Source of the DNA: Porticoccaceae bacterium
GTDB lineage: Bacteria > Pseudomonadota > Gammaproteobacteria > Pseudomonadales > Porticoccaceae
Assembly (NCBI GenBank): GCA_018654575.1
Contig: JABILI010000039.1
Coordinates: forward strand, 1 to 41,260
Reading direction: 5' to 3'
Length of the DNA stretch: 41,260 nucleotides
The position numbers and the translations under genes are program-made. The notes below the pieces were generated by a model. The model was not told where the DNA came from. It made no database searches and was given only the letters and a program-made list of their open reading frames with translations. Within the stretch, counting starts at the first letter, position 1. Each line of letters opens with the position of its first letter. Of this stretch, positions 1-41,260 are shown one piece after another.

Positions 1-693
1 TGATCCACGATCCATAGTTGGCCAGTAGTCGAGCAGGGGTTGCATGTCATGGTGATGACGGCAGTGTCCTAACGTCAAATACAGCACTTCACCTTCGCCT
101 ACCTTATGAGTATAAAAGACTGGATGGCGGGCATGTTCCCATTCATCTTCTTCAAACCCTTCAGCCTTGCCGCCGTATTCCGTGTCCAATAGGACATGCA
201 GGTCGCCATAAGTCTTCATTAGATACAGTTCATCGTCAGATTCAAATGGCTCAATACCCCGCACTAGCGGATGATCTGGGTCAGCAATTGATACCTCATA
301 AGGAGCAATGGGAGGATGAGAGCGAAACATGGATCCGAGTGTTTCTACAAATAGTGGAGCCCAATCCGGGGTGCCATAAAGCCCACTCGACATTAAGCGG
401 ATGATAGAATTCGTACCGTGGAGCGCATACCAGCGACCACCTCTTTCGACCCAGGCTTTAAGTGCTTCCTGCGCTCCGAGAGAGGGCACAACATTACAGG
501 TATAGCTGACAATAAAGTCTGCTTCTTCGATAGCTTGCAGATTCTCATAATCTTCAAAAACTCGAACCCGAAAACGGTCATCTTCTGATAGTAATTTCAA
601 TAATTCTAACCGGGCATAGTCTATATCATGCCAGACGCCACCAGCGATTAGTAAACAATTGATTCTGCCTGCGCGATTGTCGTGAATATTCAT
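1..693 (-). CDS. ThuA-like domain protein, cut by the left edge
   Basis: An open frame reads from ATG at 693 to the window edge without a stop: 231 codons, C-terminus missing. The N-terminus has a class I glutamine amidotransferase-like (flavodoxin-type) opening, LLIAGGVWHDI, at residues 14-24. It continues with ADFIVSYTCNVVPSL, an LKAWVERGGRWYALHG strand-turn and later YLTLGHCRHHHDM. This pattern is typical of the ThuA/trehalose-utilisation fold. ThuA-like proteins are often found in sugar or natural-product catabolic clusters, and their reaction is mostly undefined. AAAGGTG lies just upstream of the start. The gene is last in view of a minus-strand group with the Rieske oxygenase at 726-1898 (32-base gap), so co-transcription is likely. 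The fold is fairly certain; the role is unknown. Confidence 0.8.
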   Translation of the reverse strand, partial: MNIHDNRAGRINCLLIAGGVWHDIDYARLELLKLLSEDDRFRVRVFEDYENLQAIEEADFIVSYTCNVVPSLGAQEALKAWVERGGRWYALHGTNSIIRLMSSGLYGTPDWAPLFVETLGSMFRSHPPIAPYEVSIADPDHPLVRGIEPFESDDELYLMKTYGDLHVLLDTEYGGKAEGFEEDEWEHARHPVFYTHKVGEGEVLYLTLGHCRHHHDMQPLLDYWPTMDRGS

Positions 694-725
694 TGTGCAC
701 CTTTAATATTGCTAATTTAATTCGC

Positions 726-1898
726 CTACAGCTTCGGTTTTGGGGCCGAGGGGTCTTTGGCGAGATACCATTCAACCCACTTGTGAAATAGCTGATTGCC
801 CGCCTCGTTGCGTCCGAAAGTCACATTAGCATGGGCATTAGCTTCCAGGCCTTTCTGAATCTTCAGTCCCACTTGGTAGTCTTCGACATCTACTACCTCC
901 TGAAAGAAGTCCATCATGCCCTGTAGTTCGGCATTTTCTCCGTCCGGCTTGGTCGGGTGAATAAAGCTTATGTAGGTGGTGTTCTGATTGGGGAGCGGAC
1001 CAGGAATAATCTGGCTGATCAACGTAATCTCCGGCGCTACAAACAACGAGATATTGGGAAACAGCGTGCGAATCCAGTCATAACCATTGCTCTCGTGCTT
1101 ATGGTAATCCTCTGGTGCTACATCGGCGAGATTGTCTTTAATCGCCAGATGAGGGAAGCAGATTAATGTATGGGGTCCATAGGAATCAAACTGCATAACA
1201 TTAGAGTAAGTGCGCAGGGCGATGGTTTCTGGATGGGCCGCGGCAAAATGATAACCCTCAAGATAACCGTCGTAGGCCACCTTCCAGTTGGCGCCGTTGA
1301 CCTTACGCTGGCCGCAGAAATGCCAGTTTTCCATACCCAGGCGGCTAATATCTTCCATCATGCCGCCGAGAAAGTCGTCAAAATCAACCTCGCCATCGGG
1401 CTCGAGAACGGTAAATATCATACCGCCACGCTCATAGACCGGAAGTTGGGTTAAACCATTGGTTTGCTTGTCAAAATCACCAAACTTCTCCTGATCAGCC
1501 ACACCGCGGAGCACGCCATCATTACTATACATCCAGCCGTGGTAAGGGCAGGTAAAGCGAGACTTGTTACCGCAGGGTTCTGTGGCGACTGTCATGGCTC
1601 GATGAGAGCATACATTAAGCATCACCCTAGCAGTACCGTCTTTCAGACGCGTAATCAGCAGTGGTTTATCTAAAAACTGAAAGGTTTTGTAATCGCCGGC
1701 ATTGGGGATTTCTTGGGTCAAGGCCACAAAAACGGGAACCTTTTTGAAGATCAGGTCCATTTCCTGTTGCCAGAGATCTGGGTCAGTATAGGCTTTTGAT
1801 GGTACTGTTAGAGTGCCTTCGGCTTGATCTGTGGTGTTATTGTTAACGTCATCAATAATGCGGGCAACAATGCGATTATAGTTCTCAGTAATAGTCAT
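726..1898 (-). CDS. Rieske non-heme iron oxygenase, alpha (catalytic) subunit
   Basis: 390 residues, the usual length for a ring-hydroxylating oxygenase alpha subunit. The N-terminal Rieske domain has Cys97-X-His99 and Cys117-X2-His120 (CSHR ... CPYH) for the 2Fe-2S cluster. The C-terminal catalytic domain has the iron-binding E-X2-H-X4-H pattern (Glu214, His217, His222 in YLEGYHFAAAHPE) and a likely third ligand, Asp340, in VEDYQVG. Asp210 is placed to bridge to the neighbouring Rieske centre. Such enzymes use O2 and electrons from a ferredoxin to hydroxylate, dihydroxylate or demethylate. The substrate cannot be inferred. It lies downstream of the SnoaL-like and ABM-like genes on the same strand. 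No beta subunit or reductase gene is adjacent, so electrons may come from the Rieske ferredoxin (9439-9756) or the 2Fe-2S ferredoxin (17980-18300). Confidence 0.92.
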   Translation of the reverse strand: MTITENYNRIVARIIDDVNNNTTDQAEGTLTVPSKAYTDPDLWQQEMDLIFKKVPVFVALTQEIPNAGDYKTFQFLDKPLLITRLKDGTARVMLNVCSHRAMTVATEPCGNKSRFTCPYHGWMYSNDGVLRGVADQEKFGDFDKQTNGLTQLPVYERGGMIFTVLEPDGEVDFDDFLGGMMEDISRLGMENWHFCGQRKVNGANWKVAYDGYLEGYHFAAAHPETIALRTYSNVMQFDSYGPHTLICFPHLAIKDNLADVAPEDYHKHESNGYDWIRTLFPNISLFVAPEITLISQIIPGPLPNQNTTYISFIHPTKPDGENAELQGMMDFFQEVVDVEDYQVGLKIQKGLEANAHANVTFGRNEAGNQLFHKWVEWYLAKDPSAPKPKL

Positions 1899-1926
1899 GT
1901 TTAATAGTCCTTAACTGGTTTGGGTA

Positions 1927-2241
1927 TTAGCTCTCTGGAAGTTCGAGGGGTCCAGCAGCCGACACATCAAATTTAATAACATTCATATCTGTAATGTCGA
2001 CGGTGCCGCAGAAGGCCAGAAACTCAATAATATGGGGCATGCTCAGATGAGCTATTAAGGCACTTTCACTCTCCCACTGCTCGGTGATCCAGATAACATT
2101 TGAATGATTGATGTCAACCGCAATGCTATAGAGTAGGCACCCAGCTTCTTCATGGGTTGGTACGATGATTTTTTGCGCAGCAGCTACATATGCGACGGTA
2201 TTTTCGGGAGCTAGTTCAATTCTTGCGGAGATAGCTAACAT
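1927..2241 (-). CDS. ABM-family (antibiotic biosynthesis monooxygenase-like) small protein
   Basis: 104 residues with a dimeric ferredoxin-like fold signature: an opening beta strand (MLAISARIELAPE), then EEAGCLLYSIAVD, then WITEQWESESALIAHLSMPH. The E-X-W-X-S/D-X2-A-L-X-A-H motif is the hallmark of the ABM domain (YgiN-type). Members are cofactor-free quinone-forming monooxygenases, isomerases or stress proteins, so the chemistry is open. It sits 28 bases upstream of the Rieske oxygenase gene, probably co-transcribed. A paralogous ABM gene with the same SnoaL companion lies at 5541-5885, suggesting a duplicated functional pair. Confidence 0.8.
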   Translation of the reverse strand: MLAISARIELAPENTVAYVAAAQKIIVPTHEEAGCLLYSIAVDINHSNVIWITEQWESESALIAHLSMPHIIEFLAFCGTVDITDMNVIKFDVSAAGPLELPES

Positions 2242-2285
2242 GGTTAAATCCTTCGTGATGTAAGGTTAGTATTACCTATTTCGGT

Positions 2286-2442
2286 CTATTGTGCAGGCAT
2301 CGATATTTCATCAAACCCTACATTGTACAGATGGCGAATAATGCCAACACCGCTGCCTTGAATGTCGATACGCCCAACTTCAATATTACTAAATCTTTTG
2401 TCTGGGCGCTCCAATGTCGTGGTGTGAATGCAAATCTACCAT
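2286..2442 (-). pseudogene. Decayed SRPBCC/polyketide-cyclase-like gene fragment
   Basis: Two adjoining minus-strand frames read like pieces of one protein. From ATG at 2442 the first gives MVDLHSHHDIGAPRQKI and then a stop. The next frame gives RFSNIEVGRIDIQGSGVGII, continues RHLYNVGFDEISMPA and stops at 2286. Together they resemble the N-terminus of an SRPBCC (START-like, polyketide cyclase) protein, where an AP..VW..l.DFsnI segment precedes EGSGVG.IR. The join AAGATTTAGTAAT would be explained by loss of a short segment between two AAGATTT-like repeats, removing the expected VWSALKD-type stretch. The rest of the domain (about 100 residues) is absent. The fragment fills the gap between the SnoaL-like and ABM-like genes. 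Family assignment is inferred by eye. Confidence 0.45.
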
Positions 2443-2517
2443 TTCTAAGCACTCGCTTTCTATTATTAATATATTTTTAAGCATTAATTGGGAGGCATGC
2501 GAGTTAAAAAATACCGC

Positions 2518-2958
2518 CTAACCGTCGAGTCCAATATCACCTGTTGAATGCAGGGATGTCAATGTTCGATGAGCAATGCGCCAGCCATCAGCCGTACGGA
2601 CTAGCCTGTCGCTATACTCTCCCCAGACAGTCATTATGTCTGAGGCGTAGTCGCCCAATCCGACATGCAGGGCTGACAGATAACAGGTCGCTGTAGCTAT
2701 ATCACCATTGACCTCAATATTAATATTACCCAGCAGATGCTGCGTTACCGAGCATTGGGTAAGAACGGCGGAAATAAGGTCGGCGATAGCTTGGCGCCCC
2801 TCGAAGATACCTAAGCCTATAAAGTTAGCTTCGGCATCTTCCGTAAATACACTTTCTAGTGCGGACCATTGGTGCTTATCGATGGCGGAAGCGTAAAGGT
2901 TAATCACCTGCTGTATTTCTAGGTGGTCGGAAAAATTCTGTGCTGTTGTAGTTGCCAT
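2518..2958 (-). CDS. SnoaL-like (NTF2-fold) protein
   Basis: 146 residues with the SnoaL_4 pattern: an N-terminal helix (LEIQQVINLYASAIDKHQW), LESVFTEDAEANF, the mid-domain GRQAIADLISAVL, TQHLLGNINIEVNGDIATAT and the closing strand GWRIAHRTL. This NTF2-like fold serves isomerases, dehydratases, epoxide hydrolases and the small beta subunits of ring-hydroxylating oxygenases. It is likely the first gene of the minus-strand group leading to the Rieske oxygenase at 726-1898, so a beta-subunit-like or downstream isomerase role is possible but unproven. A paralogue of 137 residues lies at 5909-6322, also followed by an ABM gene. Confidence 0.88.
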   Translation of the reverse strand: MATTTAQNFSDHLEIQQVINLYASAIDKHQWSALESVFTEDAEANFIGLGIFEGRQAIADLISAVLTQCSVTQHLLGNINIEVNGDIATATCYLSALHVGLGDYASDIMTVWGEYSDRLVRTADGWRIAHRTLTSLHSTGDIGLDG

Positions 2959-3009
2959 TCAACGTCTCCATTGTACGATTTCAGCCTAGCTATCCCCGAG
3001 TTGAGATTA

Positions 3010-3037
3010 ATCTTAGCAGAGGCTCGTCGTGGGTCAA
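3010..3037 (-). promoter_or_regulatory. Candidate sigma-70 promoter for the SnoaL-ABM-Rieske-ThuA group
   Basis: On the minus strand TTGACC (3037-3032) and TAAGAT (3015-3010) are separated by 16 bases, about 50 bases upstream of the SnoaL start at 2958. The -35 lies inside the inverted repeat GTCAA-N8-TTGAC (3034-3050). Called by consensus only. Confidence 0.35.
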
Positions 3038-3042
3038 TTTCT

Positions 3043-3112
3043 TGTTTGACTGTGTCTACTTATATTACTTTGGCACCTATAGTCAGTCAATAAAAACCGT
3101 CAAACATGTTTG
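3043..3112. promoter_or_regulatory. Operator-like palindrome CAAACATGTTTG and inverted TGTTTGAC/GTCAAACA pair
   Basis: In the divergent region between the SnoaL gene (minus) and the MDR gene (plus), a perfect 12-base palindrome CAAACATGTTTG lies at 3101-3112. TGTTTGAC at 3043-3050 is the inverse of GTCAAACA at 3099-3106. The half-site CATGTTTGT recurs, inverted, in the E1alpha promoter region (17794-17802), which suggests a shared regulator. No regulator gene is visible in the window. Confidence 0.35.
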
Positions 3113-3179
3113 TTATTTACCTAAGTAAGTAGCTGATGTACCATTGTTACTTAAGGCGACAGTTTTTGGAATTATCTAC

Positions 3180-3198
3180 TGTCATCACGAACATGACA
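3180..3198. promoter_or_regulatory. Inverted repeat TGTCAT-N7-ATGACA upstream of the MDR gene
   Basis: Six-base arms (3180-3185 and 3193-3198) around a seven-base centre end 19 bases before the ATG at 3218. The position fits a repressor site or a hairpin near the ribosome-binding region. It has no T-run, so it is not a terminator. Chance is not excluded. Confidence 0.25.
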
Positions 3199-3217
3199 AT
3201 ATTTATGGAATAAGCTT

Positions 3218-4234
3218 ATGACGGAGATGAATACACGTGTATTGCTCGCTCGGCGTCCTGCCGAACATTTGGTAGCGAATGATTTTGAAGTTCATAGTCA
3301 ACCACTCGGTAGTATCAAGGATGGTGAGTTTATGATCAAGAACATCTATTTATCCTTGGATGCAGGCTTTCGCCAATGGATGAATGATGGCTCAGGAGAT
3401 AATTATCTGGCTTCAATGCCATTGGGTGAACCCGTGCAGAGTATTATTATGGGTAGGGGAATTGAGTCTCGTAATGCAGAATACCCTGAAGGAAGTATCG
3501 TTATGGGCCGAACGGCTTGGGAGCAATATAGTATTGCCGATGGTTCAGATTTAATGAGTATTATTGAGCCAGATCCTGCTCTGGAATTGCATGAGTACCT
3601 TTGTAGCTTAGGTCCCTCTGGAATGACAGCCTATTTTGGTATTATGGATATCGGTCAGCCTAAGTCAGGCGACGTTTTTGTCATTAATGCTGCTGCTGGT
3701 GGAATTGGTTGCATCGCAGGACAGATAGCTAAGGCTGAGGGCTGCAGCACTGTGGGTATCGCCGGTGGAACAGCCAAATGCAACTGGCTGCTAGATACCT
3801 TGGGCTATGACCAGGTTATTGATTATAAATCCTCTGTCCCGTTTGATGAGCAGTTACACAAAGCGGCCCCAGCAGGTATGGATATCGTCTATGACAATGT
3901 GGGCGGCGCAATGCTCAGCAGTATGCTAAGTCAACTGGCAGAAAATTCCCGAATTATCCTTTGTGGTGCTGTTTCACAATACGAGAGAGAGGGCGGCCAT
4001 GAACCGGTTGGCAATATGTGGGAGTTGATTACCAAACGGGCAAGAGCCGAAGGCTTTATGTTCTCTGACTATGTCGATCGCTATCCAGAGGCGGTTGAAT
4101 ATATCACTGCGATGCTTAAGTCCGATTCATTGGTGAGTCCGGTCAATTGGTCTGAGGGTGTTGAATCGGCAGGGCAAGCCTTTATCGATATGCTGGCTGG
4201 GAATAATTTAGGAAAGTGTTTAATTAAATTGTAG
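3218..4234 (+). CDS. NADP-dependent MDR-family oxidoreductase (CurA/alkenal reductase-like), copy 1
   Basis: 338 residues, the standard length for zinc-free medium-chain reductases of the curcumin reductase / 2-alkenal reductase / leukotriene B4 dehydrogenase group. The N-terminal half has KNIYLSLDAGFRQWM (the NxYLSxDP..R.WM signature). The Rossmann domain has NAAAGGIGCIAGQIAK near residue 160 and later IVYDNVGGAML. No zinc ligands are seen. Family members reduce alpha,beta-unsaturated C=C bonds next to carbonyls with NADPH. It is the most divergent of three copies here (others at 6498-7508 and 8426-9436). It is probably monocistronic, with a terminator hairpin at 4265-4295. An alternative start is the Met codon at 3227. 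Confidence 0.9.
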   Translation: MTEMNTRVLLARRPAEHLVANDFEVHSQPLGSIKDGEFMIKNIYLSLDAGFRQWMNDGSGDNYLASMPLGEPVQSIIMGRGIESRNAEYPEGSIVMGRTAWEQYSIADGSDLMSIIEPDPALELHEYLCSLGPSGMTAYFGIMDIGQPKSGDVFVINAAAGGIGCIAGQIAKAEGCSTVGIAGGTAKCNWLLDTLGYDQVIDYKSSVPFDEQLHKAAPAGMDIVYDNVGGAMLSSMLSQLAENSRIILCGAVSQYEREGGHEPVGNMWELITKRARAEGFMFSDYVDRYPEAVEYITAMLKSDSLVSPVNWSEGVESAGQAFIDMLAGNNLGKCLIKL

Positions 4235-4264
4235 TTACCAGAGAGAAATTTCTTTCGATACGCC

Positions 4265-4295
4265 AAAACCTTTCTCACTGAGTGCGGAAGGTTTT
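4265..4295 (+). terminator. Rho-independent terminator-like hairpin after MDR copy 1
   Basis: AAAACCTT and AAGGTTTT form an 8-base stem, with an inner CACT-G-AGTG stem, followed by TTTTCTTGT. It lies 30 bases after the stop at 4234 and separates this gene from the esterase gene. Confidence 0.6.
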
Positions 4296-4427
4296 CTTGT
4301 AATGGGCAAGGACTTGTTGTTGGATCTTTTTGTGGGAAAAACTTATTTTCGTACGTATAAGGACCGAGGTAATTAGGTTAACAATAAATATTCAAATCAA
4401 CGAAGTCTAGAGATAGGGGTTAAAACG

Positions 4428-5357
4428 ATGCCATTAGAACCCGCGACTGCCGCTATTTTGGCCGCAATGGCCGAATCTGGGGCCCCAGAGTACCATGAAT
4501 TACCGGTGGCTGAGAGTCGAGCTATTTATACAGAATCACAGTCGGTACCTCCGACGGTCGCCGTTCATTCTGTTGAAGATATACTGGTGGATGGGCCCGC
4601 AGGGAGTATTCCTGTGCGTATCTATAGGCCTCATGCTATGCCAGCGCCGATGCATGTGCATTTCCATGGTGGCGGTTGGGTGATCGGGAATCTTATTACC
4701 CATGATGCGGATTGTCGTGAGATTTGTATTGCATCGGGGTGTATCGTAGTGGCAGTCGACTATCGACTAGCGCCAGAGCACCCGTTTCCCGCTGCGCCAG
4801 AAGACTGTTATGCGGTGTCCTGTTGGGCATCTATCTATGGCGTCGATTTTGGAGCGAAAACTGGTCCCATCAGTATTGGTGGTGATTCCGCTGGCGGCAA
4901 TCTGGCTGCCGCTGTTGCGCTGATGGCGCGCGATCGTAAAGGGCCCAATTTTGCACTGCAGTTGTTACTCTATCCAATTACCGAACCTAGTATGAGTAGT
5001 ACTTCTTTCCAAGATAATGCCGAGGGTTATTTGCTAACCAAGGCGATGATGACCTGGTTCTGGGATCATTACTGCCCCGATGTTGAACGACGCAAACATC
5101 CACTAGCTAGCCCATTGATGGAGCTAGACCTTTCTGGCCTGCCACCGGCCCTAGTTATCACGGCTGAATTTGATCCATTACGGGATGAGGGTGAGGCTTA
5201 TGCTGAGCGCATGGCGGCGGCGGGAGTTAAGGTTGAGATGCGTCGTTTTGACGGCCTTACCCACGCGTTTTTTTCACTGGCTGGCTTGCTTGAAGCGGCT
5301 CGCGAGGGCGTAGATCTAGTGGGGAATCGGCTGCGCAGGGCTCATGGACTTAGTTAA
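4428..5357 (+). CDS. Alpha/beta hydrolase, hormone-sensitive-lipase (HSL) type esterase
   Basis: 309 residues, typical for bacterial HSL (family IV) esterases. The oxyanion motif HGGG is at 80-83 (HFHGGGWVIGN). The nucleophile elbow GDSAGG holds Ser154. The acid is probably Asp249 (AEFDPLRDEGEAYA) and the base His279 (GLTHAFF). YRLAPEHPFPAAPED, the conserved substrate-pocket stretch, is also present. It should hydrolyse esters or lactones of short to medium acyl groups, plausibly a lactone or acetyl ester in the pathway encoded around it. An AGGGG ribosome-binding site precedes ATG 4428. No same-strand partner follows: the next material is a decayed minus-strand fragment. Confidence 0.93.
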   Translation: MPLEPATAAILAAMAESGAPEYHELPVAESRAIYTESQSVPPTVAVHSVEDILVDGPAGSIPVRIYRPHAMPAPMHVHFHGGGWVIGNLITHDADCREICIASGCIVVAVDYRLAPEHPFPAAPEDCYAVSCWASIYGVDFGAKTGPISIGGDSAGGNLAAAVALMARDRKGPNFALQLLLYPITEPSMSSTSFQDNAEGYLLTKAMMTWFWDHYCPDVERRKHPLASPLMELDLSGLPPALVITAEFDPLRDEGEAYAERMAAAGVKVEMRRFDGLTHAFFSLAGLLEAAREGVDLVGNRLRRAHGLS

Positions 5358-5389
5358 CTTGAGGACTGCTGTGCTTTTGATTGAGGCGC

Positions 5390-5533
5390 CTATTCGCTCG
5401 CTCTCAATCCTCTTCCGAGCAATGACTTTATTGTCCACTGCCCATTGATCCGCTTAAAGTTGAGGTGATACTGAGCATTGAACTGGCTACCCCTCAGATG
5501 GCAGAGCCTACCATAGTGGAACAGACTTATACT
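5390..5533 (-). pseudogene. 3' remnant of an NTF2/SnoaL-like gene
   Basis: Between in-frame stops the minus strand reads 47 residues, including HLRGSQFNAQYHLNFKR, then INGQWTIKSLLGRGLRASE, then stop. The alternation of YHLNFKRINGQWTIKSL is the usual closing beta strands of SnoaL/DUF4440-type NTF2-fold proteins (Y.l.l.r.dGqWkI). There is no start codon with a ribosome-binding site, and the N-terminal two thirds are missing. It directly follows the ABM gene at 5541-5885 on the same strand, so it may be a lost third member of that operon. Assignment is by eye. Confidence 0.45.
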
Positions 5534-5540
5534 TTAGCGT

Positions 5541-5885
5541 TTATCTCATAAAGAAATCAGCACGAGCCGTTCCCGTATCGTCATAAACTGGCTCGGAATG
5601 GTCAACGCTGTACTTGATGATATCAGTGTCCAGAATTTCGTAGTTATAGAGTATCGCCAGCATATCGGTGTAAAAGTGGCTGGCAAGATGAGCGCGTAGA
5701 TGCTCCACAGATTCCCAATTTTCATGTACATAAATCCTTCCCGGGACTGCGGGATCAATACTCCAGACATAGTGACGGCAGCCTTTTTGGAGGCGTGTTT
5801 CCGCCATCAGCTGCGCGGTTTCTGGTAGTACTTTTATAGCATCTTCAGGATTGAAGTTTACGGTTCCATTAATTAGTACAGTCAT
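5541..5885 (-). CDS. ABM-family small protein, second copy
   Basis: 114 residues. The fold signature is VLINGTVNFNPEDAIKVLPE, then QKGCRHYVWSIDPAVPGRI, then VHENWESVEHLRAHLASHFY (E-X-W-X-S-X4-L-X-A-H). It matches the ABM domain more cleanly than the copy at 1927-2241. A cofactor-independent monooxygenase or an isomerase-like role is possible. It lies 23 bases after the SnoaL-like gene at 5909-6322, almost certainly in the same transcript. Confidence 0.82.
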   Translation of the reverse strand: MTVLINGTVNFNPEDAIKVLPETAQLMAETRLQKGCRHYVWSIDPAVPGRIYVHENWESVEHLRAHLASHFYTDMLAILYNYEILDTDIIKYSVDHSEPVYDDTGTARADFFMR

Positions 5886-5908
5886 TATAGTTCCTTTAGT
5901 GACATGGC

Positions 5909-6322
5909 TTATTCACCATACATGGTGTTAAAAATACGCTCTTTGAAAAACCATTGGCCATCAATTTTGACCAATTGATCGTCATACTGACCTCTAGGTC
6001 GAATTTCCTCACCCTCTAGAGTAGTGCCGACTTCTGATGTATAGGATCTAGCGGTGGCGGTGTCGCCACTGACTTGAATGTTGCCAACGGAAATGGACAT
6101 AAAAATAAAGGGAAACATGGACATGCCGCCCTGCCAGGCTGTAACAATATTCTCTTTGCCACTAATATCTTCCATACCCGGTATGACCGGAAGCTTCCAA
6201 TTGGAACCTTCAGACCATGTGGAGGCCCAGAGTTCAGTATCTCGCTGGTTTACAGCATCAGCGTAGATGTCCATAAGTTCGCGGATGGCAAGACGGTCTT
6301 CAGTTGATCCTGAAAAAGGCAT
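5909..6322 (-). CDS. SnoaL-like (NTF2-fold) protein, second copy
   Basis: 137 residues: EDRLAIRELMDIYADAVNQR, ELWASTWSEGSNW, a central GKENIVTAWQGGM, MSISVGNIQVSGDTATARSY and the closing strand GQWFFKERIF. Same SnoaL_4-type domain and layout as the 146-residue protein at 2518-2958. It is the first gene of a two-gene unit with the ABM gene. A promoter with the shared element ATGTATAGTT lies 37 bases upstream, giving it a regulatory link with the E1alpha operon and the ferredoxin gene. Confidence 0.88.
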   Translation of the reverse strand: MPFSGSTEDRLAIRELMDIYADAVNQRDTELWASTWSEGSNWKLPVIPGMEDISGKENIVTAWQGGMSMFPFIFMSISVGNIQVSGDTATARSYTSEVGTTLEGEEIRPRGQYDDQLVKIDGQWFFKERIFNTMYGE

Positions 6323-6358
6323 AATAATCCCCTTGATAGTATTATTGAACGTGTGAAC

Positions 6359-6389
6359 AACTATACATGACAGGGGTTCAGAAAAACAA
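6359..6389 (-). promoter_or_regulatory. Promoter of SnoaL copy 2, shared element ATGTATAGTT
   Basis: On the minus strand TTGTTT (6389-6384) and TATAGT (6365-6360) are 18 bases apart. The ten-base block ATGTATAGTT (6368-6359) is identical to blocks upstream of E1alpha (17778-17769) and of the 2Fe-2S ferredoxin (18474-18465). Confidence 0.5.
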
Positions 6390-6395
6390 TCTCAG

Positions 6396-6424
6396 TTGAT
6401 TTTTTATTGTTAAAAGGGTACCTT
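6396..6424 (+). promoter_or_regulatory. Weak candidate promoter for MDR copy 2
   Basis: TTGATT (6396-6401) and TACCTT (6419-6424) are 17 bases apart, 74 bases before ATG 6498. The -10 match is poor, so this may need an activator or be wrong. Confidence 0.22.
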
Positions 6425-6497
6425 AAATCTCACATTTTGGCCTTCGATGAGATGCATCGTAGTTCCGCAACTAATTACAATGAAAACGGGAAAAACT

Positions 6498-7508
6498 ATG
6501 TTAATTCAGTATAAGCAATACTACCTCCACCAGCGCCCAAAAGGGCCTACCACCGATAGCGACGTTAAGGTTAGAACTGTTGAGGTTTATAGCTTAGCCG
6601 AGGGACAGTTACTGATTAAAAATGAGTATTTCTCTCTAGACCCTGCTATTCGCGGCTGGATGGACGATGTGCCAAGTTACATGCCGCCTATAGTGCTTGG
6701 CGATGTAATTCGTAGTTCAACGGTAGGTACTGTAGTTGATAGTAAGCATCCTGATTTTTCCGCTGGGGATATGGTTTATGGCCTCAATGGTTGGGAAGAG
6801 TATAGTCTGTCCGACGGCTACTTTCTAACTAAGGTGCCTCAAGATAATCAATTCCCTCTGCATTACTATTTAAGTGTATTTGGTGCTGTTGGTCTTACCG
6901 CCTACTTTGGTATTCATGATACCGCTGAGCTAAAGGCGGGAGATACCTTGCTTATGAGCGCTGCCGCCGGCGCAGTTGGTTCATTGGGAGGGCAGCTGGC
7001 AAAGAATATGGGTTGTCATGTGGTGGGTATGGCCGGCACCGATGATAAATGCCAGTGGCTAATGGATGATCTGGGCTTTGATGCGGTAATTAATTACAAA
7101 ACTGAGTCGGGTAACCTTAGTGCTGCGATTGCCGCGGCCTGCCCGGATGGGGTTGATGTCTACTTTGACAATGTGGGTGGTGAGATTCTAGACGCTGCGT
7201 TACTGAATATTAACAGCAATGCGCGCATCGTGTTTTGTGGATCTATCTCTACTTATAATGCCTCAGAGCCAGTTCCTGGTCCCTATAACTGGTGGCAGGT
7301 GCTAGCAAAAAGTGCTGTAGTAAAAGGCTTTTTGGTCAGCAACTACTTTGAGCAGTTTGAGACTGGTGCGGGCGCTCTCGCTCAGTTGCTCACCGAAGAT
7401 AAGATTCAGTTTAAGTACGAAATTGTTGATGGTTTTGATAATACGCTGACTGCCTTCCATAAACTCTTTGACGGCAGTAACACTGGTAAGTTAATGCTTA
7501 AGGTGTAG
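6498..7508 (+). CDS. NADP-dependent MDR-family oxidoreductase, copy 2
   Basis: From ATG 6498 the protein has 336 residues, exactly the length of copy 3. The upstream in-frame starts at 6447 and 6480 would add 17 or 6 residues with no family counterpart. KNEYFSLDPAIRGWMDD is the N-terminal signature; SAAAGAVGSLGGQLAK and VDVYFDNVGGEILDAAL mark the NADP-binding domain. No zinc ligands. It probably reduces an enone or enal intermediate. The SDR gene starts 4 bases after the stop, so the two form a tight reductase/dehydrogenase operon divergent from the SnoaL/ABM pair. Confidence 0.92.
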   Translation: MLIQYKQYYLHQRPKGPTTDSDVKVRTVEVYSLAEGQLLIKNEYFSLDPAIRGWMDDVPSYMPPIVLGDVIRSSTVGTVVDSKHPDFSAGDMVYGLNGWEEYSLSDGYFLTKVPQDNQFPLHYYLSVFGAVGLTAYFGIHDTAELKAGDTLLMSAAAGAVGSLGGQLAKNMGCHVVGMAGTDDKCQWLMDDLGFDAVINYKTESGNLSAAIAAACPDGVDVYFDNVGGEILDAALLNINSNARIVFCGSISTYNASEPVPGPYNWWQVLAKSAVVKGFLVSNYFEQFETGAGALAQLLTEDKIQFKYEIVDGFDNTLTAFHKLFDGSNTGKLMLKV

Positions 7509-7512
7509 ACCT

Positions 7513-8280
7513 ATGTCACAGAAAAGGCTATCGGGTAAGCGAGCCATTGTTACTGGAGGCGCTACTGGTATCGGTTATGGTATTGCTAAGCGATTTATTG
7601 CCGAAGGTGCGAGGGTTATTATCACCGACATAGATAATCCTGGAGGTATTGCTGCCGCAGAGGTTCTAGGTCTAAATTGTGAGTTCGTGCACCATGATGT
7701 GTCAGTGCCAGCGGATTGGGATCGAGTCTTCGCAGTTGCTGCGGACAGGTTTTTCGGCCTAGACATCATGGTTAACGTTGCCGGTGTTACATTGATGGGG
7801 AATATCGAGCAACTTGACGTAGATACCTGGGATAAAACTATGGCGATCAACGTACGGAGCTGCTTTTTAGGCTGCCAGGGTGCGATCAAGGCAATGAAAA
7901 GTGACGGCGGAGGTTCAATTATAAATATGGCCTCGGTTTCTGCCTTCAGACCCCAAGCCGAGCTTGTTGCTTATAATGCCTCCAAGGCTGGTGTCGATAT
8001 GATGACCAAGTCCGTGGCCTTGCACTGCGCCCGCAGTGGCTATGGCATCAATGTTAACTCAATCAATCCGGGCGTTATTCAGACCCAGATGTTAGAAAAG
8101 GTGATCAGTCAGGTGGACAATGGTGAAGCCCTGATGGATAGCTACAAGGCCATGCATCCGATTGGCCGTATCGGCGAGCCAGAAGATGTTGCGTCCATGG
8201 CAGTTTATTTGGCTAGCGAGGAGGCTTCATTTGTAACTGGCTCAGGGTTTACTGTTGATGGCTCTCTCAGTAACAACTAA
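7513..8280 (+). CDS. Short-chain dehydrogenase/reductase (SDR), classical type
   Basis: 255 residues. The cofactor motif TGGATGIG is at 14-21 and Asp39-Ile40-Asp41 after the second strand favours NAD over NADP. NVAG is at 88-91. The catalytic set is Asn113, Ser141, Tyr154 and Lys158 (YNASK). PGVIQTQM and the C-terminal VTGSGFTVDGS are typical of 3-oxoacyl-ACP-reductase-like or hydroxysteroid-dehydrogenase-like SDRs. It would oxidise a secondary alcohol (or reduce a ketone) formed in the pathway. AAGGTG inside the 3' end of the MDR gene serves as its ribosome-binding site, so translation is probably coupled. Confidence 0.93.
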   Translation: MSQKRLSGKRAIVTGGATGIGYGIAKRFIAEGARVIITDIDNPGGIAAAEVLGLNCEFVHHDVSVPADWDRVFAVAADRFFGLDIMVNVAGVTLMGNIEQLDVDTWDKTMAINVRSCFLGCQGAIKAMKSDGGGSIINMASVSAFRPQAELVAYNASKAGVDMMTKSVALHCARSGYGINVNSINPGVIQTQMLEKVISQVDNGEALMDSYKAMHPIGRIGEPEDVASMAVYLASEEASFVTGSGFTVDGSLSNN

Positions 8281-8310
8281 GAGGCACAACTATATTTACA
8301 GGAGAGGATA

Positions 8311-8385
8311 ATGAGTGCAGAGCTAAGAGAGGGAGGCTGCCTCTGCGGACAAGTTCGCTACAAGGTGTTAATAATACTAAAATAA
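8311..8385 (+). pseudogene. 5' stub of a GFA (CENP-V/formaldehyde-activating-like) family gene
   Basis: ATG 8311 is preceded by a good ribosome-binding site (GGAGAGG, 8301-8307) and encodes only 24 residues: MSAELREGGCLCGQVRYKV, LIILK, stop. GGCLCGxVRY is the highly characteristic start of GFA-domain proteins, zinc-binding, with cysteines in a C-X-C pair. The other 100 or so residues, including the later zinc cysteines, are absent. It follows the SDR gene by 30 bases and was probably the third gene of that operon before a deletion. Confidence 0.65.
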
Positions 8386-8425
8386 TCGGCAGGACCAGAC
8401 CAATAGTGACAGGCCCAAGTTAGAG

Positions 8426-9436
8426 TTAGTCTATTTTAACCAGAGCTTTCCCTACTGTGTTGCCGGACATCAAATCGCAAAATGCCTTAGGAGTATTAAC
8501 AAAGCCCTCTGTAATGTTTTCGATCACGTTAATCTCTCCTGCTCGGATCCACTCCTCAAGTTTCGCCATAGCTGCGGGTACCTTTTTCTGATAGGAGGGC
8601 AAAAGAAATCCCTGCATGGTCAGTTGCCGCGAGACCATTTCCCAAAGATTGGTAATTGGATTTGGATTATCTGTGCGATTATAGTCAGAAATCATCCCGC
8701 AACCGATAATACGCCCATAAACTTTCATAGCGGGGAGCATCGCATTCAGAATTGGACCACCGACATTATCAAAATAAATATCCGCACCTTCTGATGCAAT
8801 GGCCATGACGGACTTGGTAACATCATCATTTTTGTAGTTAATCGCGGCATCAAAACCAAATTTATCCACAATCAGCTTCGCTTTTTTATCACTGCCAACA
8901 ATACCTATGACTGTGCAGCCACAGAGCTTAGCTATTTGTCCGGCCATACTACCGGTAGCACCTGCCGCCGCACTGACGACGACCGTTTGCCCTGCTTGAA
9001 TCTGGCCTACTTCATGTAAGCCGATATATGCAGTGGCCCCAGCACCGCCAAGAGAGCCGACATAGTATGAGATGGGTATTCCAGTCTCTGGCTTCAGCTT
9101 TTCGAGCAATATGGCTTCGCTATGGCAAATGGAATAATCTTCCCAATGATTGAGGGCATATACAAGATCACCCTCAACAAAATCTTGATTGCAGGACTTA
9201 ACCACTTGCCCTACAGAAGGCCCTCGAATCACTCCACCGATTGGGATTGGTTCGAAATAGTTGGCCTTGCCATCCACCCAACCTCGAATCGCAGGCTCCA
9301 TGGACAAATACATATTGCGCAACAAAAACTCACCCTCTCCAGGCTCTGGAATCGCACTCTCGGACATGGCGAAATTTTCTGGCTTGGCGGCATCACTCAC
9401 ATAAGAGGCGAGAACAACTTGACGATTCATTTTCAT
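8426..9436 (-). CDS. NADP-dependent MDR-family oxidoreductase, copy 3
   Basis: 336 residues: RNMYLSMEPAIRGWVD, SAAAGATGSMAGQIAK and ADIYFDNVGGPILNAML give the zinc-free CurA/alkenal-reductase family. Over the NADP domain it is visibly closer to copy 2 than to copy 1. It is the last gene of the long minus-strand operon; its start lies 2 bases after the Rieske ferredoxin stop. This suggests that reduction of a double bond or aldehyde belongs to the same pathway as the Rieske oxygenation. Start at Met1 or Met3 (ATGAAAATG). Confidence 0.92.
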   Translation of the reverse strand: MKMNRQVVLASYVSDAAKPENFAMSESAIPEPGEGEFLLRNMYLSMEPAIRGWVDGKANYFEPIPIGGVIRGPSVGQVVKSCNQDFVEGDLVYALNHWEDYSICHSEAILLEKLKPETGIPISYYVGSLGGAGATAYIGLHEVGQIQAGQTVVVSAAAGATGSMAGQIAKLCGCTVIGIVGSDKKAKLIVDKFGFDAAINYKNDDVTKSVMAIASEGADIYFDNVGGPILNAMLPAMKVYGRIIGCGMISDYNRTDNPNPITNLWEMVSRQLTMQGFLLPSYQKKVPAAMAKLEEWIRAGEINVIENITEGFVNTPKAFCDLMSGNTVGKALVKID

Positions 9437-9438
9437 GA

Positions 9439-9756
9439 TTAATCCAGATCAATATGCAGGTTGCCATCATCGGACACGCTAATGTCATAGGTTTTCAGTG
9501 GTACTTTTGTTAGTTCTCCCATGGGCTTTCCAGTACGTAAGTCAAATCGCACGCCATGCAGTGGACAGGACAGAAAACAGTTTCTGATGCGACCCTCAGT
9601 CAGCTTTGCCCTCTGGTGGGTACATTGATTATCGACCGCATAATATTCACTGTTAGCTTTACAGATAAGAATATCTTTCCCATCTAGAGCGATAGCCACA
9701 GATTGGTTGTCAGTGATATTTGCTGCGGGGATCAGCGTGTCTATTATAGTGACCAT
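9439..9756 (-). CDS. Rieske-type 2Fe-2S ferredoxin
   Basis: 105 residues with Cys45-X-His47 and Cys64-X2-His67 (CTHQ ... CPLHG), followed by FDLRTGKP, the usual Rieske ferredoxin loop. It is small and single-domain, so it is an electron carrier rather than an oxygenase. It lies between the oxygenase alpha gene at 9831-11213 and an MDR reductase, and most likely passes electrons to that oxygenase, and possibly to the second one at 726-1898. No ferredoxin reductase gene is present in the window. Confidence 0.93.
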   Translation of the reverse strand: MVTIIDTLIPAANITDNQSVAIALDGKDILICKANSEYYAVDNQCTHQRAKLTEGRIRNCFLSCPLHGVRFDLRTGKPMGELTKVPLKTYDISVSDDGNLHIDLD

Positions 9757-9830
9757 AGAAATCTCATAACGGGAGAGTAGGTAACAAGCTTGCCGGGCTA
9801 AGAAAATCTAAAACCCGGCGATACAAAGTC

Positions 9831-11213
9831 TTAGGCCTTGAGATACTTGTCTATTGTTTGGTGCAGATGACGAATCCGACTTTCCTGATAACTTGCCAGA
9901 CTTACCGCCCCCTTCCTTGATGCAATCATGCCTTTTTGTACTGCTGCCATATTGCTATCATCCTGATCGAATACGGGGCCTAGGGCGCCAATTTCTGGGG
10001 CTTCGCTAAAGGCTTGATCTGGGCGCAGAGTATTTTTCATCGCTGGCTCTGGACGCTTTGTACCCTTTGGGTAGCGCATCAGAATCATGGTTTCGAAGAT
10101 ACAGCTGCTGTGATCATCACCATTAGGTAGGAAGCGATAGACAATATTGCCATGGTAACCAATCCATACCTGAGTATTGGGGAACAGCATATAGAGTATC
10201 GCGTCTTCCAGTTCGGACTGGGTTGCATCATCCAGAGGCTGACCAATAATGTCGCCAAACATCTCACGGTTGGTCTCTGCCACATAGCTCCGCGCGGTAA
10301 CGCCCTTGGGCACTTCATGGCCCTCAGCGCTATCGGTTGCCATACGGCCCGACAGCACAAGAATATCGAGCATGGTCTCTTCAGCTGTTACATCAGGCCT
10401 ATGGGGGCTTGCCACACCCATAGGAGTAACTGAACGACTCACATGATCTCCAAAGGTGTCGTACTGGGAGTTAGCATCACCGGTGAAGGTGAGAATCTCA
10501 CTATGAGTTTCCAACGTGTGAAATGACTCCATAAAGGCCTCGGCACCGACTTTCCAGTTGCACTGAACCACACGCTCAACATGAGCGCCTTTGTAATAGT
10601 CATGCAGAGGGAAGCGCGCGAAGTGCTCTGGTAGGGGACTTAAGTAGTCTTCCAGAGGAACGCAGTTCTCATCGAAATTAATAAAGATAAAACCGCCCCA
10701 GATACCGACTTTGACCTGAGGTAGGCTCATATCTTTCTGGTCTAAATGGCTAAAGTCCCACTTACAAGGTATAGCTTTAAACTCGCCCTTAATACTCCAT
10801 GTCGCGCCATGAAATGGACAGACAAACTCTTCGGCATGGCCATCGCAGTCGCGCAGTATACGGCCCCGATGCAAACAGGAGTTAATAAAAGCTTTAATTT
10901 CATTTTCACCGGTGCGGGTAACAATAATCGATTGGTCTACGATTTCGTAAACATGATGGTCGCCGATTTCAGGAATGTCTTCTTCTCGACAGGTCATTTG
11001 CCAGACCTTGGGCCATAGCTTCTTCTTTTCTTGCTCATGAAAATCACGATCAACCCAGCGCGCCACATCTAAATCGTCATCACCCATAAAGGGATTGGTA
11101 TTTTCCCGCAGGTATGCCGGCACTTCGATAGTCTCGTCGTTGAGAAGATCCTGGTAGCTCAGGCCTTCGCAGCGAGCTTCACCCTGTTGTTTTACTTTAA
11201 TTAGTTCAGACAT
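9831..11213 (-). CDS. Rieske non-heme iron oxygenase, alpha subunit (long form)
   Basis: 460 residues. The Rieske cluster ligands are Cys113-X-His115 and Cys132-X2-His135 (CLHR ... CPFHG). Iron ligands are Glu229-X2-His232-X4-His237 (FMESFHTLETHSE), with the last Asp near 418-419 (DQDDSNM before VQKGM). The Glu at the first facial-triad-region position parallels the other oxygenase here. It is in the operon with the thiolase-fold and 2-oxoacid dehydrogenase genes, 27 bases after the thiolase gene, and upstream of its likely ferredoxin. It should catalyse an O2-dependent hydroxylation or ring attack in the same pathway. No beta subunit follows, suggesting an alpha3-type enzyme or pairing with a SnoaL-like protein. 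Confidence 0.93.
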   Translation of the reverse strand: MSELIKVKQQGEARCEGLSYQDLLNDETIEVPAYLRENTNPFMGDDDLDVARWVDRDFHEQEKKKLWPKVWQMTCREEDIPEIGDHHVYEIVDQSIIVTRTGENEIKAFINSCLHRGRILRDCDGHAEEFVCPFHGATWSIKGEFKAIPCKWDFSHLDQKDMSLPQVKVGIWGGFIFINFDENCVPLEDYLSPLPEHFARFPLHDYYKGAHVERVVQCNWKVGAEAFMESFHTLETHSEILTFTGDANSQYDTFGDHVSRSVTPMGVASPHRPDVTAEETMLDILVLSGRMATDSAEGHEVPKGVTARSYVAETNREMFGDIIGQPLDDATQSELEDAILYMLFPNTQVWIGYHGNIVYRFLPNGDDHSSCIFETMILMRYPKGTKRPEPAMKNTLRPDQAFSEAPEIGALGPVFDQDDSNMAAVQKGMIASRKGAVSLASYQESRIRHLHQTIDKYLKA

Positions 11214-11240
11214 AAAAGTTACTCCTGCTCATAATTTTAA

Positions 11241-12383
11241 TTATTTGGTGATAATATTAACGCCGCTGATGCCTGGTGCACCATAGACATGAGTGTAGCC
11301 GACCTTGGGTTGGTTAGGCACTTGCCGTGCGCCACCCTCGCCACGTAACTGCACACAAACTTCATAGACCTGGCGCAGTCCGGATGCCCCAACAGGCTCG
11401 CCATTTGCTAGGCAACCACCATCGGTATTAATAGGCATACGGCCGTTGATTCCAGTGGCCCCCTCGCGTAGTAATTTTTCTTGCTCGCCATGGTCACAGA
11501 AACCATTCTCTGCCATATGCATAATTTCGGTGCCACTATCCGTATCTTGTAGCTGGATCACGTCAATATCTTCGGGGCCTATGCCGGCTACCTCAAACGC
11601 GGCATTGGATGCCGTTACTGTAGGCGCATCGGCTACAGTCATAGCCTGCGACGGGGCGAAGACTTCGAAGCTGCCGTAGTGGCGTGTACGCACCGCGGCA
11701 GCTTTCAGGAATAGAGGATTGGTACTGTACTGATGAGCTTTATCAGCATTGCAAATAATTAGTGCAGCGCCACCTTCAGCGGGACTGCAAAACATATATT
11801 TACGAAGTGGATGGCTAACCATTGCCGAGTTGGCAATCTCTTCATAACTGAACGCTTGCTGACGCCAAGCGGTAGGAGTCAATGAGCCATTGTTAAAGGC
11901 TTTTTCTGACACGCGAATCAAGGCATCTTCGGTAATACCATGGTCATGCATATAGCGTTGTGTTTTAAGGGCAAAAAACTGTGTTGTTAGCATTAATCCG
12001 GTTTCGCCATACCAGTCATCCAGACCCCATTCTTTTGGTTGGGGATTAAATGCGCCTCGGGGATGCTTGTCGAAACCGACGACAACACCCACATCGTACT
12101 CGCCAGATTTAATAGCACTGTAGGCGGCGTGGAGAGAGCTACCACCTGTGGCGCAGCCGTTCCAAATATTGGTGAACTGTAAACCAGTTAGACCAAGCTC
12201 ATTGACGAGTGCATCGGCGTTGCCAGCATCCTGACTACCACCATAGGCAAACTGCATATCCTGCCAGGAAAGGCCGGCATCGGTGAGGGCGGCACGCACA
12301 GCTGAAGCTCCCTGTTGCATACCAGTCATATCGGGTGAACGGCCGAAGCGATGAAGCCCTATACCTATAATTGCTACATCCAT
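11241..12383 (-). CDS. Thiolase-fold protein of the lipid-transfer/SCP-x (Ltp) type, possible retro-aldolase
   Basis: 380 residues. The thiolase nucleophile region is WNGCATGGSSLH with Cys77. The motif that holds the catalytic His in true thiolases (GHP) reads GGCLANGEPVGASG, with Glu329 at that place. The C-terminal C-X-G segment is replaced by GYTHVYGAPG (Tyr363, His365, Tyr367). This composition is typical of Ltp-like proteins that work with a DUF35 partner. In actinobacterial steroid side-chain degradation, Ltp2 with ChsH2-DUF35 is a retro-aldolase releasing a short acyl-CoA. The DUF35 gene is directly upstream (3-base gap). Thiolytic activity is therefore doubtful, and carbon-carbon cleavage by aldol chemistry is the preferred inference. 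Confidence 0.85.
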   Translation of the reverse strand: MDVAIIGIGLHRFGRSPDMTGMQQGASAVRAALTDAGLSWQDMQFAYGGSQDAGNADALVNELGLTGLQFTNIWNGCATGGSSLHAAYSAIKSGEYDVGVVVGFDKHPRGAFNPQPKEWGLDDWYGETGLMLTTQFFALKTQRYMHDHGITEDALIRVSEKAFNNGSLTPTAWRQQAFSYEEIANSAMVSHPLRKYMFCSPAEGGAALIICNADKAHQYSTNPLFLKAAAVRTRHYGSFEVFAPSQAMTVADAPTVTASNAAFEVAGIGPEDIDVIQLQDTDSGTEIMHMAENGFCDHGEQEKLLREGATGINGRMPINTDGGCLANGEPVGASGLRQVYEVCVQLRGEGGARQVPNQPKVGYTHVYGAPGISGVNIITK

Positions 12384-12386
12384 GAT

Positions 12387-12818
12387 CTATGTCTCCATCA
12401 CTGGGCTAAAACTGAATGTCATTTTTTGCTCCCCGTTTTCTTCAGTACGAAATGGGATAATATCTAATTGCATGGGCATGCCAATCTGCAAATCCTCAGG
12501 ACTATTGGCTTGCAGGCGAGCCTCGACTCGCACACCACCAGGCATTTCAACATAGCCTACACCATAGGGACGAAATGTCTCAGCTGTTTCATCGCTGTGG
12601 TAGGGCTGTTTAGGCATAAATGTCTGGATCGTCCAGGTCCATAATGTCCCGCGATCGCCTAATTCAACAATATCTGTATCACGTGAGCCACAGTTGCGGC
12701 AGTCGGGCTGGGCGGGGAAGGAGGCCTCTGAGCATTGGTTGCAGCGACTACCCAACAACTGAGGCTTTCTGGACGGCCAGGTGAACAGACCTTCGTGCAT
12801 TGGAACGTGCTGGCTCAT
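12387..12818 (-). CDS. DUF35/OB-fold, zinc-ribbon acyl-CoA-associated protein
   Basis: 143 residues. The rubredoxin-like zinc ribbon uses Cys26, Cys29, Cys40 and Cys43 (RCNQCS ... DCRNCGS). An OB-fold follows, with GTLWTWTIQTF and FRPYGVGYVEMPGGVRVEARL. DUF35 proteins are obligate partners of thiolase-superfamily enzymes (HMG-CoA synthase/thiolase channelling in archaea, Ltp aldolases in actinobacteria), contributing to CoA binding. It lies between E3 and the thiolase-fold gene with 3 to 9 base gaps, in line with a complex with the latter. Confidence 0.92.
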   Translation of the reverse strand: MSQHVPMHEGLFTWPSRKPQLLGSRCNQCSEASFPAQPDCRNCGSRDTDIVELGDRGTLWTWTIQTFMPKQPYHSDETAETFRPYGVGYVEMPGGVRVEARLQANSPEDLQIGMPMQLDIIPFRTEENGEQKMTFSFSPVMET

Positions 12819-12827
12819 ACATATATC

Positions 12828-14219
12828 CTATTGATGGATAGCAAGACCAAGACTGTCCAAGACAGACTGGTGCATACTTTCGGAAACTGTTGGATGGGCG
12901 TAGATGGTTTGGATTAGTTCGTGCTCTGTAGCTTCGAGCTGTTGAGCAATGCCAAAACCCTGAATTTGTTCAGTGACTTCTGGCCCAATCATGTGGGCGC
13001 CTAAAAGTTCGCCACTGTCGGCGTCAAAAATGGTTTTAACCAAGCCTTGCCCTTCATTGATAGCTAACGCCTTGCCATTAGCACTAAGATTAGATCGCCC
13101 TACTCTGATACTGCGGACCTTATCTTTAGCCTGTGCTTCGGTAAGGCCTACGCTGGCAATTTGTGGGCGGCAATATGTACAGCCTGGCACATGAGCCTTA
13201 TTTAAAGGTTTAACATCGTCAATGCCAGCAATATTTTCTACACAAATAATAGCTTCATGACTGGCTTTATGCGCAAGCCAAGGCGCGCCAGCGACATCGC
13301 CAATAGCGTATAACCCGGCCAGATTGGTCTTGCCAAATTGATCAACAACTAAAAAGCTGTTTTCGGTTTTTACGTCCAGTTTTTCAAGGCCGAGACCTTC
13401 AATGTTGCCCCTGATACCGACGGCGAGGATCACCTGATCAAATTTTATCTGATGCTCTCCATTAGGACCTTTAATGAATGCTCGGGCTTGTGCTCTAGCA
13501 CCTTCAACAGATTCGACCAGAGTGCTTGTCAGCACCTTGATACCTCGTTGCTGGAAGGCCTTTTCTGCAAGAGCTGAAATTTCAGAATCTTCTGACGGAA
13601 TAATGCGCTCAGTAGCTTCGACCAAGGTCACATCAGTGCCGAGATCATTATAGAGACTGGCAAATTCTACTCCTATTGCGCCCCCGCCGATGACCAGAAG
13701 GCTTCCAGGAAGAGACGAGGGGGTCATAGCCTCGCGCGCCCCCCAGATGAGATCACCATCAATTTCGATATTGGGAAGATTCCTCGCGCGAGCGCCAGTA
13801 GCAAGGATAATATGGTTCGACCTGTACTGGGTGACGTCACCTTCATAGCTGACGTCAATACGGCATTTGCCTGCCACAGTTGCGGTCCCATCAATCACAG
13901 CAATATTATTTTTCTGCATCAGGTAAGCGACACCCTGGCTCAATTTATCTGCCACAGAACGACTGTGCTGAACCAATTTATTAATGTCGAAGTTAAGGTT
14001 GTCGATAGTAAAGCCGAAGTGCGCGGCTTCTTTTAAGGTGTGGGCTATATCTGCACCACGCAGCAGAGCCTTGGTCGGTATGCAGCCCCAGTTTAAGCAG
14101 ACTCCACCGAGGTGCTGCTTTTCTACCAATGCCGTTTTAAAGCCTAACTGGGCAGCGCGAATGGCAGCCACATATCCGCCGGGGCCACCACCCACTACCA
14201 TAAGGTCATATTGCTCCAT
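12828..14219 (-). CDS. lpdA: Dihydrolipoyl dehydrogenase (E3)
   Basis: About 463 residues from ATG 14219. A GTG start at 14231 would add four, but the family begins close to MEQYDLMVVGGGPGG, and AGAGG sits 11 bases before the ATG. Numbering from the GTG: FAD motif GGGPGGY at 14-20, redox disulfide Cys45/Cys50 (GGVCLNWGCIPTK), NAD motif GGGAIGVEFA, a second FAD contact YAIGDVAG, and the interface pair His446/Glu451 (HPTVSES). It reoxidises the dihydrolipoyl group of the E2 encoded immediately upstream (E2 stop 3 bases before the GTG). Being in the operon, it is probably dedicated to this complex rather than the housekeeping enzyme. Confidence 0.95.
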   Translation of the reverse strand: MEQYDLMVVGGGPGGYVAAIRAAQLGFKTALVEKQHLGGVCLNWGCIPTKALLRGADIAHTLKEAAHFGFTIDNLNFDINKLVQHSRSVADKLSQGVAYLMQKNNIAVIDGTATVAGKCRIDVSYEGDVTQYRSNHIILATGARARNLPNIEIDGDLIWGAREAMTPSSLPGSLLVIGGGAIGVEFASLYNDLGTDVTLVEATERIIPSEDSEISALAEKAFQQRGIKVLTSTLVESVEGARAQARAFIKGPNGEHQIKFDQVILAVGIRGNIEGLGLEKLDVKTENSFLVVDQFGKTNLAGLYAIGDVAGAPWLAHKASHEAIICVENIAGIDDVKPLNKAHVPGCTYCRPQIASVGLTEAQAKDKVRSIRVGRSNLSANGKALAINEGQGLVKTIFDADSGELLGAHMIGPEVTEQIQGFGIAQQLEATEHELIQTIYAHPTVSESMHQSVLDSLGLAIHQ

Positions 14220-14234
14220 ACTCACCGTCACCTC

Positions 14235-15701
14235 TTATACCAGCATAGTTGCCGGCTGCTCCAAGAAACCCTTAAGAACAGACATAAACTGTGCCGCTAC
14301 AGCGCCATCGATAATACGATGGTCACTGGACAGTGTCAGGCTAATAACGGTTGCAACACTCAGTGCACCATTTTTAACAACAGCCCGCTGTTCCCCGGCA
14401 CCCACGGCTAAAATGGCACCTTGGGGTGGATTAATGATAGCGTCGAACTGCTTAATACCATACATGCCCAGATTGGAGATACAGAAACTCCCCCCTTGAA
14501 ATTCCTCAGGGTTTAGGCGATTGAGCTTGGCTCTTGTAGATAGGTCACGCATCTCACTGGAAATACTCTCTAAACCCTTTTTGTTGGCCTCAGCGATAAT
14601 AGGTGTAATCAAGCCATCTTTGATGGCAACCGCAACAGAGATATCGGCATCTTCAAAGTAGGTGATTTGCTCGCCATCAAACTGCACGTTGACTGCCGGC
14701 ACTCTTACTAGCGCACTGGCACAGGCTTTAATAATAAAGTCATTTACCGAGACTTTGGTGGCAGTGTTGACATCATTGATCTGCTTGCGTGTGGCAAGCA
14801 GGTTATCTAGCTCGGCATCAATGTGCACACGGTAGTGCGGTGCGGTCTGTTTAGATGCCTGCAGACGAGAAGCAATAGTCTTACGCATGCCGCTAATAGT
14901 CTGAGACTCAGAACTGCCATGTACCGGCGCAGCAACAGTTGATTGCGTCGGCAATCTATTTTTCATTGCGGCCGTAGCCTCAACATCAGCCTTGCACACA
15001 CGCCCACGGTTACCGCTAACACGGCATTCTAGTAGGTTGATACCTAGCTGTTCAGCCAGGCGTCGCGCAACTGGGGTCGCCTTAACTTGGCTATCATCAC
15101 CGCTCTGAGTTTTGCTAGGTATTGAATTATTAGTTCCAATTAATAGGCCACCCGAGGCGGTTACGGCCGCCTCTAGGTCGCCTTTGGATACGCGCCCGTG
15201 GCGACCCGTACCGATAATATTATTGAGATTAACACCATATTCTCCGGCCAAGCGACGGGCTACTGGTGATGCCGGCACGTGGCTATCATCTGCACCTCCA
15301 GCTAGTAGATCTAGATTACTGAGCTGTTTCTCAGCTGGTGCTACAGATTCATTTGCAACTTCGGACATGATCGGCGCCTCTTCTATAACTACTGCTTCGC
15401 TATTACTGGGATAACTACTTATAAACGCTTGAATATCATCTTCGCTGATATCAGCAGAAGCAAGGACACCCAGAAGACCACCGATATTGTGTGTCTCGCC
15501 TGGTTGGGCAAGTATAGCCCTCACAATACCGCTATCTGCAGCGGTGACTGTGTTGACGATTTTCGCGGTCTCAACATCGACCAGATCATCCTCAATGTTG
15601 ACTTGGTCACCTACTTTGACATGCCAGGTATTGATTTCACCTTCAGACATTTCCATGCCCCATTTGGGCATACTGATCGGCTTGATTTTATTGGTCATCA
15701 T
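14235..15701 (-). CDS. Dihydrolipoamide acyltransferase (E2) of a 2-oxoacid dehydrogenase complex, two PSBDs
   Basis: 488 residues. The lipoyl domain is at about 5-80 with lipoyl Lys47 (DVETAKIV). Two peripheral subunit-binding domains follow: one at about 144-179 (SPVARRLAGEYG ... GTGRHGRVSKGDLEAA), another at about 208-243 (TPVARRLAEQLG ... GNRGRVCKADVEA). The C-terminal acyltransferase domain has SSDHRIIDG with His461. Most bacterial E2 proteins carry one such binding domain, so the tandem pair is unusual. The start codon overlaps the E1beta stop (TAATG). The sequence fits the acetoin/branched-chain-like group, with acetyl or another acyl group as cargo. Confidence 0.94.
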   Translation of the reverse strand: MMTNKIKPISMPKWGMEMSEGEINTWHVKVGDQVNIEDDLVDVETAKIVNTVTAADSGIVRAILAQPGETHNIGGLLGVLASADISEDDIQAFISSYPSNSEAVVIEEAPIMSEVANESVAPAEKQLSNLDLLAGGADDSHVPASPVARRLAGEYGVNLNNIIGTGRHGRVSKGDLEAAVTASGGLLIGTNNSIPSKTQSGDDSQVKATPVARRLAEQLGINLLECRVSGNRGRVCKADVEATAAMKNRLPTQSTVAAPVHGSSESQTISGMRKTIASRLQASKQTAPHYRVHIDAELDNLLATRKQINDVNTATKVSVNDFIIKACASALVRVPAVNVQFDGEQITYFEDADISVAVAIKDGLITPIIAEANKKGLESISSEMRDLSTRAKLNRLNPEEFQGGSFCISNLGMYGIKQFDAIINPPQGAILAVGAGEQRAVVKNGALSVATVISLTLSSDHRIIDGAVAAQFMSVLKGFLEQPATMLV

Positions 15702-16747
15702 TAGGCTCCCAGTACGTCCCGAACAGCGGCAAGAACTTTATCGACATTGGGAACGTAAGCATCTTCCAGCTCAGGGGCAAAAGGAACCGGCGTATGTGGT
15801 GCAGTCACGGTACGAATTGGAGCTCTGAGGCTAAAGAAGCCTTTCTCAGCAACGATACCGGCAATGTCAGAGGCTAGGCCGCAGCGAGGATTGCCTTCAT
15901 CGACCACAACCAATCTGCCAGTAACTTCGACACTCTCAAGAATCGCCTCATCATCCAGTGGTGAAACGGTGCGAGGATCAATAACATCGCAGGTGATCCC
16001 CTCTTTCGCCAAAATATCTGCCGCAGCAATGGCATGAGTGACCATGTTAGAGATAGCAACGATAGTGACATCTTTACCTTGGCGAGGGAACGCGGCTTCA
16101 CCAAAAGGTATGGCATACTGCTCGTCTGGCACTTCACACTCATTGTTGTACATGACTTTATGCTCGAGAAAGATCACAGGATCCTCATCGCGAATCGCTT
16201 GCACCATCAAGCCTTTGGCATCGTAGGCATTGCTCGGCATCACTACTTTCAGGCCAGGAATATGGGTAACAACCGAGTGGAGTATACTGGAATGCTGAGC
16301 GCCTGCTCTCCAACCAGCGCCCACTGTTCCTCTAATTACCATTGGAGTTTTGGATTTGCCGCCGAACATATAGCGAAACTTAGCAGCTTGATTAAAGATC
16401 TGGTCGAAGGACACGCCAATAAAGTCAAAGAACATCAGTTCAGCGATTGGGCGGAGACCATTGTTGGCAGCGCCGGCGGCGGCACCAATAATGGCTGCTT
16501 CAGAAATAGGGGTATCGATCACTCTCTCTCGACCGACCTCTGGCATCAGACCTTTAGTTACACCAAAAACACCACCATAGGCATCGTCTTGGCCGTCACA
16601 GCCAGCGCCACCGGAGACTTCTTCACCGAGAACTATAACAGTTGGATCCCGGCGCATCTCTTCACGAATGGCATCATTGAGGGCTTCACGGTAAGCCTTG
16701 ATTGAGGTCTTACCGCCTATTTTTGCATCATTAGAATTAGTAGTCAT
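15701..16747 (-). CDS. 2-oxoacid (acetoin-type) dehydrogenase E1 component, beta subunit
   Basis: About 348 residues from ATG 16747. An in-frame start at 16777 lies inside the E1alpha gene, while AAGGG sits 7 bases before the 16747 ATG, just after the E1alpha stop (16758). Features are the transketolase pyrimidine domain (VIVLGEEVSGGAG, then DTPISEAAIIGAAAGAA), GGKSKTPMVIRG and HSSILHSVV, and the C-terminal transketolase domain with DPRTVSPLDDEAI and VVVDEGNPRCG. This is the AcoB/PdhB family. It pairs with E1alpha to decarboxylate a 2-oxo acid, or cleave a 2-hydroxyketone or diketone, on thiamine diphosphate. Confidence 0.94.
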   Translation of the reverse strand: MTTNSNDAKIGGKTSIKAYREALNDAIREEMRRDPTVIVLGEEVSGGAGCDGQDDAYGGVFGVTKGLMPEVGRERVIDTPISEAAIIGAAAGAANNGLRPIAELMFFDFIGVSFDQIFNQAAKFRYMFGGKSKTPMVIRGTVGAGWRAGAQHSSILHSVVTHIPGLKVVMPSNAYDAKGLMVQAIRDEDPVIFLEHKVMYNNECEVPDEQYAIPFGEAAFPRQGKDVTIVAISNMVTHAIAAADILAKEGITCDVIDPRTVSPLDDEAILESVEVTGRLVVVDEGNPRCGLASDIAGIVAEKGFFSLRAPIRTVTAPHTPVPFAPELEDAYVPNVDKVLAAVRDVLGA

Positions 16748-16757
16748 CTCGGTACCC

Positions 16758-17729
16758 TTAGTATGAACTGTAGACATCGGACAAAAGGTCCGTGGAGGGA
16801 TCTGGGCGCGGGGCAGCTAGACCATCCGCAACAGCTTTTTCTATTTCGGCTACGATTTCCTTATCTATCGCATTCATAGTCGCGGCTTTTAACCAGCCTT
16901 CTTTAATGACTCGAGCGCGGAATATTTTTAAGCAGTCCTCGGTTTTACGGGCATTTTTAACTTCATCTTCGCCGCGGTAAAGCTGTGGGTCACCAATAAA
17001 GTGGCCGTCAAAGCGGACACACTTGGCCTCAATAGAAGTAGGGCCACCGCCATCGCGAGCCCGTTGAGTCGCAACCTTGATGGCGTCATACGTTGCAAAG
17101 AAGTCGTTTCCATCAACGTATTCAGCCGGCATACCGAAGCCGGCGTTTCGGTCTGTCAGGCTGTCGCAGCCAAGACCATAGTTAGCAGCAGTACCTTCAG
17201 CGTAACCGTTGTTTTCATAAATAAATATATGAGGAAGCTGTAAAACAACGGCCATATTCATCGCCTCCATGGTCGTGCCTTGATTGGCGCTTCCATCACC
17301 GTTGAACGACAGAGCGACATTTTTAGTACCCAAGGTCTTAGCTGCCAGGGCAGCACCGTTTACGAGTGGCGGGCCGCCGCCAACAATCGCGTTAGCTCCT
17401 AGCATGCCTTTATCGATATCGGCAATATGCATGGAGCCACCTTTACCTTTGCACAGGCCGGTAGATCGGCCCATGACCTCTTTCATCATTCCACCGACGT
17501 CACAGCCTTTGGCGATACAGTGACCGTGACCGCGGTGAGTGCTACCAATTATGTCACTGTCGCTAAGATCAATACAGGCTGCTACAGCAATAGCCTCTTG
17601 ACCGTTAGATGCATGAACGAAGCCGGGAATATTACCTCCCATGAACTCTTTGATACAGCGTTCTTCGAACTCGCGAATGGTTCTCATCGAGCGGTAGGCC
17701 CTTAGCAGAAAATCCTCTTGGTATGGCAT
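16758..17729 (-). CDS. 2-oxoacid (acetoin-type) dehydrogenase E1 component, alpha subunit
   Basis: 323 residues, as in AcoA-type E1alpha (shorter than PdhA of the E. coli kind, which is fused). Start: MPYQEDFLLRAYRSMRTIRE. The thiamine diphosphate motif is GDGSANQG (Gly144-Asp145-Gly146) to ENNGYA (172-177). GGSMHIAD and the phospho-loop-like GHFIGDPQLYRG are also family marks. The nearest family is acetoin dehydrogenase or a related alpha-diketone cleaving enzyme, but a 2-oxoacid substrate from the neighbouring pathway is equally possible. It is the first gene of a nine-gene operon ending at 8426, and its promoter is at 17770-17797. Confidence 0.94.
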   Translation of the reverse strand: MPYQEDFLLRAYRSMRTIREFEERCIKEFMGGNIPGFVHASNGQEAIAVAACIDLSDSDIIGSTHRGHGHCIAKGCDVGGMMKEVMGRSTGLCKGKGGSMHIADIDKGMLGANAIVGGGPPLVNGAALAAKTLGTKNVALSFNGDGSANQGTTMEAMNMAVVLQLPHIFIYENNGYAEGTAANYGLGCDSLTDRNAGFGMPAEYVDGNDFFATYDAIKVATQRARDGGGPTSIEAKCVRFDGHFIGDPQLYRGEDEVKNARKTEDCLKIFRARVIKEGWLKAATMNAIDKEIVAEIEKAVADGLAAPRPDPSTDLLSDVYSSY

Positions 17730-17768
17730 GGAGATGAACCTTTAGTTAGTTTGATTTTAGGTTGAGTA

Positions 17769-17810
17769 AACTATACATCGTTTGTAGAAAAAAACAAACA
17801 TGATGGTTTT
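17769..17810 (-). promoter_or_regulatory. Promoter/operator of the E1alpha operon, shared element
   Basis: On the minus strand TTGTTT (17797-17792) and TATAGT (17775-17770) are 16 bases apart, about 40 bases before ATG 17729. An inverted repeat GTTTGT-N8-ACAAAC (17780-17799) spans the spacer and -35. The 43 bases 17768-17810 line up gap-free with 18464-18506, with identical ATGTATAGTT, TGTTTG-T-run and AAAACC blocks. Confidence 0.55.
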
Positions 17811-17979
17811 AAGGGGAGTTTTGATACTTGAGGTTTGATGGAGGTTTCAGCGCCAAGCAAGAGAAATCAAGCGTGAGATGATGCTACTGATTTTGATAGG
17901 ATGTTTTTTGCAAAACAGACGCTTATCAAAGAGCTTTATATGGTGGATATTAGATTAGAGGGGTATAAGGTTGAGCCTA

Positions 17980-18300
17980 TTAAAACTGTGATGTGGGCAG
18001 GTGTACCGTTAAACCATCGTGGGCATCGGTTATGATGACTTGACAGGACAGGCGACTATTGTCTTTTGGCTCGGTAACGCACTCAAGTAAGTCCTTTTCC
18101 ATCTCGCTAGCGGGATCAATTTTGGCTATCCAGTTGTTTTCGATATAGCAGTGGCAGGTAGCGCAACTGCAAGAACCGCCGCACTCGGCAAGGATTCCTT
18201 CGACCACATTATCGACAGCCGCTTGCATTAGGCTGCTACCGATTTCAGCGTTGACTTCTTGATTATTACCGTCGGCTTGTATGAAGGTGATTGTGGGCAT
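17980..18300 (-). CDS. 2Fe-2S ferredoxin, putidaredoxin/adrenodoxin type
   Basis: 106 residues. Cluster ligands are Cys40-X5-Cys46-X2-Cys49 and Cys86 (ECGGSCSCATC ... RLSCQVI), the adrenodoxin spacing with X36 before the last Cys. An extra Cys44 and Cys51 are present. Such ferredoxins usually feed cytochromes P450, sometimes Rieske oxygenases. No P450 and no ferredoxin reductase gene is in the window, so the partner is either elsewhere or one of the two Rieske oxygenases. It has its own promoter with the shared element, with a leader of about 160 bases. Confidence 0.93.
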   Translation of the reverse strand: MPTITFIQADGNNQEVNAEIGSSLMQAAVDNVVEGILAECGGSCSCATCHCYIENNWIAKIDPASEMEKDLLECVTEPKDNSRLSCQVIITDAHDGLTVHLPTSQF

Positions 18301-18463
18301 ACTTAGGTTCCATTGATAAAATCGTTTGCAGAGGGTTATTAATATTTGATTAAACCCGCTATTTTGTAGTTTGGGAAGATCTATGGTCTTAGTTAGTCAA
18401 AAAGCCTAACTTTTAGGGAGATGCGTTTTCCGGTCCAAACCCCGCCAGGTTATCTGGTCGGCG

Positions 18464-18506
18464 AAACTATACATTATTTCAATTAAAAAACAAACAGATC
18501 GGTTTT
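18464..18506 (-). promoter_or_regulatory. Promoter of the 2Fe-2S ferredoxin gene, shared element
   Basis: On the minus strand TTGTTT (18493-18488) and TATAGT (18471-18466) are 16 bases apart, the same geometry as the E1alpha promoter. Upstream AAAACC and downstream ATGTATAGTTT blocks match that copy exactly. The 160-base leader contains a small hairpin CCTAA-AAG-TTAGG followed by CTTTTT (18405-18424), which could attenuate transcription. Confidence 0.5.
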
Positions 18507-18569
18507 TTAGGTAAGATGCTACTAATCTATTTTCGGGTTCTTATCATTTGCTGGGATTATACCCATCTA

Positions 18570-19796
18570 CTATCTGCCCGACGGAATATCTTTAAACGCC
18601 AGGCCTTTGTCTGCCCTAGGATCTTGTGGTAACCCTAGAACCCGTTCAGCGATAATATTTTTCAAAATCTCATCGGTGCCACCGGCAATTCGTAGCCCCG
18701 CTGACCCCAACCATGCATTGTGGAAATCATGAACATCGGAAAGCTCAGTTTTTAACATGCCCGCCATGTCCAGGGAGTCGATACCAAAGTTACCAATGGC
18801 CTGTAATTTGTTAGCACTGACTACCTTGGTAATGGAGGCCTCAGGACCCGGTGTATCTCCTTTGGAGAGGGCTGACATGGTTCGCAGCTTGGTATTTCTA
18901 AGGCCGCTTGCCTGACAGTACCAGTCAGCAATGGACTCTCGCACCGCACGATTTTGTATTAGAGCTTGCCCATGATCGTCCTGACCCTGAGCCCACTCAA
19001 AGGCCTCAGTGGCGTCGACTCCCTTAGCGTCACCCACAGCGAGTCTTTCGTTCATTAAGGTGGTGATAGCGACCCTCCAACCATCACCAATCGCTCCCAG
19101 CCTTTGGCTGTCTGGGATGCGGACGTCATTAAAGTACACCTCATTAAAAGATGATCCACCGGTAATCTGTTTGATCGGCTTGATATCAATCCCGGAAGAT
19201 TTCATATCCACAAAGAAAAAGGTCATGCCGGCATGTTTATCGACATTGGGGTCGTGTCTAACAACAATGATGCCGTAGTCACAAAATTGTGCACCTGAGG
19301 TCCAAACTTTTTGGCCATTGATAATCCAGTCATCGCCGTCTTGTACCGCTTTACTTCGCAGGCCAGCTACATCAGACCCCGCTGAGGGCTCGGAGAATAG
19401 TTGGCACCAAATTTCTTCGCCAGCGGCCATGGGTGGCAGATAGCGTTGCTTTTGTTGTTCGGTGGCATATTGCATCATCACTGGCCCTGCCATGCCTAGA
19501 CCAATTTCATAGATACCTTGAGGAACATTAAACTTTACTTCTTCTTGGCCCCAAATAATTCTCTCAAGCGGTGAGGCCTCTAAACCACCATAAATTTTTG
19601 GCCAATGCAGCATCGCCCAGCCAGCGTCGAACTTCTTTTTTTGCCAGCTTCTTGCAGCGTCTAGGAAGTCCTGCGACCCCGGCTCGCCATGAGGGTTATG
19701 ATTAACAACCTGTGTTTTGAGTTGTGCATTATCTTGCAACCAGGCGCTGCATTTGGCTCTAAATTGAGCTTGCTGTTCACTGTCATTAAAATTCAT
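18570..19796 (-). CDS. Acyl-CoA dehydrogenase, FAD-binding subunit of a likely heteromeric pair
   Basis: 408 residues with a full ACAD layout. There is an N-terminal helical domain, QLFSEPSAGSDVAGLRS (flavin/substrate loop), WIINGQKVWTSGAQF, VYFNDVRIPDSQRLG and the C-terminal GLRIAGGTDEILKNIIAERV with VLGLP. These are the motifs of the larger partner in ACAD pairs. It is 1 base after the second ACAD gene, so translation is probably coupled. It would introduce a 2,3 double bond into an acyl-CoA made from the pathway substrate. The long-branch, side-chain type (FadE28/ChsE-like) is more likely than a general fatty-acid enzyme, as inferred from its partner and the nearby Ltp/DUF35 pair. Confidence 0.94.
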   Translation of the reverse strand: MNFNDSEQQAQFRAKCSAWLQDNAQLKTQVVNHNPHGEPGSQDFLDAARSWQKKKFDAGWAMLHWPKIYGGLEASPLERIIWGQEEVKFNVPQGIYEIGLGMAGPVMMQYATEQQKQRYLPPMAAGEEIWCQLFSEPSAGSDVAGLRSKAVQDGDDWIINGQKVWTSGAQFCDYGIIVVRHDPNVDKHAGMTFFFVDMKSSGIDIKPIKQITGGSSFNEVYFNDVRIPDSQRLGAIGDGWRVAITTLMNERLAVGDAKGVDATEAFEWAQGQDDHGQALIQNRAVRESIADWYCQASGLRNTKLRTMSALSKGDTPGPEASITKVVSANKLQAIGNFGIDSLDMAGMLKTELSDVHDFHNAWLGSAGLRIAGGTDEILKNIIAERVLGLPQDPRADKGLAFKDIPSGR

Positions 19797-19797
19797 A

Positions 19798-20925
19798 TCA
19801 GACCCCTTGATTAACGTTGGCAGGCTGGGCTTTTTCTAACCCATGGATGAGTTTTTCCTTCCACGTTGCAAGGGAGCCGACATTTAAAGAGAGTAACTTA
19901 GCGCGCCGATAGAAAAGATGGCAATCGTACTCCCATGTGAAACCATTACCGCCATGAGTTTGTATGTTTTCTTGCGAACAATAATCAAACGCCTGGGTGG
20001 CACTGACTCTTGCGGTAGCAGCTGCTACATTGAGTTCTACTGATTCAGTAGAAAGCGCCCAGGCACCATAGTAGCTGTTAGATTTGGCGAGGGTTAATTT
20101 GATATACATATCTGCCAGCTTGTGCTTAATCGCCTGATAGGAACCAATAGCACGACCAAAGGCAAACCGCTGTTGCGCGTAACTCGTCGCCATATCAAGT
20201 GCCGCTTGAGCGCCACCTATTTGTTCAAAGCTGAACATGACAGCCGCTTGGTCGAGCAGGTTTTGTAATAGCGTCCAGCCTTCACCTTGATCCCCTAATA
20301 GCTGGCTGCTTGCATTATTAAAGTCGATGGAGAAATGACCTCGACTGTCGTCAATGGTGTCTTGTTTTTGGATACTACATTCATCACCCAGCTCAACCAA
20401 TCGCAACTCGATACCTGTTTCGCCATTACAGACAACAATGACATGGGTGGCTATACCGGCGTCGGGAACAGCAATTTTGGTACCCGACACTGCGTTGTTG
20501 ACGGCCGTAGTATTAATATTTTGTGCGGTTGGCGCCAGTAATTGCTCGGTTATAGCCACTGTGCCAATGCATTCTCCGTTAACCAATTTTGGTAGTAGAT
20601 CTTGTTTTATTTCATTGCTAGCGAACTTGATAATGGCCTCGGTAAAAAGGTATACCGATGATGAGAACGGGACTGGAGCGAGTGATCGACCTAGTTCCTC
20701 TGCGATAACGCAAAGTTCGAGATGACCTAAACCCAATCCATCATACTGCTCTGGTATTCTAATTCCGGTCCACCCCATGGCTATAATTTTCTGCCATAAA
20801 TCGATATCTAATGCTTGCTGTGCGTCCAATACACTTCGGCTTCTTTGCAATGATTGTTCTTTTTCAAGAAATTTTTGCGCTTCGGATTGAAGGAATTTTT
20901 GATCGTCTGAAAAGTCTAGGTTCAT
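19798..20925 (-). CDS. Acyl-CoA dehydrogenase, second subunit of the pair
   Basis: 375 residues: MNLDFSDDQKFLQSEAQKFL, WTGIRIPEQYDGLGLGHLEL, a weak flavin loop (VAITEQLLAPTAQ in place of the usual EP.AGSD), QRFAFGRAIGSYQAIKHKLAD and the closing HGGNGFTWEYDCHLFYRRAK. The degenerate middle loop and the H-G-G-X-G-F-T-W-E motif mark the partner subunit of alpha2beta2 ACADs, in which each subunit contributes half of the two active sites. It is the first gene of the two-gene unit. A possible -10 TATATC lies about 40 bases upstream. Confidence 0.92.
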   Translation of the reverse strand: MNLDFSDDQKFLQSEAQKFLEKEQSLQRSRSVLDAQQALDIDLWQKIIAMGWTGIRIPEQYDGLGLGHLELCVIAEELGRSLAPVPFSSSVYLFTEAIIKFASNEIKQDLLPKLVNGECIGTVAITEQLLAPTAQNINTTAVNNAVSGTKIAVPDAGIATHVIVVCNGETGIELRLVELGDECSIQKQDTIDDSRGHFSIDFNNASSQLLGDQGEGWTLLQNLLDQAAVMFSFEQIGGAQAALDMATSYAQQRFAFGRAIGSYQAIKHKLADMYIKLTLAKSNSYYGAWALSTESVELNVAAATARVSATQAFDYCSQENIQTHGGNGFTWEYDCHLFYRRAKLLSLNVGSLATWKEKLIHGLEKAQPANVNQGV

Positions 20926-20991
20926 AGTTCTGTGCTTTTTAAATTCATTAAGGAGTGAACGAGTAGGGATAGGATATAACTTAATTTAGCG

Positions 20992-21272
20992 TCAACGCAA
21001 GATTAAGCGTCTATTGCTTAGTTTTGCCAGATACTCTTTGCCAATCTTGGGTTTGATAAATAAACCCAACATGGCCTCGAATGAAAAGTATTCCAAAGCC
21101 CTGAGGGGTCAGGAGTGATTTCAGCCCAAAGATTTACCGCAAGTGAGGAGATTATTAAAAAGAGTGTAGCTCGCATGATTAATCCTGTGAATAATGCAAT
21201 GGATGCGCCAAAGCCATCTAGTGGCGAGTCTATGGTGTTGAGACTCCTTGCAAGATGCAATATTGAATGCAC
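20992..21272 (-). pseudogene. Possible decayed small membrane protein; otherwise no gene seen in 20926-21297
   Basis: The 372-base stretch between the ACAD pair and ctaA holds no recognisable gene. On the minus strand an 84-codon frame (21272-21018) contains a hydrophobic helix (MRATLFLIISSLAVNLWAEI). At about 21085 the neighbouring frame takes over with protein-like sequence (ALEYFSFEAMLGLFIKPKIG, then KEYLAKLSNRRLILR) and stops at 20992. This could be a one-helix or two-helix membrane protein broken by a frameshift, or a chance open frame. No family was recognised. A plus-strand frame of about 54 codons also spans part of it. Confidence 0.25.
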
Positions 21273-21297
21273 GCTCTAGACCTCACGTTATGAGGTA

Positions 21298-22356
21298 CTA
21301 CAGCCCCTTGGGCTCTGATTCATGGGTAAAAGAATGACTGACGAATAGGGAAGCAGTTAAAAGCGCAACCGCGCAAACTTGGTGGGCGGCAGCAACAGGC
21401 ACTGGAATATAAAAGATCAGAGTGCTAATACCTAAACTGACTTGCAGAAATAACAAACCAATGAAGCAGTAGATGGCAATTCTTAGAGATCCCTGCAGGT
21501 CAGACTTAAGAGCTTTGTAAGCAAACGTTAGCACCAGGCAAACAATGAGATAGGCAAGCATACGATGATTAAATTGAATCGTCAGCATGTCTTCAAAAGC
21601 TGAAAGCCAGATCGGCTGAAGACTATATAATCCCGGTGGGATAAAGCTGTCACCCATCAAAGGCCAAGTCGGATAGGGCACTCCTGCGCGAGTACCAGCG
21701 ACTAAACCACCTGAAAGAATCATTAAAAATATCAACCCGCTTAGGGTGAAGGAAAAGCGCCTGAGGTGGTTTGGTTGAGGACGCTTAGGTGCAAGCAGGT
21801 CTAGTGCGGTCCAGATAATAAATCCATAGACGAATACGGCTAGCCCGAGATGCGCGGTCAAACGGTATTGGCTAACATGGGGGTTATCGACTAAGCCACT
21901 TTTAACCATGTACCAACCCAGCAGTCCTTGACTACCGCCTAATACCAGCATGGCCACGAGCCTTGGAGTTAAACCTGGTGCTATACGTTTGGTAAAGAGG
22001 AACAATAAGAATGGCAACACAAAAAGAATCCCAATAAAACGACCTAAGACGCGATGCAAGTACTCGTACATGAAGATGGACTTGAACTCTTCTAGGGTCA
22101 TAGTGAAGTTGGTTTTTTGGTATTCAGGGTATTGCTGGTATTTGAGAAACATTTCTTGCCAGTCTGCCAGAGATAAGGGCGGAATAATTCCCGCCAGAGG
22201 TTTCCATTCGACCATCGACAAACCGGAGTTAGTTAGACGCGTCACGCCACCGAGTAAGATCATGCCAAAAATAACGGCAGCGCATACTAGCAACCAGTAC
22301 GCGATTTGACGATTAAATCGTGATTGTTGTTCAGGTGATGCTGGATGTTGAAGCAT
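21298..22356 (-). CDS. ctaA: Heme A synthase, COX15/CtaA family
   Basis: 352 residues with eight predicted membrane segments. The N-terminal hallmark is GGVTRLTNSGLSMVEWKP, followed by EYLHRVLGR (His101). Further heme-ligand helices are LTAHLGLAVF, FNHRMLAYLI and VAAHQVCAVALL. The enzyme oxidises the C8 methyl of heme O to make heme A for aa3-type cytochrome oxidase. The long loop after the first helix marks the COX15 (type 2) form. The usual neighbours ctaB/cyoE and surf1 are not here. It lies 2 bases after the MATE gene, so it is probably transcribed with it. Confidence 0.95.
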   Translation of the reverse strand: MLQHPASPEQQSRFNRQIAYWLLVCAAVIFGMILLGGVTRLTNSGLSMVEWKPLAGIIPPLSLADWQEMFLKYQQYPEYQKTNFTMTLEEFKSIFMYEYLHRVLGRFIGILFVLPFLLFLFTKRIAPGLTPRLVAMLVLGGSQGLLGWYMVKSGLVDNPHVSQYRLTAHLGLAVFVYGFIIWTALDLLAPKRPQPNHLRRFSFTLSGLIFLMILSGGLVAGTRAGVPYPTWPLMGDSFIPPGLYSLQPIWLSAFEDMLTIQFNHRMLAYLIVCLVLTFAYKALKSDLQGSLRIAIYCFIGLLFLQVSLGISTLIFYIPVPVAAAHQVCAVALLTASLFVSHSFTHESEPKGL

Positions 22357-22358
22357 AA

Positions 22359-23699
22359 CTAGGATCGCTCAGTATTGATGGGATGACCTTTGAACCAGTC
22401 TTTTTTACGAAAACGCCGCATATTTAGACTTGATTTTATCGAAAAATCAGCCAAAGAGGTAGCGTATAGCCATACGACATCTACACCCATTGTAACCATT
22501 ATCCAAGGAGCGACAATACGGGTTATAGCAATGCTAAATATAGTCACTTTCATCGGGTAGCGGGTATCACCTGCGCCTCTAAGAGCGCCAGCCATACTGA
22601 ATTCGATGGCCATTAGAGGTAAACAGGCGCTTAAAATATAGGTAAACTGAACCATGTGGTGAATAACGAGGGGATCGGCAATCATAAAGCTGGCGATCTC
22701 TCGTGCATACCAACTCATCAGCACACCGCCAGAGATCATTATGTACAGGCAGGTGCGCATAGTTTTCCAGCCAGCGTCATAAGCATCTTGATGGTCACCT
22801 GCGCCTAAATGCTGACTAACGAGCGTAGCGCTTGAGATAGAAAAGCTATAAGCAACGACAATAACGATACCGAGTATCGATAAGCCTATGCCATAAGCAG
22901 CAAAAGGCTCATTACCATAGCCTGCTAAAAAAACCATAAAGATGAGCAGACCGCCCTGAAAGAAGGCTTGCTCGAAAGCCGCGGGCATTCCGATATTGAC
23001 GAGCTGTTTACCATTGGCTAACAAGTCTGGCATTGGACTGGTAGGTTTGAAATTAAAGCCGCCGAAAACCCAGATTAGTAAAAACGTGATGATGGTTACG
23101 GACATAGCTATACCTCCACCAATCGCTAAGCCTGAAATACCCATGATAGGTAAACCAACCCATCCAAAGGTCATAGCTGCACCAAGAATGACGCTCAGGA
23201 TGACACCAAAGATGGCCGTCCATAGCGGGGTGGTGCTGTCGCCAGTGGCTCGAAACGACATATTGAATACCAGCGTGGATAACATTGCTGGTGCGAAAAT
23301 TGCAGTCCAGAAAGTGAAATCAACGGCCATTCTATGAGCATCTTCAGATAGATTAAAAATGCCCACTAACTGCTCGCGAAAGGGAATTGCAATCCATGCG
23401 AAGAGCAAGCCATCTAAAAAAAACAACAGTATTGAAAGCGACGCAAAACGACCCGCTAAAAGTTGATTGTTGGCTCCCCAATATTTACCTACCATCGCGG
23501 TGGTGCCACTACAGAGGCCCATCACTATAGCGTGAAGTACAAAATAAAGACGCTGGCCCGTAGTTACCGCCGACACGGCGTCGGCGCCCAAACTACCTGC
23601 CATTTTTAGAAATGCGACACCCATCAGCATGTAAGTAATATTACTGATAATGGTTGGCCAGGTAAGGCGCCAGATGCTAATAGTAGAGATGGGTGACAT
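22359..23699 (-). CDS. MATE-family efflux transporter
   Basis: 446 residues, about 12 membrane segments in two similar halves. Family marks are WRLTWPTIISNITYMLMGVA at the start, the first-half loop YFVLHAIVMGLCSGTTAMVGKYWGAN and the second-half VSQHLGAGDHQDAY. MATE proteins export cationic drugs, dyes or metabolites using Na+ or H+. The substrate is unknown. Its start lies close to that of ung on the opposite strand, so the two promoters overlap. Confidence 0.94.
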   Translation of the reverse strand: MSPISTISIWRLTWPTIISNITYMLMGVAFLKMAGSLGADAVSAVTTGQRLYFVLHAIVMGLCSGTTAMVGKYWGANNQLLAGRFASLSILLFFLDGLLFAWIAIPFREQLVGIFNLSEDAHRMAVDFTFWTAIFAPAMLSTLVFNMSFRATGDSTTPLWTAIFGVILSVILGAAMTFGWVGLPIMGISGLAIGGGIAMSVTIITFLLIWVFGGFNFKPTSPMPDLLANGKQLVNIGMPAAFEQAFFQGGLLIFMVFLAGYGNEPFAAYGIGLSILGIVIVVAYSFSISSATLVSQHLGAGDHQDAYDAGWKTMRTCLYIMISGGVLMSWYAREIASFMIADPLVIHHMVQFTYILSACLPLMAIEFSMAGALRGAGDTRYPMKVTIFSIAITRIVAPWIMVTMGVDVVWLYATSLADFSIKSSLNMRRFRKKDWFKGHPINTERS

Positions 23700-23752
23700 A
23701 GCGTTCTATGATAACATCTACCACCATTAGTGGTCAGTCATTTAAGGCAAAT

Positions 23753-24484
23753 ATGAATATTGCTGAGCTAGCACATAATCAAATAGATTCAACATGGATC
23801 GACGTGCTTGATCGTGAATTATATAAGGACTATTTGGCGGACCTTGGCGATTATCTATCTCAGTTACAAGCACTCAATAAAGTTATCTACCCACCAGCTG
23901 AAATGGTTTTTGCGGCTTTCGAGCACACTAACTTTAAACGTTTAAAAGTGGTGATTTTAGGTCAAGACCCCTATCACGGAGCTGGACAGGCTAACGGCTT
24001 GTGCTTTTCAGTTGCTCGCGGCAATAAGGTTCCGCCTTCGTTACGCAACATCTTCAAGGAACTCAATGCTGATTTGGGTGTTGTGCCAGCTCATCATGGG
24101 TGTCTGCAAAGTTGGGCACAACAGGGCGTATTACTGCTGAATTCGGTAATGACTGTTGAACAAGGACATGCTGGCGCCCATGCTAATAAAGGGTGGGAGC
24201 GTTTTACTGACCAAGTTATCCGATTAGTCAGTCAGCAAGCTAAGGGGGTGGTATTTATGTTGTGGGGTAATTACGCGCAGAAAAAGGCTACCTTGATTGA
24301 TGGATCTCGGCACCTTATTTTACAGGCGGCCCATCCTTCACCGTTCTCTGCCTACCGCGGATATCTGGGCTGTAAGCATTTTTCATTGGCAAATAATTAT
24401 CATAAGAGTGCTGGCGTTCAGTGTATTGATTGGCAGCTTCCCGGCCAGAGAGATGACAGCGGACAAATTACTTTTGAACTCTAA
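23753..24484 (+). CDS. ung: Uracil-DNA glycosylase, family 1
   Basis: 243 residues from ATG 23753, which has AAGG at a proper distance. An ATG at 23708 would add 15 residues and start only 8 bases from the divergent MATE gene. The water-activating motif GQDPYHG is present. LLLNSVMTVEQ and the leucine-loop HPSPFSAYRGYLGCKHF are also present. The enzyme removes uracil from DNA for base-excision repair. The 3' end is close to the MFS gene start (17-base gap). Confidence 0.96.
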   Translation: MNIAELAHNQIDSTWIDVLDRELYKDYLADLGDYLSQLQALNKVIYPPAEMVFAAFEHTNFKRLKVVILGQDPYHGAGQANGLCFSVARGNKVPPSLRNIFKELNADLGVVPAHHGCLQSWAQQGVLLLNSVMTVEQGHAGAHANKGWERFTDQVIRLVSQQAKGVVFMLWGNYAQKKATLIDGSRHLILQAAHPSPFSAYRGYLGCKHFSLANNYHKSAGVQCIDWQLPGQRDDSGQITFEL

Positions 24485-24500
24485 TCAAGGAGTGATTTCC

Positions 24501-25697
24501 GTGCCCCTAAGGTCCTGGCAAACACCAAAAAATTTATTGATTTTGATGACTGTAGCAATGACTTTCGCCTTTGCAACCTGGACGGCCTTGCTGAATAATT
24601 TTGTGGTTGAAAGAGCGTATTTCACCGGTAAAGAAATTGGTCTTTTACAAAGTATCCGTGAAATACCGGGGTTTCTAGCCTTTACAGCAGTGTTTGTACT
24701 GCTATTAATAAGGGAGCAGGTGTTTGCCTATCTATCGTTGGCGGTGCTGGGTATCGGTGTAGCGATTAGCGGATACTTCCCTTCTGCAGTAGGGCTTTAC
24801 CTAACCACTTTTCTGTTGTCGGTCGGATTTCATTATTATGAAACGATAAAACAATCTCTGTCATTGCAGTGGCTTTCTCTTGATGAAGCGCCAGCAGTAT
24901 TAGGTAAATTGATCGCCGTAAGCTCTGGGGCTTCATTAATTGTTTTCGGTTTCTTGTGGATTTCCCAGCGATATTTAGGTTTGGATTATAAAGTTATTTA
25001 TTTGGCGGGTGGAGGTAGTTGTTTAATTCTAACGCTGGTCATGTGGTTCGCGTTTCCCAGATTCGGCAGCAAAACGCCGCAGAGAAAATACCTTTTAATG
25101 CGTAAACGCTATTGGCTGTATTACGCATTGACCTTCATGAGTGGTGCTAGGCGGCAAATTTTTATGGTCTTTGCTGGATTTTTAATGGTGGAAAAGTTTG
25201 CTTATACCGTGAGCGATATTGCCGCATTATTCCTGATTAACCACTTATTTAACTGGGTTCTTGCCAGTCGTATTGGTGTCATTGTGGGCAAAGTAGGTGA
25301 GCGTCGAGCACTTATCTTTGAGTACTGTGGTTTATTTTGCGTGTTTACGGCCTATGCCTTTGTAAGCAGCGCGAACTGGGCTGGGGCGTTGTATGTAGTG
25401 GATCATTTGTTTTTTTCACTGGCAATTGCGATTAAAACTTATTTTCAAAAAATTGCTGACCCTGCAGACATAGCATCTACCGCAGGAGTCGCTTTCACCA
25501 TTAACCATATCGCCGCGGTGGTTATACCTGTGCTATTTGGTCTAATTTGGCTAATATCGCCTATGTGGGTATTTTTGGCAGGTTCTGCGATGGCTCTAAT
25601 CAGCCTAATCTTAGCGCTAAATATTCCGCTATCACCCCGCGCCGGGTATGAGGTTGTTTGGGGCTATTTTGGATTTCGCAAAGAGACTAATTCCTAA
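24501..25697 (+). CDS. MFS transporter, unknown substrate
   Basis: 398 residues from GTG 24501, which has AAGGAG eight bases upstream. The in-frame ATG codons farther up lie inside ung and have no such site. About 12 hydrophobic segments. The first loop has ERAYFTGKEIGLLQSIREIP, a pattern of one MFS subgroup with an early drug-transport-like motif. Helices continue through LTFMSGARRQIFMVFAGFL and YFQKIADPADIASTAGVAFT to the end. The operon is ung followed by this gene. Substrate cannot be told. Confidence 0.85.
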   Translation: MPLRSWQTPKNLLILMTVAMTFAFATWTALLNNFVVERAYFTGKEIGLLQSIREIPGFLAFTAVFVLLLIREQVFAYLSLAVLGIGVAISGYFPSAVGLYLTTFLLSVGFHYYETIKQSLSLQWLSLDEAPAVLGKLIAVSSGASLIVFGFLWISQRYLGLDYKVIYLAGGGSCLILTLVMWFAFPRFGSKTPQRKYLLMRKRYWLYYALTFMSGARRQIFMVFAGFLMVEKFAYTVSDIAALFLINHLFNWVLASRIGVIVGKVGERRALIFEYCGLFCVFTAYAFVSSANWAGALYVVDHLFFSLAIAIKTYFQKIADPADIASTAGVAFTINHIAAVVIPVLFGLIWLISPMWVFLAGSAMALISLILALNIPLSPRAGYEVVWGYFGFRKETNS

Positions 25698-25708
25698 CTA
25701 ACGTTGGG

Positions 25709-26131
25709 CTAATAGTCTGTTTTTAAGGGTGGTTGATTGGCTTTCCTTCGTAACCAGTTTAGCTTGGAAAGTACCGCTGGCGATAAGGCAATTTTCCGTT
25801 CGAGTTGAAATTTACCAGGGTAGTCCATTAACAGCAGGCCCGTTAGCATGGTTAAAATGCCTTGGCCAGGTAGAAATAACATTAAAAACCCACTAAATAA
25901 TAATAGATACCCAACCACATTCTTCACCACAAATATTAACAACCATGCTCCCGGGAAATGATCCTTCCATGGCGTTCCAGCACGTCTTTGTGGTAAAAAA
26001 TAATCTTCTGGAATCTTAGCGACCAGCCACGGTAAAGATAACAAACTCACGATGAAAATAATAATGGATGCCAGCCCAGACCATACCAATAGATTCTGGT
26101 GACTGGATATCCAGATAATAATATCGTTCAC
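25709..26131 (-). CDS. PGPGW-family small membrane protein
   Basis: 140 residues with two or three membrane segments: an N-terminal helix (LVWSGLASIIIFIVSLLSL), IPEDYFLPQRR and VVKNVVGYLLLFSGFLMLFL. The hallmark turn LPGQGILTMLTGLLLMDYPG corresponds to the family's P-G-x-G loop. The cytoplasmic tail LERKIALSPAVLSKLNWLRR is basic. Function is unknown. The start overlaps the stop of ygfZ by four bases (ATGA), so the genes are translationally coupled. It is convergent with the MFS gene. Confidence 0.85.
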   Translation of the reverse strand: MNDIIIWISSHQNLLVWSGLASIIIFIVSLLSLPWLVAKIPEDYFLPQRRAGTPWKDHFPGAWLLIFVVKNVVGYLLLFSGFLMLFLPGQGILTMLTGLLLMDYPGKFQLERKIALSPAVLSKLNWLRRKANQPPLKTDY

Positions 26132-27123
26132 GAGTGCTCTAGAACCTCATAAGGCAAAGGCAAATGTGTAGCGTTGACCAGCTTCGCTTTATCGAAGGTC
26201 ACTTCAGCCGTTTCTAAATATTTATTAGGTAATACGACGAGGGCTTCTATACTCAATTCGCTGGCTCGAGCTGCAGCGGCAACGGTACCTATGACTTTGC
26301 CATTAGAATCCATCAAGGCAACTCCTACAGGTGGTATCTGGGCAGTATCGAGTCGCATGAGATGCATTCGTCTTTTTACTGAGCCCCGATAATGGGCCCT
26401 AGCAACAATCTCTTGACCGGTGTAACAACCCTTTTTGAAGTTAATATAGTTTTGTGCATCTAGATTAATCATTTGAACAATAAATTCATCAGAGGTATCA
26501 ATCGTCACATCTGCATTGCCGCTTCGAACGCGCATCAGATCACTATAGCCTTGGCCTGCTGGTGTTAGAACCGCAGCATGCGAGTTAAGCTGTTGAATAG
26601 CACTGTCAGCGCCAGCGGTGACGAGAAATAATGAAGAATTATATTGCTTGATATGACATCTCGTTATTTGTGTTACCCGTTCAGCACTATCGGGCCCAGA
26701 AATCATAGCGCTGAAAAATTGATCACTGACATCGGTGATGTCAGTTTTGAAGAATACAGAGTATTTCTTAAAACTAGCAATGGCTAACCCAACTACCGAA
26801 GGGTGTGTTTCTAATAGTATGTTTCCGTCTTGGTCTTTGTGGGCACTAAACAGAAAGGTGACACGGCCCTTGGGCGTCAGATGGGCGCCATTAATCGTTT
26901 CCCCCTTCTCCAGTAAACTCATGTCGCAGCTGACTTGACCCTGCAAGAACTTTTCAGTGTCGGGGCCGGATAATTGGATGTAGCCCCTTAGGTCGACGCT
27001 GAATACATTCTGCTTAGTCAGAGATTTATAGTCAGATGGTGATTCACCAAAAGATTCTACAATACTGGGATTCTCAGCATTGGTAGTGAGGTTGTGACTT
27101 GGGAAAAGTGACTGCCAGTCCAT
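26128..27123 (-). CDS. ygfZ: Iron-sulfur cluster repair/assembly protein YgfZ (folate-binding, GcvT-like)
   Basis: 331 residues. The signature K-G-C-Y-T-G-Q-E is at 231-238 with Cys233, inside NFKKGCYTGQEIVARAHYRG. The N-terminal GcvT-type tetrahydrofolate domain contains QGQVSCDMSLLEKGE and LTPKGRVTFLF. The protein helps maintain certain 4Fe-4S enzymes, such as the MiaB-type, with folate. It is divergent from sdhE across 73 bases, an arrangement common in gammaproteobacteria. Confidence 0.95.
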   Translation of the reverse strand: MDWQSLFPSHNLTTNAENPSIVESFGESPSDYKSLTKQNVFSVDLRGYIQLSGPDTEKFLQGQVSCDMSLLEKGETINGAHLTPKGRVTFLFSAHKDQDGNILLETHPSVVGLAIASFKKYSVFFKTDITDVSDQFFSAMISGPDSAERVTQITRCHIKQYNSSLFLVTAGADSAIQQLNSHAAVLTPAGQGYSDLMRVRSGNADVTIDTSDEFIVQMINLDAQNYINFKKGCYTGQEIVARAHYRGSVKRRMHLMRLDTAQIPPVGVALMDSNGKVIGTVAAAARASELSIEALVVLPNKYLETAEVTFDKAKLVNATHLPLPYEVLEHS

Positions 27124-27163
27124 AGGTGTGCATGACTCAGTATGTTTATGGTTAATTGTCTCT

Positions 27164-27169
27164 TATAAT
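27164..27169 (+). promoter_or_regulatory. -10 box (TATAAT) of sdhE
   Basis: A perfect TATAAT lies 28 bases before ATG 27197 in the divergent ygfZ/sdhE region. The -35 is not convincing, so the spacing is open. Confidence 0.45.
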
Positions 27170-27196
27170 AGCCTTTTTAACACTGATTGATTAGCT

Positions 27197-27454
27197 ATGA
27201 ATAAGAACCGTCTATTGTGGGCTAGTCGCCGCGGTATGTTAGAACTTGACATGATTCTCGCGCCCTTTGTGGAGGATGTCTACGATTCTTTAGAAGAAGA
27301 TGACAAACTTCGGTTCGAGGTTCTGCTAGAGCGTGAAGACCAAACGTTATTTATGTGGTTTATGCAACGCGAACAGCCAATTGACCCAAACATGCAAAGG
27401 ATACTGCAGATAATTCGTGACAGTCGAGAAAAAGCCGCTTCGGTTCACTCTTAA
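27197..27454 (+). CDS. sdhE: FAD assembly factor SdhE (YgfY/CptB family)
   Basis: 85 residues, the usual length. The flavinylation motif RGMLELD is at 12-18 (WASRRGMLELDMIL), followed by the helix-rich YDSLEEDDKLRFEVLLERED and TLFMWFM. SdhE binds succinate dehydrogenase flavoprotein SdhA and promotes covalent FAD attachment. Downstream is a stub of the usual companion gene ygfX. Confidence 0.95.
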   Translation: MNKNRLLWASRRGMLELDMILAPFVEDVYDSLEEDDKLRFEVLLEREDQTLFMWFMQREQPIDPNMQRILQIIRDSREKAASVHS

Positions 27455-27551
27455 ACCATCGAGAATATTTTTTTTACGCGAACCTTTGGTTGGCGCTCTT
27501 ACAGAGGCAGAGCATCATCAGTTGCGCGTTTTCTTAGTGGCTAGAAGATGA
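27417..27551 (+). pseudogene. ygfX: Internally deleted ygfX (cptA) remnant
   Basis: A GTG-started frame of 44 codons overlaps the sdhE 3' end by 38 bases, in the position usual for ygfX. It begins EKKPLRFTLKPSRIFF, like the N-terminus of YgfX proteins (LRF.LKPSR), then jumps to LVGALTEAEHHQLRVFLVAR, like their C-terminus (D..a.e...LRvlL). The two membrane helices and about 90 residues between are absent. A deletion in frame seems likely. The remnant stops just before the 3' end of nadB. Confidence 0.6.
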
Positions 27552-27559
27552 AATTAAGT

Positions 27560-29182
27560 TTAATTACGATGAATAATCACATCTTGACCTGCATAATTAA
27601 TCGGGACCATAATCGTGTCTCGGGCAATCGGTGAGACCTCGGGGTAGTCCAGTGTAAAGTGGAGGCCCCGACTCTCCTTACGCTGCATCGCACATCGAAT
27701 AATCAGCTCTGACACTGTCGCTAAGTTACGCAGTTCTAACAAGTCTCGGGTTACCTTGCAGTTGCTATAGTAGTCTTGTATCTCTTTCTGTAGCAACTTG
27801 ATTCGATGTTGGGCTCTTTGAAGGCGTCTGTTAGTTCGCACAATGCCAACATAATCCCACATGAATCGCCGCAGTTCATCCCAGTTGTGAGAGATGACTA
27901 CATCTTCATCAGAATGACTGACGCGTGACTCATCCCACTCAGGAATAAAATCTGGCGCAGCGATCTGATCAATATGTTGATTAATTCTTCCCGCAGCGGC
28001 CTGGGCATACACTAGGCATTCTAGGAGCGAGTTACTGGCCATCCGATTAGCGCCATGTAAACCAGTATAGGCATTTTCACCAACAGCATAAAGGTTTTGC
28101 AAGTCAGTTTGCCCATCTTTGGATACCAAAATACCTCCGCAAGTGTAGTGTGCAGCAGGGACGATAGGAATAGGGTCTGCAGTTATGTCAATGCCAAACT
28201 CTAGGCACTGTTGGTATACCGTCGGGAAATGCTCGGTAATGAAGTCGGCTGGCTTGTGGCTTATATCTAGATACAAACAGTCACAGCCTAGTCGTTTCAT
28301 TTCATGATCGATAGCTCGAGCTACCACATCTCGAGGCGCTAGCTCAGCATCAGGATGAAAGCCATTCATAAATGCTCTGCCGTCAGGTAAACGTAATACA
28401 GCACCCTCACCACGCAACGCTTCGGTAATGAGAAATGACTTAGCTTTAGGATGATAAAGGCAAGTTGGATGAAACTGATTGAATTCTAAATTGGCGACTC
28501 TGCACCCCTTTCGCCATGCCATCGCCATACCATCACCACTGGCTCCATCAGGATTGCTGGTGTAAAGATATGCCTTGCTGGCCCCTCCCGAGGCTAAAAT
28601 GACACTTTTGGACTGAAATAAAGACACAGAACCTGCGGTAATGTCTAGCAGGTAGACACCCGTGCAACGAATTTTACGAGAATCCGCATCGGCTTGGGTG
28701 ACAAGGTCGACAGCACAATGCTGTTCAAAAATATCAATATTGGACGCCGCAATAACTTGATCTACTAGCGTTCCGGTGACTTCTTTGCCTGTCGCATCGG
28801 CGGTATGCAAGATCCGACGGTGGCTGTGGCCGCCTTCTTGGGTGAGATGGTAACCCTGCTGATTATTTTCTTTTGTAAACTGCACTCCCTGATCTATGAG
28901 CCATTTAACTGCGCTAGGGCCGTTTTCAACTACGAAGTGAACTGACTCTTCATGGCAAAGCCCTGCGCCAGCAACCAAGGTGTCAGCAACGTGCGCGGCG
29001 GGGCTATCATTCTCGTCAAATACAGCTGCAATACCTCCCTGAGCTAACCATGACGCACCAGCCTGTAACGAGGCTTTGCTGATAAGGGCAACTTGCAAGT
29101 GTTTGTCTAGCTGCAGAGCGCTGGTAAGACCAGCAACTCCACTGCCAATAATAATAACGTCATAAAGATGAGTTTGTTGCAT
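27560..29182 (-). CDS. nadB: L-aspartate oxidase
   Basis: 540 residues, the usual length. The FAD motif is [13 protein letters not shown] at 11-23. Further marks are [62 protein letters not shown] and the C-terminal helical domain with [17 protein letters not shown]. The enzyme oxidises aspartate to iminoaspartate, the first step of bacterial NAD synthesis, and can use fumarate or O2. It is divergent from the sigma-E operon, as in Pseudomonas. Confidence 0.97.
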
Positions 29183-29236
29183 TGGTGTGCCACACAGATT
29201 GGGTCGGTCATGATAATATAAGAGTACGAATCACGC

Positions 29237-29263
29237 GAACTTTAGGATCTGTCGGTTGTCTTT
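29237..29263 (+). promoter_or_regulatory. Sigma-E (AlgU) dependent promoter of rpoE
   Basis: GAACTT (29237-29242), a 16-base spacer and TCTTT (29259-29263) match the extracytoplasmic sigma-E/AlgU consensus GAACTT-N16-TCTRA except at the last -10 positions. It lies 76 bases before rpoE on the same strand, so autoregulation is likely. Confidence 0.7.
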
Positions 29264-29339
29264 AGAACAGTGCCGTCGAATGTTAGATTTCGCTAGCTTC
29301 AAAAAATAGGCCATAAGAGCTGCGAGAACGGATTGTTTG

Positions 29340-29939
29340 ATGACGGAAAATAAAAAAGAGGCCACTGATCAGCAACTGGTGGTTAGGGTTCAAAAAGGTG
29401 ATAAGAGAGCATTTGACCTTTTAGTTCTCAAATACCAAAGCAGGATGCACGCTATCGTTGGACGCTTTGTTCGGGATACCGATGAGGTTGCCGATGTAGT
29501 GCAAGAATCGTTTATTAAAGCTTATCGAGCATTACCCAAATTCCGCGGTGAGAGTCAGTTTTATACTTGGCTGTACCGTATCGCCGTAAATACAGCAAAG
29601 AACTACCTTGTTGCGCGCAGTCGTCGGCCACCAGGCTCAGATATTGATGCGATGGATGCTGAGTATTATGATGGCAGTGACTATCTAAAGGATTTAGGCA
29701 CGCCGGAGAATAATCTTTTCCGGGATGAGCTAGCAGTCTTGATCCACAAAACAATTTCTGATCTGCCTGAGGATTTAAGAACTGCAGTGACGTTGCGAGA
29801 GTTTGAAGGTCTGAGTTATGATGAAATTGCAACGATAATGGATTGCCCTGTTGGAACGGTAAGATCACGTATATTCAGAGCTAGAGAGACGATTGACTTG
29901 CAGGTGGTAAAGTTGGCCGGCGGGGGTTTAAAAGATTGA
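29340..29939 (+). CDS. rpoE: RNA polymerase sigma factor RpoE/AlgU
   Basis: 199 residues from ATG 29340 (a TTG at 29337 is adjacent in frame). ECF sigma layout: region 2 (KRAFDLLVLKYQSRM, then DVVQESFIKAYRALPKF, then FYTWLYRIAVNTAKNYL) and region 4 (LPEDLRTAVTLREFEGLSYD, then EIATIMDCPVGTVRSRIFRA). It is very close to Pseudomonas AlgU / E. coli RpoE, the envelope-stress sigma factor. It is released when RseA is cut after misfolded outer-membrane proteins appear. A sigma-E promoter precedes it and rseA follows after 76 bases. Confidence 0.96.
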   Translation: MTENKKEATDQQLVVRVQKGDKRAFDLLVLKYQSRMHAIVGRFVRDTDEVADVVQESFIKAYRALPKFRGESQFYTWLYRIAVNTAKNYLVARSRRPPGSDIDAMDAEYYDGSDYLKDLGTPENNLFRDELAVLIHKTISDLPEDLRTAVTLREFEGLSYDEIATIMDCPVGTVRSRIFRARETIDLQVVKLAGGGLKD

Positions 29940-30015
29940 TGAACCTTTTTGCTGATGATTGGTCATATAGACAGTATTTTAAAAAAACTGACGTTGTTTT
30001 TGACAAGGCTATTAA

Positions 30016-30744
30016 ATGAGCGACCACAAAAATCGATTGAATGAGTCTTTATCTGCGCTGATGGATAGTGAGGCAAACGATATAGAAATTCGTCGAATTC
30101 TGAAAGAATTGGATGCAAGCGATAGCTCGTTAGCCCCTGAAATTCGAGAGAAATGGCGGCGCTATCACTTGGCATCGGCTGTCATAGGTAAAGAATCTAT
30201 ATCTTCTGTAGATTATTCAACAGCGATCGCTGAAGCGATTGATGGCGAAGTTACTCATAAGATGAATTCGTTGACTAAAATATTTAGTCGCTCAGGTATC
30301 TTGGCTGTGGGTGCGTCACTAGGCATAAGCTCTGCTGGCCCTTTCGCAATCGCCGCATCAGTTGCATTGGTTGCTGTGCTTGGCGTTCAGAATGTTAGTA
30401 GCCCTTTGGATGGTGCCGATCAAGCTTCTCAGTATGCCCAATCAGCCCATACGATGCTGGGCAAAAATAGTACCGGTCCAGCTAATCAATTTCCAGCGGG
30501 TTGGCAGGCGCCTGTTGAGGCTCAAGCGCGAACAGTCAGTGCCAGTGGTTTTAATGGAGCTCGACAATATCCTCAGCCGATAGTGGAGGTTAAACAGGTG
30601 ATTAAAGCGCAATACTCTGAGCAAGAGGTTAGGTTTTATTTAGCTGACATTTTGGCTAAACATTCCAGTCATGCTGCACTTAACAGCAATCAAAGTATGT
30701 TACCCTTTGCTCGTATTGAATCGGGTGAGACTGTTGTTGAATAG
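30016..30744 (+). CDS. rseA: Anti-sigma-E factor RseA (MucA)
   Basis: 242 residues. The N-terminal sigma-binding domain is MSDHKNRLNESLSALMDSEA to about 80, with REKWRRYHLASAVIG. One membrane segment is at about 104-122 (GPFAIAASVALVAVLGV), followed by a low-complexity periplasmic part. It holds sigma-E inactive at the inner membrane. It lacks a cleavable signal, as expected for an N-in protein. It is in the operon before rseB. Confidence 0.92.
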   Translation: MSDHKNRLNESLSALMDSEANDIEIRRILKELDASDSSLAPEIREKWRRYHLASAVIGKESISSVDYSTAIAEAIDGEVTHKMNSLTKIFSRSGILAVGASLGISSAGPFAIAASVALVAVLGVQNVSSPLDGADQASQYAQSAHTMLGKNSTGPANQFPAGWQAPVEAQARTVSASGFNGARQYPQPIVEVKQVIKAQYSEQEVRFYLADILAKHSSHAALNSNQSMLPFARIESGETVVE

Positions 30745-30756
30745 GGTGGTTAGAGC

Positions 30757-31746
30757 GTGCGTATAATAGATTATATGGAAAGAAAATTCAGGATGGCGGT
30801 TATTATGACCGCCATTTTTGCGTGTGGACCTTTGTTTCCTCAGCAGACGGATCCAGCCTATGACTTAATGGTTGAGATGATTAATGCCTCCCAGCGACTT
30901 AATTATGAGGGACTTGTTACCTATGAAAAAATGGGGAATCTCAAAAGTGCTAAAGTTCTTCACTTAGTGCGGGATGCTGAGATCTTCGAACAGATTATCA
31001 GTTTGAATGGACCTGAGGGTGAGTTTTCAAGCTTCAGTGGCATAAAAGAGTGCCACAAAACCTCTCCCTTTCTCGGCGAAACATCAGGACTCAATATCAA
31101 TGACTCTGCCTATGGGCAGCTAAAACGATCATATTCAATAAAGACTGCTGGTACCCAACGAATTGCGGGTCGTGAAGCCACATTATTAGTGTTACGTCCT
31201 AACGATGCATGGCGTTATGGTTATGTTGTTGCAATTGACAAACAATCCGGTCTGATGCTTCAGTCCGTCCTGCTTAGCCTTGCTGGTAAACCTATGGAGC
31301 GGTTTCAGTTTATTGAACTTTCCATCGGGGGTGATCTTGATTTAATGGAGGTTCCCTCAGGGTCTATTAATCTAGAGGCGGATGAGAGGGCTGATTGTAA
31401 AAAGAATAACTCGCTGTTTCAGCAAGACGCCGTTGAGTGGCAAGCTGATTGGATGCCGACAGGCTTTGTGATGACTGACTCTCAATTAGATGAGGATGGT
31501 GGTCAATATTCTATGGTGTTCTCTGATGGTTTAGCGGTTCTCTCGGTGTTTGTTGAATCGTCAGAAGCCAGCAATAAGATGCCGTCGTTTGCAGCCACAT
31601 CAGGAGCGACGGTTGCCTTGGTGTCTAAAGTTCAGATAGAGGGTTCGTTTTTCACGGTTTCTGTGGTGGGTGAAATCCCCAGTGATACGGCGAGAAGAAT
31701 TATAGAATCGGTAACTCGGTCATCTGATATGGCCAAAAATTCGTAA
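30757..31746 (+). CDS. rseB: Sigma-E regulator RseB (MucB)
   Basis: 329 residues. A short N-terminal hydrophobic segment (FRMAVIMTAIFACGPLF) acts as a signal peptide. The LolA-like lipid-binding domain follows (ASQRLNYEGLVTYEK, later VLRPNDAWRYGYVVAIDKQS and GLMLQSVLLS). The C-terminal domain binds RseA (WQADWMPTGFVMT). RseB shields RseA from proteolysis and senses lipopolysaccharide. A GTG start is used here; ATG 30775 would also be possible but lacks the AGGGTGG site upstream. Confidence 0.92.
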   Translation: MRIIDYMERKFRMAVIMTAIFACGPLFPQQTDPAYDLMVEMINASQRLNYEGLVTYEKMGNLKSAKVLHLVRDAEIFEQIISLNGPEGEFSSFSGIKECHKTSPFLGETSGLNINDSAYGQLKRSYSIKTAGTQRIAGREATLLVLRPNDAWRYGYVVAIDKQSGLMLQSVLLSLAGKPMERFQFIELSIGGDLDLMEVPSGSINLEADERADCKKNNSLFQQDAVEWQADWMPTGFVMTDSQLDEDGGQYSMVFSDGLAVLSVFVESSEASNKMPSFAATSGATVALVSKVQIEGSFFTVSVVGEIPSDTARRIIESVTRSSDMAKNS

Positions 31747-31765
31747 CTTGTTTAGGGTTTTAAGA

Positions 31766-32251
31766 ATGATCTTCGAAACTGGGATAGTGGTGAGCAATGA
31801 GCAGGGTAGCCTTTGGGTTGAGACTATACAAAGGACCGCCTGCGACACCTGTATCGCTGAAAAAGGTTGTGGGCAGAGCTTGCTGTCTAAATTAACCGGT
31901 AAAACGAATCGAATTAGAGTGCTGCTAGGGGATTATGCTGCTGAAAGTATCGAGTTAGGGCAGAGTGTCACCATAGGGATCCCAGAGAATGTCATTGTAA
32001 AAGGTTCACTGTTGGTCTACATGTTGCCTATTCTAATGGCCGTTTTGGGTGCTTGGCTTTTGGGCTCGGGTCTAAAATCAATGGAACAGGACTTATTTAG
32101 TATTTTGGGCGCTACCGTTGGGCTTTTCCTGGGTGGATTGTTAGTCAAAATCCGAAGTAATCAAACTTATCGTGATCCTAAACTTAATCCAGTCTTATCA
32201 GGCACCTCTCTTAATTATAGTCAGCCGGTGAATGCCTTAACCGTAATATAA
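31766..32251 (+). CDS. rseC: SoxR-reducing system / sigma-E modulator RseC (MucC)
   Basis: 161 residues from ATG 31766 (AGGG 9 bases upstream). An earlier TTG at 31748 would overlap nothing useful. A cysteine cluster Cys26, Cys29 and Cys35 (ACDTCIAEKGCGQ) is followed by two membrane segments (GSLLVYMLPILMAVLGAWLL and a second one around 110-125). RseC proteins modulate the RseA-sigma-E system and participate in the Rsx-SoxR redox path. The order rpoE-rseA-rseB-rseC-mucD is that of Pseudomonas. Confidence 0.9.
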   Translation: MIFETGIVVSNEQGSLWVETIQRTACDTCIAEKGCGQSLLSKLTGKTNRIRVLLGDYAAESIELGQSVTIGIPENVIVKGSLLVYMLPILMAVLGAWLLGSGLKSMEQDLFSILGATVGLFLGGLLVKIRSNQTYRDPKLNPVLSGTSLNYSQPVNALTVI

Positions 32252-32275
32252 TAGTAAAATCCAAAGGAGTTTTTA

Positions 32276-33646
32276 GTGCTAAACAGAGTCTTTTATATAA
32301 CCTGTTTTGTTGCAATAGCAGTATCTTCTGCTCATGCCGATTTACCGGATTTCACTCAATTGGTTGAAAAAGCTGCACCGGCAGTGGTTAAAATCAATAC
32401 CGTTAGTAAGGCAGCTCCTCAAAAAGAGCAGCCGCGAATGCAGGGCCAGATGCCGGATATTTTTCGTGATCTATTTGAGCAAAGACGCAGGCCTTCGCAG
32501 CCATCAAGAACCATGGGGTCTGGATTTGTTATTTCTGCCGATGGCTACATTCTAACCAACCATCACGTGGTGGATAATGCCGACGAGATTGAGGTGCAGT
32601 TTGCTGACAGGAGCCAGTATTCGGCGACTATTATTGGCTCAGATCGTCTATCTGACCTCGCCCTGCTCAAAATAGAGGCAGATGATCTGCCGTCTTTGGA
32701 GTTCGCTGACTCAGATAGCGTGAAAGTGGGAGCTTGGGTATTAGCAATAGGTTCGCCGTTTGGTCTCGATTACTCTGTTACAGCGGGCATTGTAAGTGCT
32801 ATCGGCCGTAGTCTCCCCACGGCAGACTCGGCTAATTACGTACCATTTATTCAGACTGACGTCGCCATTAATCCAGGCAATTCTGGGGGACCTCTATTTA
32901 ATCTTGATGGCGAAGTCGTTGGGATTAATTCCCAAATATATTCTCGCTCTGGCGGTTCTATCGGATTGTCGTTCGCTATCCCCGTTAGCGTGGCTAATAA
33001 TGTAGTTAAACAGCTCAAAAATGATGGAAAAGTACAACGAGGTTGGTTGGGCGTTGGTATTCAAAATGTCAGTAAAAAATTAGCCGAAGCATTAGATTTA
33101 CCCGGACCTCAAGGTGCTTTGGTGACTGCGGTAGTACCCGATAGTCCGGCGGAGAAGGGTGATATTATTCCTGGGGATGTAATTGTTAGTTTTGATGCTC
33201 AATTAATCCTTGATTCGATGGATCTGCCTCATATTGTTGGTTTAATTGCGCCAGGGGAGAAGGTTAAAGTTGAGCTCTTTCGAGAGGGAAGACGGAAAAA
33301 GATGTCAGTTGAGATTGGTGCGTTAGATCGAAGCGAAGAAGACGTAGAAACTGACAATGACGGAAGTGACCGATTGGGCCTATTAATCGAAGAACTCAGT
33401 GAAGATGAATTGCGGTCACTCAGATTACGTGGTGGGGTTAAAGTGGCAAGAGTATCCGTGGAATCTCCATCTGAAATCGCTGGGTTAATAGAAGGCGATG
33501 TTATTGTGCAGCTGGGCTATAACCGCATTGATGATGGTGAAGGATACGAGCGAGTCATTGATGGCCTACCCAATGACACACCAATACCGATTCGATTTTA
33601 TCGGCGAGGGCAGGCTATCTTCAGAACGATTCAGATTAATGATTAA
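32276..33646 (+). CDS. mucD: Periplasmic serine protease MucD/DegP family
   Basis: 456 residues with a GTG start (AAAGGAG upstream). Signal peptide at 1-21 (AVSSAHA). The catalytic triad is His97 (TNHHVV), Asp127 (SDLALLK) and Ser203 (GNSGGPLF). Two PDZ domains follow: RGWLGVGIQNVSKKLAEALD to about 355, and LGLLIEELSEDELRSLR to the end. MucD degrades misfolded envelope proteins and limits sigma-E activation. It is the last gene of the rpoE operon. Confidence 0.95.
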   Translation: MLNRVFYITCFVAIAVSSAHADLPDFTQLVEKAAPAVVKINTVSKAAPQKEQPRMQGQMPDIFRDLFEQRRRPSQPSRTMGSGFVISADGYILTNHHVVDNADEIEVQFADRSQYSATIIGSDRLSDLALLKIEADDLPSLEFADSDSVKVGAWVLAIGSPFGLDYSVTAGIVSAIGRSLPTADSANYVPFIQTDVAINPGNSGGPLFNLDGEVVGINSQIYSRSGGSIGLSFAIPVSVANNVVKQLKNDGKVQRGWLGVGIQNVSKKLAEALDLPGPQGALVTAVVPDSPAEKGDIIPGDVIVSFDAQLILDSMDLPHIVGLIAPGEKVKVELFREGRRKKMSVEIGALDRSEEDVETDNDGSDRLGLLIEELSEDELRSLRLRGGVKVARVSVESPSEIAGLIEGDVIVQLGYNRIDDGEGYERVIDGLPNDTPIPIRFYRRGQAIFRTIQIND

Positions 33647-33756
33647 TAGGGTGTTATGTTGTTTGATCATGACCCATTCTCCTCAAGTGGTTGATGGCAT
33701 CAGAGATGCAAATAGGCTAGACTGCGCTCGCATTTTTGAACGGCAGTGAAAACCCT

Positions 33757-35550
33757 TTGACAGATCTTAGCCACATACGAAATTTCTCTATTATTGCCCA
33801 TATTGATCATGGTAAATCTACTGTTGCTGACCGCTTTATTCAAATCTGTGGTGGCCTCAGTGAACGTGAGATGGAGTCTCAAGTCTTGGACTCTATGGAT
33901 ATCGAGCGTGAGCGTGGCATTACTATCAAGGCACAAAGCGTAACCTTGCCGTATACAGCGCTAAACGGTACCACCTATCAACTCAATTTCATCGATACGC
34001 CAGGCCACGTTGATTTTTCATATGAAGTGTCTCGATCTTTGGCGGCCTGCGAAGGCGCGCTGCTAATCGTCGACGCGGCTCAAGGTGTTGAGGCGCAATC
34101 GGTAGCTAATTGCTATACCGCCATTGCGCAGGGCTTAGAGGTCATTCCTGTTTTGAATAAGATGGATTTGCCGCAGGCAGAACCAGAAAAGGTTATCAAT
34201 GAAATAGAAAATATTATTGGTATTCAGGCTGACGAAGCCGTGCGCTGTAGTGCTAAAACAGGCGAAGGGATTGAGAGTATATTAGAGGATCTAGTGAAGC
34301 ATGTTCCAGCGCCCGTAGGAGATGTTGACGCTCCCCTCCAAGCTTTAATTATTGATTCCTGGTTTGATAATTATTTAGGCGTGGTGTCTTTACTACGTGT
34401 CATGCAGGGCACACTCGAAGTCAAAAATAAGATTGTTGCGAAGTCGATTAGCAAAGCACATGTGGTTGATAGTGTGGGTATTTTTACCCCAAAACGAAAA
34501 GAGACGGGTATCCTAAGAGCGGGAGAGGTTGGCTTCATGGTGGCCGGAATCAAAGACATAATGGGTGCGCCGGTTGGGGATACGGTGACGACACTAGCGA
34601 CTTCAGATGTAGACGCTTTACCCGGATTCCAACGCGTTAAGCCCCAGGTTTATGCCGGCATGTTTCCTGTAGACTCAGATGACTTTGAAGAGTTCCGTGA
34701 AGCACTAAGTAAGCTAGCGGTAAACGATGCCTCTCTATTTTATGAGCCTGAAAGTTCAGATGCATTAGGCTTTGGGTTTCGATGTGGGTTTCTTGGTATG
34801 TTGCATATGGAAATCATACAAGAGCGACTGGAGCGAGAATATCATCTTAACTTGATCACTACCGCACCAACGGTAGTTTATGAAATCATCACCTCCAAAG
34901 GTGAGACTTTGTACATGTCCAATCCCTCTGATTTACCTGATCCTGGTCAAATCGAGGAGATGCGAGAACCTATTTGTGAGGCCAATATTTTGGTGCCCAA
35001 AGACTATGTTGGCAACGTCATTACTCTTTGTGTTCAAAAACGAGGGATCCAAAAAGACATGCAGTTTGTGGGTGGTCAGGTGTCAATTCGCTATGAACTG
35101 CCTATGAGCGAGGTGGTGATGGACTTTTTTGATCGATTAAAATCGGTTAGTCGCGGGTTTGCCTCTCTTGATTATAATTTTGTTCGTTTTGAAGCGGCGG
35201 CTCTGGTAAAACTAGATATTTTGATTAACGGTGACAGGGTTGATGCCCTGGCTGCGATTACTCATCGCGATCACTCGATTCAAAAAGGACGTAAGCTAGC
35301 GGATAAGATGAAAGAATTGATTCCGCGACAAATGTTTGATGTTGCTATTCAAGCGGCCATTGGAGGTAATGTGATAGCGCGCACAACTGTAAAAGCTTTG
35401 CGCAAAAATGTCACTGCGAAATGCTATGGTGGAGATGTGTCGCGCAAAAAGAAGTTACTTGAGAAACAAAAAGCGGGCAAAAAACGTATGAAACAAGTGG
35501 GTAACGTTGAGATTCCACAGGATGCCTTCTTGGCCGTCCTGAAAACGTAA
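33757..35550 (+). CDS. lepA: Elongation factor 4 (LepA), probable TTG start
   Basis: About 597 residues from TTG 33757, which gives (M)[20 protein letters not shown] like other LepA proteins. A TTG at 33736 would add 7 residues. No ATG is present nearby and the ribosome-binding site is weak. GTPase motifs: [20 protein letters not shown] and NKMDLP. Domains II-V and the LepA-specific C-terminal domain ([20 protein letters not shown]) are present. LepA back-translocates ribosomes and is placed before lepB as in most proteobacteria. Confidence 0.95.
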
Positions 35551-35576
35551 ATAGATATCAGCAAAAGGAATGAATT

Positions 35577-36308
35577 GTGGATTTTAATTTTGAATTAATT
35601 CTAACGATAGTGTTTTTAGTTTCGTTAGTGTTTTGGCTTATTAACAAGTTTCTGGTGAAGCAGGAAGAAGGTCTAATTGAATTCGCAGCCTCTCTAGCAC
35701 CAGTCCTGGGGTTGGTGTTAGTGCTTCGCTCTTTTCTCATTGAGCCATTTCAGATCCCCTCTAAGTCTATGGTTCCCACTCTGAAAGTGGGTGATTTTAT
35801 TTTAGTAAGCAAGTGGAGTTATGGTTTAAGAATGCCCGTTTTACGGACTAAAATACTCGATATCAATAGCCCGAAACGCGGTGATGTTGTTGTATTTTTC
35901 CCTCCCCATGAAGAGCGTTATTTTATAAAGCGATTGATCGGCCTGCCGGGTGATAAGATCCAGGTCATCAATGGTAAACTGTACGTGAACAATGTAACCA
36001 TGCCTCAAACCGATACGATGATAGAGGCTGGAGCCCCTAGGTCAGTGGTGATGATGGAGGACCTTGATGGCGTAAAACACATCATTCAAAAACGTGTTCC
36101 GCCTACCAGAATGAGCCAAAATTTTTCTGCAGTGGTTCCTCAGGGACATTATTTTATGATGGGTGACAGCAGAGATAACTCAAGTGATAGTCGTGTGTGG
36201 GGTCCGGTACCAGAAGAGCGTATTGTGGGGAAAGCATTTGCCCGCTGGATGTTCTGGGACGATTTTCTCAGCATACCCAGTTTTTCTAGAACTGGAAAGA
36301 TTCAATAG
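35577..36308 (+). CDS. lepB: Signal peptidase I
   Basis: 243 residues with a GTG start (AAGGA 8 bases upstream). Two N-terminal membrane segments (LILTIVFLVSLVFWLI and SLAPVLGLVLVLRSFLI). The catalytic Ser64 is in PSKSMVPTL and the general base Lys118 in YFIKRLIGLPGD. MGDSRDNSSDSRVWG is the conserved box E. It releases exported proteins by cutting signal peptides at the periplasmic face. It is 26 bases after lepA. Confidence 0.96.
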   Translation: MDFNFELILTIVFLVSLVFWLINKFLVKQEEGLIEFAASLAPVLGLVLVLRSFLIEPFQIPSKSMVPTLKVGDFILVSKWSYGLRMPVLRTKILDINSPKRGDVVVFFPPHEERYFIKRLIGLPGDKIQVINGKLYVNNVTMPQTDTMIEAGAPRSVVMMEDLDGVKHIIQKRVPPTRMSQNFSAVVPQGHYFMMGDSRDNSSDSRVWGPVPEERIVGKAFARWMFWDDFLSIPSFSRTGKIQ

Positions 36309-36424
36309 CCGCTCATTAATCGGTATTTTTCTCGATCCTAGGTCATGAGAAAATCCTAGCGATGTTACAATAATGGTCATAGATATTTTACGGGCTTTAT
36401 TCCTAATGGATTTGAGTGATCACG

Positions 36425-37105
36425 ATGGCAAATAATATCGGCCAGCTTCAAAAGCGCCTAGGGTACCAATTTAGGGATCCGGATCTTTTGATTTTGGCGC
36501 TTTCACACCGAAGTGTAGCCGCGAAGAATAACGAGCGACTTGAATTTCTGGGCGATGCAATTTTAGGCTTAGTAGTAACGGATTTCCTCTATCGTGAGTT
36601 TCCGGATGCACGTGAAGGTGACTTAAGCCGCATGCGTTCTCATATAGTACGTGGGGAGTCTCTTGCCGAGGTAGCAAAACAATTAGCGCTTGGGCCCGAC
36701 CTATTGCTGGGTTCTGGGGAAATGAAAAGTGGTGGTCACCGACGAGATTCGATCCTCGGGGATACAATAGAAGCACTGATTGGCGCTATCTATTTAGATG
36801 GAGGTATTGAGGCGGCTCGTGAGATTGTCGTAGCTTGGTTTAAATCCTTTCTCGATAGTGCGTTACAAACTCAGCCAGTTAAGGATGCAAAAACCGCTCT
36901 GCAAGAATGGCTACAGCATCGAAATAAGCCGCTACCGGACTATCAACTGATTGGTACTGGGGGTGAGGCCCATAGCCGCCTGTTTACAGTGAGTTGTCAA
37001 ATTAGTGCGGTTGAAACAACGATGACTGCTACTGCTACTAGCCGCAGACGCGCAGAGCAAATGGTTGCAGAGCAATTATTAGAGGAAGTGGAGAAATCGA
37101 AGTGA
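36425..37105 (+). CDS. rnc: Ribonuclease III
   Basis: 226 residues from ATG 36425; an earlier GTG at 36416 would add MIT. The signature [16 protein letters not shown] is in the N-terminal endonuclease domain. The second half has the dsRNA-binding domain ([20 protein letters not shown]). The acidic metal-binding residues are kept. The enzyme processes rRNA and structured mRNA. The 3' end overlaps era by four bases (GTGA). Confidence 0.96.
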
Positions 37106-38001
37106 CATTAGAGCAGAAGTATTGCGGTTATGTGGCCATTGTGGGTCGCCCTAATGTTGGCAAGTCTACTCTGCTCAACCATCTGTTGGGGCAAAAATTG
37201 TGTATCACCTCTCGAAAACCTCAGACTACCCGGCACACATTACTCGGGATAAAGACTGAGGGCGAGTTTCAGATGATCTTCGTCGATACTCCAGGTATTC
37301 ATACCAATCAAGAACGGGCCATTAATCGAGTAATGAACCGTTCGGCTGCTAGCGTCATCGCAGACGTGGATGTTGTGATTTTTGTGGTTGATCGGCTTGA
37401 GTGGAGTGAAGCTGATGAATATGTCGCCAAATATCTCTCAAACAATGATGTACCTCTTATTGTAGCGGTTAATAAAATTGATATGATTGATGATAAAGAG
37501 GCGTTGTTACCTCATCTCAACTTCCTATCTAGCAAAGTTAATGCGGAAGAACTCATACCTTTATCTGCGCTCCGAAGAACTAACCTAGACGAGCTTGAGA
37601 CAAAGATTAAGAATTATATTCCGCAAAAGGTTCACCTGTATCCTGAAGATCAGATTACGGATCGAAGCGAAAGGTTTTTGGCGGCTGAGATAGTGCGTGA
37701 AAAGATCACACGTCAATTGGGTGCAGAGGTTCCCTATCAAGTAACGGTAGAAATTGAAGAGTTTCGTGCGGAGAAAAAAATCACGCACATTAGTGCCTTA
37801 ATCCTTGTAGAGCGTGACGGGCAGAAGAAAATTATTATAGGAACCAACGGAGAACGTTTAAAGAAGATAGGTGAACAGGCACGAGCCGATATTGAAAGTT
37901 TGCTAGGCTGTAAAGTCATGTTGCGAACTTGGGTGAAAGTTAGGAGTGGTTGGTCTGATGATGAAAGAGCGCTGCGTAGCTTAGGATATATGGATGAGTA
38001 A
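37102..38001 (+). CDS. era: GTPase Era
   Basis: 299 residues with a GTG start overlapping the rnc stop. G1 [10 protein letters not shown]3 DTPG, G4 [19 protein letters not shown] is the switch I region. The KH domain is at about 210-285, with [15 protein letters not shown]. Era binds 16S rRNA near the 3' end and assists maturation of the 30S subunit. Coupling with rnc is the usual arrangement. Confidence 0.97.
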
Positions 38002-38007
38002 ATTGTC

Positions 38008-38763
38008 GTGAGGGTTGATTCCGAGTTGGGTTTTGTTTTACACACCATGCCCTATCGTGAAACGAGTCTTTTAGTCGACCTGTTCAGTGAAAACCATGGT
38101 CGCATGCGATGTGTCGCAAAGGGCTACCGGCGACCCAACAAAAAGGGTATTACAAGAGCACTTTTTCCCTATACAGAGCACCAGTTTAGCTGGCAGGGTC
38201 GCGGGGAACTAAAGACACTTACCCAGGCTGACGCTATTCAAGCGCCGGTATTTTTGCAAAGTGAAAGTCTGTTTACGGGATTGTATGTTAACGAACTTTT
38301 CTATCGACTACTCCATGAGCATGATCCTCATGAATATCTCTATCAGCAATATCGTCAGTTTTTATCCGCCCTCGTGACTAACTCATTTGACCAAATCATG
38401 CTTCGGCACTTGGAGATAAGTCTACTTGAAGAGTTAGGGTATGGGTTGGCATTAGATTTTGAGGCCCTGCATGGTGCTGCGCTGATAGCCGACAAACTTT
38501 ATAACTATGTGCCTGAGCAAGGTTTGATCGAGATAGCTAGTCACGTAGAGGCGTCCTCTGGAGCCCACCTTGGCGCCGATTTAATCGCCCTAAGTGAAGG
38601 GGATTTTGGCAAAATATCAGTAATACGAACGGCTAAACAGTTATTGCGAGGCGTGATAGACTTTTACCTCGATGGGCGTCCGTTACATAGCCGGGAATTG
38701 TATCGTCAGCACCTAGAAACCATTGATAACAGAAATAATAATTTGCCTTTGGAATCGAGCTAA
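38008..38763 (+). CDS. recO: DNA repair protein RecO
   Basis: 251 residues with a GTG start 6 bases after era. N-terminal OB-fold (LGFVLHTMPYRETSLLVDLF, then RMRCVAKGYRRPNKKG) and helical C-terminal half (YVNELFYRLLHEHDPHEYLY). RecO helps load RecA on SSB-coated DNA. The stop overlaps the acpS start (TAATG). In E. coli and Pseudomonas pdxJ stands between them; here it does not. Confidence 0.93.
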   Translation: MRVDSELGFVLHTMPYRETSLLVDLFSENHGRMRCVAKGYRRPNKKGITRALFPYTEHQFSWQGRGELKTLTQADAIQAPVFLQSESLFTGLYVNELFYRLLHEHDPHEYLYQQYRQFLSALVTNSFDQIMLRHLEISLLEELGYGLALDFEALHGAALIADKLYNYVPEQGLIEIASHVEASSGAHLGADLIALSEGDFGKISVIRTAKQLLRGVIDFYLDGRPLHSRELYRQHLETIDNRNNNLPLESS

Positions 38764-39143
38764 TGGTAGTGAATATAGGGACCGATATTGTTGAAATCGC
38801 TAGAATGACAGATATTCTTGAGCGGCAGAGCGATAGTTTTGCAAAGCGAGTTTTAACGAGTAATGAATTACAACGATATCAGGCTAGTCAAAACAAAGCG
38901 GCGTACTTGGCCAAGCGTTTCGCAGCAAAAGAGGCTATTGCTAAGGCCTTAGGTACGGGTATTGGGCATGGTGTTAGCTTTCAGGATATGAACATAATTA
39001 ATAATGCTAAGGGTGCGCCTGAGGTTGTTCTGTCCGGCGGTGCGGCACGGGTTATGGCTGAACAAGGCGCACATAAAGTTCTTTTGAGTCTGGCTGATGA
39101 GCGGCATTATGCCATTGCCTATGCTATTTTATTAAGTAGTTAG
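38763..39143 (+). CDS. acpS: Holo-(acyl-carrier-protein) synthase
   Basis: 126 residues: GTDIVEIARM (metal/CoA binding), KRFAAKEAIAKALGTGIG (with the Mg-binding Glu) and the end LSLADERHYAIAYAIL. It transfers the phosphopantetheine arm to acyl carrier protein. The one-base overlap with recO suggests coupled translation. Confidence 0.95.
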   Translation: MVVNIGTDIVEIARMTDILERQSDSFAKRVLTSNELQRYQASQNKAAYLAKRFAAKEAIAKALGTGIGHGVSFQDMNIINNAKGAPEVVLSGGAARVMAEQGAHKVLLSLADERHYAIAYAILLSS

Positions 39144-39196
39144 TTTATTCTTTTTACTCGCCTTACATTAAGGTATTTTTTCGCGTAGGACAGGCT

Positions 39197-40084
39197 ATGG
39201 AATATCCCACCATTGATGAGTGCATTGGTAATACTCGGTTGGTTAAACTCCAGAGAATGCCTGGCAATACCTCTAATATTATTTTGGCTAAGCTTGAGGG
39301 CGACAATCCGGCTGGGAGCGTCAAAGATCGTCCAGCGATGAGTATGATAGTCAATGCGCAAGCCCGCGGAGACATCAAGCCGGGGGATCGACTGATTGAG
39401 GCCACTAGCGGTAATACCGGAATAGCTCTGGCCATGGCGGCTGCCATGATGGGTTATCAGATGACCTTAATAATGCCTGATAGTGCGACGACTGAACGAA
39501 AAATGGGCATGTGTGCCTATGGAGCTGAATTAATTGAGGTGACCCGTGAGCAGGGAATGGAAGGCGCTCGCGATCTTGCTATGCAAATGCAATCTGAAGG
39601 CCAGGGTGTGGTACTGGACCAATTTAATAATACTGATAACTCGCTATCTCATTTTCAGAGTACTGGGCCAGAAATTTGGCGGGATACCGAGGGTAAGGTC
39701 ACGCATTTTGTCAGTTCGATGGGTACAACGGGAACTATTATGGGGGTTTCCGCCTACCTAAAAAGTAAAAACAAAAATGTTCAAATAATTGGATTACAGC
39801 CCGAAGACGGAGCCTCTATCCCAGGGATTCGACGGTGGCCAAAGGCTTATATGCCAGGTATTTTCAATAATAAAAATATTGATCAAGTTATCGATATATC
39901 ACAGACAGATGCCGAGAATACTATGCGCCGACTAGCTCGTGAGGAGGGTATATTTTGTGGAACGTCAGCTGGAGGTGCAGTTTTTTCTGCTCTTGAGTTA
40001 TCTAAAAAATTGGAGAATTCCATTATTGTTACTATTGTTTGCGATAGAGGAGACCGTTATTTATCGTCAGGGATTTATACTTAG
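39197..40084 (+). CDS. cysM: Cysteine synthase B
   Basis: 295 residues. PLP Lys43 in AGSVKDRPAMSMI, EATSGNTGIALAMAAAMM for phosphate and sulfide binding, DQFNNTDN, SSMGTTGTIMG and the CysM-type QPEDGASIPGIRRWP. The high similarity to E. coli CysM in these blocks separates it from CysK. It makes cysteine from O-acetylserine with sulfide or S-sulfocysteine with thiosulfate. In Pseudomonas rlmD and relA follow cysM; here mazG follows after 72 bases. Confidence 0.95.
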   Translation: MEYPTIDECIGNTRLVKLQRMPGNTSNIILAKLEGDNPAGSVKDRPAMSMIVNAQARGDIKPGDRLIEATSGNTGIALAMAAAMMGYQMTLIMPDSATTERKMGMCAYGAELIEVTREQGMEGARDLAMQMQSEGQGVVLDQFNNTDNSLSHFQSTGPEIWRDTEGKVTHFVSSMGTTGTIMGVSAYLKSKNKNVQIIGLQPEDGASIPGIRRWPKAYMPGIFNNKNIDQVIDISQTDAENTMRRLAREEGIFCGTSAGGAVFSALELSKKLENSIIVTIVCDRGDRYLSSGIYT

Positions 40085-40156
40085 TAATGATAGGTTTAGC
40101 AAATATATTGGGGGCATAATCGCACCCTTTGACTCTTTATTAGTGATTAAAAAGCT

Positions 40157-40972
40157 ATGAATAAGATGCCAGCGAATACATACAGCATTGATGACCTAAT
40201 TTATCTCATGAAGCGCTTGCGCGACCCTATGACCGGCTGCCCTTGGGATCTGAAGCAAAATTATGAATCAATAGCGAGTCATACTCTGGAGGAAGTGTAT
40301 GAGGTTATTGATGCTATCGAACGCGATGACTTGGAGCATTTAAGTGAGGAATTAGGTGATCTACTATTTCAAATTATTTTTTACAGCCAGCTTGGAAAAG
40401 AGCAAGGTCGGTTTGACTTTGATCAGATTACCTCCAAGATCACTGAAAAATTATTAAGACGTCACCCTCATGTGTTTCCAGATGGTACCTTAGAGTCTGT
40501 TCGTGACACCGATGCAGCTCAGGTTGGGGATATTAAGCAGGTCTGGGAGTCATTAAAGCAACAAGAGCGTACTGAAAAGGGTGAGATTAAAGTCCTCGAC
40601 GACATACCCCTTGCAATGCCAGCACTGAGTCGTGCAACAAAACTGCAAAAGCGAGCGTCTTCAGTCGGATTCGATTGGCCGACGACTGCCGGCGTCATCG
40701 AGAAAGTTAAAGAAGAAATAGATGAGCTGGAGGCCGAGATATCCACCGGCAATTCAGCTGCGATTGCAGAGGAACTTGGGGATTTGTTATTTAGCTGTGT
40801 TAATTTGGCTCGACATCTAGAGGTCAATCCCGAGACGGCAATGAGAGCAGCTAACGCTAAATTTAAACGTCGTTTTGATAAGGTCGAGACTTTGGCTGGT
40901 GGAGTAAAGGTTCAACAGTTATCTGTCAGTGAGCTTGAATTGTTATGGAACAAAGTCAAGCAATCTGAGTGA
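40157..40972 (+). CDS. mazG: Nucleoside triphosphate pyrophosphohydrolase MazG
   Basis: 271 residues in two tandem MazG domains. The first has CPWDLKQNYESIASHTLEEV with EELGDLLFQIIFYSQL. The second has VKEEIDELEAEI with EELGDLLFSCVNLARHLE. The E-X2-E...E-X2-D metal sites are present in both halves. It hydrolyses NTPs and dNTPs to monophosphates, cleaning non-canonical ones and affecting the ppGpp response. In many relatives it is downstream of relA. Confidence 0.95.
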   Translation: MNKMPANTYSIDDLIYLMKRLRDPMTGCPWDLKQNYESIASHTLEEVYEVIDAIERDDLEHLSEELGDLLFQIIFYSQLGKEQGRFDFDQITSKITEKLLRRHPHVFPDGTLESVRDTDAAQVGDIKQVWESLKQQERTEKGEIKVLDDIPLAMPALSRATKLQKRASSVGFDWPTTAGVIEKVKEEIDELEAEISTGNSAAIAEELGDLLFSCVNLARHLEVNPETAMRAANAKFKRRFDKVETLAGGVKVQQLSVSELELLWNKVKQSE

Positions 40973-41026
40973 TATTGCTCATTAGTTTAAGGCTGTTTGA
41001 TAAAGGGTGATGATGCGATCCTTGGG

Positions 41027-41055
41027 TTGTTCGATAATAGCAATCCCTGTATGGT
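41027..41055 (+). promoter_or_regulatory. Candidate promoter of adk
   Basis: TTGTTC (41027-41032) and TATGGT (41050-41055) are 17 bases apart, with a leader of about 80 bases before ATG 41142. The intervening 40973-41141 stretch shows no gene. Confidence 0.45.
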
Positions 41056-41129
41056 ACGCCCCCATTAGTTTTATGGCCGAAGTCCAAAAAAGCTGCATCT
41101 TTCCGGCTGACACGCTACATCAGAGTTAA

Positions 41130-41260
<131 letters not shown>

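Follow-up and report, generated by a model that had tools for sequence, protein, structure and literature searches.

What could a Rieske oxygenase and a thiolase-fold lyase do together with an acetoin-type complex dedicated to them, and on what kind of compound? The question is raised by nine genes in a 41,260-nucleotide stretch of DNA from a Porticoccaceae bacterium (hereafter the window), the source of which is a SAR92-clade MAG. SAR92, Luminiphilus, and related bacteria occur commonly in coastal seawater, and a set that links these three parts offers a handle on what their many oxygenases act on. The set appears to belong to a breakdown pathway not yet described, and its parts are kept together in many relatives. 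As the first-pass annotation had supposed, no described pathway with this gene set turned up in the literature searched, so far as its text was available.

Gene content and arrangement

The first-pass annotation had read nine minus-strand genes running from E1 alpha to an MDR reductase, and all nine ORFs were recovered at the positions it gave, with profile matches to the families it named:

8426..9436, minus strand: MDR-family reductase (CurA/prostaglandin-reductase-like enone reductase; ORF and family match)
9439..9756, minus strand: Rieske-type [2Fe-2S] ferredoxin (ORF and family match)
9831..11213, minus strand: Rieske non-heme-iron oxygenase alpha subunit, RO1 (ORF and domain match)
11241..12383, minus strand: thiolase-fold (SCP2/lipid-transfer-like) C-C lyase or acyltransferase (family match and alignment)
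12387..12818, minus strand: DUF35 protein, ChsH2-type zinc ribbon and OB fold (domain match)
12828..14231, minus strand: E3, dihydrolipoyl dehydrogenase, with a GTG start (over the NCBIfam cut-off)
14235..15701, minus strand: E2, dihydrolipoyl acyltransferase (family and domain match)
15701..16777, minus strand: E1 beta, ThDP-dependent, acetoin/pyruvate dehydrogenase type (family match and identities)
16758..17729, minus strand: E1 alpha, acetoin-dehydrogenase type, with the stretch STHRGHGHCIAKG (domain match, tree and alignment)

Counted from the distal end, the spacings are 2, 74, 27, 3, 9, 3, -1 and -20 bases. Thus, of the gap range proposed earlier (-1 to about 74), the upper end stands and the lower does not, the smallest spacing being the 20-base overlap of E1 beta and E1 alpha as called; a second in-frame ATG ten codons into E1 beta would turn this into a gap of 10. 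Between 8200 and 18700, both promoter-like sites (13 against 13.8 in shuffles) and terminator-like sites (11 against 9.2) are at shuffle level. The nine genes are presumably transcribed as one unit.

Within the set, RO1 carries the Rieske and Ring_hydroxyl_A domains (PF00355 and PF00848, both over cut-off), its Cys/His and iron-ligand residues having been read by eye only, and no oxygenase beta subunit occurs within the nine genes. The ferredoxin at 9439..9756 is the likely electron donor of RO1. Among the loci seen, the MDR reductase at the end of the set is confined to the genus and Pseudomaricurvus, and the Rieske ferredoxin to these plus Zhongshania and Aestuariicella.

A complex of the acetoin dehydrogenase type

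In the E1 alpha tree, the window protein falls in a 100/99 clade of 30 rows together with the acetoin-type sets of Acinetobacter, Klebsiella, Caballeronia, and Agrobacterium. The PdhA and BkdA references, one of each, lie outside this clade, though their branches, like those of several other references, are long. Identities to the Klebsiella and Acinetobacter sets, respectively, are 61% and 56% for E1 alpha, 56% and 59% for E1 beta, 45% and 47% for E2, and 56% and 55% for E3. These kinships bear out the earlier view that E1, E2, and E3 are of the acetoin type, which is a class assigned by sequence, E1 specificity not being readable from it. In fact, the best NCBIfam name for both E1 subunits is pyruvate dehydrogenase, with E1 alpha below the cut-off and E1 beta above it.

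With the acetoin dehydrogenase complex (AcoABC-Lpd of Acinetobacter and of a Klebsiella plasmid), the window set shares the E1 alpha clade, the E1a-E1b-E2-E3 order, and an E2 with two E3-binding domains, here lying alongside one lipoyl and one catalytic domain. We considered the doubled E3-binding domain as a novelty and set this aside, as the same two stretches can be read in the Klebsiella, Acinetobacter, and sphingomonad E2 proteins. Unlike its counterparts, the window set continues with the DUF35, thiolase-fold, and Rieske genes. Moreover, genes annotated as acetoin reductase and 2,3-butanediol dehydrogenase follow the Acinetobacter set. Among the annotated window genes beside the set, we identified neither of these enzymes nor an aldehyde dehydrogenase; the BudC score of the SDR at 7513-8280 is 191 bits, short of the 270-bit cut-off.

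Grouping with the housekeeping pyruvate dehydrogenase had been named beforehand as a finding that would speak against a dedicated complex. Here, we found separate AceEF-like and SucAB-Lpd-like sets in the same genome, apart from the window set, including an 887-aa AceE-like ORF (named by eye) followed by a 439-aa E2 on contig C56. Together with the grouping of E1 alpha, this led us to reject a housekeeping role for the window complex.

The thiolase-fold and DUF35 pair

The active-site letters of the thiolase-fold protein are Cys77, Q279-D280-T281, and G328-E329-P330. In the alignment of 80 homologues, the nucleophile Cys77 and GEP are kept in all, with QDTD in 27 and QDTE in 53. These QDT[DE]/GEP letters are unusual. 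The best solved-structure match is BbsB of the benzoylsuccinyl-CoA thiolase BbsAB, which likewise has a DUF35 partner, but BbsB carries HDAF and GHP instead, and SCP2/degradative thiolases carry HDCF and GHP. The steroid aldolases Ltp2 and Sal share the fold and the DUF35 partner with the window pair, and their motifs are YDHF and YDCY (PMC12329534). In contrast, these motifs are absent from the window-type proteins, all 80 of which have QDT[DE], and the window DUF35 protein (143 aa) lacks a hydratase domain.

A DUF35 gene lies directly beside the thiolase-fold gene at 79 of 80 loci, the sole miss (L089) having just 62 bases available upstream, and we presume that the DUF35 protein is the partner subunit. 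The genome also holds a paralogous ACAD-DUF35-thiolase-ACAD cluster lacking E1; therefore, the complex is not required for the pair to work. In a quick thiolase tree, from which 12 of the 80 loci were omitted (L084, and duplicates or close relatives from the genus), the label of an adjoining E1 requires 10 changes, and the sphingomonad thiolase falls among paralogues without an adjoining E1.

Conservation and co-occurrence

The full nine-gene order was found at 12 other loci of the genus and in Pseudomaricurvus alcaniphilus, and for this reason the arrangement is more than chance. Across other families, what recurs is the core E1a-E1b-E2-(E3)-DUF35-thiolase-Rieske. Since E3 (often missing from the loci of other carriers), the MDR reductase, and the ferredoxin vary, the nine genes are not a fully conserved unit in all carriers. 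The nine-gene order, for which the first-pass annotation had proposed a synteny search in other genomes, thus holds in the genus and Pseudomaricurvus, though one unit is too strong a description, and the coupling of Rieske oxygenase, thiolase/DUF35 pair, and complex is upheld by co-occurrence and conserved order alike.

Among 94 relatives, an acetoin-type E1 alpha occurs in 17 of the 19 genomes with the thiolase versus none of the 75 without it, at bit-score thresholds (thiolase 590, E1 alpha 340 and, for the ring-cleavage comparison below, HsaC-like 380) set at score gaps after viewing the lists. In the two misses (G029 and G046), the contigs begin inside the set. Weaker E1 relatives (206-252 bits) are present in 7 of the 75 thiolase-free genomes.

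The locus survey kept 80 of 394 confirmed places. E1 is absent at 26 of the 56 loci with at least 6.8 kb upstream, and at many Luminiphilus loci DUF35-thiolase-Rieske stands without E1, which lies elsewhere. A search of the genomes of 20 of these 26 loci found an E1 alpha of at least 352 bits elsewhere in 15; the other five have none at 340 bits or more, three being without a match at 1e-40 and two with matches at 38-44% identity only. Two further E1 lineages (L109/L111 and L123/L130) adjoin the same DUF35-thiolase type, the join of L123/L130 with the C. difficile row in the E1 alpha tree being possibly false, as the tool warned.

On sphingomonad plasmids, similar parts are rearranged as DUF35-thiolase-acyl-CoA dehydrogenase-E1a-E1b-E2 (Novosphingobium aromaticivorans pNL2 SARO_RS18605-18680, Novosphingobium ES2-1, and Sphingobium TomTYG65). 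These clusters share the QDTE/GEP-type DUF35-thiolase pair (letters checked in pNL2) and E1a-E1b-E2 with the window set, and on pNL2 and ES2-1 an RO1 homologue followed by ThuA is found on the same plasmid. They differ in the acyl-CoA dehydrogenase between thiolase and E1a and in having no E3. The accessible part of the literature searched yielded no characterisation of them. Cultured carriers of the set include HTCC2207, MOLA455, Luminiphilus syltensis, and Zhongshania, with the parallel set on the N. aromaticivorans plasmid.

Proposed pathway and alternatives

Our preferred reading, put forward tentatively at a probability of roughly 0.45, is that the set is a catabolic operon for a carbon compound handled as CoA thioesters, in which the complex splits an alpha-hydroxyketone or alpha-diketone to acyl-CoA. 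The Rieske oxygenase and its ferredoxin would put oxygen on the carbon skeleton, and the DUF35/thiolase-fold pair would cut a C-C bond next to the CoA thioester. Among the products, whether formed directly or following oxygenation, would be an alpha-hydroxyketone or alpha-diketone, and the E1-E2-E3 complex (ThDP, lipoamide, CoA, NAD+) would split it to acyl-CoA plus an aldehyde or acid. Beyond the gene identities, conserved order, co-occurrence, acetoin-type E1 alpha kinship, and unusual thiolase-fold active-site letters established by computation, we infer the catabolic role and the thioester substrates; the step through an alpha-hydroxyketone or diketone is our guess, as is the sequence of steps, gene order not giving step order. 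The passage of the cleavage fragment straight to the complex, as the first-pass annotation inferred, is putative. For the substrate, the literature searched gave no match in the text available.

In a bolder version, which we regard as rather unlikely, the oxygenase primes a ring or chain for opening. The acetoin-type ThDP-lipoamide complex, in place of a ring-cleavage dioxygenase, would break the C-C bond of an acyloin or 1,2-diketone on a larger skeleton and pass the CoA thioester straight to a DUF35/thiolase-fold lyase whose QDT[DE]/GEP active site would be of a new type. If the complex does cleave a ring or long-chain acyloin, it would add to dioxygenases and hydrolases another means of opening skeletons directly to CoA esters.

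A real if minority chance goes to a 2-oxo-acid route, whereby ring hydroxylation and cleavage, or transamination, would give a 2-oxo acid that the complex decarboxylates oxidatively to an acyl-CoA for the acyl-CoA dehydrogenases and the DUF35/thiolase pair. The pyruvate dehydrogenase name of both E1 subunits, the VOC-family genes adjoining E1/E2 in sphingomonads, and the three LigB-type and one HsaC-like extradiol dioxygenases of the same genome are consistent with it. It is weakened by 10 of the 19 carriers, in which LigB-type and HsaC-like matches are both absent at E 1e-40, these two types being the scope of the search. Seven of the ten are at least 90% complete; in favour of the preferred reading, they leave room for C-C cleavage without a dioxygenase. 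A steroid, sterol, or bile-acid pathway, with the pair acting on the side chain as an Ltp2/Sal-like retro-aldolase, seems improbable. The DUF35 and SCP2-like architecture fits, the OM60 clade is listed among putative steroid degraders in PMC4810484, and contig C12 of the same genome has a cluster that looks like one for the 9,10-seco ring pathway (HsaA, HsaC, and HsaD named from NCBIfam matches below curated cut-offs, IpdAB-like and HsaG-like by eye). Against this stand the QDT[DE] letters in place of YDHF/YDCY and an HsaC-like gene (at least 380 bits) in just 5 of 19 carriers versus 8 of 75 non-carriers (Fisher p 0.13, kinship of genomes ignored). On the latter count, steroid-ring breakdown is not an obvious role, nor is it supported as the partner of the set.

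We think it quite improbable that the set works like the ibuprofen IpfABDEF system, where the oxygenase attacks a ring beside a CoA-thioester side chain that the DUF35/thiolase pair releases in the form of acyl-CoA. Both combine a Rieske alpha subunit, an SCPx-like thiolase, and DUF35 (PMC9195938 and the pIBU218 annotation), but the sequences are distant (IpfA 22% identity over 232 residues; IpfD 28% over about 236, without the cysteine), and the window set has the complex instead of a CoA ligase and no beta subunit among its nine genes. With identities this low, and over part of the length, homology to the Ipf proteins was rejected and the likeness taken as an analogy. Natural-product tailoring is very improbable too, even with SnoaL and ABM neighbours and with 35% identity, over 96%, between RO1 and an oxygenase of the Pseudoalteromonas sp. 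SANK 73390 plasmid, which we take to be the thiomarinol plasmid. The annotated flanking genes include no synthase-type gene, the presence of acyl-CoA dehydrogenases and of a complete NAD-linked complex fits breakdown, and the sphingomonad and Rhodococcus surroundings are catabolic-looking and rich in acyl-CoA dehydrogenases. Lastly, it is very improbable that the complex simply serves acetoin or diacetyl use and has the oxygenase and thiolase genes beside it by chance. The closeness of E1 alpha, E2, and E3 to acetoin sets would fit, but the co-occurrence and conserved order across several families and the lack of an identified acetoin reductase or butanediol dehydrogenase beside the set speak against it.

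Flanking genes

Four neighbouring regions bear on the extent of the proposed catabolic operon:

1..1898, minus strand: ThuA-domain protein, truncated at the window end, and a second Rieske oxygenase, RO2 (annotation and synteny)
2518..8280, no strand assigned: SnoaL-like protein, CurA-like reductases, alpha/beta hydrolase, ABM, and SDR (travel with the set in the genus)
17980..18300, minus strand: 2Fe-2S (Fer2) ferredoxin, membership uncertain (domain match; kept beside the set in the genus)
18570..20925, minus strand: two acyl-CoA dehydrogenases, 18570-19796 and 19798-20925 (annotation and synteny)

The ThuA-domain protein and RO2 are likely part of the same pathway, as the gene after the RO1 homologue encodes a ThuA protein in Luminiphilus, Parahaliea aestuarii, and the sphingomonad plasmids. 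On synteny as sole basis, the genes at 2518..8280 would belong to it as well. The 2Fe-2S ferredoxin lies 250 bases upstream of E1 alpha. The two acyl-CoA dehydrogenases, whose likeness to pimC/IpdE2 comes from NCBIfam matches below curated cut-offs, possibly belong to the pathway, and the pair adjoins the nine-gene set in one other locus of the genus (L037). Further along, the window genes between about 21 and 41 kb, named by eye only, have a housekeeping look.

Composition and conservation of the nine-gene set

The nine minus-strand ORFs that the first-pass annotation had grouped were all found at 8426-17729 with matching family identities, and are E1 alpha, E1 beta, E2, E3, DUF35, thiolase-fold protein, Rieske oxygenase (RO1), Rieske ferredoxin, and MDR reductase. 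Distal end first, their intergenic spacings are 2, 74, 27, 3, 9, 3, -1, and -20 bases, so that the range of -1 to about 74 proposed earlier holds for the maximum (74), but the minimum is -20 as called. Here, E1 beta has a second in-frame ATG, and a start at this position would change the -20 overlap to +10. The ferredoxin gene upstream of the set is 250 bases distant. The window itself is contig C76 of a 2.42 Mb genome (97.55% complete), whose near named relatives are SAR92 clade/Porticoccaceae records. Features of the window are as follows.

1-693: ThuA-domain protein
1927-6322: two ABM and two SnoaL genes, kept in the genus
3218-4234, 6447-7508, and 8426-9436 (the last on the minus strand, within the set): three CurA-like MDR reductases within 6.2 kb, kept in the genus
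9831-11213, minus strand: RO1
14235-15701, minus strand: E2

The complete nine-gene order recurs in 12 loci of relatives (L034, L036-L038, and L040-L047), while contig ends cut the set in L035, L039, L048, and L059. When gene order was surveyed in the best 80 of 394 named thiolase places, the full nine were present in 12, comprising 11 of the genus, which overlap with the above loci, and Pseudomaricurvus alcaniphilus. Among these same 80 places, DUF35 is immediately upstream of the thiolase in 79, and an RO1 homologue (at least 40% identity) is immediately downstream in 63 of the 75 with enough sequence. For the 56 loci having at least 6.8 kb upstream, E1 alpha, E1 beta, and E2 are found there in 30; E1 alpha, E1 beta, E2, DUF35, and RO1 are all present in 29, and these plus E3 in 21. 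Carriers of the core set include Zhongshania, Aestuariicella, Parahaliea aestuarii, Luminiphilus syltensis NOR5-1B, Microbulbifer agarilyticus, and Haliea/Halioglobus, and numerous Luminiphilus loci have no E1 at the thiolase place. Among the loci surveyed, the nine-gene order is kept in the genus and P. alcaniphilus, and the core shared more widely is smaller. One relative (G028) has near-identical copies of the set on separate contigs (L040 and the truncated L059), which may stem from a duplication or from a mixture of strains within the MAG.

Co-occurrence of the thiolase and E1 alpha

Among 94 relatives, own genome included, a thiolase orthologue (at least 590 bits) is found in 19, and an acetoin-type E1 alpha (at least 340 bits) in 17 of these 19 versus none of the other 75 (Fisher p 8e-17, kinship ignored). 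Within the genus only, the counts are 14 of 16 with the thiolase versus 0 of 34 without it. In the two thiolase genomes lacking E1 alpha (G029 and G046), the contigs begin within the set, and weaker E1 relatives (206-252 bits) occur in seven of the 75 thiolase-free genomes. E1 is absent from the thiolase place at 26 loci, and 20 of these genomes were checked for E1 elsewhere: an E1 alpha scoring 352-393 bits is present in 15, two have matches of 38-44% identity only, and three have no match at 1e-40 anywhere. A separate E1 alpha-E1 beta-E2 run follows an acyl-CoA dehydrogenase and an oxygenase like RO2, the second Rieske oxygenase of the window, in L051 and L129. The grouping is real and conserved, and there is a good likelihood that it is functionally coupled; what is new is the combination of enzyme kinds that are each already known.

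The E1-E2-E3 complex

In a 42-row tree, the window E1 alpha and 20 further cluster E1 alphas form one clade (97/90), nested in a 30-row clade (100/99) that also takes in four plasmid sets of the acetoin type, the sphingomonad E1 alphas, and the separate gammaproteobacterial ones. The references for PdhA and BkdA sit on long branches outside it, and the acetoin-type affiliation raised in the first-pass annotation is borne out. The stretch STHRGHGH is common to the window E1 alpha, the acetoin-type sets, and L123/L130, and is not in the PdhA or BkdA references. Identities of E1 alpha, E1 beta, E2, and E3 are 56, 59, 47, and 55% to the Acinetobacter set, which is followed by genes annotated as acetoin reductase and 2,3-butanediol dehydrogenase, and 61, 56, 45, and 56% to the Klebsiella set. 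In the Caballeronia and Agrobacterium sets, the E2 is annotated as an acetoin dehydrogenase subunit. The window E2 combines a single lipoyl domain with two tandem E3-binding domains, a make-up that we also read in the acetoin-type E2 of Acinetobacter, Klebsiella, and sphingomonads. Identity with a housekeeping pyruvate dehydrogenase is countered by separate AceE-like and E2 genes on contig C56 of the own genome (AceE named by eye); a run of SucA-, SucB-, and Lpd-like genes (also named by eye) lies on C95. Moreover, two additional E1 lineages, in Halopseudomonas/Pseudomonas MYb185 and in L123/L130, stand near the same DUF35-thiolase type, which points to a complex that is functional in the pathway rather than linked by chance. 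Our best guess, at a probability of roughly 0.45, is that it acts on an acyloin or diketone.

The thiolase-fold protein and ring cleavage

The best solved relatives of the thiolase-fold protein are BbsB and SCP2 thiolase, with Cys77 at the nucleophile position. Whereas these have HDAF/HDCF and GHP, the 80 surveyed loci (best 80 of 394) have QDTD (27) or QDTE (53), and GEP in all 80. Ltp2 uses YDHF and Sal YDCY (PMC12329534). As the motifs differ from all four, chemistry is not transferable from any of them; judging from sequence, the protein is predicted to use its Cys to break a C-C bond in an acyl-CoA, with Glu329 standing where the His would be. IpfD of the ibuprofen system is a distant relative.

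A role in steroid breakdown could be considered, since a cluster on contig C12 of the own genome (L182, 431-13619) resembles the 9,10-seco steroid-ring pathway and raises the possibility of steroid degradation in this SAR92 genome. It has HsaF-, HsaE-, HsaD-, HsaA-, and HsaC-like genes (Hsa scores under NCBIfam cut-offs), a CoA-transferase-like pair, a hydratase, and two acyl-CoA dehydrogenases. The own genome also has three LigB-type matches, 12 Rieske alpha matches (about 11 genes), and no intradiol enzyme. An HsaC-like gene occurs in five of 19 carriers versus eight of 75 others, and LigB-type enzymes in five of 19. Because 10 of the 19 carriers, seven at least 90% complete, have neither match, steroid rings or classical ring cleavage, as covered by the LigB-type and HsaC-like searches, do not explain the set across carriers.

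Related clusters elsewhere

On plasmid pNL2 of Novosphingobium aromaticivorans, an RO1 homologue (42%) and then ThuA (59%) lie about 8 kb from a DUF35-thiolase-ACAD (acyl-CoA dehydrogenase)-E1 alpha-E1 beta-E2-VOC run (identities 40, 60, 31, 52, 61, and 39% for DUF35 to E2); Novosphingobium ES2-1 and Sphingobium TomTYG65 share the DUF35-to-E2 order. The thiolase tree places the pNL2 protein with paralogues from the window genome, away from the window protein. One paralogous ACAD-DUF35-thiolase-ACAD cluster of the own genome (L052, 3358-18547 on contig C1) is without E1, and includes a CoA ligase, an RO1-like oxygenase (35%), and SDRs. The thiolase type also occurs in Rhodococcus DMU1 and DSM 44186, with no E1 within the stretch covered. 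A Rhodococcus sp. ZPP plasmid (L170, 6584-17236) brings together E1 alpha-E1 beta, an RO1 homologue (40%), ThuA, and a DUF35-thiolase pair, though its thiolase has canonical HDCF/GHP and just 29% identity to that of the window; this could be an independent assembly of the same idea. RO1 also matches plasmid-borne oxygenases of Nostoc sp. HK-01 (47% identity) and Pseudoalteromonas sp. SANK 73390 (35%), so the family extends past breakdown clusters. Luminiphilus, Parahaliea aestuarii, and the sphingomonad plasmids carry a ThuA gene after their RO1 homologue.
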